Shown here one piece after another: positions 1-64,000 of a stretch of 64,000 bases of DNA (the first letter of the stretch is position 1; each line of letters starts with the position of its first letter). The stretch spans positions 248,001 to 312,000 of the forward strand of contig NZ_JAIUCY010000002.1 of the NCBI RefSeq assembly GCF_020179755.1, read 5' to 3'. The stretch is from Herbaspirillum sp. alder98 (GTDB lineage: Bacteria > Pseudomonadota > Gammaproteobacteria > Burkholderiales > Burkholderiaceae_D). The translations under genes were made by a program, and so were the position numbers. Under the pieces are notes generated by a model. It saw nothing but the letters and a program-made list of their open reading frames with translations. It was not told where the DNA came from and did not search any database.

Positions 1-1618
1 TGTCCCACTTCAACTGGTCCTGCAGGTAGACCCCAAGCTGGCTCGATGGATATTGCTCTATGCGCGGATTGGTCGATGGCACCACCGTGGCGTTGTTGCC
101 ATAGACCGGGTTGTAGACGTCGAGGTTGCTCATCGCCGAGATGGCATTGGGAAAACGGTCGGTCGACTGGCCCTTGGCGTAGTCCACGCCCACCAGCACC
201 TGGTGCGTCATTTCGCCGGTACGCAACCGGGCCTGCAGGCGGGTGTCGGTCAACAGGCCGCGCCAGGCCGAGGAGCGCGGATAGAACAGGCGGGTGATGG
301 TGCCATCGCTCTGCAGCACGCGCGGGAAGACGTTGGTCTCATTGCGTTCGGTCTCGGTATAGCGCAGGTTCTGCTGCAGCGACCAGGTATCGTCGAAGCG
401 GTGTTCGACTTCATAGCCGAACATGTGGTTCTCGCGCTTCCAGCGATTGTCGCGACCGCCCATGTTCAGGCTGGGCGACAGTTGCCCGCGCGCGCCCGGA
501 TTCTGCAGCTGGTTGCCCCAGACATACGACTGGTCGTCCTTCTGGTAGTTGGCCAGCAGCGTGATGCGGGTAGCCGCGCTGGGCTGCCAGGTCAGTGCCG
601 GCGCCACATACAGCCGGTCATCGCGGTCGAAATCGAGCCGGGTGCCCGATTCGCGGGCCAGCATCGTGACCCGCCAGGTCCATTCGCCGCTCGCATCGAG
701 GGCGCCGCCGATGTCGGCCTTGAGTTGCTTGCGATCATAGGTGCCGTACTCCACCCCGATCTCGCGCACGGCCGTGGCCGATGGGCGCTTGGTGACGGCG
801 TTGACCATACCGCCCGGGGGCGATTGGCCATACAGCACCGAGGCCGGACCGCGCAGCACTTCCAGCCGTTCCAGTCCATAGGGTTCGATCGGTGCCGAAT
901 AGGCGCGCCCGGTAGTGAGCAGGCCATCCTGGAAGATGCCTGCCGTGCCCAGCGTAAAACCGCGCAGCATCGAGAATTCGTCGACCGCCCACGGTTTCAT
1001 GTTGGGGGTGACGCCAGCGGTGTAGCGCAAGGCTTCGTCCAGCGTCTCGACCTTGCGATCGGCCAGTTCGTCGGCGCTGATCACCGACACCGACTGCGGA
1101 TTCTCGATCAGCCGGGTATCGGTCTTGGTGGCAGTGGCGCTGCGCCGGGCCACATAGCCGTCGACGTGGCCACGGGCCGTCTCGCCTTCGGCTTGCACCC
1201 GCACCTCGGGCAACATGTCCGTCGCAGCGGGCGCTGCCGTCGCCGCACCCGGTCGCAGGACATAACGTCCGTCGCCTTGTGCCACCGCCTCCAATCCGCT
1301 GCCTGACAGCAACCGGGCCAGCGCTTCCTGCGCCGTCAGCGCACCTTGCAGCCCGGGGCTGGTCTTGCCGGCGGTCAGCGCGCCATCGGCGGCCACATAC
1401 ACGCCCGATTCGGCAGAGAAGCGGGCGATCACGGCATTGAGCGGACCGGCCGGAATGCTGTAGCTGCGCGGCGCAGATGGTTGCGATGGGGTATCGGCAG
1501 CGTGCGCGGCGAGTGGCGCACCCACGGCCAGCACACCAGCCAGCAGGGTGCGGGCGGCCAGGGCAGTGGGTGTCAGGGCAGCGCTGAATGCGGAACGACG
1601 AACGGAATGGGATGTCAT
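1..1618 (-). CDS. TonB-dependent siderophore receptor with N-terminal signalling (STN) domain, 3' end cut by window
   Basis: Outer-membrane receptor that imports a ferric chelate with TonB energy and signals through its periplasmic STN domain to the FecR-like protein encoded upstream. Visible in order: signal peptide ending near residue 41 (AAHAA), STN domain around residues 50-110 (IPAGPLNAVIARFS), a TonB-box-like stretch (LPEVRVQAE), the plug (VSVISADEL, LRGPASVLYGQSPPGG), then the start of the barrel, with YLQDQLKWD at the window edge. Start is the ATG at 1616-1618. About 539 residues are present; the family is usually 750-830, so the barrel C-terminus lies outside. It follows the fecR-like gene by 87 bp on the same strand, the usual FecI-FecR-receptor order. 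The natural ligand cannot be read from the sequence. Confidence 0.93.
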   Translation of the reverse strand, partial: MTSHSVRRSAFSAALTPTALAARTLLAGVLAVGAPLAAHAADTPSQPSAPRSYSIPAGPLNAVIARFSAESGVYVAADGALTAGKTSPGLQGALTAQEALARLLSGSGLEAVAQGDGRYVLRPGAATAAPAATDMLPEVRVQAEGETARGHVDGYVARRSATATKTDTRLIENPQSVSVISADELADRKVETLDEALRYTAGVTPNMKPWAVDEFSMLRGFTLGTAGIFQDGLLTTGRAYSAPIEPYGLERLEVLRGPASVLYGQSPPGGMVNAVTKRPSATAVREIGVEYGTYDRKQLKADIGGALDASGEWTWRVTMLARESGTRLDFDRDDRLYVAPALTWQPSAATRITLLANYQKDDQSYVWGNQLQNPGARGQLSPSLNMGGRDNRWKRENHMFGYEVEHRFDDTWSLQQNLRYTETERNETNVFPRVLQSDGTITRLFYPRSSAWRGLLTDTRLQARLRTGEMTHQVLVGVDYAKGQSTDRFPNAISAMSNLDVYNPVYGNNATVVPSTNPRIEQYPSSQLGVYLQDQLKWD

Positions 1619-1705
1619 GGACGCTTTCGGAGATGAGTTCTGGTTGTCTTCACTCAGCTTTCCGAACGAGCCTGGAAAAAGGGAACTGATTGCCCGCCAA
1701 TATTT

Positions 1706-2719
1706 TTATTGATCGGCGCGACGCGGCTTGAGCGTCACCCACCACGGCATGATGGCGCGCACCTGTACCGGCAGCGCCGCCTCCAGCATGGCCAGTGCCT
1801 GGTCGGTATCGCGCAGCGGAAAACCGCCCACCACGCGCAAGCCGGCCACTGCGGGATCGCATCCCAGGTAACCGCTGCGATAGCGCCCCAGTTCGGCCAG
1901 GAACGCATCCAGCGGCTGGTCCTGCGCAATCAGCAGCCCCTGCGACCAGGCCGTGCGGGCTGGCGGCAATGCGACTGGCGTCGCGATTTGCTGGTGGGTG
2001 AAGGTGGTCTCTTCACCGGCGGCGATGATCTGGCGCGCCGCGCCGGGCAGGGCGGGAGTGATTTCGACCCGGCCCTCGATCACGCTCAGGCGGGTATAGC
2101 CATCGAACTGGCGCACGTTGAAACGGGTGCCCAGGGCGCGCATGCTGCCATCGCGAGACTGCACGATGAAAGGGCGCGGCGGTTGGCGCGGATCGGTGCC
2201 GGTCTGGATCAGCATCTCGCCGCGGACCAGCGTCAACTGCCGCAGTTGGTCATCGAATTGCGCATTGACGGCGGTGGCGGTGTCAAGCCAGAGCTGGCTG
2301 CCGTCGGCCAGCGTCACGTTGCGGCTTTCACCGATGCCGGTGCGCCAGGTCGCATTCAGGGCGGCGATGGCCGACGGCCATTGTTGCTGGCGGGCCAGTT
2401 GCCAGCCGAGCCCGGCCGTCACCGCCGACAGCACCAGCGTCTTGAGCAGCTTGCGGCGGCGGCGCAACTGGCTTGCCGCATGCAGCGCCGAACTGGCCGC
2501 TGCCGGTTCGGCGCTGGCCACCGAGATCCCGCGGCTGATGGCCTCCACCTGGGCCCAGGCATGGCGGTTGGCGGCGTCCCGCGCCAGCCAGTCCTGCCAG
2601 CGTTGACGCTCGTCCTGCGCCACCTGGCCCGAGCGCAGCACGGCAAACCATTCGGCCGCCTGTTCCAGTGTGGCAAAGGGGATTTCCTGGATGGCGCCAT
2701 CCATGCGTGGCCGGCTCAT
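1706..2719 (-). CDS. FecR-family anti-sigma factor / iron-transport signal transducer
   Basis: Inner-membrane regulator that holds the partner ECF sigma until the receptor STN domain signals occupancy. The N-terminal cytoplasmic part has the DUF4880-like segment (AAEWFAVLRSGQ, WQDWLARDAANRHAWAQVE). A hydrophobic helix sits near residues 89-110 (LLKTLVLSAVTAGLGW), followed by the periplasmic FecR domain (VTLADGSQLWLDTATAV, RGEMLI, RALGTRFNVRQF, VIEGRVEI). The ATG at 2717-2719 overlaps the sigma stop codon as ATGA, which fixes this start and indicates translational coupling; 13 further residues are open upstream but would overlap the sigma gene more. Length 337 aa is normal for the family. Confidence 0.93.
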   Translation of the reverse strand: MSRPRMDGAIQEIPFATLEQAAEWFAVLRSGQVAQDERQRWQDWLARDAANRHAWAQVEAISRGISVASAEPAAASSALHAASQLRRRRKLLKTLVLSAVTAGLGWQLARQQQWPSAIAALNATWRTGIGESRNVTLADGSQLWLDTATAVNAQFDDQLRQLTLVRGEMLIQTGTDPRQPPRPFIVQSRDGSMRALGTRFNVRQFDGYTRLSVIEGRVEITPALPGAARQIIAAGEETTFTHQQIATPVALPPARTAWSQGLLIAQDQPLDAFLAELGRYRSGYLGCDPAVAGLRVVGGFPLRDTDQALAMLEAALPVQVRAIMPWWVTLKPRRADQ

Positions 2720-3246
2720 GCCAGCGCCTCCCGAAAACTGGCATTGGCCGACAGGCAATGCAGCATCGCCTGCGCCATGTATTTCTTGACCATCCGTTCC
2801 GACACGTTCAACTGCCCGGCAATCTCGGCATAGGTCAGGTCATGCAGATGCGCCAGCAGGAAGGCGCTGCGCGGCTTTTCCGGCAGGCTGGCCAGGATCC
2901 GGTCAACTTCCATCAATGTTTCGATGATGATGGCCTGCTGCTCGGCCGACGGCATGACCGCCTCCGGCAGCAGCATCAGGGTCGCGACCCAGGCCCGCTC
3001 GATCTCCTGGCGGCGCCAGTGATCCACCACCAGGCCCTGGGCGATGGTGCTCAGGTAGGCGCGGGGATTACGCGTGCCATCGAGTTCGCGCGGACGCACC
3101 AGCAGCCGCACGAAGGTGTCCTGGGTCAGGTCCTCGGCGGTGAAGTGGCAGCCCAGCTTCTTGCGCAGCCAGGTCTGCAGCCAGCCATGGTGGTCGGCAT
3201 ACAGGGCCTGCAACTGCGGTGGTGGAATGGAATCGGAATGCGACAT
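2716..3246 (-). CDS. FecI-like ECF RNA polymerase sigma factor
   Basis: Iron-starvation ECF sigma that directs transcription of the downstream receptor gene. Region 2 is visible (LYADHHGWLQTWLRKKLG, AEDLTQDTFVRLL, RAYLSTIAQGLVVDHWRR) and region 4 is a helix-turn-helix (LTYAEIAGQLNVSERMVKKY). Length 176 aa is typical. First gene of the sigma / anti-sigma / receptor run, ending in an ATGA overlap with the fecR-like gene. A strong Fur-box match lies 23 bp upstream, so expression is very likely repressed by Fur with iron. Confidence 0.94.
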   Translation of the reverse strand: MSHSDSIPPPQLQALYADHHGWLQTWLRKKLGCHFTAEDLTQDTFVRLLVRPRELDGTRNPRAYLSTIAQGLVVDHWRRQEIERAWVATLMLLPEAVMPSAEQQAIIIETLMEVDRILASLPEKPRSAFLLAHLHDLTYAEIAGQLNVSERMVKKYMAQAMLHCLSANASFREALA

Positions 3247-3268
3247 GGCGCGCCCCCTGGATCTTTCT

Positions 3269-3287
3269 GATAATAATTCTCATTATT
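3269..3287. promoter_or_regulatory. Fur box upstream of the fecI-like gene
   Basis: The 19 bases starting GATAATAATTC match the classical Fur consensus at 15 of 19 positions by hand alignment and form the expected AT-rich palindrome. The site lies 23 bp before the ATG of the FecI-like sigma, where bound Fur would block its promoter. Confidence 0.82.
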
Positions 3288-3322
3288 ATAGATCGAGTTC
3301 GAGGACATGCGATGCCGCGTGT

Positions 3323-4648
3323 TCAGCCGCGATGTGCCGGTCGCCGCAAGCCCAGGTGCTCGCGCAGGGTGCGCCCTTCGTATTCGGTGCGGAACAGCCC
3401 GCGCCGGCGCAGCTCCGGCAGCACCAGCGTAATGAAGTCGGTCAGTCCCACCGGATGCACCGGCGACATGATGTTGAAGCCGTCGGCGCCGCCATCCCTG
3501 AACCAGGCCTCCAGCAGGTCGGCAATATCGGTCGGACTCCCTACCACCTGCTGGTGGCCCCTGGCGCCGGCGATGCGCAGGTAGGTCTGGCGAATCGTCA
3601 GTCCTTCGCGGCGGGCCAGGTCCAGCATCAGTTGCTGGCGACTCTTGGCGCCGTTGGTGGGCGGCAATGCCGGCAATGGCCCGTCGACCGGGTAGGGTGT
3701 GAGGTCGAAGCTGACCATCTGCGACAGCAGCGCCACGCCCACCACGGTGGGAATGAGCGACTGCAAGGCCTCGAATTTGTCTTCCGCTTCGGCGCGCGTG
3801 GGCGCCACCACCGGGAAGATGCCCGGCATGATCCTGATCTGGTCCGGACTGCGGCCATACGCGGCTGCGCGCTGCTTGATGTCGCGGTAGAAGGTGCGCG
3901 CCTCGTCGAAGGTCTGGTGCGCCACGAAGACCACTTCGGCGGTGCGCGCCGCCAGGTCGCGCCCGGCTTCAGAGGCGCCGGCCTGCACCACCACCGGCTG
4001 GCCTTGCGGCGAGCGGGCCACGTTGAGCGGGCCGCGCACCGAGAAATGCTTGCCCTGGTGGTTCAGTACATGCAGTTTCTCGGGCGCGAAATAGAGCCCG
4101 CTTTCCTTGTCGCGCACGAAGGCGTCGTCTTCCCAGCTATCCCACAGGCCTGTCACCACCTGATGGAATTCGGCCGCCCGCTCGTAGCGCAGGCCGTGGT
4201 CGATGTGCTGGCTGAGATTGAAGTTCTCGGCCTCGCCGTCGCCGCTGGAGGTCACCAGGTTCCAGCCGGCGCGCCCGCCGCTGATCTGGTCCAGCGAGGC
4301 AAACTTGCGGGCGATGTTGAAGGGTTCGTTGAAGCTGGTCGAGGCGGTGGCGATCAGCCCGATGCGCTCGGTGACGGCGGCCAGCGCCGACAGCAGCGTG
4401 AGTGGTTCGAACTGGTCGGAACGCGCAGTGCGCGACAGCGACGCCAGGTTGCGGCCACGCACGCCGACCGAGTCCGAGATGAAGATGGCATCGAATTTGG
4501 CCGCTTCGGCCTGCCGCGCCAGGTCGACGTAATGGGCAAAATTGCCGCCGGCATCGGCCTGCGCGTCGGGGTGTCGCCAGCCAGCGATGTGGTGGCCGGT
4601 CTGCATCAGGAACGCGCCGAGCGCGAGGTGGGAGCGGGGAGCTGTCAT
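3323..4648 (-). CDS. NtaA/SnaA/DszA-family FMN-dependent monooxygenase
   Basis: Luciferase-fold flavin monooxygenase, 441 aa, of the group that uses reduced FMN to oxidise nitrilotriacetate, sulfones or similar small molecules. Family marks: HIAGWRHPDA near residue 20, KFDAIFISDS around residue 53, GRAGWNLVTS, GQPVVVQAGAS and the SPTDIADLLEAWF stretch near the C-terminus. The start is the ATG at 4646-4648 (MTAPRSHLALG); the frame stays open far upstream, but that stretch lies over the neighbouring gene and has no family similarity. It follows the FAD/NAD(P)-binding protein gene by 29 bp and is probably co-transcribed. Substrate unknown; a role in sulfur or carbon scavenging is inference. Confidence 0.9.
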   Translation of the reverse strand: MTAPRSHLALGAFLMQTGHHIAGWRHPDAQADAGGNFAHYVDLARQAEAAKFDAIFISDSVGVRGRNLASLSRTARSDQFEPLTLLSALAAVTERIGLIATASTSFNEPFNIARKFASLDQISGGRAGWNLVTSSGDGEAENFNLSQHIDHGLRYERAAEFHQVVTGLWDSWEDDAFVRDKESGLYFAPEKLHVLNHQGKHFSVRGPLNVARSPQGQPVVVQAGASEAGRDLAARTAEVVFVAHQTFDEARTFYRDIKQRAAAYGRSPDQIRIMPGIFPVVAPTRAEAEDKFEALQSLIPTVVGVALLSQMVSFDLTPYPVDGPLPALPPTNGAKSRQQLMLDLARREGLTIRQTYLRIAGARGHQQVVGSPTDIADLLEAWFRDGGADGFNIMSPVHPVGLTDFITLVLPELRRRGLFRTEYEGRTLREHLGLRRPAHRG

Positions 4649-4677
4649 TGGTATCGGTCGGTGTCGCACGGGTTGTT

Positions 4678-6114
4678 TCAAATGCTCTCGGCGGTCTGCC
4701 AGGCGGCGGTCAGGGCAGTGGCGGTGTTCTGCGCGCCTTCGATCTGTTCGCCCAGCGAATTCGACTCCCACACTGCGCCGCGCAGCGGATGGCCGACCGC
4801 AAACAGGGTCTGGCCGGCCACGGCGCCGGTGGCCGGATCGGCGTCGATGCCAAAGCCGGTTGCGTGGCGCCGCACCAGCTTGCGTTGCAGCAGTGCGCGC
4901 ACCAGCGGGTCGTCGATGCGGTCCCAGTCGAATTCGTAACCGGCCGCATTGGCGACCCGGTCGACCAGCAAGGTCCTGGCTTGCTGCTGGCCGCGTGGCG
5001 TCCATTGCACTTCGACCTTGTCGCCGGCCAGGCGCAGCGAACGGATGCGCCCGGTCAACTGCTGCAGCCGGCCTTGTTCGATATAACGCGCCAGCTTCTT
5101 GCCCGACTCGGGCGCGGCGCGATGCAGGGTGATTTCCCAGAACGGACGAATATGACGCACAAAGCGCTGGCGCTCGGCGGCACTGGCGGCTTGCCACAGC
5201 GCCGGCAGGTGCGGCCGGATCGCGCCCGGCAATTGTTGCCAGTCGGCGCCGGCGCGCCTGACTTCGCGGCGCGCCGCGCGCGTCACGCGCAAGACATCGC
5301 GCAGCGTCGTCGGCAGCCGTTGCGGATCGAACAGGTTGGGCCAGGGCGCGGTCTGGCGCCGCGCCTGCACCAGCAGGCCGCGCCGCGACAGCGCGTGGAA
5401 GCGGCCATTGAAACCGGCGCGCTCGGCGTTCAATGCCGCGTCCAGCGCCGTCAGGCTGCTACCGACCAGCAGAATGTCCTGGTCCTGCGCGCTGGCCTGC
5501 CAGGCCGCGCCATTCCAGACGTCATCGATGTAGCGCTGGCCCAGCTTCTCGCGTTCGTCCGCGCCGAGAAAGCGGTCGCCCGCGGCCCGAAACAGGCCCA
5601 GCGCCAGGACCACGCGTGCGGCCAGCCACTGTCGGCCATCCTGCAGGGTGATCCGGTAGCCATCATGGCCATCGGACCGCGACTGCAGGTCGACCGCGCG
5701 GCCCTGGACGATATCGAGACGGGCGCGCTGGCCGGCCTCCTTGAGCGCCACCTGCAACTCGTCCTGCACATAGGTGCCGTATAGCCAGCGCGGCGGGAAC
5801 GCCTCGGCCCAGCCCACCCCCGGCGGCGGCGTCCAGCCATGGCGCGCGGCATTGGCGGCGAGCCAGTCGGCCAGGTGCGACGGCCGCTGCGGGTAAAGAC
5901 CGAACAACTGCGCCGGACCATTGACGATGTGGTCGGCGTTATCGGTGCTGTAGGCAATGCCGCGTCCCACTTCGCGCCGGCTTTCGATGATGGTGATGGC
6001 GAGTGCGTCAGTGCCCGCGTCGCCTTCGGCCAGCAGGCGCAGCAATTTGATGGCGGTCGCCGCGCCGGCAAAACCGCCGCCGACGATGGCGATGTCCGTG
6101 ACCTGTTCTGGCAT
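4678..6114 (-). CDS. FAD/NAD(P)-binding protein (FAD-NAD(P)-binding domain family)
   Basis: Predicted cytosolic flavoprotein oxidoreductase, 478 aa. The N-terminus has a Rossmann dinucleotide motif (DIAIVGGGFAGAATA) and a second nucleotide-binding patch sits near residue 195 (DILLVGSSLTALDAAL). The family stretch GRGIAYSTDNADHIVNGPA and a C-terminal FAVGHPLRGAVWE region fit the Pfam group seen next to flavin-dependent monooxygenases. Start chosen at the ATG 6112-6114 (MPEQVTD), directly before the Rossmann strand; upstream in-frame codons lack similarity. The monooxygenase gene follows, suggesting a two-gene oxidation operon. The exact reaction is not known. Confidence 0.85.
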   Translation of the reverse strand: MPEQVTDIAIVGGGFAGAATAIKLLRLLAEGDAGTDALAITIIESRREVGRGIAYSTDNADHIVNGPAQLFGLYPQRPSHLADWLAANAARHGWTPPPGVGWAEAFPPRWLYGTYVQDELQVALKEAGQRARLDIVQGRAVDLQSRSDGHDGYRITLQDGRQWLAARVVLALGLFRAAGDRFLGADEREKLGQRYIDDVWNGAAWQASAQDQDILLVGSSLTALDAALNAERAGFNGRFHALSRRGLLVQARRQTAPWPNLFDPQRLPTTLRDVLRVTRAARREVRRAGADWQQLPGAIRPHLPALWQAASAAERQRFVRHIRPFWEITLHRAAPESGKKLARYIEQGRLQQLTGRIRSLRLAGDKVEVQWTPRGQQQARTLLVDRVANAAGYEFDWDRIDDPLVRALLQRKLVRRHATGFGIDADPATGAVAGQTLFAVGHPLRGAVWESNSLGEQIEGAQNTATALTAAWQTAESI

Positions 6115-6364
6115 GGGGGCTCCGTTGAAGTTGGATAGGGGGTGTGACGCAGAATAAGGCAGGCGGGGCGCTTGCGTTGCGTTGTTTTTTTCTGTGCTTA
6201 TGCATTTTCTGGAGCGCAGGCATGCATGCAAAAACCGCGCTTGCATATGCGGTAACGATCTTTGTTGGCGTGGCTGTTTGAGTGTTCATCGATCAAACGT
6301 TTCGGCGCGACGGTATACTGCGGGCGGCCCGCATGCCGGCCCTCGACCATCTGAAAGATTCACC

Positions 6365-7156
6365 ATGAGCCAATCTGCCCTCGACCATCTGGTCCTCAAT
6401 ACCCACTACGACATCGATGCGGCGCAAGTCCAGCTGGAGCAGCTGGGTTTCATCGTCACGCCACGCGGCTACCATACGCTGGGCTCGGTCAATCATCTGG
6501 TCGTGCTGCCGGGCGGCTATCTGGAGTTGATCGGCCAGCCGCGCGAAAGCAAAGTCGTACGCCAGGAGATCCTGGATAGTCCGGTCGGCATTGATGGCCT
6601 GGTCTACGCCGTCGACGATGCCCAGCATTGCCACGATGCCTGGAGCGGGCAGGGCCTGGTCGCGCAGCCGGTGCAGTTCTTTTCGCGCCCGGTGGCGATC
6701 GACGGCCAGGCCCACGACGCGCGGTTTTCAACGGTACGGCTGGTGCCCGGGCAATTCGCCGCCGGGCGCGTCTATGCCTGTCATCACTTCACGCCGGAAT
6801 TGGTCTGGCGCCCGGAGTGGATGGCGCATCCCAATGGCGTGCAGGGCATCGCCAGCCTGTTGGTGGTCAGTGCCGACCCGGCCCGCGCGGGCGCCGATTT
6901 CGCCCGCCTGGGCCAGTTGGGGGCAGGATTCGCGCTGGAATTCACCGATGCCGCCGGCCTGGTCGCCCGTTTCGGCGCCTTGGCCGGGCATGCACCGGCA
7001 CGCGCCGAGTTCTTCGCTGCGATCCGTTTTGCCGGTGGCGACCTCAAGGCCATTGCCGCGCATGCGCGCAGGCTCGGCCTGCCATTGCACGAAGAGGCGC
7101 GGCGTGTGGTGCTGGCCTTGCCGCAGTTCCAGTCGTTGCTGGAGTTCTCGGCATGA
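6365..7156 (+). CDS. VOC / glyoxalase-like domain protein
   Basis: 263-residue protein of the vicinal-oxygen-chelate superfamily, closest to the Glyoxalase_3 group. The first half shows the VOC pattern: LDHLVLNT, LGFIVTPRGYHTLGSVNHLVVLPGGYLELIG. A conserved middle section (HHFTPELVWRPEW) precedes a weaker second module that ends in LPLHEEARRVVLALPQF. The ATG at 6365 gives the normal family N-terminus. It is divergent from the FAD-protein/monooxygenase pair across a 250-bp gap, so a shared regulatory region is possible. Enzymatic substrate unknown. Confidence 0.85.
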   Translation: MSQSALDHLVLNTHYDIDAAQVQLEQLGFIVTPRGYHTLGSVNHLVVLPGGYLELIGQPRESKVVRQEILDSPVGIDGLVYAVDDAQHCHDAWSGQGLVAQPVQFFSRPVAIDGQAHDARFSTVRLVPGQFAAGRVYACHHFTPELVWRPEWMAHPNGVQGIASLLVVSADPARAGADFARLGQLGAGFALEFTDAAGLVARFGALAGHAPARAEFFAAIRFAGGDLKAIAAHARRLGLPLHEEARRVVLALPQFQSLLEFSA

Positions 7157-7189
7157 GCCCGGGTAATCCCGGCGCCGGTTGATCGCCGC

Positions 7190-9160
7190 CTAGCGTCGAT
7201 TCAGGAAATCCAGCTTGTCGCTCAAGCCACGTGACTGGCCGACATTATTGCGCTGGGCTTGGTCCAGGGCGTGCAACTGGGCGGCATAGGAAGACGTCTC
7301 CCATCCCTGTTGCTGCGCCTGCTGGCGCAGTGTCGTTATCTTGAGCGCGTTGTCCTGCCATTGCGTCGACAGTTGCTGCAGACGACCGTCGTAGTGCTTG
7401 CGGATCAGTTCGGTCTGTTCGCCGACCAGCTTGGGCGGTGGGGCCGACGATAACGATGCGAAACCGCGCAGCATGGTGTCGTCGATCTTGGCGTCGAGCA
7501 TCTGGTGCAGGGTGTCTTCGCAGAATTGCTGGCGTTTGCGCGATTCTTCGGCGAAGGCCGTGGCGGTAGCGCGGTCCTTGTCGGCCTGGGCCACAACCGG
7601 CCCGTGAACCTGTTCGGCCTGTTGCAACTGCGCATAGGTGCGCTGCACGTTCGCTCTTACCTGGTCATTGATGGCCGCGCCGGTGCGCTGCATGACTTCC
7701 TGCTGCTGCATGAACTGCTGATGTGCCGGCTGGTGCTGCCGGCGTGCCGTATCCAGCTGGCGGCGGGCATCGATGACGTGCGCGGATTCGCTTGGCACCT
7801 GGGTGTTCTGCTTGTGCATCGCGATCAGGTTGACCAGGCTGCCAGCCGCTTCCGGCACGAAATCCATGCGTAGCGCCGTCTGGCTGGAATAGGCTTGCTC
7901 CACCAGCGAGCTGGTGCGCTGGTTTTCAGCCCTGAACATATCGCCGATCATCTCGTTGACCTCGGCCCTGAACTTTTCCAGTTCATGCGTTTCGGGCTGG
8001 TTGTTCCTTCTGGCCAGGTTCCCGGCGCGGTCGGCCTGGTTGCGCAAGTCGTGCAGTGCCTGGCGCAGCGGTTCGTAGCGCTTGGCCAGGTAGCGGTCGG
8101 ACACCTCGGTCGACAGCACCAGGCTGTTTTCCTGCTGCGATATCTGGCGTGGGTCCACCTGTGGCTCCAGGGCCATGATCTCGGATTGCAACACGCCCGC
8201 AGCCATCGACAATCTGTTGTATTGCTCGACCTGCTGTGAGCTTGCGCCGCGTGGCGGCGGGCTGCCGAGCCGGGCGCTGATGTCGGCGAGCTGGTTGCGC
8301 TTGACCTGCAGTTCCAGCGGCCGGGTGTCCTTGAGATAGTTGCGCAGGCCGTCGCGCGACTGTGGCGAATCCATCATCTGCTGCGCCACCCAGGTACGCA
8401 TCGGATCTTCGCTGACGCGTACCAGCGAATGCGCCTGCAAGGTGTAGATCGCTTTCTTCTGTTGCTGGCATTGCGCCGACAGTTGCGCTTCCATCGATTC
8501 GATGTGGTCGGCTGACCAGCCTTGGGCTTGCAGCGCCGCGGCCAGTTCAGGGTCGGTATCGACGGCCTCGAGGTAGCGGTGGGCCTGTTTTTCGAGCGAT
8601 GACAGTTCACCCAGTCGGCGCTCGAGCGCTTGTTCTGCGTTGACGCTGAGATGCCGGGTATTACCCAGGAATTCAGGATGGAGCGGCGTATAGGCAACGC
8701 CGCCGGCGGCATTGGCGTGAAAGAAATCGATGGCCCGCTGGGCCCGTGCAGCCGGAGGGCTGGTCATCGGCGCGGCGTGCTGCAGCTGGGCCGATGGCGT
8801 CGATGAGGCGGTGGTGGAATAGGAGGCCTGCGAAGTCCAGGAGTCGGACCGTGCGAACGATGAGGCCGACAGATCCGATAGATCGGTCAATCCCGATTGC
8901 TGGCGTTGCGGCGCCGGCGCACCGCTCATGGCACCGAAGAACAGTTCGTCATCGCGAAGCGGCCCGGCCGCATTCATCGTGTGCATCAGCTGGCCGCGAC
9001 CGCGCCGGGCGGCCGACTGCAGCTGCGGGGATGATGGCGGCTGTGCCGCCTGCCGCAGCGGCAGCGCCGGGCGGGCGAATGGCTGAGGCCGTGTGTCGGG
9101 ATGCTCGGCGTAGGCGTTGGCGCTGGATAGCGACGTCGATGGAAAATTGGTCTGTCGCAT
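7190..9160 (-). CDS. Unrecognised 656-aa coiled-coil protein; candidate HrpL-regulated type III effector
   Basis: I do not recognise a family. The first ~130 residues are Ser/Pro/Gln/Ala-rich and predicted disordered, with no signal peptide or membrane segment. From about residue 160 to the end the protein is largely charged and Gln-rich helix, likely several coiled coils (for example LSSLEKQAHRYLEAV, LDTARRQHQPAHQQF). An unstructured polar N-terminus followed by a helical body is usual for type III effectors. The ATG at 9158-9160 is preceded by a G-run ending GGAGGT. A near-perfect HrpL promoter lies 33 bp upstream (separate entry). It sits 82 bp after the phosphoethanolamine-transferase-like gene, but the Hrp-type site suggests its own transcription. 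Effector status is inference; that it is a real gene is likely from its codon use and strong ribosome site. Confidence 0.72.
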   Translation of the reverse strand: MRQTNFPSTSLSSANAYAEHPDTRPQPFARPALPLRQAAQPPSSPQLQSAARRGRGQLMHTMNAAGPLRDDELFFGAMSGAPAPQRQQSGLTDLSDLSASSFARSDSWTSQASYSTTASSTPSAQLQHAAPMTSPPAARAQRAIDFFHANAAGGVAYTPLHPEFLGNTRHLSVNAEQALERRLGELSSLEKQAHRYLEAVDTDPELAAALQAQGWSADHIESMEAQLSAQCQQQKKAIYTLQAHSLVRVSEDPMRTWVAQQMMDSPQSRDGLRNYLKDTRPLELQVKRNQLADISARLGSPPPRGASSQQVEQYNRLSMAAGVLQSEIMALEPQVDPRQISQQENSLVLSTEVSDRYLAKRYEPLRQALHDLRNQADRAGNLARRNNQPETHELEKFRAEVNEMIGDMFRAENQRTSSLVEQAYSSQTALRMDFVPEAAGSLVNLIAMHKQNTQVPSESAHVIDARRQLDTARRQHQPAHQQFMQQQEVMQRTGAAINDQVRANVQRTYAQLQQAEQVHGPVVAQADKDRATATAFAEESRKRQQFCEDTLHQMLDAKIDDTMLRGFASLSSAPPPKLVGEQTELIRKHYDGRLQQLSTQWQDNALKITTLRQQAQQQGWETSSYAAQLHALDQAQRNNVGQSRGLSDKLDFLNRR

Positions 9161-9193
9161 ACCTCCCCCCCGTCAAATAAGCGATGTGCACGA

Positions 9194-9221
9194 TGGGTGG
9201 CAGGTGCTGCAGCAAAGTTCC
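9194..9221 (-). promoter_or_regulatory. Hrp box (HrpL-type ECF sigma promoter) of the candidate effector gene
   Basis: Read on the minus strand: GGAACT, a 15-nt spacer, then CCACCCA, ending 33 nt before the ATG at 9160. The established HrpL consensus is GGAACC, 15-16 nt, CCACNNA; only the last base of the first element differs and the spacing is exact. The site is intergenic, in the correct orientation and at a sensible distance. Confidence 0.72.
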
Positions 9222-9242
9222 ATTCGGGGCGCGTGGTTTGAC

Positions 9243-10895
9243 TCAATACATCACGCTACGCGGCTCGTAAGGCTTGCCGTTGATGCGCCGCAGTCCATTG
9301 AAAAAATCCTCCCGCAGGAAACCGTCGCTGAGGATGTCGCGGGCAGGGCGGTAGTAGCTCGATTGAATCCCCAGCAATGCCATCATCGTATGTTCGAGAT
9401 GATCGGTCTGGTAGGGCCGGTGCTCCAGCTGCGCCTTTTCGTCCACGCTTTTCGCCACGAATGAGCGGGTCCACATGAACATCGGTATTTCATAGCCGGA
9501 CGCATCGGCCACGGATTGGCCGGCATGGTCGCGGGTATGTCCCACTTCCTGCGCGTGGTCCGAGCTGAACAGCACGCTGGCGTGGCGGTCAGGATGGGCG
9601 CGCATCACCCGTTGCACCATGTTGGCCACCACGAAATCGTTGTATGCGATGGCGTTGTCGTATTCGTCGCGTTGCTGGCGCACCCACATCGAGCGACCGG
9701 CGCTGGTCAATTGCTCGCTCACCAAGTCGCGCACGCCTTCGAATCGGGAAAATCCCTGCGGATAACGCATGTCGTAGGTAGGGTGTGCCCCCAGCAGGTG
9801 GACCACGATGAATTTCTTCGGTGTCGGGTCGTCGAGCGCCCGTTCCAGGCCGGGCAGCAGGTTGCCGTCGTAGTTGTTCTCGCCACGACCGGCGCCGCGG
9901 TTGATGAACACCTGTTCGTCGGCGCGGCCCGACACCAGCCCCAGCCAGCCGTCATTGGGCACCTGGTTGGAAATCCAGAAGGTCCGGTAGCCGGCCTCCC
10001 TGGCCAGCATCAGCATGTCGGGCTTGCTGCTCCAGGCCAGCGGGTCGTTCAGATCGGCGGGGGTGAGCATCTTCATCAGCGACGACATCGTCGCCGGTTC
10101 CGACGACACCACATCCCTGAACACGATCAGGTCGCGCCGCATGGCGTCCAGCATCGGCGTGGTGTTGCGGGAGTAACCATACAACGACATGTTGTTGCGG
10201 TTGATGCTCTCGCCGATGATCCATACCACGGTGTTGGCGTCCGGCCCCTGGTATCGCACCTGCCACTGCGAGCGATGGGCCATGCTGCGCGCGACATTGC
10301 GCTGCATATCCTGTGCCTGCGCCAGTTGCGCCTGGTAGTCGAGATAACGGATCGGCCAGAACAGAAGCGGGTTTTCCTTGGCCATGGTGGGGTTGAAGTG
10401 CAGCGCCAGGAACACCGTGAGCAAGCTGCCGATGGTCACCATGCCGCCACGGCCGATGGCCGGCGGGGTCTCGCTGCGCGACAGCCGACGCTCGGCCCAG
10501 CAGATGGCCAATGCCACCAGGGCGAACGCCGCCACCGCTTGCGCCAGGTCGCGCCAGTTATGGCGCAGGAATTCGCTGGTCTCGGCCGGATTGGAGTTGA
10601 AGATCGCCTGCAGCACCAGGATCGGGTTGGGGCGCAAGCCGAAGTGGTCGCGCAGGAAACCCTTGATGGCGGCATCCAGGAAGAACAGCAGGATGATCAG
10701 CAGGCTGGCGCCGGACAGCCAGCGCGGTCTGTTTCGACAATAAGGAATAACAATCAGCAGGCCGGCGATCCCCGGCAGGCTGGTGGCCATCAACACGCTG
10801 CTCTTGGCCAGTTCATTGGCGCTGAGCATGCCCAGGGCCCAAAAGAAGAACATGCCGGCCAATCCTAGCCAAAGCCGATTCATTAACTGTTTCAC
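9243..10895 (-). CDS. Phosphoethanolamine transferase-like inner-membrane sulfatase-fold enzyme (EptA/CptA family)
   Basis: Predicted to transfer phosphoethanolamine to lipid A or core sugar at the periplasmic face. About five N-terminal membrane helices (residues 1-170) precede an alkaline-phosphatase-fold domain. Catalytic marks: VWIIGESINRNNMSLYGYSRNTTP (Glu metal ligand and the conserved GYxRNTTP), the nucleophile region SSEPATMSSLMKML with the expected Thr, VVHLLGAHPTYD, and the metal-binding SSDHAQEVG. Start taken as the GTG at 10893-10895, which has GGAAAG a few bases upstream; an ATG four codons in (10883) lacks a ribosome site. 550 aa is family length. The candidate effector gene follows it. 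Confidence 0.88.
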   Translation of the reverse strand: MKQLMNRLWLGLAGMFFFWALGMLSANELAKSSVLMATSLPGIAGLLIVIPYCRNRPRWLSGASLLIILLFFLDAAIKGFLRDHFGLRPNPILVLQAIFNSNPAETSEFLRHNWRDLAQAVAAFALVALAICWAERRLSRSETPPAIGRGGMVTIGSLLTVFLALHFNPTMAKENPLLFWPIRYLDYQAQLAQAQDMQRNVARSMAHRSQWQVRYQGPDANTVVWIIGESINRNNMSLYGYSRNTTPMLDAMRRDLIVFRDVVSSEPATMSSLMKMLTPADLNDPLAWSSKPDMLMLAREAGYRTFWISNQVPNDGWLGLVSGRADEQVFINRGAGRGENNYDGNLLPGLERALDDPTPKKFIVVHLLGAHPTYDMRYPQGFSRFEGVRDLVSEQLTSAGRSMWVRQQRDEYDNAIAYNDFVVANMVQRVMRAHPDRHASVLFSSDHAQEVGHTRDHAGQSVADASGYEIPMFMWTRSFVAKSVDEKAQLEHRPYQTDHLEHTMMALLGIQSSYYRPARDILSDGFLREDFFNGLRRINGKPYEPRSVMY

Positions 10896-11118
10896 ACAAG
10901 CACTTTCCGCCGTCCCGCCGGCCTTTTGGATAACATGGCGTCGCCCCCAGCAACGCCCAATCCCCCTCGACTAAACGTGAGCCGTCGACATCATAACCAA
11001 AGATGCGAGAGCGCACGCGGCCCTTATGACAGGGCCTTCAGGAAAAAGTGCGCAAGAAAATAATCCGAGCACAAAAAAATCTTTGGCGCCGCCTCATGCT
11101 CAGGTAAAATGCCGGTTC

Positions 11119-11227
11119 TCTTTGGGGAGTAGCCAGCTTCCGAATCACTCGGAAGAGCCCGTGTCAACATTCTCGACTTTCTGTCGTGGCACGGGTAGCC
11201 AAATGCGGTAGGCGAGACCATTGACGT
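11119..11227 (+). ncRNA. yybP-ykoY manganese riboswitch
   Basis: The leader carries both invariant halves of this Mn2+-sensing aptamer: TTGGGGAGTAGC at 11122-11133 and GGTAGGCGAGACCATTG near 11207-11223. Between them lie paired helices (CTTCCG with CGGAAG; GCCCGTG with CACGGGT). The aptamer precedes mntP, one of the two classic targets. Downstream, GTCGGGCG (11241-11248) can pair with CGCCCGAC (11270-11277) just before the start codon, a plausible expression platform acting on translation. Confidence 0.93.
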
Positions 11228-11289
11228 TTCCACGCCTTTGGTCGGGCGTGTGGCTACGTCATGGATTTCGCCCGACCCGGAACCACCCC

Positions 11290-11853
11290 ATGAATTTCCC
11301 CTCTTTGATTCTCCTCGCGCTTGCGATGTCTACCGACGCCTTTGCAGCGGCCATCGGCAAGGGCGCGGCCATGCAACGGCCCCGGTTCTTGCAGGCATTG
11401 CGTATCGGCTTGCTGTTTGGCGTGATCGAGGCCATCACGCCGATCATCGGCTGGCTGATCGGATCGATCGCCACCGAATGGGTCGCCGCCTGGGATCACT
11501 GGATCGCCTTCACGCTGCTGCTGGTGCTGGGCGTGAGCATGGTGCGCGAAGGCCTGAGCAAGGCCGACGACGATGAAGCCGCGCCGGCGCAGAATCAATC
11601 CGTCATCAAGCTGGCCCTGACAGCCGTGGCCACCAGCATCGACGCCATGGCGGTCGGTGTGGGCCTGGCGTTTATCGACGTCAGCATCGTCGAGGCCTCG
11701 CTGCTGATCGGCCTGGCGACCACCGTCATGGTCACCATCGGTATCCTGCTGGGGCGGGCGTTGGGCGGCTTGATCGGCAAGCGGGCCGAGATCATCGGCG
11801 GCATCGTCCTCATTGGCGTGGGGGTGGCCATTCTCTATGAGCATCTGGGCTGA
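11290..11853 (+). CDS. mntP: Manganese efflux pump MntP
   Basis: Inner-membrane Mn2+ exporter of 187 aa with six predicted helices in two homologous halves. The paired acidic motifs of the family are present: [16 protein letters not shown] near residue 12 and [13 protein letters not shown] near residue 118. Start is the ATG at 11290 directly after the riboswitch leader; no strong Shine-Dalgarno sequence is visible, in line with translational control. Expression should rise with manganese through the yybP-ykoY aptamer. Confidence 0.96.
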
Positions 11854-11988
11854 GACGGCCGGATTATTCTGGTTGGCAGCCGGGCACCGGTTGCGTGGTG
11901 CCGAGAGTGATGATGCCTCGGTGTCCGCACAGGTGTTGCCACCATCGCGGGGGTGAGGGGCGGCGCCATGCCGGCTTGTAAAAAAAGT

Positions 11989-12020
11989 CGCTGGGTCCCG
12001 GCCTTCGCCGGGACGACAGG
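11989..12020. repeat. REP-like palindrome (GGCCTTCGCC-loop type)
   Basis: A GTCCCGGCC arm pairs with GGCCGGGAC-type sequence across a TTCG turn (stem CCCGGC-CTTC-GCCGGG), flanked by GCTGG and ACGAC. The same element recurs at 24400-24430. Confidence 0.7.
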
Positions 12021-12121
12021 ACACTTATAAATTAACCTCCGTCGCCTTCGCGGAGAGGCCCGGGTACATTCTTGTAACAGGGCACTCGCCTCTAAGCCCG
12101 GTGGCTTATCAATCAACTTCA

Positions 12122-12150
12122 GTCGCCCTGACGAAAGTCAGGGTCCAGCG
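12122..12150. repeat. REP-like palindrome (CCTGACGAAAGTCAGG type)
   Basis: CCCTGAC and GTCAGGG arms surround GAAA, followed by TCCAGCG. The variant is shared with the copies at 21187, 22679 and 24464 and keeps the same flanks as the GGCCTTCGCC type, so both belong to one family. Confidence 0.7.
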
Positions 12151-12191
12151 TCTTTCAGCACCCCAAGGCCGCCCCGAATCTTCGCCGACTT

Positions 12192-12223
12192 GGCAATTTG
12201 TATAAATATTTAGACAAGTTGCC
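12192..12223. promoter_or_regulatory. Inverted repeat in AT-rich leader of the fhaC/fhaB genes
   Basis: GGCAATTTGT and ACAAGTTGCC form 10-bp arms with one mismatch around a 12-nt AT-rich spacer, about 140 bp before the fhaC-like start. It could be a regulator-binding site; no family can be named. Confidence 0.4.
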
Positions 12224-12364
12224 TTGTGTTGCTGATAAGTATTTGTTGTGTCTGGGCAAATTTCTTCACAAAAACATACGTTCCCGTTTTGCGAGAAGAG
12301 TGCTCAGCAGTAAAATTCCGTGCAGAAATAATTTGAAGATAAACGGGGTTTTACGGGGTGTAGT

Positions 12365-14107
12365 TTGCTTGTCCAAAATAGAAAATATAAGTGCGCCAAA
12401 GTGGGGGCTGCACTGTGGTTGTTGGTGTCTTGTCATGTGGGTTCAGCGCAAACGGTGCAGACGGGGGACAGCGAAGAGCAGCGACGGCGCGCCCGCGCTG
12501 AAGCTTCAGAACGCGAACGTCAGCTGAATGCGCCTAAAGTTGATTTACAGGAAACGGTCGAAGCACCGGACTCCTTAACCCTTCCAACGCAATCGCCGTG
12601 CTTCACGATCGACAGTTTCGTGCTGCGCGTGCCCGAGCAGCTTCCCGCAGCGGCGCATGCCGCCGGCGCCAGCGCCTTGCAGCAGGATCCTTTCCGCTTC
12701 GCGCAGCAATACCTGGAGCAATATACCGGCGCCTGCATTGGCCGTGATGGCCTGAACCTGATCGTCAAGCGCCTCACTGCGTTGATCCTGTCAAAGGGGT
12801 ACAGCACGACCCGCCTGGGTATCCCGGCGCAGGACTTGTCCTCGCGCCAGCTGGAACTGACACTGGTGCCGGGCCTGATCCGCTCCATCAAGTTTTCAGC
12901 CGAGGCAGATAGCGCGAACTGGAAAAATGCCTTTCCTACCGGCCCTGGCCAGTTGCTGAACCTGCGCGATCTCGAGCAGGGACTGGAGCAGATGAAGCGC
13001 GTGCCAACCCAGGACGTGGCGATGGAAATCGTGCCCGGCGAACTGCCCGGCGAGAGCGATGTGGTCATCAACGTCAAGCGCGTGAAACCCTGGAGGCTCA
13101 CGCTGTCACTCGATGACAGCGGCGCCAAGGGCACCGGCAAGCTGCAAAGCAGCGCCAATTTCGCCTGGGACAACGCCCTTGGCCTGAACGACCTGTTCAA
13201 TGTCGGCGTCAACACCGACGCCGATCGCCGCGGGCAGCAGCGCGGCACCACCGGCGGCAATGTCTATTATTCGATTCCCTACGGTTATTGGACCTTCTCT
13301 GCTGCTGCCAGCACGTTCTCGTATCACCAGCAGATAGCGGGCCTGTTCCAGACCTTCGTCTCCAGCGGCAAGAGTCGTAACCTGGAGTTCACGGTCCAGC
13401 GCCTGTTCTACCGCGACCAGTTCGCCAAGCACAGCGTGCAGTTCAAGGTGGCCAAGCGCTGGAGCCGGTCTTACATCGACGATACCGAGATCGAGGTGCA
13501 GCGTCGCAATACCACCTTCGCCGAACTGGCCTGGGTGCATACGCGCTACATCGGTGATGCGCAGTTCAACCTGGTGCTGGCCAATCGCTGGGGCGTGTCG
13601 TGGTTCAACGGCCAGCCCGACCTTGAACCGCGTCTGTCTGACGCGCCCACCCACCGCTATACCTTGCAGACCGTCGACGCCAGCCTGTATGCCCCGTTCA
13701 AGCTGGGCGGCCAGCCGTTCGCCTACATCGGTGCATTGCGCGGGCAGAACACCCAGTCCACGCTTTTCCTGTCGGAGCAGTTCTCGATCGGCAACCGTTA
13801 TACGGTGCGCGGCTTCGATGGCGAACAGACGCTGGCGGCCGAGCGCGGTGTCTATCTGAGAAATGAAATCGAGATGCCATTGGGGGGCAGTCGCCAGGCG
13901 CTCTACGTGGGTCTGGATGCGGGACGGGTGTTTGGTCCCGGTGCCCAAACCCTGCTCGGCACCACGATGGCGGGGGCCGCTATCGGCATGCGCGGCAACG
14001 CCGGTGGCGTGCGCTATGACGTCTTTGCCGGATGGGCGCTGGTCAAGCCAGATGGCCTCAAGACGGCCACGCCGTCAGCCGGTTTCAGCATCAGCTACCA
14101 ATACTAA
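12365..14107 (+). CDS. FhaC/ShlB-type outer-membrane transporter (TpsB) of a two-partner secretion system
   Basis: Omp85-superfamily pore that exports the large FhaB-like protein encoded next. Visible: signal peptide (ALWLLVSCHVGSAQ), a charged N-terminal helix region (RRARAEASERERQL), two POTRA domains (CFTIDSFVLRV; LVPGLIRSIKF and VINVKRVKPWRLTLSLDD), then a 16-strand barrel containing the hallmark loop-6 motif VRGF (NRYTVRGFDGE) and ending SISYQY. 580 aa is typical. Start is uncertain: a TTG at 12365 after ACGGGGTG, or a GTG about 12 codons later; both keep the signal peptide. The stop is 18 bp before the fhaB-like ATG. Confidence 0.93.
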   Translation: MLVQNRKYKCAKVGAALWLLVSCHVGSAQTVQTGDSEEQRRRARAEASERERQLNAPKVDLQETVEAPDSLTLPTQSPCFTIDSFVLRVPEQLPAAAHAAGASALQQDPFRFAQQYLEQYTGACIGRDGLNLIVKRLTALILSKGYSTTRLGIPAQDLSSRQLELTLVPGLIRSIKFSAEADSANWKNAFPTGPGQLLNLRDLEQGLEQMKRVPTQDVAMEIVPGELPGESDVVINVKRVKPWRLTLSLDDSGAKGTGKLQSSANFAWDNALGLNDLFNVGVNTDADRRGQQRGTTGGNVYYSIPYGYWTFSAAASTFSYHQQIAGLFQTFVSSGKSRNLEFTVQRLFYRDQFAKHSVQFKVAKRWSRSYIDDTEIEVQRRNTTFAELAWVHTRYIGDAQFNLVLANRWGVSWFNGQPDLEPRLSDAPTHRYTLQTVDASLYAPFKLGGQPFAYIGALRGQNTQSTLFLSEQFSIGNRYTVRGFDGEQTLAAERGVYLRNEIEMPLGGSRQALYVGLDAGRVFGPGAQTLLGTTMAGAAIGMRGNAGGVRYDVFAGWALVKPDGLKTATPSAGFSISYQY

Positions 14108-14125
14108 ATAATCGGGCCAGGAAAA

Positions 14126-17100
14126 ATGAACAAGAAAGCATATCGAATCGTGTTCAATGCGCATCGGGGCGCATTGATGGTGGTGGCCGAGAACGGCTCA
14201 GGGGATCGCGGCAATGGCGCGCGGGGCGCCGTCGACGCTGCCGGCGCGGAGCCGTTGCGTCCCGCCAGGAGCATGCGCCTGGCGCAGGTGGCGGTCTTTG
14301 TCTGTGCGTTGTTCGGTGGCGTGACGGTGGTGTCGGCCCAGATCGTGGCCGACCGCAATGCGGCCACCCGGCCCGTGGTCGACCAGTCGGCCAACGGTTT
14401 GCCGGTGGTGCAGATCGTGACACCGAATGCCGCGGGCGTATCGCACAATCGCTACGACCAGTTCAACGTCGCCAGGGGCGGCGCCATCCTCAATAACGCA
14501 ACCACGTACACCCAGACGCAGCAGGCAGGTTATATCGCTGCCAACGCGGCGCTGGTCGCGGGCAGCGCGCGCGTCATCCTTAACGAAGTCACCGGCGCCT
14601 CGCGCAGCCAGTTGAACGGTTTCATCGAAGTCGCCGGCCAGCGCGCCGAAGTGATCGTGGCGAACCCCAACGGCATCTCGTGCAGCAATTGCGGCTTCAT
14701 CAACACCAGTCGCGGTACCTTGACCACGGGGTCGCCAGAGTTCGCCGGCGATGGCAGCGTGGCTAATTTGCGCGTGACGCGGGGCGATATCAGCATCGGC
14801 AGCGGCGGCATGAACGCCTCCAGCCTGGACCAGGTTGATCTCATCGCCCGCAGCGTGCAAGTCAACGGCGAGCTATGGGGCAAGCAGCTCAATGTGATCA
14901 GCGGCGCCAACCTGGTGAGTTATGCCAACCTCGGCGTACAGGTGATCGGGGGCCAAGGCACACAACCTACGGTCGGTATCGACCTGGCCCAGATGGGCGG
15001 CATGTACGCGAACCGGATCCGACTGGTGGGCACCGAGAGCGGCGTCGGCGTGCGCAGCATGGGTAATATCGCCGCGCAGGCCGGCGACATCAACATCGAC
15101 AGCCGTGGCATGCTGACACTGGGTGGCAGCACGACAGCCAGCGGCAACATCGCTATTGCCGGTGAGAGCAATGTCGCGAACAGTGGCAACCTCTATGCAG
15201 GGCAGGCGGCCCGGATTAACGCTGCCGGCGCGCTGGACAACACCGGTGTCATCGCCGCCAGGACCGACGTTACCGTGCAGGCGCACGACATCAAGTCGTC
15301 CAACTCGATCGCCGCCGGCATCGACGCTTCGGGCAATGCGGCCAACAACGGCAACCTGACGCTGACTGCCGCCACCGACATCGATAACACTGGTGGCAAT
15401 CTCTACGCCAAGGACAACTTGCTGCTGCGCGCTGGCGCCAACCTGAGCAACGTCAATGGCGTCATCCATAGCGACGGCAATCTTGACGTGGCGGCCAGCG
15501 GCGCCTTGAAGAACAACGGCGGGCGCATCGAAGCCGGCGGCAGTGCCGCGACATTCGACCTGGCCGCCGCCAGCATCGACAACAGCGACGGCAAGATCGC
15601 CAACAGCGGCAGCGGGTTGACACAGATCGACGGTGGCGCGCAGATTCTTAACGCCAACAATGCACGGGTGGCCAACACTGGTGTGATCGGTGGCAACGGC
15701 GACGTGAAACTGACCAGCCAGGCGATCAACAACGGGCAGGGCGCACAGGTGCTGGTGGGCAACGACCTGTCGCTGCAGGTTGCCTCGCTGGACAACCAAG
15801 GCGACATCAGTGCGACACGCGACCTGAACGTCAATGTGACCAATGGGTTCACCAGCACCGACACCAGTTCGCTCAGCGCCGTGCGCAATCTCAATCTGAC
15901 CGCCAACAGTGTTGACAACAACGGACTGATCAACAGTGGTGCCACGACAGTGGTTCGGGCCGCGACCAGCTTGCACAATACCGGCAAGATCTATGGCGAA
16001 GACATTGCATTAGGCGGGCAGAACTTCACCAACAACGTCAACACGGCAACCAACGTGGCCGGTGTCGTGGCCGCACGCAACAGCGTGCAGATCGGCGCGG
16101 ACCAGGTAACCAACAGCGAGCACGCCTTGCTGCAAAGCCTGGGCGACATGACCATTGCCGGCGCATTGGACGGCAACAACCAGGCCACCGGCAGCGCCAC
16201 CAGCATCATCAACGAATCGGCAACGATCGACGCCGGTGGCGCGCTGAGCCTGCAGACGGCTACGCTGATCAATCGCAACAATCACTTCAGCACCACGCTG
16301 CAGGACGATGCCGCGCTGACCCGATACGTGACCCAATATGCCAACTGGGCGGCCCCTAACACCTGGTACGACGCCAATCAGGTCAGTTGGAGCGACAGCG
16401 GTGGTGGCGGCATCGTGCTGGTGATCCCGGACGGCAACCGCTTCGAACAATTCTACAAACGCGACTATGTCGAGGTGGTGCAGAAGACCGTGGTGCTCAG
16501 TAGTGATCCGGGCCGCATCAGTTCTGGCGGCAACATGCTGCTCTCCGGCAGCGTGACCAACGACAAGAGCGTGATGATTGCGGGCGGCACCTTGTCGGGC
16601 TCGGTGGGGGCCATCGACAACATCGGCGCCACCGGGACGCAGACCACCATCTGGCACATGACTGCCGGACAAAACTATTACCACTGGGTCAGCGGCCATC
16701 CGCACACCAACTATTACACCTATAACAACGGCGGTGCGGCCTATGACAACGTCATGGCGTCGGCCACGCTGGACTTGCCGGTGGCGAGCGTGCAGCAGAA
16801 TGCCACGCCTGCGGGAATCAGCAACCCGGCCCTGAGCGCTGGCGCGCCCGGAGGGACCGGCGTTGGCGCCGGCGGATTGCCGCATTTCTCGATTCCCAAC
16901 AGCGGCCTGTTCACGGTACGTAACCAGCCAGGACAGAACTACCTGATCGAGACGGACCCGAAATTCACCGACTACAAGACCTTCATCTCCAGCGACTACA
17001 TGCTGGGCCGGATGACGCTCGACCCGCAGATTACCCAAAAGCGGCTGGGCGATGGCTTTTACGAACAGAAGCTGATCACCGACCAGGTGGCCGAACTGAC

Positions 17101-20100
17101 TGGCAAGCGCATGCTCGACGGTTACGTCTCTGCCGAGGACCAGTACAAGGCGCTGATGGATTCCGGCGTAGCCAGCGCATCGCGCTTCCAGCTGACGCCA
17201 GGCATCGCATTGAGCGATGCGCAGATCGCGGCGCTGACCTCCGATATCGTGTGGCTGGTGGAGCAGGATGTAAAACTGCCTGACGGCACCACCACCAAGG
17301 CACTGACGCCGGTGGTGTACCTGAGCCGCGCCAGCACCGAAGATATCAAGCCTGCCGGAACCTTGATCGCCGGTAAGGACATCGACCTGAAGGTCAGCGG
17401 CACGCTGGACAACGGCGGTATCTTGCTGGCGTCGAATAACTCGGTGGTGCAGGCGACCGACATTCATAACACGGGCAGCATTGCCAGCTCATCTACCACG
17501 GGCAGTGTCGCGTTGACGGCCACCAACGACGTAGAGAGCAGCGGCAACATCAGCGGCAACCGGGTTGGCATCCTGGCTGGGCGCGATGTGAATCTGGTGA
17601 CCACCACCGCGTCGAACATGACGCATGATGGCTTGAATACCAAGGTTGATCAGGTCAGTAGTGTCAATGCGGGGCAGTTGGCGATTCAGGCGGGGCGGGA
17701 TATCAATGCGGTGGCGGCATCTGTTCAGAGCAGTGGCGATGCGGTTCTGGTTGCCAATCGCGATATCAATCTCGGGACGGTGAAGACCAGGGATAGTTAC
17801 GACGTTACCTTCGATAGCCAAAACCATCTCTACACGAGCAATACCCAGGTAGCGGGTTCCAGCATTGGCACGACCGGGGCCTTGACGATGTCGGCCGGGC
17901 AGGACATCAATGCGCAAGCCGCCTACGCCAATTCTGGCGGCGCACTGGTCGCTGCTGCAGGCAGAAACATCGATCTCGGCGCCGCACAACAGGAAACGAC
18001 GGTCGACCAGGCGATCTATACGACCAGCAAGGGTCTTTTGTCTTCGTCGAGCAGCCGTTCGCAGCGGGATATCGCGACCACCACCAGCGTTGGCACGACT
18101 TTCTCGGGGGATAGCGTGCAGATAGCTGCCGGCAACGATCTCACGGTGACCGGCAGTAACGTCGTCGGTACGAATGACGTGACACTGGCTGCGAATAACA
18201 ACGTCAATATCGTTACCTCCAAAGACACCAATAACAACCGTTTTCAAAGCGAAGAAAAGACGTCCGGTCTCTTCAGCGGTGGCAGCTTCGGCGTAACCAT
18301 GGGCAGCAAGTCGCTCGAAACAGAGCAGGCAAGCAAGCAGGTCACCAATAACGCCAGCACGGTCGGCAGCACCGGCGGCAGCATCTCGATCGTTGCCGGC
18401 AATGGTTATTCGCAGTTGGGCAGCAATGTGATGGCGCCGTCAGGCGATATCAGCATCCTCGCCAAGAAGGTAGATATCCTGGCCGCCTATGACACCCAGG
18501 CAAGCACGCAGGACATGGTGTTCAAGCAGAGTGGGCTCACGTTGCAGATCACCAGCCCCATCATTTCTGCCATCCAGACGGCGCAGCAGATGAAGAAGGC
18601 GGCTGAAAGTACTTCCGATTCGCGGATGCAATTGCTGGCGGCGGCCAATGTCGGCTTTGCGGCAAACAACGCTGTCGATGCAGTCAAGGCTGGGCAGGGT
18701 GTTGCTGTCGCTGGAAAAGACAACCCACAAATCTTGACCAACGCCAAGAATGAAGACGGAACGCTCAAGACCAATGCCGATGGCACGCCTGAAACCCGCG
18801 ATGCGACTGCGGCAGATCAGGCCGGTGGCATCAATCTGGCCATCAGCATAGGCGGCAGCAAGAGTGAGAGCCATTCTGCGCAGAGCGCTTCGACCGTGCG
18901 AGGCTCGGCTGTCGCCGCCGGTGGCAACGTCACCATTGCGGCACAAGGCGGCGGGACTGACAGCAATATCGTCGTCCAGGGCAGTGATATCAAGGCAGGC
19001 GGCAACACAACACTGAAGGCCGACAACGCGGTCCAGTTGCTGGCTGCCCAAAGCACGACAGAACAGCACAGCAGTAACAAGGCCATGTCGGGTTCAATCG
19101 GTATTTCGATTGGTACAGACGGGCTGTTACTCAACGCAGGCTTGTCGGGAAGCCGTGGTCGCGGCGATGGCAATGACGTCACGCAGACAGTAACGCACGT
19201 TGATGCCGGCAACACGCTGTCTATTACGTCGGGCACCGACACGACATTGAGTGGCGCCGTCGCCAGCGGCAAGCAGGTCGTGATGGATGTGGGCACCAGT
19301 GGTTCGGGCAACCTGAACATCGCCAGCCTGCAGGACACCAGTACCTACAAGAGTAATCAGCAAAGCCTGGGTGTTAGTGTGTCGTTCGGCATGGGCAAGA
19401 TGAGCGGCAGTCTCAGCGCCAGCCGCAGCAGCGTCGACGGCAACTACGCCAGCGTGATCGAACAGTCGGGCATCAATGCCGGCGATGGTGGTTTCCAGAT
19501 CAATGTGGCGGGTAATACGGCTCTCAAGGGCGCTAAGATTTCAAGCACTGAGAAAGCAGTGGCCGAAGGAAAAAATAGTTTTATTACTGATACGCTTATT
19601 CAGTCTGATATTCAAAATCGCAGTGACTACAAGGCTGAAAGTCAGAGTATAGGCGTCGGCACAGGTTATAGCGGATCCAATTTTTCGATGAACGGTGCGG
19701 GATTTGGCATGGGTGGTGCTAGTGGGAGCCAGAGTAGTGTGACGACGTCAGGAATTTCGGGTATCGCAGGAGATACCTCTGTCAGAAGCGACAAGGACAG
19801 TAGCGGAAAAATCAGCAAGGACTGGGACGGCCAGCAGTTGCAAAACGATGTGGTCGCACAGGCACAGATCACACAGATGTTCAGTAAAGAAGCAGGGAAA
19901 TCCATCGCCTCCTACTCTGCGGGAGAACGTGAGCGGTTGAAGGAAGAAATCAAGAAAGCCAAGACTGACGAAGAGAAGAACGCCTTGCAGCAAGAGATCA
20001 AAGATATAACCATGCAGGAGCGGGCACTCAATGCTTTGGTAGGATTTGTGACCGGAATGGGTACCATGGCACTCACTAAGGAAGGGATATCTACTGTTGC

Positions 20101-20746
20101 AGACAAAATGCGAGACTGGACCATCGAGGATTCAATGAAATTTCCCGGTGTAATCGATGGAGATGTGGTCCTTAGCAACCAATCCGGGCCGAGCGGCGGC
20201 ATCCGTGGCGATGATTTCAAAGCTGGCGGAGTACGTGTTGATCTGGATGCTGTTTGTGGTGTTACCAATGAGCGATGCAAGACTCAATACGATACAGACG
20301 GCGCCCAAATCCTGGACGAACGGGGTATTCCAAAATTAGCGCTTGATGCGTATGGAAGAGTGCAATTCGACAGTAAGGCTGCGGATATGTCCTTGACGGC
20401 CTTCCTGGATAAACACCCCGACGCTCAACTCATGGTGGGACCAACCGGGGGAATTCAGGGGAGCAAGGGTACCTTGTTCGGAGCTCCTTACGCGCCAGGA
20501 AGCTGGCAAGATAAGCTAATTGAATCATTTGCGGGGAGCCATGACATGCTGGGTGGCAAATGGAGCGGTCTATATGATGATCAAGGCAATATTAAGCGGA
20601 ATATGACGGATCTCGAGCGGAAGATCTACGATAATGCCGTGACGACGACGGCCTTGTTGCCAGCGACGCCGTTGGCGCTTTCGGAGTTTTTGTCACCAGC
20701 ATTGTGGAATGCGGTAGTGACAGCGTTGAAAATGGGAATCAAATGA
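14126..20746 (+). CDS. FhaB-like filamentous hemagglutinin / two-partner secretion exoprotein (TpsA), possible contact-dependent toxin carrier
   Basis: Very large secreted beta-helix protein, 2206 aa, exported by the upstream FhaC-like pore. It opens with an extended signal peptide region (MNKKAYRIVFNAHRGALMVVAE) and a hydrophobic core ending VVSAQ near residue 72. The TPS domain follows (VSHNRYDQFNV near 105; NPNGI near 181). Residues ~260-1800 are FHA-type degenerate repeats rich in Asn, Gly and Ser, with many NTGxIxA units. After about nucleotide 19530 (residue ~1800) base composition drops and a helical, charged segment appears (SAGERERLKEEIKKAKTDEEKNALQ), a hydrophobic patch (ALVGFVTGMGTMAL), and a distinct C-terminal domain with APYAPGSWQDKLIESFAGSHDML. 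No VENN motif is present. Adhesion is the safe call; growth-inhibition activity is inference from the neighbourhood. Confidence 0.93.
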   Translation: MNKKAYRIVFNAHRGALMVVAENGSGDRGNGARGAVDAAGAEPLRPARSMRLAQVAVFVCALFGGVTVVSAQIVADRNAATRPVVDQSANGLPVVQIVTPNAAGVSHNRYDQFNVARGGAILNNATTYTQTQQAGYIAANAALVAGSARVILNEVTGASRSQLNGFIEVAGQRAEVIVANPNGISCSNCGFINTSRGTLTTGSPEFAGDGSVANLRVTRGDISIGSGGMNASSLDQVDLIARSVQVNGELWGKQLNVISGANLVSYANLGVQVIGGQGTQPTVGIDLAQMGGMYANRIRLVGTESGVGVRSMGNIAAQAGDINIDSRGMLTLGGSTTASGNIAIAGESNVANSGNLYAGQAARINAAGALDNTGVIAARTDVTVQAHDIKSSNSIAAGIDASGNAANNGNLTLTAATDIDNTGGNLYAKDNLLLRAGANLSNVNGVIHSDGNLDVAASGALKNNGGRIEAGGSAATFDLAAASIDNSDGKIANSGSGLTQIDGGAQILNANNARVANTGVIGGNGDVKLTSQAINNGQGAQVLVGNDLSLQVASLDNQGDISATRDLNVNVTNGFTSTDTSSLSAVRNLNLTANSVDNNGLINSGATTVVRAATSLHNTGKIYGEDIALGGQNFTNNVNTATNVAGVVAARNSVQIGADQVTNSEHALLQSLGDMTIAGALDGNNQATGSATSIINESATIDAGGALSLQTATLINRNNHFSTTLQDDAALTRYVTQYANWAAPNTWYDANQVSWSDSGGGGIVLVIPDGNRFEQFYKRDYVEVVQKTVVLSSDPGRISSGGNMLLSGSVTNDKSVMIAGGTLSGSVGAIDNIGATGTQTTIWHMTAGQNYYHWVSGHPHTNYYTYNNGGAAYDNVMASATLDLPVASVQQNATPAGISNPALSAGAPGGTGVGAGGLPHFSIPNSGLFTVRNQPGQNYLIETDPKFTDYKTFISSDYMLGRMTLDPQITQKRLGDGFYEQKLITDQVAELTGKRMLDGYVSAEDQYKALMDSGVASASRFQLTPGIALSDAQIAALTSDIVWLVEQDVKLPDGTTTKALTPVVYLSRASTEDIKPAGTLIAGKDIDLKVSGTLDNGGILLASNNSVVQATDIHNTGSIASSSTTGSVALTATNDVESSGNISGNRVGILAGRDVNLVTTTASNMTHDGLNTKVDQVSSVNAGQLAIQAGRDINAVAASVQSSGDAVLVANRDINLGTVKTRDSYDVTFDSQNHLYTSNTQVAGSSIGTTGALTMSAGQDINAQAAYANSGGALVAAAGRNIDLGAAQQETTVDQAIYTTSKGLLSSSSSRSQRDIATTTSVGTTFSGDSVQIAAGNDLTVTGSNVVGTNDVTLAANNNVNIVTSKDTNNNRFQSEEKTSGLFSGGSFGVTMGSKSLETEQASKQVTNNASTVGSTGGSISIVAGNGYSQLGSNVMAPSGDISILAKKVDILAAYDTQASTQDMVFKQSGLTLQITSPIISAIQTAQQMKKAAESTSDSRMQLLAAANVGFAANNAVDAVKAGQGVAVAGKDNPQILTNAKNEDGTLKTNADGTPETRDATAADQAGGINLAISIGGSKSESHSAQSASTVRGSAVAAGGNVTIAAQGGGTDSNIVVQGSDIKAGGNTTLKADNAVQLLAAQSTTEQHSSNKAMSGSIGISIGTDGLLLNAGLSGSRGRGDGNDVTQTVTHVDAGNTLSITSGTDTTLSGAVASGKQVVMDVGTSGSGNLNIASLQDTSTYKSNQQSLGVSVSFGMGKMSGSLSASRSSVDGNYASVIEQSGINAGDGGFQINVAGNTALKGAKISSTEKAVAEGKNSFITDTLIQSDIQNRSDYKAESQSIGVGTGYSGSNFSMNGAGFGMGGASGSQSSVTTSGISGIAGDTSVRSDKDSSGKISKDWDGQQLQNDVVAQAQITQMFSKEAGKSIASYSAGERERLKEEIKKAKTDEEKNALQQEIKDITMQERALNALVGFVTGMGTMALTKEGISTVADKMRDWTIEDSMKFPGVIDGDVVLSNQSGPSGGIRGDDFKAGGVRVDLDAVCGVTNERCKTQYDTDGAQILDERGIPKLALDAYGRVQFDSKAADMSLTAFLDKHPDAQLMVGPTGGIQGSKGTLFGAPYAPGSWQDKLIESFAGSHDMLGGKWSGLYDDQGNIKRNMTDLERKIYDNAVTTTALLPATPLALSEFLSPALWNAVVTALKMGIK

Positions 20747-21153
20747 ATGGCATTTTCCGAATCGGTGTCCTCTTCGCTTCGTCCGTCATTTTTTCCGGTT
20801 GCAGTGTGTTATGCATCGGTGGGACGGCAACATGTGGCATGAGTGATGAGGCAAGATATCGGCTGCTTCATCCTAAAGCCTATGGTCAGAAGTGGGAGAA
20901 GAAAGATGCGAGCATTGAGAGCTGGCGGCAAGATTGGGTGGATTGCGGCGGGGGGGGGAACGGCAGTTATGGAGTTTACATGCCGCCCGGATCGACCTCG
21001 GAGCAAATGCAAATAGCTTACGGGGAAAAGATCAATTCATTAGATGTTTGCATGATTCAAAAAGGATACATATTTACCGGGGCATGTTACGACAATGAAA
21101 TCGGGCGAGGTTCGGTTGCGTGCCGGGGTAGAGTCCTCACGCCGTTGCGATAA
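20743..21153 (+). CDS. Small lipoprotein translationally coupled to the FhaB-like gene
   Basis: 136-aa protein with a lipoprotein signal peptide: hydrophobic run FRIGVLFASSVIFSGC with Cys at the expected lipobox site. The mature part has spaced Cys, Gly and aromatic residues (WRQDWVDCGGG, LDVCMIQKGYIFTGACYDNEIGRGS, VACRG). From memory, similar small lipoproteins occur beside FhaB proteins with this C-terminal domain; function is unknown and an immunity or surface-accessory role is speculation. The ATG at 20743 overlaps the fhaB stop as ATGA. A run of nine G at 20949-20957 could be a slippage site. Confidence 0.75.
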   Translation: MNGIFRIGVLFASSVIFSGCSVLCIGGTATCGMSDEARYRLLHPKAYGQKWEKKDASIESWRQDWVDCGGGGNGSYGVYMPPGSTSEQMQIAYGEKINSLDVCMIQKGYIFTGACYDNEIGRGSVACRGRVLTPLR

Positions 21154-21183
21154 CGGAAATCATCCAAGTAACCTGCTTTAAAC

Positions 21184-21434
21184 CCCCGTCATCCTGACGA
21201 ATTTCAGAACCCAGCGACGTCAACTGCACCTCTCCGCCGCTGGCTCAATCAAAAGAACCCCTGCGTAGGCATCCCCACACCATTAATACTCAAATTCCCC
21301 AGCGCATAAGCCCTATGCTCGGTATGGTTGTGCGAAGAAATGGTGCGGATATTGCGCCAATGCCGATCCAGGTTCAGGTGCGCCAGCGTGGCCGATGCGC
21401 CAGCGATATCTACCGCTACAACGCACATATTCAT
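21184..21434 (-). pseudogene. Acyl-CoA dehydrogenase 3'-end remnant, copy 1 (with REP-like palindrome)
   Basis: On the minus strand the frame reads the C-terminal piece of a DszC/SfnB-type acyl-CoA dehydrogenase: DIAGASATLAHLNLDRHW, then RNIRTISSHNHTEH and YALGNLSINGVGMPTQGFF. Only about 60 residues survive, with no catalytic core and no start. Beyond the stop lies a REP-like palindrome (21187 onward). The unit is repeated at 22674-22920 and 24463-24762. Confidence 0.8.
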
Positions 21435-21605
21435 TTACATTGAATGTTCTACAAACCGATTCGCCGACACGGCTCCACAGGCGACCTGTCACCTGTAGAG
21501 TTCGAGAAGCGCTACGCGCTAAATGACTTGTGAGTGTCTACTGAAGGCTGGTCGGTCCAATCAATTGACGTCAGAGTGGCATCGTGAACTAGCGGAGAAC
21601 TACTG

Positions 21606-21896
21606 GTGCAGATGATCGATTTGAAAAGAGCTTGCCGCGTTTTTCTTTATCTGGCACCTGTAGTGGGAGCAGCCAGATGCCTATTCCTATTTTTGTCTGG
21701 TCAACGTGCAGAACTACCATTTTGGATAGTTGGCGTTGCATGGGTCACCTGGATTCTCTTTGCGTATTGCTATGACAAGGATTTGCCTGCAGTAGGTCCG
21801 TTTGGTTATAACAATGGAAAAAATCAACCAGCTCGCACAATTTACACAGTAGTTATTCCGACTACGACGCTTATCGTCTTGTTCTTTTTTACTTAG
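21606..21896 (+). CDS. Small AT-rich membrane protein, unknown
   Basis: 96 aa with three likely membrane helices: VFLYLAPVVGAARCLFLFL, FWIVGVAWVTWILFAYCY and TVVIPTTTLIVLFFFT. Start is the GTG at 21606 with GGAG 8 nt upstream, or the ATG at 21612. Low GC compared with the core genes suggests transfer. It lies between repeat copies 1 and 2. Multi-helix small proteins in this position are often immunity proteins of contact-dependent systems, but there is no direct evidence here. Confidence 0.5.
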   Translation: MQMIDLKRACRVFLYLAPVVGAARCLFLFLSGQRAELPFWIVGVAWVTWILFAYCYDKDLPAVGPFGYNNGKNQPARTIYTVVIPTTTLIVLFFFT

Positions 21897-21996
21897 CTTT
21901 ATTTCTGCTGTCAAAAGTACGTCTTTACTCGCAGCCATACCCGGCAATACCTCGTACGTTTTTTCTAGATGCTGCGGTTAAAAATCAGCGTCTGAT

Positions 21997-22170
21997 ATGC
22001 AAGGTTCTACTTTTTTTATAGCAAAGAAAGGGCGCACTTTTGGTGGAAAACAAGTTGGAGTTAATTTCGGTAACACTACTTCTTTGGGCGGTTCTGTTGA
22101 TCCATATTTGATCCGGCAACAAATCCATGGGGGCGAGCAAAGAATACTTGGAATTTATTGCAAGGTGTGA
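21997..22170 (+). other. Short ORF fragment, unknown (57 codons)
   Basis: Open frame from ATG 21997 to TGA 22170 reading MQGSTFFIAKKGRTFGGKQV and then a Gly-rich stretch with SVDPYLIRQQ. No ribosome site is visible and a stop lies seven codons upstream. It may be a decayed piece of a toxin tip or unrelated; I cannot assign it. Confidence 0.25.
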
Positions 22171-22171
22171 A

Positions 22172-22432
22172 ATGAGTCTTGGCTTCGGAATTGTTGCGAT
22201 ATCACTGTTGTCGGTATTTGTTACTTATGGTTTGTTTGGAAGAAAGGTAGAGAATTCATTTCGCAGCAAGTTTTTCTATTGGTTGAAATCCACTATTCTT
22301 TTAGCGGTACTTTTATTTTTTTGGTTTGGGCACAAGGAACCAGGCGGATTTAGCTGGCTCGGCGTTTTAATGAGTTTTGGTTTATCTGGTCTGTTTAATT
22401 TATGCCGCTCGCAAATAGGGGCTGGATTATAA
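22172..22432 (+). CDS. Small AT-rich membrane protein, unknown
   Basis: 86 aa from ATG 22172, which has AAGGTG four bases upstream; a longer frame from ATG 22127 has no ribosome site. Three hydrophobic segments are predicted: FGIVAISLLSVFVTYGLF, SKFFYWLKSTILLAVLLFF and FSWLGVLMSFGLSGLF. Base composition is far more AT-rich than flanking operons. Located between repeats 1 and 2. Function unknown; an orphan immunity protein is one possibility. Confidence 0.45.
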   Translation: MSLGFGIVAISLLSVFVTYGLFGRKVENSFRSKFFYWLKSTILLAVLLFFWFGHKEPGGFSWLGVLMSFGLSGLFNLCRSQIGAGL

Positions 22433-22578
22433 AAAGTGAAGAGCTATTGGTAGACAAGGCTCCAGATGTCTGGCTGTCTGAGAATCCTCCCTTACTTAAT
22501 ACTAACGTGGCGCCTTCAGCGATTAGCGCAGCATTTGAGTTATCAGGATTTGTAGGAGGAGACGGTATCCAACCGTAA
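22402..22578 (+). other. Short ORF overlapping the previous one, unknown
   Basis: 58 codons from ATG 22402, in another frame from the preceding membrane protein and overlapping its last 31 bases. It reads MPLANRGWIIKSEELLVDKA and ends FELSGFVGGDGIQP. It could be the tail of a broken gene or a short coupled protein. No family recognised. Confidence 0.25.
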
Positions 22579-22673
22579 TTAACGGTGCTGCCGTCGTCTC
22601 AAGAGTTAGGGGCCGGTCGGCGATAGACGCCGCCAGGACGACGGCCCATATACTGGTCACCATAAGTATCTAC

Positions 22674-22920
22674 ATCCCCGTCATCCTGACGAAAGTCAGG
22701 ACCCAGTGACGTTAGCCGCGCCTCTCCGCCGCCAAACCAATCAAAAAAAACCTGCGTAGGCAACCCCACCCCATTAACACTCAAATTCCCCAACGCATAA
22801 GCCTTATGCCCGGTATGGTTGTGCGAAGAAATGGTACGAATATTGCGCCAATTCCGATCCAGGTTCAGGTGCGCCAACGTGGCCGATGCCCCAGAGATAT
22901 CAAACAGTGCCGTGATCATG
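22674..22920 (-). pseudogene. Acyl-CoA dehydrogenase 3'-end remnant, copy 2 (with REP-like palindrome)
   Basis: Minus-strand frame reads ITALFDISGASATLAHLNLD, then RNWRNIRTISSHNHTGHKAY and LGNLSVNGVGLPTQVFFDWF, matching copy 1 almost base for base through its core (22750-22901). A palindrome (22679-22702) follows the fragment just as in copy 1. The next plus-strand gene begins at the exact edge of this unit. Confidence 0.8.
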
Positions 22921-23445
22921 GAATTAATGAAAAAAAACTTTTTCTTCTCGTTGTTATGGTTTTTGATCGCTGGATCGATAGCGCCACTTGTAGCGATGTT
23001 CGGAGCGTTAAATCATATACCAGTGACTTTAATTTATTGTTCTTTTATATGGGGAAACTTATTAATTTTAAAAAGAATAGAAATTCGTTTTGAAGTCGGG
23101 AATGCGGGAAATGTAATATTTAAAAATATCTTTCTGGCGATTGGTTGTCTTATCGCGATATTTAACTTGTGGAAATTATTTTTCGCTGAATTTTTCTCTA
23201 TTTTTTTCCCTGGCAAAGAAGACCTGGCTTCTTTATTTAATATTTCCGGAGATATCATTCTAAGTATTGGATTTCTTGAGGGTATTTTGCTGTGGGGTTA
23301 TGCATCTCTTAGTTACGGGAAGAGCTCTTTTTCTAACCGGCGGAAAATATTTCTTCGTTATTTTTTGATAATAACAATGTCACTTTTCTTGCTGAATACA
23401 TTTCATCTAGATGGAAAGTGGGTGAGGGACATCTCAGGTTATTAA
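22918..23445 (+). CDS. AT-rich polytopic membrane protein, unknown
   Basis: 175 aa from ATG 22918 (or 172 from ATG 22927), with about five hydrophobic helices: FFFSLLWFLIAGSIAPLVAM, VTLIYCSFIWGNLLIL, FKNIFLAIGCLIAIFNLW, IILSIGFLEGILLWGYASL and YFLIITMSLFLLNTF. The coding start coincides with the end of repeat copy 2, as if the gene was inserted or copied in beside it. Strong AT bias. No family recognised; a membrane immunity protein is a reasonable but untested idea. Confidence 0.5.
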   Translation: MELMKKNFFFSLLWFLIAGSIAPLVAMFGALNHIPVTLIYCSFIWGNLLILKRIEIRFEVGNAGNVIFKNIFLAIGCLIAIFNLWKLFFAEFFSIFFPGKEDLASLFNISGDIILSIGFLEGILLWGYASLSYGKSSFSNRRKIFLRYFLIITMSLFLLNTFHLDGKWVRDISGY

Positions 23446-23618
23446 TTATGTGCCAACAAGGCAGGCATCCCGCTGCCTCCAGGCCAACACCGACCCAACC
23501 AATAATGCCGTAGCCGATAAAACCAAGCCTCGTTGCAAACCGCCGGCGCTATCGGCAATCCATTTATGTAATGCCCCCTAAAAGAAAACACCGTATAGCT
23601 GTCCAGGAAAAAATTAAC

Positions 23619-24101
23619 ATGGTAAAGACGAATAAACCCATGAAGGACATTTTGCCAGACGTAGAGACCATGCCTGCTTCTCTTCCTAGGGAGATGGAAG
23701 AAATTTTAACGGCAGGTTTCAACAAGGTAGAGGATGCGGTATTTTTCTCTACGCAATTTGATAGGGATTGTCTGCCTGATTCTGAATTTATAGAAAGTGC
23801 ATACACAGATTTAAGTGGATACGAATTTTCTGTAAATAAATTGCATCTGGAAGATTATTGCAACTTCCAATGTCTGCGGGCTGGCATGTTATTCACTGAT
23901 AAGTTTGTGCGCCTTTGGAGAAGCCAATTCTCTGCAAGTGCTATCGCTTTACTTAGCTATGATAAAAATCCAGACTTTGGAGAAATTTGTACTTTTCGAT
24001 TTCATAAGAAGCGAGAGGGGGAGCTAATTATTGATCTTGAAAAAATAGAAGAATTTTCAGCGCCTCTCCTCGTGGTTGATACATCCCTGTGGCGAAAGTA
24101 G
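23619..24101 (+). CDS. AT-rich soluble protein, unknown
   Basis: 160-aa acidic cytosolic protein starting at ATG 23619, with AGGAAA 8 nt upstream; earlier in-frame starts lack a ribosome site. It has no membrane or signal segment and a C-terminal half of alternating strands (AIALLSYDKNPDFGEICTFRF, ELIIDLEKIEEFSAPLLVV). Size, charge and compact fold resemble the soluble immunity proteins of polymorphic toxin systems, but I recognise no specific family. A good terminator follows at 24144. Confidence 0.5.
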   Translation: MVKTNKPMKDILPDVETMPASLPREMEEILTAGFNKVEDAVFFSTQFDRDCLPDSEFIESAYTDLSGYEFSVNKLHLEDYCNFQCLRAGMLFTDKFVRLWRSQFSASAIALLSYDKNPDFGEICTFRFHKKREGELIIDLEKIEEFSAPLLVVDTSLWRK

Positions 24102-24143
24102 ATTTTTCTCGGCGTGTGGTTAACCAATCTAGGATCGATCAGC

Positions 24144-24163
24144 GCCACCTTCGTGGCTTTTTT
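24144..24163 (+). terminator. Rho-independent terminator after the unknown soluble protein gene
   Basis: GCCAC, a CTTC turn and GTGGC followed by six T residues, 43 bp after the stop codon at 24101. Confidence 0.75.
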
Positions 24164-24211
24164 GTTATACCCATTCAGCAGCGTTAATCCACCTGTTATT
24201 TTGCACCGACG

Positions 24212-24301
24212 GTGATTGGAGTAATTGCGGTATTGATAGCGTTCATCGGTTCCTTAAGTAAATCGGAGCGACCAAAAGAGAAAGAGATGGATAAACACTA
24301 A
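24212..24301 (+). other. Possible 29-codon membrane peptide
   Basis: From GTG 24212 the frame encodes one hydrophobic helix (VIGVIAVLIAFIGSL) and a charged tail (SKSERPKEKEMDKH). There is no clear ribosome site, so it may be the end of a decayed gene. Confidence 0.2.
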
Positions 24302-24399
24302 AGAGTGCGCGGTAGTGTACTGCTCATGCTCATCATGTTTCGGCATTTGTGCAGGTGTTGCCTTCGTCTCAGCGATAAGGATCCACCGGCGATAAAAGA

Positions 24400-24430
24400 C
24401 GCTGGATCCCGGCCTTCGCCGGGACGACGG
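24400..24430. repeat. REP-like palindrome (GGCCTTCGCC-loop type)
   Basis: CCCGGC-CTTC-GCCGGG stem with GCTGGAT and ACGACGG flanks, essentially the same as the copy at 11989-12020. Confidence 0.7.
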
Positions 24431-24462
24431 CCTCCATATCGATCGCCATCAATGTCTGCACC

Positions 24463-24762
24463 TCCGTCGTCCTGACGGAAATCAGGATACTCAAATCCCC
24501 CAACGAATAAGCCTTATGCCCAGTATGGTTGCGCGAAGAAATGGTACGAGTATTGCGCCAATGCCGATCCAGGTTCCGGTGCGCTAGCGTGACCGATACG
24601 CCTGCAGTATCAAACAGCGTCGTGGCCGCATGGTGCGCAATCCGATCCACGGTGATCTTGGCTTTGGCGGCTGCAGCCGCCGCCGCTTGCAGATGCAGGT
24701 CGACATCAGGGCCGTTCTCGGCCAGCGCGGCATAGGTGTAGCTGACGCCGCAGACCCGTTCA
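24463..24762 (-). pseudogene. Acyl-CoA dehydrogenase 3'-end remnant, copy 3 (longest) with REP-like palindrome
   Basis: The longest copy: minus-strand frame from about 24762 reads ERVCGVSYTYAALAENGPDV, an Ala-rich helix, IAHHAATTLFDTAGVSVTLA, HRNLDRHWRNTRTISSRNHT and YSLGDLSIL, then runs into a palindrome (24464-24487) where copies 1 and 2 continue to GVGLPTQ. It is therefore truncated at its 3' end relative to the others but extends about 55 codons further 5'. It abuts the stop codon of the LacI-type gene. Confidence 0.8.
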
Positions 24763-25776
24763 GCCTGATCGGGGCACTGCGGTCGAGGCCCGTTCGACCA
24801 GTTCCGGGGTGGCGGTCACTCGCATCACGGGTGAGCTGCTGGTGCGGTTGATCAGGGCCAGCAGCAATTCGATCGCCATCTCGGCGGCGCTGTCGGTCGG
24901 CACCGCCACGGTGGTCAGGGCCGGGCGCGACAGGCGCGCCCATTGAATGTCGGTAATGCCAATGACTGAGATGTCGCGCGGCACCTGCAAACCGAGGTCG
25001 GCGATGGCGTTCATCGCGCCCAGCGCCGGCAGGTCATTGCTGGCGAAGATGGCGGTCAGTTGCGGGGTCGCCCTGAGCATGGCGATGGTGGCATCGTAGC
25101 CGGCCGCGACCGTGTCGGCGATGAACTGGGTGCGCTGTGGCGGATGCTTTTGTCCAGCCTCGGCGCAGGCGTCGAGAAAGCCCTGGTAGCGCTCGGCGTG
25201 GATGCCATTCTTCTTGCTGCCGACCAGCGCGCCGATCTCGCGATGCCCCAGGCCGATCAGGTGGCGTCCGGCAATGGCGCCGGCCTGCCTGAAATCGACC
25301 GCGATGCTGGGCAACTCCGGCGGCGCAGAGGGTTTTTCCCACATGCACAGCACCACCGGCGCGCCGCGCTGCTGGGTCTTCTTGAGATCGTCGATGGGCA
25401 GGTTGGCGTTCATGATCAGCACACCGTCCGACAAGGTGCCGGCAATCTGGTCGAGATAGGCGCGACCGGTCACCGGATCGTCGTTGGTATTGCAGACAAT
25501 CAGGAAGCGGCCATGCGCACGCGCGGCGCGTTCGGCCGCCAGCGCGAATTCGGGGTAGAAGGGGTTGGCGATGCTCGATACCATCAGCGCCAGCGTCGGC
25601 GCCCGGCCTTCGGCCAGCGCCCGCGCCGTCAGGTGCGGCCGATACCCCAGTTGCTCGACCGCTTCCAGTACGCGCAGCCGCGTCTGCTCGCCGACCTTTC
25701 CGCGTTGACGCAGAACATTGGAGACGGTGGCAGAGGTCACGCCGGCCAGGCGGGCTACTTCGGAGAGGGTCGTCAT
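24760..25776 (-). CDS. LacI-family transcriptional regulator (sugar ABC/GH42 operon)
   Basis: 338-aa sugar-responsive repressor. N-terminal helix-turn-helix and hinge: TLSEVARLAGVTSATVSNVL then RPHLTARAL. The periplasmic-binding-like effector domain follows (LALMVSSIANPFYPEFA, GVLIMNANLP, FASNDLPALGAMNAIADLG, ISVIGITDIQWARLSRPALTTV). It is divergent from the ABC importer and beta-galactosidase genes, whose upstream region holds a perfect LacI-type palindrome (26044-26055). Its 3' end touches the third acyl-CoA dehydrogenase remnant. Confidence 0.92.
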   Translation of the reverse strand: MTTLSEVARLAGVTSATVSNVLRQRGKVGEQTRLRVLEAVEQLGYRPHLTARALAEGRAPTLALMVSSIANPFYPEFALAAERAARAHGRFLIVCNTNDDPVTGRAYLDQIAGTLSDGVLIMNANLPIDDLKKTQQRGAPVVLCMWEKPSAPPELPSIAVDFRQAGAIAGRHLIGLGHREIGALVGSKKNGIHAERYQGFLDACAEAGQKHPPQRTQFIADTVAAGYDATIAMLRATPQLTAIFASNDLPALGAMNAIADLGLQVPRDISVIGITDIQWARLSRPALTTVAVPTDSAAEMAIELLLALINRTSSSPVMRVTATPELVERASTAVPRSG

Positions 25777-26043
25777 GGACTAAGTAAAATTGGCGCTGTC
25801 GCATTCAATCCTCTATCCCGGACCTTGTCAACGATGGCCGTGACGGTCTTGTTTCCTGCGAAAAAGCTGTCAGGCGGCAAGCGCGAATTCTTGTTGCGTC
25901 CTAAAAACAAGATGGGTATCATCGGTCGCAACAAGTGTTAAAAAAACACGCCAGCAAGTGGCATCACAATCAGAACAACGATGTGGAGACAAGCCTGATG
26001 AAATATCGAACCGACAGCATTCCTTTTTTTTTGGATAGCCTGA

Positions 26044-26055
26044 TTAAGCGCTTAA
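26044..26055. promoter_or_regulatory. LacI-family operator before the sugar ABC operon
   Basis: TTAAGCGCTTAA is a perfect 12-bp palindrome with the central CG typical of LacI/GalR operators, 51 bp before the ATG of the ATPase gene and in the LacI-ABC divergent region (25777-26106). I see nothing else in that gap. Confidence 0.7.
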
Positions 26056-26106
26056 CCTGATTCCGGTAAAAGCGTTCCAGCGAGACATTCCTCTGAGGAA
26101 AAGACG

Positions 26107-27255
<1,149 letters not shown>

Positions 27256-27286
27256 GTACTACCCCATTTACTAAGGAGTGACATCG

Positions 27287-29257
27287 ATGTCGATACGATT
27301 GGGGGTCTGTTATTACCCCGAACACTGGCCTGAAACGATGTGGGACAGCGACGCCCGGCGCATGAAGGCGCTCGGCATCAAGCAGGTGCGCATCGGTGAA
27401 TTCGCCTGGAGCCGGATCGAACCGTCGCCGGGCGACCTGCGCTGGGACTGGTTGGACCGCGCCATCGATGTGCTGGCCCGGCACGGCCTGGAAGTGGTGA
27501 TGTGCACGCCGACGGCGACCCCGCCGAAATGGCTGGTCGATCGCCATGACGATCTGCTGGCGGTTGACGCCAACGGTCGCCCGCGCGCCTTCGGTTCGCG
27601 TCGGCACTACGATTTTTCGTCGGATGCCTACTTTGAAGAGTCGCAGCGGATTGTCCGGCTGGTCGGCCAGCGTTATGGCAATCATCCGGCCGTGACCGCC
27701 TGGCAGACCGATAACGAATATGGCTGCCACCAGACGGTGGTCAGTTATTCGGCCGCGGCGCAGCGCCGTTTCAGGCTGTGGCTGCGTGCGCGCTACGGCA
27801 GCATCGAGGCGCTCAATACGGCCTGGGGCACGGTGTTCTGGAGCATGGAATATCGCAGCTTCGATGAAATCGATGCGCCCATCGGCACCGTCACCGAAGC
27901 GCACCCGTCGCATCGACTCGACTACCGCCGCTTCGCCTCGGACGAGGTGGTGCGCTATAACCGCATGCAGGTCGAGCTGTTGCGCGAGCACTCGCCCGGT
28001 CGGCTGATCGTTCACAACTTCATGCAGATGTTCCTGGAGTTCGATCACTACCCGGTGGCGGCGGACCTGGACGTGGCTACCTGGGACAGCTATCCGCTGG
28101 GCGCCCTGGAGGTGATGTGGTTTACGCCGGAAACCCGGGCGCGCTGGCTGCGCACCGGCCATCCCGACTTTGCCAGCTTCAACCACGACCTGTATCGCGG
28201 CATGTCGGCGCAGCCGTTCTGGGTCATGGAGCAGCAACCGGGTCCGGTCAACTGGGCCGACTGGAACCCGCACCCGCTGCCGGGCATGGTGCGCCTGTGG
28301 AGCTGGGAAGCGTTCTCCCACGGGGCAGGTTGCGTGTCGTATTTCCGCTGGCGGCAGGTGCCGTTTGCCCAGGAGCAGATGCATGCCGGCCTGAACCGTC
28401 CGGATGACCAGCTCGATGTGGGCGGCGAGGAAGCCGCCCGCGTGGCGCAAGAGATCGAGCAGGTCACACAAGCCGCCGGCGCGCTGGGACAACCGCGCGG
28501 CAAGGTGGCCTTGCTGTTCGACTACAGCGCCAAATGGCTGTTCGAGATACATCCGCAGGGCGAGGACTTCCTGTATGCGCGGTTTGCCTTCGAGTATTAC
28601 TCGACCCTGCGCTCGCTGGGACTGGACGTCGATATCATCCCGGTCGAGGCGCCGCTGAACGGTTATGCCCTGATCGTGGTGCCGCCCTTGCCGGTGGTGC
28701 CGGACGATCTCGCAGCCCGGCTCCAGCATAGCGGCGCGCAGGTGGTGTTTGGCCCGCGCAGCGGTTCCAAGACGGTGTCGCTGCAGATCCCGGCGACGCT
28801 GGCGCCCGGCGCCTTGCAGGAAATCCTGCCGATCAAGGTGTGGCGCGTCGAGTCGCTGCGCCCCAATGTCAGCGAACCGGTGCAGTTGGGCCGGCTGCAG
28901 GGCCATGCCACGCATTGGCGCGACCTGATCGAGACCGGCGACGGCGTCGAGACCCTGGCTGAGTTTGCCGATGGTCATCCGGCCATCGTCAGGCACCAGC
29001 GGGTACATTACCTGGCGGCGATTTTCGATGCCGGTCTGACCCAGCGCTATTTCGAGCAACTGGCCCAGGCCGCAGGGCTCGAGCCGCAGCGCCTGCCCGA
29101 CACCTTGCGCCTGCAGCGGCGCGGCGGTTTGACCTTTGCGTTCAATTACGCCGACACGGCCGTGGCGCTGCCGCAGGTTGCTGGCGCCACGTTCATCGTG
29201 GGCCAGCCGGACGTGCCGCCGCAGGGCGTGGCGATCTACCGGCCAGCGCAGGAGTAG
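27287..29257 (+). CDS. Glycoside hydrolase family 42 beta-galactosidase
   Basis: Cytosolic enzyme of 656 aa cleaving beta-galactosides brought in by the surrounding ABC importer. GH42 features: N-terminal GVCYYPEHWPETMWDSDARR, the acid/base Glu in TDNEYGCH (residue ~144), and the nucleophile Glu in FWVMEQQPGPVNW (residue ~315); a Cys-free trimerisation-type domain and short beta domain follow. AAGGAG sits 8 nt before the ATG at 27287, which settles the start over the GTG at 27278. No signal peptide, so the substrate must be imported. Placement between ATPase and binding-protein genes points to a galactoside as transport substrate. Confidence 0.92.
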   Translation: MSIRLGVCYYPEHWPETMWDSDARRMKALGIKQVRIGEFAWSRIEPSPGDLRWDWLDRAIDVLARHGLEVVMCTPTATPPKWLVDRHDDLLAVDANGRPRAFGSRRHYDFSSDAYFEESQRIVRLVGQRYGNHPAVTAWQTDNEYGCHQTVVSYSAAAQRRFRLWLRARYGSIEALNTAWGTVFWSMEYRSFDEIDAPIGTVTEAHPSHRLDYRRFASDEVVRYNRMQVELLREHSPGRLIVHNFMQMFLEFDHYPVAADLDVATWDSYPLGALEVMWFTPETRARWLRTGHPDFASFNHDLYRGMSAQPFWVMEQQPGPVNWADWNPHPLPGMVRLWSWEAFSHGAGCVSYFRWRQVPFAQEQMHAGLNRPDDQLDVGGEEAARVAQEIEQVTQAAGALGQPRGKVALLFDYSAKWLFEIHPQGEDFLYARFAFEYYSTLRSLGLDVDIIPVEAPLNGYALIVVPPLPVVPDDLAARLQHSGAQVVFGPRSGSKTVSLQIPATLAPGALQEILPIKVWRVESLRPNVSEPVQLGRLQGHATHWRDLIETGDGVETLAEFADGHPAIVRHQRVHYLAAIFDAGLTQRYFEQLAQAAGLEPQRLPDTLRLQRRGGLTFAFNYADTAVALPQVAGATFIVGQPDVPPQGVAIYRPAQE

Positions 29258-29372
29258 GGCGGGAGCAGGGCAGATACACGATCAGGAAGAGTGTGAAAAA
29301 TGTGCAAACAGGACGCTAGAGCCTGCACCGCATACAAGAACCGGATTTGCTAATAATTACCTGGAGACAACA

Positions 29373-30611
29373 ATGATTAAATCCCTACGCATGGGCTTGC
29401 TGGCGACCCTGATCGCCGGCGCCTCGGTATCGGTCGCAGCGGGTACGCTTTCGCTCAATATCGCCTACAAGGGCGCGGTCCAGCGCACGGTCTGGCAATC
29501 GACCCTGGATGAATTCAAGAAGGCCAATCCCGATGTCGAGATCAAGGCCACCTTCGTCGAGGAAGAAGCCTACAAGGTGCAATTGCCCGGCTGGCTGTCG
29601 ACCCAGGCGCCCGACATCATCACCTGGCACAACGGCGAACGGATGGCTTTCTATGCCAGCCGCGGCCTGCTGGAAGATGTCAGCGAAGACTGGAAGAAGA
29701 ACAACTGGGACGCCACCTACGCGTCCACCAAGGATTCGTCCTCCTACAAGGGCAAGCAATACGCCTTGCCCACCGTGTACTACTCGTGGGGCATGTTCTA
29801 TCGCAAGGACGTCTTCAAGACCGCCGGCATCAGTGCCGAGCCGAAGACCTGGGATGAGTTCCTGGAGGCCTGCAAGAAGCTCAAGGCCGCAGGCGTGACG
29901 CCGCTGGCGGTGGGCGGACGCGACGCCTGGACCCTGGCGGGCTGGTTCGACTACCTCGATCTGCGACTCAACGGCAATGCGTTCCACCAGCAGTTGATGG
30001 CCGGCGAGATCGCCTACACCGATCCGCGCGTCAAGAAGGTCTACAGCGCCTGGAAAACCCTGATCGACAACAAGTACTTCATCGACAATGCGCTGTCCTA
30101 CGACCTGGACGGTGCGCAGCCTTTCCTGTTCCAGGGCAAGGCCGCGATGATGCTCATGGGTACCTTCATCGCCAAGGGCTTCCCGGCCAACATGGCGGCC
30201 AACATGGGTTACTTCCAGTTCCCCATCATCGACGCCAAGGTGCCGACGGCCGAAGAAGGCCCGACCGAATCGATGCATATTCCCGCCAAGGCTCGCAACA
30301 AGGTCGATGCCCGCCGCTTCCTGGCCTTCGTCGGCACCCCGGCCATCAGCGCCAAGCTGGGCGAGGGGCTGGGTTCACTGCCGGCCAACAGCAAATCGCC
30401 TGAGCCGACCGACCCGATCTCGCGCATCGGCTTCCAGATCCTGTCGGAGGCCAAGGGCGGCGTGTCGCAGTTCTACGACCGCGACATGACCAAGGAAATG
30501 GCCGACGAGGGCATGAAGGGGATGCAGAAGTTCGTCAGCGATCCGAGCAAGATCGACGACGTGCTGAACCAGCTCGAACAGAGCCGCAAGCGCATCTACA
30601 AGAAATCCTGA
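29373..30611 (+). CDS. Sugar ABC importer periplasmic binding protein (CUT1 type)
   Basis: 412-aa periplasmic receptor. Signal peptide (SLRMGLLATLIAGASVSVAAG) cleaved near residue 24. Class-I/II extracellular solute-binding pattern: LDEFKKANPDVEIKATFVEE, LSTQAPDIITWHNGERM, YALPTVYYSWGMFYRKDVF, LFQGKAAMMLMGTF. Start ATG at 29373 has GGAGA 8 nt upstream. It is followed by a strong hairpin before the permease genes. Substrate likely a galactoside, inferred from the GH42 gene. Confidence 0.93.
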   Translation: MIKSLRMGLLATLIAGASVSVAAGTLSLNIAYKGAVQRTVWQSTLDEFKKANPDVEIKATFVEEEAYKVQLPGWLSTQAPDIITWHNGERMAFYASRGLLEDVSEDWKKNNWDATYASTKDSSSYKGKQYALPTVYYSWGMFYRKDVFKTAGISAEPKTWDEFLEACKKLKAAGVTPLAVGGRDAWTLAGWFDYLDLRLNGNAFHQQLMAGEIAYTDPRVKKVYSAWKTLIDNKYFIDNALSYDLDGAQPFLFQGKAAMMLMGTFIAKGFPANMAANMGYFQFPIIDAKVPTAEEGPTESMHIPAKARNKVDARRFLAFVGTPAISAKLGEGLGSLPANSKSPEPTDPISRIGFQILSEAKGGVSQFYDRDMTKEMADEGMKGMQKFVSDPSKIDDVLNQLEQSRKRIYKKS

Positions 30612-30635
30612 GCCTGAGTAGTCAGTATGTTGCAA

Positions 30636-30663
30636 GGTGCTTGCCCGGTGGCCGGGCAGCACC
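30636..30663 (+). promoter_or_regulatory. Intercistronic hairpin between binding-protein and permease genes
   Basis: GGTGCTTGCCCGG and CCGGGCAGCACC pair almost fully around a three-base loop. No long T-run follows, so it more likely stabilises the upstream message or attenuates read-through, giving more binding protein than permease. Confidence 0.6.
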
Positions 30664-30712
30664 GTTTTCCGACCGCAAGCCATGCGGCTTCGGACAATAG
30701 GAGTCCATCGTC

Positions 30713-31645
30713 ATGCTTGCGCAAACGCCTGTGATCCATCCACCAGGGAATTCCACCGTCGCGCCCCCGACGTCCAACGCCGCGTCCCAACGGCAAACGG
30801 CGGCCCGCCGCAACCGTGCAGCGCTGTGGTTTCTCGCCCCAGCCTGCCTGATGACGCTGGTCTATGTGCTGTACCCGATCGGGTACACCATCTACCTTAG
30901 TTTTTTCAACTGGGATGGCATGACCGCGCCCCAGTTCGTGGGCCTGGCCAACTACATCGAGCTGTTCCAGGCGCCGACCTTCCATACCGCCCTGAAGAAC
31001 AATGTCGCCTGGCTGGTGATGTTCTTGCTGGCGCCGCCGATGGGTCTGGCCATTGCGCTCTACCTGAACCAGAAGGTGCGCGGCATGCGGGTGGTGAAGT
31101 CGCTGTTCTTCGCGCCCTTCGTGCTGTCGGGCGTGGTGGTGGGGCTGATCTTCAGCTGGTTCTACGATCCCACCTTCGGCTTGCTGTCGGTGGTGCTGGG
31201 GCATGGCATCCCGGTGCTGGGCGACGCCCGTTACGTGACCTTCGGCATCATCGCCGCGGCGCTCTGGCCGCAGACCGCCTACTGCATGATCCTGTACCTG
31301 ACCGGCCTGACGGCGATCAACAACGACCAGGTCGAAGCGGCGCGCATGGAAGGCGCCCGTGGCTGGACCATGCTGCGCTACGTGATCCTGCCGCAGTTGC
31401 GCCCGACCACCTTCATGGCCTTCGTGGTCAGCATCATCGGCGCGCTGCGCAGCTTCGACCTGATCTCGGTGATGTCCAGCGGCGGCCCTTACGAAAGTTC
31501 GACCGTGCTGGCCTATTACGCCTATGACCAGGCGATCAAGTATTACCGCCAGGGTTATTCGGCGGCGGTGGCGGTGACGCTGTTTGCGATCATGCTGGTC
31601 TATATCGTCTATCAACTGCGCCGCATGCTGCGCTCGGAACGCTAG
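30713..31645 (+). CDS. Sugar ABC importer permease 1 (MalF/UgpA type)
   Basis: 310-aa inner-membrane permease with six predicted helices after a ~35-residue polar N-terminal extension. The EAA loop that docks the ATPase is clear: EAARMEGARGWTMLRYVILP. Other family marks: LYPIGYTIYLSFFNWDG and LIFSWFYDPTFGLL. Start ATG at 30713. The next permease begins 10 bp after its stop. Confidence 0.92.
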   Translation: MLAQTPVIHPPGNSTVAPPTSNAASQRQTAARRNRAALWFLAPACLMTLVYVLYPIGYTIYLSFFNWDGMTAPQFVGLANYIELFQAPTFHTALKNNVAWLVMFLLAPPMGLAIALYLNQKVRGMRVVKSLFFAPFVLSGVVVGLIFSWFYDPTFGLLSVVLGHGIPVLGDARYVTFGIIAAALWPQTAYCMILYLTGLTAINNDQVEAARMEGARGWTMLRYVILPQLRPTTFMAFVVSIIGALRSFDLISVMSSGGPYESSTVLAYYAYDQAIKYYRQGYSAAVAVTLFAIMLVYIVYQLRRMLRSER

Positions 31646-31654
31646 GAGAGCGCC

Positions 31655-32506
31655 ATGTTTCCAACACCAATAGAAAAATGGAAGCCGCTCAACCGCCTGT
31701 TCTACCAGTTGTCGCTGCCGGTGGCACTGCTGATCTGGCTGTTGCCGATGCTGACCGCGCTGGTGACCTCGATCCGTTCGACCGATGAGTTGATGGCGGG
31801 CAACTATTGGGGCTGGCCACGCGACTTTGCGATGCTGGAGAACTATCGCCAGGCGCTGACGGCGTCGCCCATGCTGCATTATTTCTGGAACAGTTGCCTC
31901 ATCACGATCCCCTCGGTCATCGGCGCCATCGCGCTGGCGGCGATGGCGGGTTTCGCGCTGTCGACCTACAAGTTTCGCGGCAACACCCTGTTGTTCGCCA
32001 CCTTCGTGGCCTGCAACTTCGTGCCGCAGCAGATCCTGATGATCCCGGTGCGCGATCTGACCCTGTCGCTGGGACTGTTCAATACCGTCACCGGCATGGT
32101 GTTGTTCCATGTGGCCATGCAGACCGGATTCTGCACGCTGTTCCTGCGTAACTTCATCAAGCAGCTGCCCTACGAGATGATCGAGGCGGCCCGCATCGAA
32201 GGCGCCAGCGAGTGGACCGTGTTCTACCGGATCGTGCTGCCATTGATCCGCCCGGCGCTGGCGGCGCTGTCGGTGCTGGTGTTTACCTTTGTCTGGAACG
32301 ATTATTTCTGGGCGCTGGTGCTGACCCAGGGCGATGATGCCGCACCGATCACGGTCGGCGTGGCGGCCCTGCGCGGGCAGTGGACGACGGCATGGAATCT
32401 GGTGTCGGCGGGATCGATACTGGCGGCGCTGCCATCGGTATTGTTGTTCTTCGTGATGCAGAAGCAGTTCGTGGCCGGATTGACGTTCGGTGCAAGCAAG
32501 GGCTAA
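31655..32506 (+). CDS. Sugar ABC importer permease 2 (MalG/UgpE type)
   Basis: 283-aa inner-membrane permease, six predicted helices, pairing with permease 1. EAA loop: EAARIEGASEWTVFYRIVLP. The helix-4 region (LATFVACNFVPQQILMIP here FATFVACNFVPQQ) and the C-terminal FVAGLTFGASKG tail are characteristic. Last gene of the operon. A GGCCGAGC / GCTCGGCC hairpin (32522-32548) lies after the stop but lacks a T-run. Confidence 0.93.
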   Translation: MFPTPIEKWKPLNRLFYQLSLPVALLIWLLPMLTALVTSIRSTDELMAGNYWGWPRDFAMLENYRQALTASPMLHYFWNSCLITIPSVIGAIALAAMAGFALSTYKFRGNTLLFATFVACNFVPQQILMIPVRDLTLSLGLFNTVTGMVLFHVAMQTGFCTLFLRNFIKQLPYEMIEAARIEGASEWTVFYRIVLPLIRPALAALSVLVFTFVWNDYFWALVLTQGDDAAPITVGVAALRGQWTTAWNLVSAGSILAALPSVLLFFVMQKQFVAGLTFGASKG

Positions 32507-32587
32507 GGGCTAACGACTGAAGGCCGAGCGAAATGAATCGGCTCGGCCCGGTTCGGTGAAGGGCGGGGCGCCGCCTGAAGGTGGCGA

Positions 32588-32851
32588 TCAGTTGAGCAGT
32601 TGCAGCAAGACTCCGACGGTGGCGGCCATCAGGAAGCCCAGCATCCATTTCAACAGGGTGAACTGACCATTGACGTCAGCACGAAATTCGCAGACCTCGA
32701 ATCGCAGTTGATTCAGGTCCGCTTTCTTTGCAAGTTCGTTATCCATGGCTTGGGCAAGTGATTTGGCGTGGGCTTCAGCCTGAGGTGTCGGGATGCCGGC
32801 GCTCTCAAGCCGCTTGATGTATTCGTGGGTGTCGAACAGTGTGGTAGACAT
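32588..32851 (-). CDS. DUF1640-family coiled-coil protein with C-terminal membrane anchor
   Basis: 87-aa protein: MSTTLFDTHEYIKRLESAG, then a coiled coil (EAHAKSLAQAMDNELAKKAD), and one C-terminal helix (WMLGFLMAATVGVLLQLL). This matches the small DUF1640 proteins frequent in betaproteobacteria, related to mitochondrial CCDC90/MCUR1. Start ATG at 32851 with AGGA about 7 nt upstream; a longer frame upstream has no similarity. Role unknown. Confidence 0.8.
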   Translation of the reverse strand: MSTTLFDTHEYIKRLESAGIPTPQAEAHAKSLAQAMDNELAKKADLNQLRFEVCEFRADVNGQFTLLKWMLGFLMAATVGVLLQLLN

Positions 32852-33081
32852 CGTTTGTCCTGAAAAGGTTGTGCACTCGGCGTTCGGTGGATGATTGGCA
32901 ACGCAGGGAAAGTGCATCAGATGTGCCATTGCTGTCTTTACATGATGATGAAACGCCACATTTCTCGTTCGATTTCGGTGTCCGACGGCGTGGTTGGCAG
33001 GAATTGACGGTCTTGTGTCATTGACGCCAACCGGGCGGAGATCGACAATTTCCGTTCCCCATCCCATTGGCTCGCTCCCCC

Positions 33082-34338
33082 ATGTCTTTTGTCTCACCCC
33101 TTGTCGATAATCCCGCTGCCGCCGATCCGGGGCGGCGCAACGCGGCAGTCCTGGCCGTGTGCCAGGGCTTGTACACCTGCGCCATTTCGATCGACCTTAC
33201 CTTGACCGCACTGACTGGCTGGCAACTGGCGCCCGACAAGGCGCTGGCGACGCTGCCGTTTGCGCTGATCACGGTGGCCGGTGCGGTCGTCACCTGGTTC
33301 GCGGCTTTCCTGATCCAGCGGCTGGGCCGGCGCCTGTCATTTGCACTGGGTGCGGCCAGTTGCACGGCGGGCGGCCTGATATCGGTGTGGTCGGTGTTTC
33401 ACGGCGACTTCTGGGTCTTCTGTGCCGGCACCGCACTGGTCGGCGTTTTCCAGGCCTTTGCCCAGTATTACCGGCTGGCGGCGGCCGATGCGGTGGCCAG
33501 CCAATTCAAGAGTCGTGCCATTTCCACCGTGCTGGCCGGCGGCGTGATCGCCGCCATCATCGGCCCGGCGCTGGCCGCATGGAGCCGCGACCTGTTTCCG
33601 ACGGCGCTGTTTGCGGGAGCTTATCTGGTGGTGGCGGCGATGGGCGCGTTGTCGGTGCTGGTACTGCTGCTGGCCTATCGCGAAACCTCGGTGTCGACCC
33701 CGGCGGCGGCCATCGAAGCTGGCGCCGCGGCTCGCCCGCTGGGGCAGATCGTGCGTTCGCCGGTCTTCGTGGCATCGGTGGCCAACAATGTGGCCGGTTC
33801 GATGGTGATGATGTTCATCATGACCGCCGCACCACTGGCGGCAGTCGCTTGCCACTACAGCATCGACGATGGGGCGGCCATCATCCAGTGGCATCTGGTG
33901 GGCATGTACGCGCCATCCTTCTTTGCCGGCCACCTGATCAAGCGCTTTGGCCTTGGCCCGGTGTTGCTGGTGGGCCTGGGTCTCAACCTGGGTTGCGCGC
34001 TGACCGCCATGGCCTCGACCAGTTTGCCGGCTTTCCATGCGGCCCTGTTGTTGCTGGGCGTGGGCTGGAACTTCATGTTCGTCGGTGGCACCACCTTGCT
34101 GGCGCAGGCCTATGCCCCGGCCGAGCGCGCCAAGACCCAGGGCTTCTCGGAATTGCTGCGCTATGCCGCCACCGCCCTGGCCACGCTCGGCGCCGGTCCC
34201 TTGCTGGCCCGGTTCGGCTGGCAGACGCTGAACATGGCGATCCTGCCGGTGCTGCTGTTATGCGCCATGGCGACGGCGCACTGGATGCAGGCGCAGCGGC
34301 GTGCCCGCTCGCTGGCGCCAGCATCGGATACCGCATGA
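33082..34338 (+). CDS. Major facilitator superfamily transporter
   Basis: 418-aa inner-membrane transporter with 12 predicted helices. Loop 2-3 has the MFS signature form FLIQRLGRRLSFALG. Helical pairs follow regularly (FWVFCAGTALVGVFQAFAQYY, HAALLLLGVGWNFMFVGGTTLL). Start at ATG 33082; a TTG five codons earlier is possible. Its stop overlaps the start of the GlxA-like regulator gene as ATGA, so the two are coupled. Substrate unknown. Confidence 0.9.
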   Translation: MSFVSPLVDNPAAADPGRRNAAVLAVCQGLYTCAISIDLTLTALTGWQLAPDKALATLPFALITVAGAVVTWFAAFLIQRLGRRLSFALGAASCTAGGLISVWSVFHGDFWVFCAGTALVGVFQAFAQYYRLAAADAVASQFKSRAISTVLAGGVIAAIIGPALAAWSRDLFPTALFAGAYLVVAAMGALSVLVLLLAYRETSVSTPAAAIEAGAAARPLGQIVRSPVFVASVANNVAGSMVMMFIMTAAPLAAVACHYSIDDGAAIIQWHLVGMYAPSFFAGHLIKRFGLGPVLLVGLGLNLGCALTAMASTSLPAFHAALLLLGVGWNFMFVGGTTLLAQAYAPAERAKTQGFSELLRYAATALATLGAGPLLARFGWQTLNMAILPVLLLCAMATAHWMQAQRRARSLAPASDTA

Positions 34339-35327
34339 GGTCCGCCATCGCCAAGCCGCCGCACCGGGTCGTCCTGCTGGCCTATGACGGCATGAACCTG
34401 CTCGACCTGTCCGGGCCGCTGCAGGTATTCGCCACCGCCAACCGGCTCCATGCAAAGGGTGACCTCTATCGGCTGCAGGTGGTCTCGGCCCGGGGTGGCG
34501 TCATTCATACCAATGCCGGGCTGCCGGTAGCCACCGAAGCGTTGGCGCAACTCGACCTGCGCGAGGCGAGCGGCATCCACACGCTGATTTCGCCAGGCGG
34601 CAGTACCGGCGATTCGTTTGTCATCGACGCCGCACTGGTGCAATGGATACGTGACCATGCCGCGTTGATCCAGCGGGTTTGTTCGGTCTGCACCGGCGCT
34701 TTTCACCTGGCCGATGCCGGGCTGCTGGACGGCTTGCGGGTAACCACGCACTGGGACTGGGCGAGCCGCCTGCAACAGCAATATCCGGCCCTGCAGGTCG
34801 ATGCCGAGCCGATCTTCATCCGCCAGGGACGGGTCTGGACGTCGGCCGGCGTGACCGCCGGCATCGACCTGGCGCTGGCCTTGGTGGAGCAGGATTTCGG
34901 GCACCCGAAGGCGATTGCCACGGCGCGCCAGCTGGTGATGTTCATCAAGCGCCCGGGCGGGCAATCGCAATTCAGTGCGCCCCTGGCGTCGCAGACGGCG
35001 GGCGCCGGTCGTTTTGCCGAATTGCATGCCTGGATCGCGGCCAACCTGGGCCAGGACCTGCGGGTCGACAACCTGGCCCGCCACGTTCACATGAGTCCGC
35101 GCACCTTCGCCCGGGCCTATGTCGCCGAGCTGGGGCGTACACCCGCCCGCACGGTCGAATTGATGCGGCTGGAAGCGGCGCGCCGCGCCCTCGAAGAAAC
35201 CGCCTTGCCGCTCAAACGGATCGCCACCGAAGCCGGCTATGGAGAAGAGCAGAACCTGCGCCGGGTGTTCCAGCGTCAGCTAGGCGTCAGCCCGGCGCAG
35301 TATCGCGAAAGGTTCTCTGCGCATTGA
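34335..35327 (+). CDS. GlxA-type transcriptional regulator (DJ-1/PfpI plus AraC domains)
   Basis: 330-aa regulator. Residues ~10-180 form a DJ-1/PfpI-like domain (VVLLAYDGMNLLDLSGPLQVF; the elbow Cys lies in CSVCTGAFHLADAGLL). Residues ~235-328 are an AraC double helix-turn-helix (DNLARHVHMSPRTFARAY, LKRIATEAGYGEEQNLRRVF, GVSPAQYRERF). The ATG at 34335 overlaps the MFS stop, so it probably controls that transporter. Effector unknown. Confidence 0.93.
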   Translation: MRSAIAKPPHRVVLLAYDGMNLLDLSGPLQVFATANRLHAKGDLYRLQVVSARGGVIHTNAGLPVATEALAQLDLREASGIHTLISPGGSTGDSFVIDAALVQWIRDHAALIQRVCSVCTGAFHLADAGLLDGLRVTTHWDWASRLQQQYPALQVDAEPIFIRQGRVWTSAGVTAGIDLALALVEQDFGHPKAIATARQLVMFIKRPGGQSQFSAPLASQTAGAGRFAELHAWIAANLGQDLRVDNLARHVHMSPRTFARAYVAELGRTPARTVELMRLEAARRALEETALPLKRIATEAGYGEEQNLRRVFQRQLGVSPAQYRERFSAH

Positions 35328-35367
35328 GGGCATAATCCGGGTTTGGCCAATTCGTTTCGAACCCAGC

Positions 35368-36249
35368 ATGCAAGCACCGCAACTTCCCCGATTGCGCAGG
35401 ATGACGCTGTCAGCCGCCGGCATCGGCGTGACCCGGGCCACCCTGGCGCGACCGCTGGCTTCGCCGCCCGTCATCGAGCTGCCGTGCGCCGATGCGTTTT
35501 CGGTGATCGTGCAGTTGAAGGACTTCCGGCACCACAAACTGTGGCGCGGCGGCCAGTTACTGCATGCGGGAGGGCACAAGCGCGGCGAGATCGCCATCAC
35601 CGACATGAACGATGGCTGGCGCTGCCAGCATCTGAGCAGTTACGACAACGTGCGCTTTCATCTGACCAGGTCGAGCCTGGATGAACTCAGCCGCGAAGGC
35701 GGGTTGCGCGTCACCGGGCTGGATCCGGTACAGGCAGCGCAGGACCCGGTGGTGTTTCACCTGGCCCAGGCGGTGCTGGCCGCCGACGAGGCCGATTCGC
35801 TGTTCTTCGACACTCTTACGCTGGCATTGCACACCCATCTGGGCAGTCGCTACGGCCAGCAGGCCAGGCCGCGCCGCATCGGCGGGCTGGCGGCCTGGCA
35901 AGAAGCGCGTGCGCGCGAATACCTGATGGCCCACCTCGCGCGACGCCCGACCCTGATCGAGATTGCCCTTCAATGCGGCCTCTCGCGCGCCCATTTCACA
36001 CGCGCGTTCAAGATCAGTTTTGGATTGCCGGCCTACGCGTGGCTGCAACAACAGCGTATCGACCGAGCACGTCAACTGCTGGCCAGGGGCGACAAGAGCA
36101 TGACGCAGGTCGCGCTGGACTGCGGCTTTTCGGACCAGAGTCATTTCATCCGGGTGTTCAAGCGTGTTACCGGCCTGACCCCGATGGCCTGGGCCCGCTC
36201 GGCGAGCGGGAGTCAGCCTGCTTCCGGCGAGCCCATCGGTGAAAGATGA
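35368..36249 (+). CDS. AraC-family transcriptional regulator
   Basis: 293-aa regulator. The C-terminal ~100 residues are an AraC DNA-binding domain: LIEIALQCGLSRAHFTRAFK and MTQVALDCGFSDQSHFIRVFKRVTG. The N-terminal sensor half (FSVIVQLKDFRHHKLWRGG, EIAITDMNDGWRC) resembles proteins of the cupin-like AraC group. The last 83 bases overlap the convergent YedE-like gene. Targets unknown. Confidence 0.9.
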   Translation: MQAPQLPRLRRMTLSAAGIGVTRATLARPLASPPVIELPCADAFSVIVQLKDFRHHKLWRGGQLLHAGGHKRGEIAITDMNDGWRCQHLSSYDNVRFHLTRSSLDELSREGGLRVTGLDPVQAAQDPVVFHLAQAVLAADEADSLFFDTLTLALHTHLGSRYGQQARPRRIGGLAAWQEARAREYLMAHLARRPTLIEIALQCGLSRAHFTRAFKISFGLPAYAWLQQQRIDRARQLLARGDKSMTQVALDCGFSDQSHFIRVFKRVTGLTPMAWARSASGSQPASGEPIGER

Positions 36250-36634
36250 GCATTCCCGCCAGCATTGCCACGACAAACACGGCGCCCTTGACTTGCCCCG
36301 CGCCCAGCAGCACCAGCGCCGGCCCTGGACAGATGCCGGCGATGCCCCAGCCGACGCCAAACAGCAGGCTGCCGATCACCAACCGCCGATCGATTCCTTT
36401 GGCCGTGGGTAATTGCATAGCCGCGCCCAGCAGCGACTGACGCCGCCTGCGGGCGACCGCGAATGCGGGCAGGCCGACACCGATGGCCCCGGCCATGACC
36501 AGGGCCAGGGATGGGTCCCACGCGCCGGCGAGGTCCAGAAAGCCCAGCACCTTGGCCGGATTGGCCATGCCGGAAACAATCAATCCAAGACCGAACAGCA
36601 GGCCGGCCAGCAGGGCGGTCAATTTGCCTGTCAT
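36167..36634 (-). CDS. YeeE/YedE-family membrane protein (DUF6691), second half of pair
   Basis: 155-aa inner-membrane protein with four helices (LTALLAGLLFGLGLIVSGMA, DPSLALVMAGAIGVGLPAF, LVIGSLLFGVGWGIAGICPG, GAVFVVAMLAGMLIFH). The GxGxGxxGxCPGPAL motif (GWGIAGICPGPALV) carries the conserved Cys of this sulfur-compound transporter group. It starts four bases after the partner gene ends. Proposed role: thiosulfate or sulfide-related import. Its tail overlaps the convergent AraC gene. Confidence 0.88.
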   Translation of the reverse strand: MTGKLTALLAGLLFGLGLIVSGMANPAKVLGFLDLAGAWDPSLALVMAGAIGVGLPAFAVARRRRQSLLGAAMQLPTAKGIDRRLVIGSLLFGVGWGIAGICPGPALVLLGAGQVKGAVFVVAMLAGMLIFHRWARRKQADSRSPSGPRPSGSGR

Positions 36635-36638
36635 CGGT

Positions 36639-37073
36639 TTAGCCCCCTATCAAATGCCGCAGCACATAAGCGGTAACGAAGCCGGCTGTCATGAACGTCA
36701 GCGTCGCGGCCAGTGAGCGCAGCGACAGGCGCGACAGGCCGCACACCCCATGACCGCTGGTACAGCCTGACCCCAGCCGGGCGCCGATGCCCACCAGCAG
36801 GCCGGCGGCGATCAGCAGCGGGTATCCGGCGTCGATGCGGATCTCCGGCAAGACCGTGAAAGCAGCAGTCAGCAACGGCGCCAGCAGCAGGCCGAGCACG
36901 AAGAGCACGCGCCAGCCGGTATCGCCTCTGCCAGGCGCGAGCAGGCCGCCGACGATGCCGCTGATGCCGGCCACGCGACCGTTGAACAGGATGAGGATGG
37001 CCACGGCAAGGCCGATCAGCATGCCGCCGGCCAGCGAAGACCACGGCGTAAAGTTATTCCAGTCGATGTGCAT
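36639..37073 (-). CDS. YeeE/YedE-family membrane protein, first half of pair
   Basis: 144-aa inner-membrane protein with four to five helices and the diagnostic motif GARLGSGCTSGHGVCGLSRL containing two Cys. Together with the next gene it makes the split two-gene form of the larger fused YeeE/YedE transporters. It lies 52 bp beyond the 3' end of a LysR gene on the same strand. Sulfur-compound transport is known for the family; the substrate here is inference. Confidence 0.9.
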   Translation of the reverse strand: MHIDWNNFTPWSSLAGGMLIGLAVAILILFNGRVAGISGIVGGLLAPGRGDTGWRVLFVLGLLLAPLLTAAFTVLPEIRIDAGYPLLIAAGLLVGIGARLGSGCTSGHGVCGLSRLSLRSLAATLTFMTAGFVTAYVLRHLIGG

Positions 37074-37125
37074 GGTGTTAATGGCGTGGATGGTTCAGGG
37101 CAGTGGGGAGCAGGGCGCTACCATA

Positions 37126-38049
37126 TCATTTTCCCTGCGAGCGCAGCCAGGCCAGCAAGGCTGCCGGTATCGCATGGCCACTGGACGGCTCGCGGGACAG
37201 CAGGCAATAGGATGATCCATCCTCCACAAAACCCATCGGTGCGACCAGTATCCCCGCCGCGATGTCATCCCTGACCAGATGCCAGGGCCCCATCGCCACG
37301 CCGATGCCGGCCGCGGCTGTCTGCAAGCTGAAATAGAAGTGATCGAATTCATGGTGCTTGCCACGTGACGCGCGCGCACCGACCAGCGTGCGCCAGTTTT
37401 TCCAGGCCTCTGGCCGGGTCCTGGTGTGCAGGCAGGGGGCGCCTGGCCGCAGGGCGAACTGGCCATCGTTGGCATCGAAGAACGCGTCGAGCTTGTCGGC
37501 CCGGCAGACCGGGCCGATTCTTTCCGAAAAAAGCGTCTCTGAAAAAACCTCGCTGCCCCATTCGAAGTCATCGCGGCGGATCGCCAGGTCGATCCCGTTA
37601 TCGAACGACACCGGCCCGCCGCCGGCAACGAACTGCACATTGAGCTCGGGGTGTGCCGCCTGGAAGGCCGGCCAGCGCGGGATGAGCCAGCGCATCAGCA
37701 ACGTCGGTTCACATGACAGGCTCCAGCGCGAGGTGCGATCGGCCTCGCGGCGCAACGCCAGGGCGGCGCTGCGGATCAGGCCAAAGCCCTCGGTCGCCGC
37801 ACCGGCCAGCCGACGTCCGGCCTGGGTCAGGAAGACCCGGCGCTGGCGCCGCTCGAACAGCGCCACGCCCAGATCGTCTTCGAGCGTGCGCACCGCGCGA
37901 CTGACTGCGCCATGCGTCATGTGCAATTCATCGGCGGCCCGGGTGAAGTTTTCCAGGCGCGCCGCGACCTCGAAGCAGCGCAACGCCATCAAGGACGGCA
38001 TTCTCATGCTTTTCAGTGAGTCTGGCTCACTATCACCGTGACTATTCAT
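37126..38049 (-). CDS. LysR-family transcriptional regulator (GcvA-like)
   Basis: 307-aa regulator. N-terminal winged helix: MALRCFEVAARLENFTRAAD then MTHGAVSRAVRTLEDDLGVALFER. The C-terminal effector domain fits the GcvA subgroup (SCEPTLLMRWLIPRWPAFQ, GIDLAIRRDD, AAGIGVAMGPWHLV). Start at the ATG 38047-38049 or an in-frame ATG 14 codons later (38007); neither has a strong ribosome site. It is divergent from the lysE-like gene across 59 bp, so lysE is the likely target. Confidence 0.92.
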   Translation of the reverse strand: MNSHGDSEPDSLKSMRMPSLMALRCFEVAARLENFTRAADELHMTHGAVSRAVRTLEDDLGVALFERRQRRVFLTQAGRRLAGAATEGFGLIRSAALALRREADRTSRWSLSCEPTLLMRWLIPRWPAFQAAHPELNVQFVAGGGPVSFDNGIDLAIRRDDFEWGSEVFSETLFSERIGPVCRADKLDAFFDANDGQFALRPGAPCLHTRTRPEAWKNWRTLVGARASRGKHHEFDHFYFSLQTAAAGIGVAMGPWHLVRDDIAAGILVAPMGFVEDGSSYCLLSREPSSGHAIPAALLAWLRSQGK

Positions 38050-38108
38050 CGTTATTAATCTTCGCTCTCAGGCAATAGAATTTGACCTCATTCTAACGGG
38101 AGCCGGAC

Positions 38109-38729
38109 ATGACCGAACTGTTTGCTGTAGTCACCATCACTTTATTGGCCGTCATCAGTCCCGGGCCGGATTTTGCGATGGTCACGCGCAACAGCGTGGC
38201 CCGATCGCGCACGACCGGCATCGTCACGGCACTGGGGATCGGCAGCGGGGTGCTGGTCCACGTCGGCTACACCATGCTTGGCTTGGGACTGTTGCTACAT
38301 CGCTCGCCAGGCTGGCTCAATGCGCTCAAGATCGCCGGTGCGCTCTATCTGCTCTACCTCGGCCTCAGGATGCTGCGCAGCGCGGCGGCACCGGCGCCCA
38401 CCGGCCAGCGCGCTGCCGCCTGGTCCGGCTGGCAGGCGTTTCGGACCGGGTTCCTGACCAATGCGCTGAACCCGAAGACGTCCATCTTCATCGTCAGCCT
38501 GTTCATGCAAGTGGTCGCGCCACATACGCCCCTGGCGATCCAGGTGGGTTATGGGCTGTTCATTGCGTTAGCCCACGTGATCTGGTTCAGCCTGGTCGCT
38601 ACGCTGTTCGGCAGCCCCCTGGTCAAGGCCCGGTTGAACGCCTGGGCGATCTGGATAGACCGCGCTTTCGGCTTGCTGCTGGTGGCGTTCGGGATAGCGC
38701 TGGCGGCCTCCAATGTGGTGGCGCCCTGA
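38109..38729 (+). CDS. LysE-family amino-acid exporter
   Basis: 206-aa inner-membrane exporter with six predicted helices. Family motifs: VISPGPDFAMVTRNSV near residue 16, GIGSGVLVHVGYTMLG, and FLTNALNPKTSIFIVSLF. It has its own LysR gene in divergent orientation, the standard arrangement. Amino acid exported unknown. Confidence 0.93.
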   Translation: MTELFAVVTITLLAVISPGPDFAMVTRNSVARSRTTGIVTALGIGSGVLVHVGYTMLGLGLLLHRSPGWLNALKIAGALYLLYLGLRMLRSAAAPAPTGQRAAAWSGWQAFRTGFLTNALNPKTSIFIVSLFMQVVAPHTPLAIQVGYGLFIALAHVIWFSLVATLFGSPLVKARLNAWAIWIDRAFGLLLVAFGIALAASNVVAP

Positions 38730-38751
38730 ATTTTTCGTACTGCACTGCAGC

Positions 38752-38781
38752 TTGTTTTTGAATATTGTACGGTGCTATGCT
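38752..38781 (+). promoter_or_regulatory. Probable sigma-70 promoter of the rbs operon
   Basis: TTGTTT at 38752-38757 and TATGCT at 38776-38781 with an 18-nt spacer. The rbs operator lies just downstream of the -10, around the expected start of transcription. Confidence 0.5.
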
Positions 38782-38789
38782 CTGGTCCG

Positions 38790-38803
38790 CGCAAACGTTT
38801 GCG
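38790..38803. promoter_or_regulatory. RbsR/LacI-type operator of the rbs operon
   Basis: CGCAAACGTTTGCG is a perfect 14-bp palindrome with central CG, close to known LacI/RbsR/PurR sites. It sits 60 bp before rbsB and 9 bp after the predicted -10 box, a blocking position. Confidence 0.82.
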
Positions 38804-38862
38804 TGATATTAACGGTGTGCAACATCGTTGAAAAGCCAACAACATAGAACATGGAGACAGAA

Positions 38863-39810
38863 ATGAAAAAGCTGACCCGCCGCCAATTTGCCGTCGCCGC
38901 CGTCCTGGCCTTCTCGGTCGTGTCGCTGCCTGCGCTGGCGCAAACGCCGGCCAAGCCCAAGGTCGCGCTGGTCATGAAATCGCTGGCCAATGAATTCTTC
39001 CTGAACATGGAAACCGGCGCGCGCGAACATCAAAAGGCGCACGCCAGCCAGTACGACCTGATCGCCAACGGCATCAAGGACGAACAGGACACCGCCAACC
39101 AGATCAAGATCGTCGAACAGATGATCGTCTCCAAGGTCAGCGCGCTGGTGATCGCCCCGGCCGATTCCAAGGCCCTGGTGCCAGTGGTCAAGAAGGCCAT
39201 CGACGCCGGCATCATCGTGGTCAACATCGACAACAAGCTGGATGACGCCGCGCTCAAGGAAAAGGGCATCGCCGTGCCCTTCGTCGGCCCCGATAATCGC
39301 AAGGGCGCCAAGCTGGCCGGCGACTACCTGGGCAAGCAATTGAAGAAGGGCGACAAGGTCGCCATCATCGAAGGCGTGTCGACCACCGTCAATGCGCAGC
39401 AGCGCACGCTGGGCTTCCAGGATGCGATGAAGGAAGCCGGCGCCAACGTGGTCAGCGTGCAGTCGGGCCAATGGGAAATCGACCAGGGCAACAAGGTGGC
39501 CGCGGCCATCCTGAACGCCCATCCTGATGTCAAGGCGCTGCTGGCCGGCAACGACAACATGGCGCTGGGCGCGGTGGCGGCGATTCGCGCCTCGGGCAAG
39601 GCGGGCAAGGTGCTGCTGGTCGGCTATGACAACATCAATGCCATCAAGCCGATGCTCAAGGATGGCCGCGTCTTGGCCACGGTCGACCAGTTTGCGTCGC
39701 AGCAGGCGGTGTTCGGCATCGAGACCGCACTCAAGGCCGTGACCGAGAAGAAGCCGCAGAGCGCCCTGGGCGGCACGGTCGAAACCAAGGTGTCGCTGAT
39801 CACCAAGTAA
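38863..39810 (+). CDS. rbsB: Ribose ABC importer periplasmic binding protein RbsB
   Basis: 315-aa periplasmic sugar receptor. Signal peptide (RRQFAVAAVLAFSVVSLPALA) cut before QTPAK. RbsB-type pattern: KVALVMKSLANEFFLNMETG, IVEQMIVSKVSALVIAPADS, GNDNMALGAVAAI and VGYDNINAIKPMLKDGRVLATVDQ. Start taken at ATG 38863 with GGAGA 7 nt upstream rather than the ATG at 38851 that contains this ribosome site. First gene of the rbs operon. Confidence 0.94.
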   Translation: MKKLTRRQFAVAAVLAFSVVSLPALAQTPAKPKVALVMKSLANEFFLNMETGAREHQKAHASQYDLIANGIKDEQDTANQIKIVEQMIVSKVSALVIAPADSKALVPVVKKAIDAGIIVVNIDNKLDDAALKEKGIAVPFVGPDNRKGAKLAGDYLGKQLKKGDKVAIIEGVSTTVNAQQRTLGFQDAMKEAGANVVSVQSGQWEIDQGNKVAAAILNAHPDVKALLAGNDNMALGAVAAIRASGKAGKVLLVGYDNINAIKPMLKDGRVLATVDQFASQQAVFGIETALKAVTEKKPQSALGGTVETKVSLITK

Positions 39811-39878
39811 TTGACGCAGGCGGCCCGGTGATCTGTCCGGGCCCGCTCCGCCTTCGGCCGTTCTCAGTCCCTGATTCC

Positions 39879-41426
39879 ATGTCTGCTCAACTCGAAACCC
39901 CACCATTGCTGACCCTGTCGGGCATAGGCAAGCGCTATGCCGGACCGGTGCTCGACAGCATCGACCTGCAATTGCGCGCCGGCCAGGTGCTGGCGCTGAC
40001 CGGCGAAAACGGCGCCGGCAAGAGCACGTTGTCGAAGATCGTCTGCGGCCTGGTCGAGGCCAGCGCCGGCCAGATGCTGCTCGACGGCCAGCCTTACCAG
40101 CCCGGTACGCGCCAGCAGGCCGAAGCGCTCGGCATCCGCATGGTGATGCAGGAACTCAACCTGATTCCGACGTTGAGCATCGCCGAAAACCTGTTCCTCG
40201 AAAAACTCCCGCAGCGCTTCGGCTGGATCGATCGCAACAAGCTGTTTGCCGCCGCCCAGGCGCAGATGGCGGTGGTCGGCCTGGACGAACTCGACCCCTG
40301 GACGCCGGTCGGCGAACTGGGGCTGGGCCACCAGCAGATGGTGGAGATCGCGCGCAACCTGATCGGCAGCTGCCGCTGCCTGGTGCTGGACGAGCCGACC
40401 GCCATGCTGACCAGCCGCGAGGTGGAGTTGCTGTTCTCGCGCATCGAAAAGCTGCGCGCCGAGGGCGTATCAATCATCTACATCTCGCACCGGCTGGAAG
40501 AACTCAAGCGCATCGCTGACCGCATTGTGGTCCTGCGCGACGGCAAGCTGGTCTGCGACGAAGACATCCGCCGTCACAGCACCGAACAACTGGTGCAACT
40601 GATGGCGGGCGAACTGACCCAGGTCGATCTGGACGGCGAGCATCGCCGCATCGGTGCGCCGCTGCTCAGGGTGCGTGAGCTGGGTCGTGCCGGTGTGGTG
40701 CAACCGACCAGTTTCGACTTGCACGCCGGCGAGATCCTGGGCGTGGCCGGGCTGATCGGTTCCGGTCGCACCGAATTGCTGCGGCTGGTGTTTGGCGCCG
40801 ACCGCGCCGACAGCGGTGAAGTCTTCATCGGCGACGCCACGCGCGCTGCCAACCTGCGCAGCCCGTCGCATGCGGTCAAGGCCGGTATCGCCATGGTCAC
40901 CGAAGATCGCAAGGGGCAGGGCCTGTTGCTGCCGCAGGCCATCAGCATCAATACCTCGCTGGCCAATCTGGGGCAGGTCAGCCGCGCCGGCGTGCTCGAT
41001 CACGGGGCCGAAGAGGAGGTTGCCCGCAGCTTCGTCGACAAGCTCAAGATTCGCTCCAGTCACGTCGGCCAGGCCGCCGGCGAGCTATCCGGCGGCAACC
41101 AGCAAAAGGTGGTGATTGCGCGCTGGTTGTATCGCGATTGCCCGGTGATGCTGTTCGACGAACCGACCCGTGGCATCGACATCGGCGCCAAGGCCGATAT
41201 CTATAAGTTGTTTGCCGAACTGGCCGCGCAAGGCCGGGGCCTGCTGGTGGTCTCGAGCGACCTGCGCGAACTGATGCAGGTGTGCGACCGCATCGCGGTC
41301 ATGAGCGCCGGGCGCATCGTCGACACCTTCGCCCGCGCCGACTGGTCGCAGGAACGTATTCTCGCGGCCGCCTTCAGCGGTTATGTCGGCGCCGCCCAAC
41401 AGACTAATGATGAAACCCATGCTTAA
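39879..41426 (+). CDS. rbsA: Ribose ABC importer ATPase RbsA (two nucleotide-binding domains)
   Basis: 515-aa ATPase with tandem domains. Domain 1: Walker A GENGAGKST, signature region LGLGHQQMVEIAR, Walker B CLVLDEPTAML. Domain 2 has the degenerate P-loop of this family (GLIGSGRTELLRLVFG), then LSGGNQQKVVIARWL and VMLFDEPTRGIDIG. Start ATG at 39879. Its end overlaps the rbsC start by 20 bp. Confidence 0.94.
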   Translation: MSAQLETPPLLTLSGIGKRYAGPVLDSIDLQLRAGQVLALTGENGAGKSTLSKIVCGLVEASAGQMLLDGQPYQPGTRQQAEALGIRMVMQELNLIPTLSIAENLFLEKLPQRFGWIDRNKLFAAAQAQMAVVGLDELDPWTPVGELGLGHQQMVEIARNLIGSCRCLVLDEPTAMLTSREVELLFSRIEKLRAEGVSIIYISHRLEELKRIADRIVVLRDGKLVCDEDIRRHSTEQLVQLMAGELTQVDLDGEHRRIGAPLLRVRELGRAGVVQPTSFDLHAGEILGVAGLIGSGRTELLRLVFGADRADSGEVFIGDATRAANLRSPSHAVKAGIAMVTEDRKGQGLLLPQAISINTSLANLGQVSRAGVLDHGAEEEVARSFVDKLKIRSSHVGQAAGELSGGNQQKVVIARWLYRDCPVMLFDEPTRGIDIGAKADIYKLFAELAAQGRGLLVVSSDLRELMQVCDRIAVMSAGRIVDTFARADWSQERILAAAFSGYVGAAQQTNDETHA

Positions 41427-42390
41427 TTCGTCTTCCTCCCGCCAGTCCGCGCTGGCCGGCTTCAAGAACTACACCGGGCTGGTCGCCGCGTTGCTGGCCA
41501 TGTGCGTCATGTTCGCCTTCCTGAGCGAGAATTTTCTCTCGACCGCGACCTTCATCACGCTCTCCAACGACATCCCGCCGCTGGTGGTGATGGCGGTCGG
41601 CATGACCTTCATCCTGATCATCGGCGGCATCGACCTGTCGGTCGGCTCGGTGATGGCGCTGGCGGCCTCGATGCTATCGATGGCCATGGTGCGCTGGGGC
41701 TGGCCGCTGTATGCCGCCGCCCTGCTGGGCATGGTGGTGGCGGCCGCCTGCGGCACCCTGACCGGAATGATCTCGGTGCACTGGCGCATCCCGTCCTTCA
41801 TCGTCTCGCTGGGGGTGCTTGAGATCGCCCGCGGGCTGGCCTACCAGGTCACCAATTCGCGCACCGAATACATCGGCAGCGCCGTCGACGTGGTCAGCTC
41901 TCCCATCCTGTTGGGCATGTCGCCGGCATTCCTGGCGGCCATCGCCATCGTGGTGGTGGCGCATCTGGTGCTCACCCGCACCGTGCTGGGGCGTTACTGG
42001 ATCGGCATCGGCACTAACCAGGAGGCGGTGCGGCTGTCGGGCGTGAACCCCAATCCCCCCAAGGTGCTGGCCTTTGCATTGATGGGCGCGTTTGCCGGCA
42101 TCGCGGCGCTGTTTCAGGTGTCGCGCCTGGAGGCGGCGGACCCCAACGGCGGCGTCGGCATGGAATTGCAGGTGATTGCGGCCGTGGTGATCGGCGGCAC
42201 CAGCCTGATGGGCGGGCGCGGCTCGATCATCAGCACCTTCATTGGTGTGTTGATCATCTCGGTGCTGGAGGCCGGGCTGGCGCAGATCGGCGTGAGCGAA
42301 CCGATGAAGCGGATCATCACCGGCGCCGTGATCGTGGCGGCCGTGATCCTGGACACCTATCGTCGTCGCGGCGAGCGGCGCGCCGGCTGA
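41407..42390 (+). CDS. rbsC: Ribose ABC importer permease RbsC
   Basis: 327-aa inner-membrane permease, about nine helices. Family marks: GMTFILIIGGIDLSVGSVMAL, IPSFIVSLGVLEIARGLAY, RYWIGIGTNQEAVRLSGVN and VIAAVVIGGTSLMGGRGS. Start ATG 41407 overlaps the rbsA end; ATG 41419 is the alternative. Confidence 0.94.
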   Translation: MMKPMLNSSSSRQSALAGFKNYTGLVAALLAMCVMFAFLSENFLSTATFITLSNDIPPLVVMAVGMTFILIIGGIDLSVGSVMALAASMLSMAMVRWGWPLYAAALLGMVVAAACGTLTGMISVHWRIPSFIVSLGVLEIARGLAYQVTNSRTEYIGSAVDVVSSPILLGMSPAFLAAIAIVVVAHLVLTRTVLGRYWIGIGTNQEAVRLSGVNPNPPKVLAFALMGAFAGIAALFQVSRLEAADPNGGVGMELQVIAAVVIGGTSLMGGRGSIISTFIGVLIISVLEAGLAQIGVSEPMKRIITGAVIVAAVILDTYRRRGERRAG

Positions 42391-42400
42391 GTCAGACTGC

Positions 42401-43402
42401 ATGGCCACCATCAAGGATGTCGCCAAGCTGGCCGGGGTGTCTTTCACCACCGTGTCGCATGTGCTCAACGACACCCGTCCGGTCAGCCCCGAGGCCCGGC
42501 AGCGGGTGCTGGACGCGGTCGGCGAGCTGGCCTACGTGCCCAGTGCGCTGGCGCGTTCGCTCAAGAGCAAGGCCACCGGCAGTATCGGGCTGATCATCCC
42601 CAACAACACCAATCCGTATTTCTCGGAGCTGGCGCGCGGCATCGAGGATTTCTGCTACGGCGCCGGCTACAGCGTCATCCTGTGCAACTCCGACGACGAC
42701 CCTGACAAGCAGAACGATTACCTGCAAGTGCTGCTGACCAAGCGCTGCGACGGCCTGATCATCGCCACCCTGACCCAGACCGACCATGCGTTGCTGGGGC
42801 GCTTGAAGGTACCGACGGTGCTGCTGGACCGCGCGCCGACCCAGCTCGGGATCGACCTCGTCAGCACCGACAATGCGCTCGGCGGCGAACTGGCGGCGCG
42901 TCATCTGCTGTCGCTCGGCCATCGTCGCCTGGCCTGCATCGCCGGGCCTGCGGGGCTGGCCCTGTCCGAGCAGCGGGTCGGCGCTTTTCGCCACGCCCTG
43001 CAACAGGACGGCATAGCGTTGCCATCGGCTGCCGTGTTGCATGCCGATTTCACCAGCGGCGGCGGCTATCGGGCAGCGCTGCAACTGCTGCAGGCTGACA
43101 CCCGGCCCGACGCCATCTTCTGTTGCAACGACCTGATGGCCATCGGCGTGCTGCGCGCGGCCGGCGAACTGGGCATTGCCGTGCCCGGCACGTTATCGGT
43201 GGTCGGCTTCGACGATATCGAACTGGCCCAGTTCATGCATCCGCCGTTGACCACGGTGGCGCAGAATACCCGCCAGCTGGGCGAACTGACCGCGCAATGC
43301 CTGCTGGAACGCATTGCCGAACCAAAACGGGCGATACGGCACGAGACCGTCGCGCCGCAATTACAGATTCGGGGCTCGACCGCCCCCATTTTGAAGACTT
43401 AG
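42401..43402 (+). CDS. rbsR: LacI-family ribose operon repressor RbsR
   Basis: 333-aa repressor within the operon it most likely controls. Helix-turn-helix ATIKDVAKLAGVSFTTVSHV and hinge YVPSALARSLKSK, then effector domain (GLIIPNNTNPYFSELA, FCCNDLMAIGVLRAAGELG, VVGFDDIELAQFMHPPLTTV). Starts 10 bp after rbsC. The palindrome at 38790-38803 is the probable operator, giving autoregulation. Confidence 0.9.
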   Translation: MATIKDVAKLAGVSFTTVSHVLNDTRPVSPEARQRVLDAVGELAYVPSALARSLKSKATGSIGLIIPNNTNPYFSELARGIEDFCYGAGYSVILCNSDDDPDKQNDYLQVLLTKRCDGLIIATLTQTDHALLGRLKVPTVLLDRAPTQLGIDLVSTDNALGGELAARHLLSLGHRRLACIAGPAGLALSEQRVGAFRHALQQDGIALPSAAVLHADFTSGGGYRAALQLLQADTRPDAIFCCNDLMAIGVLRAAGELGIAVPGTLSVVGFDDIELAQFMHPPLTTVAQNTRQLGELTAQCLLERIAEPKRAIRHETVAPQLQIRGSTAPILKT

Positions 43403-43408
43403 GAACAC

Positions 43409-44314
43409 ATGATCGTCATCATCGGCAGCATCAACATGGATCTGGTCTTGCGCGTGCCGCGCATGCCCATGCCCGGCGAAACCCTGGCCGGCGGCAAGTT
43501 CATGACCATCCCCGGCGGCAAGGGCGCCAACCAGGCCGTGGCCTGCGCCCGCCTTTCGCAACCCGGCACCCGGGTCGCCATGGTGGCCTGCCTGGGCGAC
43601 GACGCCTTTGGCGCCCAGATGCGCGCCTCCATCGTGGCCAACGGTATCGATGACAGCCACATTGCCGACATCGCCAACGAGGCCACCGGGATTGCTTCGA
43701 TCCTGGTCGACGACCAGGCCCAGAACAGCATCGTGCTGGCGGCCGGCGCCAATGGCCGGCTGGCCATCGAACACCTGGAGCAGGCGCGCGAACTGATCGG
43801 CCGGGCGTCGATCGTGCTGTTGCAGCTTGAAGTGCCGATGCCGGTGGTCATCCACGCCATCGAGCTGGCCCACGCGCTGGGCAAGACGGTCGTGCTCAAC
43901 CCGGCGCCGGCGCAGCCCTTGCCGCCGAGCGTGCTGGCCAAGATCGATTACCTGATCCTCAACGAGATCGAGGCGGCGATGCTGGCCGACAAGGAGTCGG
44001 ACGACATTGCCCTGCTGGCGACCGAATTGCGTACGCGCGGCGCGCGCAACGTGGTGGTGACGCTGGGCGAGAAGGGCGTCTACGGCGACTTCGCGCAGGC
44101 CGGCACGCGCCACCTGCCGGCGCAGAAGGTCAAGGCGGTCGATACCACCGCCGCCGGCGACACCTTCATCGGCGGTTTCATCGCCGCGCTCGATGCCGGT
44201 CGCGACGAATTTGCCGCCATCGCCTACGGCCAGGCGGCAGCGGCCATCAGCGTCACGCGCGAGGGCGCGCAGACCTCCATTCCACAGCGCGACGAAGTAG
44301 ACGTGTCGAATTGA
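43409..44314 (+). CDS. rbsK: Ribokinase RbsK
   Basis: 301-aa PfkB-family kinase converting ribose to ribose-5-phosphate. Substrate-binding N-terminus ([20 protein letters not shown]), [29 protein letters not shown] and the catalytic [15 protein letters not shown] with the base Asp. Six bases separate it from rbsR. Confidence 0.95.
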
Positions 44315-44330
44315 CCGACGGAGCCAGACC

Positions 44331-44723
44331 ATGAAGAAGACCACCTTGCTCAATGCCGCCATCTCCCAGGTCATCGCCTCGATGGGGCATGGCGATACCC
44401 TTGTCATCGGCGACGTCGGGCTGCCGGTGCCGCCCGGGGTGCCGGTGATCGACCTGGCGCTGACGCGCGGCGTGCCCGGTTTCATGCAGGTGCTCAACGC
44501 GGTGTTGAGCGAGTTGCAGGTCGAGCATCATGTGCTGGCCTTTGAGCTGGAGCAGCGCAGCCCGGCGCTGGCAGCGCAGATCGCGCACCTGGCGCTGCCG
44601 GGTGTGCGGCAGGTATCGCATGCCGATTTCAAGGACCTGACCCGTCAGGCGCGCGCCGTGATCCGTACCGGCGAGTGCACGCCCTATGCCAATATCATCC
44701 TCGGTTCAGGGGTCGTGTTCTGA
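44331..44723 (+). CDS. rbsD: D-ribose pyranase RbsD
   Basis: 130-aa mutarotase interconverting ribopyranose and ribofuranose, supplying the furanose form to ribokinase. Conserved residues: His in [11 protein letters not shown], the Asp eight residues later, the later His in [11 protein letters not shown], and the C-terminal [14 protein letters not shown]. Last gene of the operon. Confidence 0.95.
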
Positions 44724-44745
44724 GCTTGTGACGGGCGGTAAACTG

Positions 44746-44776
44746 AAAAGAGCAAGCTGCAAGGCTTGCTCTTTTT
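44746..44776 (+). terminator. Rho-independent terminator of the rbs operon
   Basis: AGAGCAAGC and GCTTGCTCT pair around a six-base loop, with a run of A before and CTTTTTC after, 25 bp past the rbsD stop. The flanking A/T tracts could also serve the convergent deaminase gene. Confidence 0.88.
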
Positions 44777-44797
44777 CGTTGCGGGTCGCCCCCTCAA

Positions 44798-45877
44798 CTA
44801 ACTGGCGGGCGACAGGCAGGCGCGCAGTTGATCGAATTGCGCGCTCCACTCGGTGCGCCAGCGCTGGCGCAGGTCGTCCTCGATCCAGGCGGCATCGAGG
44901 CCATTGAGCATGCAATCGCGCAGGGCATCCACATCGAGCCCGAACTGCATCATCATCAGCCAGGCCGCCGTGGGCGTGACCAGGTGCAAGGTCGGATCGT
45001 CGGTGTTGGGATGCACCCGCAGTCCGGCCGCCACCATCTGGCGGATCGGATGGTCCAGCGCCCAGCGTTGCGGCGCCAGCGTGCGCAGGTAATAGGAATT
45101 GGTCGGGACCACGGTAAAGATCATGTCGCGCTCGATGCAGCGCTGCAGCAGTGCCGGGTTGTCGACGATGGTGTAGCCGTGATCGACCCGATCCACCTGC
45201 AACTGTTCGATGGCGGTGTCGACGTTGTTCCAGGGCATGCCGAATTCGCCGGCATGCGCGGTCAGCTTGAAGCCCGCTTCCCGCGCGAGGCGATAGGCTT
45301 GCTCGAACAGCTCGGGCGGACGGTCGTTCTCGCGATAGTCCATGCCGATACCGATGACTTCCGGCAGGCGGTGGTCACACATCCACTGCACCATCGCCAA
45401 TGCCTCTTCCGGACTGGCTTCGCGGTCGATGCTGGGAATCAGGCGTCCGATCACGTCGAAGTCACGCCCGGCGTCGCGGATAGCGGCCACGATGGCGTCC
45501 TGCGCGCGGTCGTAGGCGATGCCCGACACGCGCACGGTGCCGGTCGGGTTCCAGAAGAACTCGGCATACAACACGCCGTGGGCGCGCACATCTTCCAGGT
45601 ATTCGTAGGTGATGCGATAGAGGTCCTGCGGATTGCGGATCAACTGTGCATCGAGTGCGCGCAGCACGCGCAGCACGCCCACCGGTTTCTCGCCACGGGT
45701 ATAGAAAGCCTCGATCTCATCGCGTGCGATGGGGTTGCCCGCCGCCTGGCACAGATCGATGAAGGTCTGCTTGCGCACCGTGCCGAACAGATGGCAATGC
45801 AGCTCCATCTTGGGCAGGGCATGGACGAACTGTTCCAGCGTCAGGCCTGCAGCCGGCGCCTCTTGAGGTTGGGTCAT
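44798..45877 (-). CDS. Adenosine deaminase family protein
   Basis: 359-aa zinc amidohydrolase predicted to deaminate adenosine or a related purine. Metal and catalytic motifs: MELHCHLFG (His27, His29; the usual D/E-G is F-G here), LTAHAGEFG, VDRVDHGYTIV, and NTDDPTLH. Last gene of the nucleoside operon, 28 bp after the nucleoside hydrolase. The FG variant marks a subfamily whose precise purine substrate is not certain. Confidence 0.9.
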   Translation of the reverse strand: MTQPQEAPAAGLTLEQFVHALPKMELHCHLFGTVRKQTFIDLCQAAGNPIARDEIEAFYTRGEKPVGVLRVLRALDAQLIRNPQDLYRITYEYLEDVRAHGVLYAEFFWNPTGTVRVSGIAYDRAQDAIVAAIRDAGRDFDVIGRLIPSIDREASPEEALAMVQWMCDHRLPEVIGIGMDYRENDRPPELFEQAYRLAREAGFKLTAHAGEFGMPWNNVDTAIEQLQVDRVDHGYTIVDNPALLQRCIERDMIFTVVPTNSYYLRTLAPQRWALDHPIRQMVAAGLRVHPNTDDPTLHLVTPTAAWLMMMQFGLDVDALRDCMLNGLDAAWIEDDLRQRWRTEWSAQFDQLRACLSPAS

Positions 45878-45905
45878 AAGTTCTTTAGCGGTGATGGGCG
45901 GCGGC

Positions 45906-46874
45906 TCACGAGAGCGTGCCGAGCAGTTCCTGCATCATGCATTGCATGGCGCGCGGGCCGTCGACCGTCATGGCCACCTGCGCATTGGCAACGGCGCGGC
46001 GCGGCACGCGGAATTCGCAGACCGTCATGCCGCGCGTGAGGCGGCCCGCCAGTTCGATATCCACGCGCGCCGGCTGGAAGCTGAACAGTTCCGGGCGCTT
46101 GAGCCAGATCGCCACGGCCGGGTCATACATCGGCATCGGCACCGAGCCGTCCGGGCTGCGAATGCGCAGATAGGCCTCGAAATAACCGGCCAGCCATTTG
46201 GCGCGCAGCGTACCGAGCGCGCGCACCTGCTGCACCTCGGCGGTGGTCACCAGCAACTGCCGGCACAGGTTGAGGCCGAACATGCGCAGGGCAATGCCGG
46301 CGTTGAACACGACGTCGGCCGCTTCCGGGTCGGCGTAGATGTTGAATTCGGCGGCGGCGGTGTGATTGCCCTGGTCGGCCGACCCGCCCATGAGGATGAT
46401 CTCCTTGATCATCGGCGCGATCGCCGGATCGCGTTGCAGCGCCACGGCAATGTTGGTCAGCGGCGCGATGCACATGAGCGTGATCTCGCCGGGATTGGCG
46501 CGGATCGCCTCGATCAGCGCATCGACCGCATGCGGCAGCGGATTGCGCTGCTGGCGCGCCTGCTGCTCGGCCTCGATCTGAGCGATATCGACGCCGGGCA
46601 AGGCCTCACCGGTGGTGCTCATGCCGCTGGTGCCCAGGATCTCCTGGGCGGTCTCGATCTTGGCCACCAGCGGCTTGTCGCAACCGGCATAGACCGGCAC
46701 GTCCAGGTGGTAGTGCTTCTTGATGCGCAAGGCATTTTCGTAGGTAGTGGCCAGCGGCGCATTGCCCGCCACCACCGACACGCCCAGCCAGGTGACGTCG
46801 AGATTGGCCGACAGCAGCAGCATGGCCAGCCAGTCGTCGAAGCCGGGATCGGTATCAAGCCAGATCTTGTGCAT
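45906..46874 (-). CDS. Nucleoside hydrolase (inosine/uridine-preferring family)
   Basis: 322-aa enzyme splitting N-glycosidic bonds of nucleosides into base and ribose. Calcium-binding N-terminal motif IWLDTDPGFDDWLAML (usual DTDPGxDDA; here W follows DD). Further marks: VSVVAGNAPLATTYENALR, EITLMCIAPLTNIAVAL, IILMGGSADQGN, AEFNIYADPEAADVVF. It lies 30 bp after the ABC ATPase gene and just before adenosine deaminase, linking uptake to salvage. Confidence 0.93.
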   Translation of the reverse strand: MHKIWLDTDPGFDDWLAMLLLSANLDVTWLGVSVVAGNAPLATTYENALRIKKHYHLDVPVYAGCDKPLVAKIETAQEILGTSGMSTTGEALPGVDIAQIEAEQQARQQRNPLPHAVDALIEAIRANPGEITLMCIAPLTNIAVALQRDPAIAPMIKEIILMGGSADQGNHTAAAEFNIYADPEAADVVFNAGIALRMFGLNLCRQLLVTTAEVQQVRALGTLRAKWLAGYFEAYLRIRSPDGSVPMPMYDPAVAIWLKRPELFSFQPARVDIELAGRLTRGMTVCEFRVPRRAVANAQVAMTVDGPRAMQCMMQELLGTLS

Positions 46875-46904
46875 GAGAGTTTTCCTGTTATTTTTGTTAG
46901 AGAT

Positions 46905-47918
<1,014 letters not shown>

Positions 47919-47930
47919 TGGCCGCTCTTG

Positions 47931-48710
47931 TTACATGTATTTGGAAATGCCCAGCACCTTCTCGGTCAACAGCACGAATGCCATCGTAAAGAGCACCAGC
48001 AGCGTCGACAGCGCCGCAATCGATGGGTCGAAGCTGTTTTCCATATGGCCGAGCATCTCGATGGGCAACGTGCTGATGCCAGGCCCGGTCAGGAACAGCG
48101 ACACCGGCACCTGGTTGAACGAGGTCACGAAGGCCAGGAAGAAGGCCGCGATGACGGCGCTGCGAATATTGGGCAGCACCACCATGAAGAAGGTCTGCGC
48201 GCGCGACGCGCCCAGCGTGATGGCGGCTTCTTCGATGTCGACCCGCAGGTTGACCAGGCTCGAATACACCACCCGCACCGCATAGGGCGTGAGCAGCCCG
48301 ACGTGGCCGACCAGCAAGCCCACGAACACCGGCGCGTCGACCAGCAGCACGAAGTGGCGCAACAGGCCCAGGCCGACCAGCATGGCGGGGATGATCAACG
48401 GCGAAGTCAGCACCTGCTTGATCACCGGCATGCCCGGCGGCGGCATGCGCGACATGGCATACGCCACCGGCACGCCCAGCAGCAAGGCGATGACGGTGGC
48501 CAGCAGGCCGATTTCCAGGCTGGTCGAGAACGCGCGCTGGAATTCTTCAGTGGCCAGCACCTCGATGATCCAGCGCATCGAATACGACGGCGGCGGGAAG
48601 ACCAGCGTTTCGCCACCGCTGAAACCGGCCAGGAAGACGATCAGAAAAGGTCCCAGCAGGAACAGCATGACCAGCCACAGCATGGCACGTGAAAACACAC
48701 CTTGTTTCAT
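47931..48710 (-). CDS. Pot-type ABC importer permease 2
   Basis: 259-aa inner-membrane permease with six helices (AMLWLVMLFLLGPFLIVFLAG, IGLLATVIALLLGVPVAYAM) and EAA loop EEAAITLGASRAQTFFMVVLP. Its start overlaps the stop of permease 1 by four bases. PotC-like. Confidence 0.92.
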   Translation of the reverse strand: MKQGVFSRAMLWLVMLFLLGPFLIVFLAGFSGGETLVFPPPSYSMRWIIEVLATEEFQRAFSTSLEIGLLATVIALLLGVPVAYAMSRMPPPGMPVIKQVLTSPLIIPAMLVGLGLLRHFVLLVDAPVFVGLLVGHVGLLTPYAVRVVYSSLVNLRVDIEEAAITLGASRAQTFFMVVLPNIRSAVIAAFFLAFVTSFNQVPVSLFLTGPGISTLPIEMLGHMENSFDPSIAALSTLLVLFTMAFVLLTEKVLGISKYM

Positions 48711-49567
48711 TTAGAGCTCCGGGGCGCGGCAATACGTTTCAGTCCGGCATTGACCGCCAGGGTCATCGCCACCAGGATCACGGCAATCACGTTGGCGCTG
48801 CCGAAGTCGCTCTCGACACTGACCTTCTGGTAGAGCAGCGTTTCGAGCATCAGCACCTTGGGGCCGCCCAGCAGCGCCGGCGTGACATAGGCGGTGACGC
48901 ACCCGGTAAAGACCAGCGTGCCGCCGACGATCAGGCCTTCCTGCGTCAACGGCAGCGTGACCCGGCTGAATACCTGCCAGGCATTGGCGCCCAGCGTGGA
49001 GGCGGCCAGCGTGATATCGCGCGAGATGTTTTCCATCGAACTGACCAGCGACATCAGCATCAATGGCAGCAGCAGTTGCAGCAGGCCGACGAACACCGCC
49101 ATCTCGGAAAACAGCAGGCGCTGCGGCTCATCGGCCAGGCCCAGGTGCAGCAGCACCGCATTGACTGCGCCATTGCGCCCGAACAGCACGATCCAGGCAT
49201 AGGTGCGCGCGATCGGCGACACCATCAGCGGCAGGATCATCATGCCCAGCACCAGTCCGCGCCAGCGCGGCGAGACCTGCACGATGGCTTGCGCCGCCGG
49301 ATAGGACAGCAGCGCCGCAAACAGCGTCACCAGTATCGCAATGCGCAGGGTGCGCATGAAGACCTGGCGGTTCAGCGGATCGGCAAAGAAGTGATAGAAG
49401 CGTTCCAGGCTCCAGTGCAGCGCGGCGCCGTCCAGGCTATCCGGGCCACCGACGCGAAACGCTTCCAGCAACAAGGCCGCCACCGGCAGCAGGAAGCAGA
49501 CGATGGTAAAGATCAGGGCTGGCGCCACCAGCATGACGCCCAGCCTTTGTTTATGGTTTGCAATCAT
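48707..49567 (-). CDS. Pot-type ABC importer permease 1
   Basis: 286-aa inner-membrane permease with six helices (LGVMLVAPALIFTIVCFLLP, LVGSLQLLLPLMLMSLV region) and EAA loop LAASTLGANAWQVFSRVTLP. PotB-like. It follows the binding-protein gene by 26 bp and overlaps permease 2. Confidence 0.92.
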   Translation of the reverse strand: MIANHKQRLGVMLVAPALIFTIVCFLLPVAALLLEAFRVGGPDSLDGAALHWSLERFYHFFADPLNRQVFMRTLRIAILVTLFAALLSYPAAQAIVQVSPRWRGLVLGMMILPLMVSPIARTYAWIVLFGRNGAVNAVLLHLGLADEPQRLLFSEMAVFVGLLQLLLPLMLMSLVSSMENISRDITLAASTLGANAWQVFSRVTLPLTQEGLIVGGTLVFTGCVTAYVTPALLGGPKVLMLETLLYQKVSVESDFGSANVIAVILVAMTLAVNAGLKRIAAPRSSK

Positions 49568-49593
49568 CTTGATCTAGGCTCTTGCCGGTCAGC

Positions 49594-50640
49594 CTACTTG
49601 CTGATGCCTTTGTTCCATTGTTGCAGCCAGTCCGAGCGGTGCTTGAGCAGGGTCTCGGGCTTGACGAACTTGAGCGAGGCAATGTGTTCGCCGCCGTAGG
49701 TGTTGAATTCAGCCTTGTCCTTGGGCAGCACTACCAGGGTGTTGACGGGCGAATCGACCAGTTCCATGGCCAGTGCGGTCTGCACGTCCTTGGACAGCCA
49801 GAAATCCATCAACTGGTAGGCCAGGTCGGCATTCTTCGACTTGGCCACGATACCCATCACGTTCATGCCGGCAGCCTGGCCTTCGGCCGGGATGCTCCAC
49901 TTCAACGGCATGCCGGTCTTCATCAGCTGCGCCCAGGTAAAGCGCGCCACCGGCGCCGCCCAGATCTCGTCCTGGGCAAACAGCGACGACAATTGCGCGC
50001 TGTTCTTGGAGAAGGTCACCACATTGTTCTTGATCGCCAGGATCTTCTGCATGCCGGTGGCGAAGTCTTCACCCTTGCCGCCCCAGGCGATATCGGCCAT
50101 CTGCAACGCCAGCGGACCCTGCGTGGTGCTCACGTCGGGCAGCGCGATGCGGCCCTTCATGTCGGCGCTCCACAGGTCTTTCCAGGAGGTCAGCGACTTG
50201 ATCTTGTCGGTGCGATAGACCATGCCCACCGAATAGATGGTGTAGCCGACCGCGTAGTTGCCGCCGATAGGGTTGCGCGCAAATGGATATATCTGGCCGT
50301 AGTTCTGCAACTTGGCGTAGTCCAGCGGCTGCACCAGGCCCTTGCGGGCGGCTTCCAGCATGCCGAAGTCCGACAGCAGCACCAGGTCGACCACCGGATT
50401 GGCGCGACGCGCCTCGAGCTTGGCGATGCGGTCGGCGTTGTTGCCGGTCTCGACCACGATCTCGCAGCCGCACTTTTCCTTGAACGGCGCGTAGACCAGC
50501 TTGTTGAACAGCGGCTGGGCAATCGGATAGGCCGACAGCACCAGGGTGCGCTTTTCGGCATGGGCGGGCGCGGCCGACAACGACATCAGGCCAACGCCAA
50601 ACACGGCGGCCAGGGTGGACAGGGTTGCTTTCTTGAACAT
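49594..50640 (-). CDS. ABC importer periplasmic binding protein (PotD/iron-type fold)
   Basis: 348-aa periplasmic receptor with signal peptide (KATLSTLAAVFGVGLMSLSA, cut after AHA). Binding-protein pattern: VVETGNNADRIAKLEARR, VDLVLLSDFGMLEAARKGLV, GYTIYSVGMVYRTDKI, LADVSTTQGP-like (ALPDVSTTQGPLAL) and PVARFTWAQLMKTGMPLKW. The ATG at 50638-50640 gives a clean signal peptide; the open frame upstream has no similarity. Polyamine or iron receptors share this fold, but nucleoside hydrolase and deaminase genes downstream argue for a purine ligand. Confidence 0.9.
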   Translation of the reverse strand: MFKKATLSTLAAVFGVGLMSLSAAPAHAEKRTLVLSAYPIAQPLFNKLVYAPFKEKCGCEIVVETGNNADRIAKLEARRANPVVDLVLLSDFGMLEAARKGLVQPLDYAKLQNYGQIYPFARNPIGGNYAVGYTIYSVGMVYRTDKIKSLTSWKDLWSADMKGRIALPDVSTTQGPLALQMADIAWGGKGEDFATGMQKILAIKNNVVTFSKNSAQLSSLFAQDEIWAAPVARFTWAQLMKTGMPLKWSIPAEGQAAGMNVMGIVAKSKNADLAYQLMDFWLSKDVQTALAMELVDSPVNTLVVLPKDKAEFNTYGGEHIASLKFVKPETLLKHRSDWLQQWNKGISK

Positions 50641-50726
50641 GGTGATCCTTGATACGGTCTGAGACGATGGTACAAAACCGTCTATTTTAGGCCTGCTTAT
50701 CAAAGCAGGCCCGGTCCGGCAATGTC

Positions 50727-51839
50727 TTAGAACACGTGACGCATGCCCAGCATCAGCACCGCCTGCTTCTTGTCGCTCGACGACGGGAAGCCGAAGATGG
50801 TCGCGTTCTGGGCGTCGCCGGCGGCCAGCTGGTAGCTGTAGGTGATGGCCACGTCGGTACGCTTGGACAGGAAGTAATCCGCCTGCAGGTTGATCTGGTG
50901 CCACTTCGGCTTGTTGTTGATGGTGTCGTATTTACCGGTGGTATAGAAATACGACGCGCCCAGGTTCAGGGCAGGCGTGAAGTGGTTCACCAGATTGATG
51001 TCGAAGTTCTGCAGCGTCAGCTTGGTGTTGTCCAGATACTCATACCGGGTGTTGCTGTACATCGCGCCGAAGTCGGTATTGCCCACGGTGTAGAAGCCAC
51101 CGGTGCCTGCAATGCGCTGGCGGCGCACGCCGGCCGAGCTGACCTTGCTCTTGTTGAAGATCAGCAGCGAGCTGGCGTAGTCGTTGCCCATGGCGCCGTC
51201 GGGGCTGCGGGTGCTGTTGGGCGTATCCATCTGGGTGAAGGCGACGGCCCAGCGGAAGTTGCCGCCCTTGTAGCCCGAACCGATACTCATGACGCGGTTG
51301 ATGCTGGCGTCGCCGGCGGCTTCGCCAAAACCATACAGCGCGGTCACGTTGAAGTTGTTGAAGGTCGGGCTGATGTACTTGACCGAGTTCTGCGCGCGCA
51401 GGTTGTTGTAGCCGTTATCGTTGTCGCCGATGTGCACGCCGTTGCTGGCGATGACGACCGGGCCCAGGTAATCCTTGACGGCTTCGTACTGGCGACCCAG
51501 GGTCAGGGTACCCATCGAATTGTTCGACAGGCCGACATAGGACAGGCGACCGAACAGGCGGCCGCTCTGCGATGCCGCGCCGGTCATCATGTTGAAACCG
51601 TTTTCCAGGTTCATGATGGCGCGGGTGCCGCCGCCCAGGTCTTCCTGGCCGCGGAAACCGATGCGCGGGTTCTGGTTGGTGCCGGACAGCGCCTCGAAGT
51701 TATGCGGACCACCCTGGTTGGTCAGGTAACCGATACCGCCCGAAATCAGGCCATAGATCTCGAACTTGCTTTGCGCATGTGCCTGCGCGCCTGCCAGCAT
51801 TGCCGGGATCGCCACGGCGCCAATCATCCACTGTTTCAT
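50727..51839 (-). CDS. Gram-negative general porin (OmpC/Bordetella-type)
   Basis: 370-aa trimeric 16-strand porin. Signal peptide (WMIGAVAIPAMLAGAQAHAQ), first strand SKFEIYGLISGGIGYLTNQ, GFRGQEDLGGGTRAIMNLE, LFGRLSYVGLSNNSMGTLTL GRQ-type loop, and the terminal Phe (LMLGMRHVF) required for BAM assembly. Start ATG 51837-51839 has a G-rich ribosome site. It opens the minus-strand run before the binding-protein gene, so it may be the outer-membrane entry for the same solute. Confidence 0.94.
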   Translation of the reverse strand: MKQWMIGAVAIPAMLAGAQAHAQSKFEIYGLISGGIGYLTNQGGPHNFEALSGTNQNPRIGFRGQEDLGGGTRAIMNLENGFNMMTGAASQSGRLFGRLSYVGLSNNSMGTLTLGRQYEAVKDYLGPVVIASNGVHIGDNDNGYNNLRAQNSVKYISPTFNNFNVTALYGFGEAAGDASINRVMSIGSGYKGGNFRWAVAFTQMDTPNSTRSPDGAMGNDYASSLLIFNKSKVSSAGVRRQRIAGTGGFYTVGNTDFGAMYSNTRYEYLDNTKLTLQNFDINLVNHFTPALNLGASYFYTTGKYDTINNKPKWHQINLQADYFLSKRTDVAITYSYQLAAGDAQNATIFGFPSSSDKKQAVLMLGMRHVF

Positions 51840-52006
51840 TCCATCCCCCACGATTGCGGCCTTGCGGCCGGCTCAGATTGTTGAAAACTGCTATCGGAGG
51901 GGAGAATAGGGCAAGTGTTTAAATAATATAATTTGTTTATATTTATAATTTCATAAATATAATTTATAAACGACGGCCCCGCAAAGCGCCGTGACGCTGC
52001 CTCATC
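51840..52006. promoter_or_regulatory. AT-rich divergent control region between porin and LysR genes
   Basis: About 50 bases (51918-51970) are nearly pure A/T with overlapping inverted repeats such as ATATTTATAA and ATAAATAT, against ~60% GC around. Both promoters and the LysR site probably lie here. Confidence 0.5.
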
Positions 52007-52924
52007 ATGATCAAGCTCAATCAAAAAGTCACCTTGCGCCACCTGCAGGCGCTGGCCACGCTGGCCGCGACCAACAGTTTCAGTCGCGCCGCCGATGAAC
52101 TGGCGGTGACCCAGCCGGCGCTGAGTGCCTCCATCAAACAGCTCGAAAACCAGCTTGGCATCAGGCTTTTCGACCGTACCACGCACCAGATCAGCCTCAC
52201 GACGCAGGGCGCCGTGGTGCTGGAATACGCCCGTCACCTGCTCAATACGGCGGCCAATACCTTTGGCGATATCGAGCACGCCATCGGCACCGGGCGGCAT
52301 CGCATCCGCATCGGCGCCATCCCGTCGGCGGTGACGCTGACGGCGGCCGTGATCGCCCGTTACAACCGGGAACATGCCGAACATGTGGAGATTTTGCTAC
52401 AGGACATGCCCAACGACGCGCTGCTGGCCGCGTTGCATTCGGGCAAGCTCGACTTCTGCGTGGGGATCAAGCCGACCGATGTGACCTCACTCGACACGGT
52501 GGCCCTGTTCGAGGACGAACTGGTATTGATCGTGCCCAGGAATCATCCCTTATCGGGCGCCAAGGAGGTGCAATGGCGCCAGATGACGGGCGAAGAGATC
52601 GTCATGTTCACCCAGGGCAGTATCTGGGAATTTGCCTCGGCGGCGATGATGCAACATGGCCTGGCGGCGTCCCGGCGCTATCAGGTGGTGCATAGCGAGT
52701 CGCTGTATGGCGTGGTGCGCGCCGGCATCGCCATCGGCGTCATGCCCAGCCTGTACACCAGCTACCTGCGCGACGACAGCCTGCACGTGGCGCCGTTGCG
52801 CCAGCCGACCCTGAAGCGCAAGGTCGTCCTGATGCGGCGCAACGAAGTCAGCCGCAGCCACTGGACCGATCACTGCTTCAAGGAAATGCGCAATGACCTG
52901 AAGGAAGCCAATCACTGGTTCTGA
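52007..52924 (+). CDS. LysR-family transcriptional regulator (likely nucleoside operon control)
   Basis: 305-aa regulator. Winged helix: ALATLAATNSFSRAADELAV then TQPALSASIKQLENQLGIRLFDR; effector domain with IRIGAIPSAVTLTAAVIARY, LDFCVGIKPTDV and VVRAGIAIGVMPSLYTSYL. Divergent from the porin/ABC/nucleoside genes across 167 bp, the usual LysR layout, so it probably activates them. Confidence 0.92.
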   Translation: MIKLNQKVTLRHLQALATLAATNSFSRAADELAVTQPALSASIKQLENQLGIRLFDRTTHQISLTTQGAVVLEYARHLLNTAANTFGDIEHAIGTGRHRIRIGAIPSAVTLTAAVIARYNREHAEHVEILLQDMPNDALLAALHSGKLDFCVGIKPTDVTSLDTVALFEDELVLIVPRNHPLSGAKEVQWRQMTGEEIVMFTQGSIWEFASAAMMQHGLAASRRYQVVHSESLYGVVRAGIAIGVMPSLYTSYLRDDSLHVAPLRQPTLKRKVVLMRRNEVSRSHWTDHCFKEMRNDLKEANHWF

Positions 52925-53353
52925 ACGGTGCAGGCAGTACGTCGACACCTTCATCCTCAATGTCATTTGCTTATAACAATTGGACCTTACTATTGATAAC
53001 GATTCTTGTTATTATCGTTGTCTGAGAAAATAATAAAACCTCACAGCAAGCCCTTCAGTGGCTTGCGATGCAATACGGCAATCAGTTAGAAGAATAGCAA
53101 GATAGCCACGGACCAGGCACGACGTTACCGTCTCCCCAGCCGTCCGCCAGCCAACTCATTAAATCCAGAAGATATCCGCCTTGGGCGGTGTCGCGCTACG
53201 CCCATTCGTTACCGGGGGCGTTGGCGGCTTATTGTTAGCTTAACCAGATATCAACAAAAAAAGTAACTGATCCGATGTCGCTCATTGTTCGGGCGATGCC
53301 TGCCAGAACAACAAGGTTCAGTACTGTTTGGTGATGTCGACAAGGAGAAAGTG
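52925..53353. other. Leader region of the siderophore sigma gene
   Basis: No gene that I can support. It contains the Fur box at 52995-53013 and then about 340 bases with several short hairpins, for example CAAGCC-CTTCAGT-GGCTTG near 53047-53066. A long untranslated leader or a distant promoter is implied. Confidence 0.5.
52995..53013. promoter_or_regulatory. Fur box upstream of the siderophore ECF sigma gene
   Basis: GATAACGATTCTTGTTATT matches the 19-bp Fur consensus at about 13 positions by hand alignment. It is the only such site before the PvdS/OrbS-like sigma, about 340 bp from its start. Confidence 0.65.
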
Positions 53354-53860
53354 TTGTCAGATCAGCATCCACGGGTTGATTTGTGCAGCGAATTCATCGC
53401 CAGCCGAGTTCAGTTGAGAGACGCTGCCACCCGCATACTGGGGTGTCGCCAGCGGGCCGAAGACGTGATCCAGGACGCCTGGTTCAAGATCGCCGAGGTC
53501 GCGCCCACATTCGAGATTCGCCAGCCTCTGGCGTTCCTGTTCCAGGTAGTGCGCAACCTGGCCATCGATCGGCATCGACGGCTGGCGATGGAGTCGATCG
53601 TCTTTGGCGACGAAGAGGAGGGCGCGCATGTGGTGTCGGGACCGGCCACGCCGGAGAGCGACGTCATCTCGCGCCAGACCCTGTCGTTGATCGCCTCCGA
53701 TCTGTTGAGCTTGCCGGCGCGCACCCGGCGCGCGTTCGAATTGCATCGCCTCGATGGTTGCACCCAGCGTGAGGTGGCCGAGGAACTTGGCGTATCCACC
53801 ACGCTGGTCAACTTCATGATTCGCGACGCCATGGATTGTTGTCGCAAACACATGACTTGA
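53354..53860 (+). CDS. PvdS/OrbS-like iron-starvation ECF sigma factor
   Basis: 168-aa sigma that should transcribe the siderophore biosynthesis genes. Region 2: EFIASRVQLRDAATRILGCR, AEDVIQDAWFKIAE, PLAFLFQVVRNLAIDRHRR. Region 4: LLSLPARTRRAFELHRLDGC and TQREVAEELGVSTTLVNFM. No FecR-like gene is adjacent, as for PvdS and OrbS. Start is uncertain: AAGGAG at 53342 best serves the TTG at 53354, a GTG one codon earlier is too close, and the frame is open back to a TTG at 53285. Confidence 0.9.
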   Translation: MSDQHPRVDLCSEFIASRVQLRDAATRILGCRQRAEDVIQDAWFKIAEVAPTFEIRQPLAFLFQVVRNLAIDRHRRLAMESIVFGDEEEGAHVVSGPATPESDVISRQTLSLIASDLLSLPARTRRAFELHRLDGCTQREVAEELGVSTTLVNFMIRDAMDCCRKHMT

Positions 53861-53880
53861 AAAAAAGCTGCCGAAAACAC

Positions 53881-53905
53881 TAAATTTGCACCTCCTCGAA
53901 TCGTC
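53881..53905 (+). promoter_or_regulatory. PvdS/OrbS-type promoter of the siderophore biosynthesis genes
   Basis: TAAA, 17 nt, CGTC: the core described for OrbS-dependent ornibactin promoters, also readable as TAAAT-N16-CGT, the Pseudomonas iron-starvation box. It lies between the sigma stop and the mbtH-like gene, 101 bp before its ATG. A 14-bp palindrome CGCATTTAAATGCG follows at 53924-53937. Confidence 0.72.
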
Positions 53906-54005
53906 AGGTTAACAAGAGTGATTCGCATTTAAATGCGTTATCTACCGCAACCTGGCGTCCGGCAATTCCATGCCAGTGACGTCCTGAAAACGAAGAGGCA
54001 AGGTG

Positions 54006-54233
54006 ATGAGTTTCGATCGCGACGACACTAACTTTCGGGTGCTGGTCAATCACGAGGAGCAGTATTCGCTGTGGCCCGACTACAAGGCCGTGCCGGGTGG
54101 ATGGCGTGATACCGGCGTGGCCGGCAGTCGCGCCGAATGCCTGCAGCATATCGAAAGCGTGTGGGTCGACATGCGTCCGCGCAGCCTGCGCGATTTCATG
54201 CAGGAGCAAGCGGCCAACGCCACCCGCCATTAA
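54006..54233 (+). CDS. MbtH-family NRPS accessory protein
   Basis: 75-aa chaperone that binds and activates adenylation domains. Family signature: [53 protein letters not shown] with the conserved Trp residues. ATG 54006 with GAAGAGG 7 nt upstream. Starts the biosynthetic operon; the thioesterase begins 7 bp later. Confidence 0.96.
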
Positions 54234-54240
54234 GCATTAA

Positions 54241-54999
54241 GTGCCCGATCCATTCATGGTCACGCTGTTCTGCATCCCTTGCGCCGGTGGCAGCGCCAGC
54301 CTGTATTTTTCATGGGCGGCAGCCCTCGGGCCGACGGTCGATGTGCGGCTGCTGGAGTTGCCGGGGCGCGGGCGCCGTATCGGTGAGCCGTTGCTGGAAG
54401 ACTACGCCGCACTGGCTGACGTGTTGACCCGTGACCTGGCCAGCGCGGTCGCCGCTACCGATATTGCCTATGCCGTCTTCGGTCACAGCATGGGCGGCCT
54501 GCTGGCGCAGGGGATAGCACGACGCCTGGCGACGCTGCAAGTGCGGGCGCCCTGCGCATTGCTGGTCTCGGCCTGCGCGGCGCCTTCGGCGCGGCAATGG
54601 TCGCCGCCGGACGACTCGGATCAGGCATTGATCGCTTCATTGCGCCGCCAGGGCGGCACCGCCGACGAGGTATTCGATTGTCCTGAATTGCTGGAGTTGG
54701 TGCTGCCGGTGTTGCGCGCGGACTATCGCGTGTGTACCTCGTTCCAGGCCCAGCCCGGGTTGCTGGACATGCCGTTGCACGTGTTCGGCGGCATCGACGA
54801 TGCGATGGCGCCGGCCGGTCTGACTGCCTGGCGGCACGAAAGCACGGCGCCGGTCACGGTCGACTGGTTCGCCGGCGGACATTTCTACCTGCAGCCGCAG
54901 CAGGATGCGCTCATGGCCCGCATCGCCGGCTATCTCAAGCACTACCGCCATGGCGACATCAAGGAGCTGATCCCGCATGAGGCGCTTGACAACTCCTGA
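54241..54999 (+). CDS. Type II thioesterase (alpha/beta hydrolase)
   Basis: 252-aa editing thioesterase that removes wrong acyl groups from NRPS carrier domains. Triad: Ser in FGHSMGGLLAQ (near residue 83), Asp in FGGIDDAMAP, His in WFAGGHFYLQPQ. N-terminal LFCIPCAGGSASLYFSW is typical. GTG 54241 start, or ATG 54256. Its 3' end overlaps the phosphopantetheinyl transferase gene by 23 bp. Confidence 0.93.
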   Translation: MPDPFMVTLFCIPCAGGSASLYFSWAAALGPTVDVRLLELPGRGRRIGEPLLEDYAALADVLTRDLASAVAATDIAYAVFGHSMGGLLAQGIARRLATLQVRAPCALLVSACAAPSARQWSPPDDSDQALIASLRRQGGTADEVFDCPELLELVLPVLRADYRVCTSFQAQPGLLDMPLHVFGGIDDAMAPAGLTAWRHESTAPVTVDWFAGGHFYLQPQQDALMARIAGYLKHYRHGDIKELIPHEALDNS

Positions 55000-55648
55000 G
55001 TCGGTGCCGCCGCAGATCGCGTTGTGGCAGGTCGATTTCGACTTTGCCCGGTCCGCCGCCACGCTCGATTGGAGCTGCCTCAGCGCGGACGAACTGGCCC
55101 ATGCCGCACGCTATCGCCAGTGGCCGGATCGCGTGCGCTACGGCGCCATGCGGGTGGCCCTGCGCCAGCTGCTGGCAAGTCGCATGGATTGTCGGCCGGA
55201 GACGTTGCGCTTCGCCATCAATGCCTTCGGCAAGCCGCGCCTGGCAACCCCTGGCGGGCCCGCATTCAACCAGTCGCATGCGGCCCGAGCGGGCTTGGTC
55301 GCGCTGGCCGATGGTCTTGACGTCGGCGTCGATATCGAATGCGACGAGTTGTCCATCGCGCCCGACGAACTCGACGGCATGACGCAACTGATGCTGGGCC
55401 CGCGCGAGCGAGAACGGGCGGGCCGGCTTGATATGGATGGCTTCCTGCGGCGCTGGGTCGGCAAGGAAGCCGCGCTCAAGGCGCTCGGCGTAGGCATTGC
55501 AGAGCATCTGCACACGCTGGAAGTCTGTCCGCACGACGATGGCCGCTACACCGTGTCGCATGGCCGGCCTGACTGGCCGCAAGTGCATGCACGCCGGCTT
55601 GAACACCTTCCGGGTTACGCCGCAGCGCTGGCCTGGAGTCAACCGTGA
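54977..55648 (+). CDS. Sfp-type 4'-phosphopantetheinyl transferase
   Basis: 223-aa enzyme that moves phosphopantetheine from CoA to the NRPS carrier Ser residues. Motifs: FGKPRLATPGGPAFNQSHA, LDVGVDIECDEL (Mg-binding Asp and Glu), FLRRWVGKEAALKALGVGI. Embedded in the operon between the thioesterase and hydroxylase genes. Confidence 0.94.
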   Translation: MRRLTTPESVPPQIALWQVDFDFARSAATLDWSCLSADELAHAARYRQWPDRVRYGAMRVALRQLLASRMDCRPETLRFAINAFGKPRLATPGGPAFNQSHAARAGLVALADGLDVGVDIECDELSIAPDELDGMTQLMLGPRERERAGRLDMDGFLRRWVGKEAALKALGVGIAEHLHTLEVCPHDDGRYTVSHGRPDWPQVHARRLEHLPGYAAALAWSQP

Positions 55649-55664
55649 TCACGGAGATGTCGAA

Positions 55665-56663
55665 TTGACGACCGATACTTTATTGCAGCATCCCGCAACG
55701 CCCGCGCGCATCCCTGGCGCCGGCGCCGCCTCGCCGGCGCTCCCGGTGCTGCTGCACGCGCCGCACGACGGTCTGTCGCTGGCCGAGGCCAGGGCCGCAT
55801 TGGCGCCCCGGATAGAGCAACACCTGAGCACCACCGGCGGCGTCTTGCTGCGCGGTTACGTGGTGCCGACGGTGGCCGACTTCCAGCAGTTCGCGGCGTC
55901 ATTCGGCGACCCGCTGTTGCGCTACGAATTCGCCTCCACGCCGCGCTCGGCGGTGGCCGGCGGCGTCTATACCTCGACCGAATACCCGGCGCACCAGCAT
56001 ATCCCGCTGCATAACGAGCAGGCCTACACGCGCGAATGGCCGATGCGGATCTGGTTTCACTGCGTGACCGCCTCGCCGGTGGGCGGCGAGACCCCGATTG
56101 CCGACAGCCGGGCCATCTACCGGCGCATGCCGGCAGCCATTCGTGATCGCTTCGCGCAAGGGCTGCAATACGTGCGCAACTACAGCGCCGATTTCGACCT
56201 GCCATGGCAGGAGGTGTTTGGCGTCGACAGCCGTGACGAGGTCGAAGCTTTCTGCCGCCGCAACCATATCGAATGGCAATGGCTGGACGACGACGGCTTG
56301 CGCACCCGCCAGCGCTGCCAGGGCGTGGAGCGGCATCCGGTGAGCGGCGAGATGGTGTGGTTCAACCAGGCGCATCTGTTTCATGCGTCCAACCTGGCGC
56401 CCGAAGTCAGGGCTTCGCTGATCGAACTGGTGGGCGAAGAGAACCTGCCGCGCAATGTCTGCTGGGCCGACGGCAGTGTCATCGACGACGCCACGCTGGA
56501 TCAGGTGCGCGCCGTGCTGGCGCAGGAGACGGTGATCTTCCCCTGGCAGGCGGGCGATGTGCTGATGCTCGACAACATGCTGGTGGCGCACGCCCGCACG
56601 CCTTTCTCGGGCGCGCGCAAGGTGGTGGTGGCGATGGCCCGCTCGCACACCAACCTGTCATGA
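55665..56663 (+). CDS. TauD/SyrP-like Fe(II)/2-oxoglutarate hydroxylase, predicted aspartate beta-hydroxylase
   Basis: 332-aa non-haem iron dioxygenase. Iron ligands: HNEQAYTREW (His and Glu, the HxE form of SyrP-type enzymes, near residue 116) and the distal His in MLDNMLVAHARTPF (near 309) with the 2-oxoglutarate Arg soon after. GGVLLRGYVV and CVTASPVGGETPIADSRAIY are also family marks. No ATG precedes the conserved region; the TTG at 55665 has GGAG 8 nt upstream and gives a 16-bp gap to the previous gene. With the Asp-specific A domain next door it likely makes beta-hydroxyaspartate on the carrier protein. Confidence 0.88.
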   Translation: MTTDTLLQHPATPARIPGAGAASPALPVLLHAPHDGLSLAEARAALAPRIEQHLSTTGGVLLRGYVVPTVADFQQFAASFGDPLLRYEFASTPRSAVAGGVYTSTEYPAHQHIPLHNEQAYTREWPMRIWFHCVTASPVGGETPIADSRAIYRRMPAAIRDRFAQGLQYVRNYSADFDLPWQEVFGVDSRDEVEAFCRRNHIEWQWLDDDGLRTRQRCQGVERHPVSGEMVWFNQAHLFHASNLAPEVRASLIELVGEENLPRNVCWADGSVIDDATLDQVRAVLAQETVIFPWQAGDVLMLDNMLVAHARTPFSGARKVVVAMARSHTNLS

Positions 56664-56686
56664 ATTTCCAACCTGATCGGACCCCA

Positions 56687-64000
<7,314 letters not shown>

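Follow-up and report, generated by a model that had tools for sequence, protein, structure and literature searches.

Behind the tpsA gene of Herbaspirillum sp. alder98, within the 64,000-nucleotide stretch analyzed here (the window), lies what we take, at a probability of about 0.6, to be a CDI orphan-immunity array built by successive insertions anchored in tpsA, with three tails of an acyl-CoA dehydrogenase (ACAD) gene left as right-hand scars. To judge from the gene content, it would hold one current toxin/immunity pair and up to five displaced units, with orf4 as a putative unit. This reading draws on the anatomy of the array, the homology of four of its ORFs to genes behind toxin ends, a toxin remnant, the decayed state of the tails, and their differing inner cut points. 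The features, in window coordinates, are as follows.

12365..14107, plus strand: TpsB/CdiB-like outer-membrane transporter (ORF; TpsB genes adjacent to TpsA in relatives matched by tblastn)
14126..20746, plus strand: TpsA/FhaB/CdiA-like exoprotein, 2206 aa (PF05860, PF13332, PF13018, TIGR01901)
20743..21153, plus strand: LipoImm, lipoprotein-like cognate immunity candidate (from sequence; 4-nt overlap with the tpsA stop)
21185..21410, minus strand: separator c1, REP-like element and ACAD 3' end, cut at 21410 (repeat search, blastn)
21411..21561, plus strand: 3' end of a presumed IS3-type element, truncated internally at the junction with c1 (two longer copies in the genome are 90% and 89% identical to it)
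21606..21896, plus strand: orf2, small membrane immunity candidate, no toxin remaining in front (relatives elsewhere)
21985..22175, plus strand: TpsA toxin-end remnant, frame broken near its 3' end (tblastx, alignment)
22172..22432, plus strand: orf3, small membrane immunity candidate (relatives behind TpsA ends)
22631..22915, minus strand: separator c2, REP-like pair and ACAD 3' end, truncated about 3 nt ahead of the orf4 start (repeat search, blastn)
22918..23445, plus strand: orf4, membrane ORF without convincing relative (search of 383 genomes)
23571..24101, plus strand: orf5, soluble immunity candidate (relatives behind toxin ends)
24197..24301, plus strand: decayed C-terminal fragment of a further array membrane ORF, preceding c3 (tblastx, tblastn)
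24417..24738, minus strand: separator c3, REP-like pair and longest ACAD 3' end, last ACAD codons missing (repeat search, blastn)
24760..25776, minus strand: LacI-type regulator, complete, at the right edge of the island (PF00356, PF13377)

As known from its genes, the host locus is of the CDI two-partner-secretion type, for which growth inhibition of neighbors is the predicted activity. The TpsB partner adjoins a large exoprotein with a TPS secretion domain and haemagglutinin repeats, and the constant body of that exoprotein is followed by a polymorphic C-terminal toxin region beginning near residue 1885-1985. The constant part (query from residue 1726, 481 residues) is matched in 28 of 34 genomes of the genus, its own included, in a collection with one genome per species; most matches go no further than query residue 260, with a few pieces extending to 277-387, and the TpsA ends at loci L096, L098, and L112 differ from one another. 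At the other edge, lacI has a match at E <= 1e-60 in 16 of the 33 other genus genomes (76-91%) and an intact C-terminus by comparison with 11 relatives, while the genes downstream of it differ, by eye, in the four relatives with listed downstream genes. Between these edges the ORFs are low in GC, as the first-pass annotation had described: 0.36-0.51 in 500-nt windows starting at 21500-24000, with the minimum of 0.36 at 23000 and about 0.51 over c2, against 0.60-0.68 to the right and 0.54-0.66 over most of tpsA, whose 3' end is already at 0.49-0.52. Sigma-70-like promoters are not in excess in the interval (2 found, mean of 6.2 in shuffles).

For four of the five ORFs (LipoImm, orf2, orf3, and orf5), relatives elsewhere sit immediately after TpsA-type toxin ends, which bears out the earlier suggestion that immunity-like genes are gathered behind the FhaB-type gene. 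LipoImm has relatives in 17 of 342 other family genomes, and none was found in viral contigs; at 4 of 11 loci examined (L173, L175, L176, and L179) the relative stands behind a toxin end resembling by eye that of the present TpsA, at L173 as the downstream member of a tandem pair of relatives. A working pair may be formed by the present TpsA end and LipoImm, the putative cognate immunity gene. For orf2 there are 14 matches in 9 other genomes: 9 immediately follow a toxin ORF whose end contains GGW, 2 follow another orf2 relative, and 3 are in other settings. The relatives of orf3, drawn from loci fetched for TpsA or for orf2 and orf5, include an ORF directly behind TpsA in G016 (46%, L096) and one behind a truncated toxin end in G002 (66%, L144). 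Of five matches to orf5 elsewhere, one of them in the same genome, two immediately follow toxin ends judged similar by eye (L145 and L112). Non-cognate immunity genes with toxin-paired relatives, the hallmark of an orphan array, are accordingly orf2, orf3, and orf5 and do not include orf4, for which the search of 383 genomes returned, besides its own sequence, two weak matches, of which one runs antisense to an ACAD tail. Membrane helices of the array ORFs were judged by eye, and four queries against solved structures gave no match. The array at L144 in G002, another species of the genus, brings together relatives of orf2, orf3, orf5, and the decayed fragment; that fragment matches pieces in L152, L144, and L149 at 43-48% by tblastx (best E 2.7e-4), and tblastn of the L152 ORF gives E 8e-5.

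A single displaced toxin end was found, at 21985-22175 upstream of orf3, and none before orf2, orf4, or orf5. It matches the TpsA toxin end of G016 in two frames (tblastx, 57% over 40 aa and 47% over 30 aa), and its frame break aligns to the same place in G002. The idea of a bank of orphan immunity or toxin-tip modules is supported for the immunity genes and unsupported for the toxin tips, represented by one short, frame-broken remnant. This remnant, the IS remnant, and the decayed ORF fragment are contents of the interval beyond those described before. Purifying selection on orf3, considered from its pN/pS of 0.24 against G002, was set aside; the toxin remnant, as a control between the same two genomes, is likewise low at 0.33, so the ratio says nothing about selection at the orphan stage.

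The three ACAD 3' copies are confirmed, at positions that agree to within about 10-30 nt with those of the first-pass annotation. Alignment, one of the checks it proposed, gives by blastn 88% over 227 nt for c1-c2 (E 3e-80), 87% over 136 nt for c2-c3 (E 2e-45), and 86% over 125 nt for c1-c3 (E 1e-40); the repeat search finds a c1-c2 core of 159 nt at 91%, over which length c3, without the last ACAD codons, reaches 75%. Where aligned, the copies are 86-91% identical, and the coding part of c2 matches the ACAD C-terminal domain PF08028 (E 9.5e-6). A REP-like palindrome does accompany each copy, starting at 21187, 22679, and 24465 (up to 5 mismatches to the c2 form), with one more at 12121. The element, presumably of the REP class, is dispersed through the genome (62 of 65 matches outside the three copies, a lower bound with 40 of 119 candidates scored), so its presence near each copy is ordinary. 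Copies c2 and c3 also share 71 nt around it at 76%, and c3 is interrupted on the REP side too. The inner cut points all differ: c1 ends in an element that we take to be of IS3 type (21410/21411), c2 about 3 nt before orf4, and c3, which reaches furthest inward (24738), about 21 nt from the lacI stop. The L117 copy of the IS3-type element carries rve and HTH_21 domains; the window holds a remnant only. Between orf4 and orf5 there is also a stretch named by eye as cysteine desulfurase-like, a lead toward a second host-gene scar at 78% over 37 nt only, with no further copy in the genome.

Judged by their pattern of change, the tails are dead DNA, since the 17 single-copy changes fall evenly over codon positions (5/7/5 on positions 1/2/3), unlike those in the genes of ten relatives. 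Their third-position share is 0.29 against a minimum of 0.59 in those genes, and none of 120 triples from the ten relatives, which are not mutually independent, has so low a share. The tails appear old and have diverged as dead DNA. The genome has no full ACAD orthologue; its best full-length matches reach 33-34%, the tails 63-83%. A DNA search with the ACAD tail in 392 family genomes, scoring two candidates in each, gave nothing outside the genus at E <= 1e-8. Around 18 ACAD loci, which represent 16 distinct places, the flanks extend up to about 10 kb and in some cases stop at a contig end; none of the 18 has a TpsA or TpsB match, and a scan of named genomes gave at least 8 ACAD loci, two already known, with no TpsA or TpsB nearby among the matches listed.

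From this anatomy we infer the order of events, the anchor in tpsA, the illegitimate right end, and continued protection by the orphans. Earlier toxin/immunity pairs would have been displaced downstream one after another, incoming DNA pairing on the left with the conserved part of tpsA and joining on the right without homology; this would remove the old toxin end and spare its immunity gene. In some events at least, the incoming DNA may have extended past the immunity gene into a convergently oriented ACAD gene at the donor locus, and a cut inside that gene would leave an ACAD 3' end with REP as a scar on the right-hand side of the module just gained. On this sequence of events c3, adjoining lacI, would be the first scar formed and c1 the most recent. 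The changes per copy (c1 5, c2 3, c3 9) fit an oldest c3 and do not fit c1 above c2, and they are too few to order the copies. The scar model is weakened because none of the 18 ACAD loci is a donor locus with ACAD convergent to tpsA, and the lack of an ACAD scar between orf2 and orf3 and between orf4 and orf5 also counts against it, as do the interruption of c3 on its REP side, the want of a relative marking orf4 as an immunity gene, and the absence of a promoter excess in the interval. With more immunity units than tails, the tails do not bound every module; of the earlier proposal of module capture bounded by the repeat, the three tails stand and the module-by-module bounding does not.

Other histories can be written for the same interval. 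The ACAD-tail/REP block might have been duplicated in place, in tandem or by copying at REP, with modules inserted later and the tails as bystanders. Copies closer to one another (86-91%) than to any full gene found (71-77%), changed as dead DNA, in a genome rich in REP-like elements, all suit such a history, although same-species donors would yield equal closeness; each copy has a different inner end, adjacent to unrelated DNA, and the ORFs upstream of the copies come from different families, which makes in-place duplication rather unlikely. The greater divergence of c1 and c2 in the non-coding part (13/67) than in the coding part (14/158, p 0.04) is unpredicted by pure drift of one dead block and weighs against the preferred reading too. 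The lower divergence of the coding part could weakly reflect conversion between copies, as if the tails were working homology blocks, with modules between tpsA and a tail exchanged, gained, or lost through homologous crossing-over between tails, and three direct repeats of more than 120 nt at 86-91% identity do flank module sets. Such exchange predicts common ends on both sides, however, and the copies have diverged as dead DNA; the differing inner cut points fit a non-homologous right end better than homology capture, and we hold working homology blocks to be quite improbable.

Also improbable is the dead ACAD/REP tail as a reusable right-hand boundary, tails in donor and recipient allowing tpsA-anchored modules to be added, swapped, or dropped; if so, the stepwise growth and shrinkage of the locus would be delimited by part of a metabolic gene and not by toxin-gene homology. 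One could also argue that the small ORFs are not immunity genes at all and are chance ORFs and AT-rich insertions with no relation to one another, since none of the five reaches a curated cut-off in Pfam or NCBIfam (the family HMM check suggested earlier) or matches PHROGs up to E 0.1, and since orf4 lacks relatives. The relatives directly behind toxin ends contradict this for the other four, orf4 excepted, and make it very improbable as a general account. Under the reading we prefer, tpsA-anchored insertion with scars, the locus yields testable immunity candidates that have no family name in Pfam, NCBIfam, or PHROGs. The right-hand ends of insertions in immunity arrays can seldom be made out easily; should every ACAD tail mark the right end of one insertion, the illegitimate-recombination model gains countable junctions.

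Stepwise displacement has been published for T6SS modules of V. cholerae (PMC5361080) and for CDI in Acinetobacter (PMC6336857), and the comparisons here extend as far as the portions of the papers available. The orphan cdiA-CT/cdiI arrays of E. coli, Yersinia, and others (PMC3150448) likewise have cdiBA-type genes followed by orphan toxin/immunity units, some with IS elements inside; their orphans usually retain a cdiA-CT fragment, whereas in Herbaspirillum little is left of the toxins, and the 3' end of a host gene, with REP, is the recurrent separator. In the Acinetobacter type-II cdi orphan regions, too, cdiI genes outnumber toxin remnants and stepwise 5'-3' displacement by illegitimate recombination is proposed (PMC6336857), but the tracts named are cdi-derived, with no host-gene scar mentioned. 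In the V. cholerae immunity gene arrays new modules displace the effector while immunity genes remain, and homology-facilitated illegitimate recombination is proposed, as here; they belong to T6SS, not two-partner secretion, with no recurrent non-module scar mentioned (PMC5361080). Meningococcal tpsA/tpsC loci (PMC3848433) share a two-partner secretion toxin with downstream cassettes and small ORFs, yet their tpsC cassettes are homologous to tpsA and are exchanged through homologous recombination, whereas the array here yielded only the short toxin remnant. A recurrent ACAD-type separator goes unmentioned in the available portions of PMC5361080, PMC3150448, PMC6336857, and PMC3848433, and a combined literature search, judged by titles and abstract openings, brought up nothing on point, in keeping with the first-pass remark that an ACAD tail is an unusual recurring block. 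The orphan-immunity array itself is of a known kind; the repeated host-gene scar is what sets this one apart as unusual.

The separators that recur in the array behind the TpsA/FhaB gene may be read as scars, each an acyl-CoA dehydrogenase (ACAD) tail left at the right end of an inserted toxin/immunity module. The first-pass annotation had described three copies of one ACAD 3' end here, each accompanied by a REP-like element, and repeat search with pairwise alignment recovers all three as claimed. The window covers positions 248001-312000 of contig C18 in a 5.34-Mb genome. The features discussed here are as follows, ACAD residues being numbered on a protein of 393 aa from the genus.

14126-20746, TpsA/FhaB
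20743-21153, LipoImm, first ORF of the array
21185-21410, minus strand, separator copy c1: ACAD residues 322-393, the match continuing past 21410 into an IS remnant, plus REP-like element
21606-21896, orf2
22172-22432, orf3
22631-22915, minus strand, separator copy c2: ACAD residues 335-393 plus REP-like element
22918-23445, orf4
23571-24101, orf5
24417-24738, minus strand, separator copy c3: ACAD residues 297-382 plus REP-like element
24760-25776, minus strand, lacI, right edge of the variable DNA

The coding part of c2 matches PF08028 in Pfam, and the full-length proteins of this genome closest to the 393-aa reference reach only 33-34% identity. DNA matches to the tail occur in 11 of 34 genomes of the genus, this one included with its three; the ten others carry a single match each (71-77%), which in nine lies within a frame of 399-450 aa from stop to stop and in the tenth within a frame of 118 aa close to a contig end. 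A donor locus, with TpsA or TpsB beside the ACAD gene, was found at none of 18 ACAD loci (16 distinct places).

On the inner side of the separators, where the ACAD end is cut, all three copies differ: c1 stops at 21410, joined directly to the interior of an IS3-type element that has two longer copies elsewhere in the genome. The outer side, with its REP-like element, is common in full to c1 and c2 and in part to c3. In the proposed mechanism each insertion would bring its own right flank, which would be joined without homology, and differing inner cuts with a common outer side are what such insertions would be expected to leave. About 3 nt separate the end of c2 from the start of orf4, and about 21 nt lie between the end of c3 and the stop of lacI. 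Comparison with 11 relatives indicates that lacI is complete; the genes downstream of it differ in the four relatives where they were listed, so the lacI side is an edge of variable DNA.

What the tails have experienced since bears on where they came from. Single-copy changes among c1 to c3 number 5, 7 and 5 at codon positions 1, 2 and 3, a small test over 114 aligned nucleotides. The resulting third-position share of 0.29 compares with 0.59-0.86 in 120 triples drawn from genes of ten relatives, triples that overlap one another. This even spread, set against the third-position bias of the relatives, points to most of the divergence having accumulated after the death of the gene, and the ACAD tails are, to judge from their sequence, dead DNA. 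Such post-death divergence is easier to reconcile with same-species donors or with local duplication than with an origin from three working genes of different species. Between c1 and c2 the non-coding part is the more divergent (13 of 67 positions, versus 14 of 158 in the coding part; p 0.04). Changes per copy number 5 in c1, 3 in c2 and 9 in c3, the order of c1 and c2 being contrary to the expectation of the model.

Of the five small ORFs, LipoImm, orf2, orf3 and orf5 are candidate immunity genes with relatives placed behind toxin ends. Pfam, NCBIfam and PHROGs gave no family name for LipoImm, orf2, orf3, orf4 or orf5. LipoImm begins with a 4-nt overlap of the tpsA stop and has relatives in 18 of 343 genomes of the family, its own included. 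At four of 11 loci examined the relative follows a toxin end that resembles, by eye, that of the TpsA described here, in one case standing second in a tandem pair. At the remaining seven loci the flanks are short or the neighbours are different. Relatives of orf2 occur in 10 of 383 genomes, again counting this one, and 14 matches elsewhere comprise nine directly after a toxin ORF with a GGW-containing end, two after another orf2 relative and three in different settings. For orf3, relatives come from the loci examined for TpsA, orf2 or orf5: one in G016 (46%) directly follows TpsA, and one in G002 (66%) follows a truncated toxin end. Five orf5 matches were found elsewhere, two of them directly after toxin ends that resemble each other by eye. 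One of these two is in the same genome as the window (C20:61449-61889) and directly follows a detached 162-aa toxin-like ORF; the 19.5 kb examined there carries no match to TpsA or TpsB. No convincing relative of orf4 was seen in 383 genomes.

The stretch 21985-22175, a toxin remnant, matches the toxin end of the G016 TpsA and directly precedes orf3, just as that toxin end precedes its own ORF, and its reading frame is broken close to the end. Compared with G002, orf3 has a pN/pS of 0.24, and the toxin remnant, taken as control, is likewise low at 0.33, so the orf3 value is no sign of selection. A fragment at 24197-24301 is similar to a further ORF of such arrays. The open stretch from orf3 to the REP pair (22430-22640) gave no match better than E 0.2 among the loci compared. 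Between orf4 and orf5, the short stretch 23456-23542 weakly resembles the terminal part of a cysteine-desulfurase-like gene and is possibly a second host-gene scar.

Related arrangements occur elsewhere. A locus in G002 (contig C67) holds two copies, 98% identical, of a 168-nt repeat (locus positions 8643-8810 and 12486-12653), which follow its orf5 relative and its orf3 relative; it is another array with a recurrent separator, one whose sequence is unlike the ACAD tail. In G020 a further array behind TpsA (locus positions 8300-11000) carries lipoprotein-like ORFs interspersed with apparently degraded pieces of exoprotein. The contig of the window has another FhaB-like open frame besides TpsA, larger at 3298 aa and recorded at C18:108665-109087. 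Judged by title and opening of the abstract, none of the papers listed for contact-dependent growth inhibition and immunity together with acyl-CoA dehydrogenase deals with a host-gene scar that recurs in this way. The array itself is of a known kind (PMC3150448). Joining without homology was proposed for V. cholerae by Kirchberger et al. (PMC5361080), and a subsequent study put forward the same kind of joining for CDI in Acinetobacter (PMC6336857).
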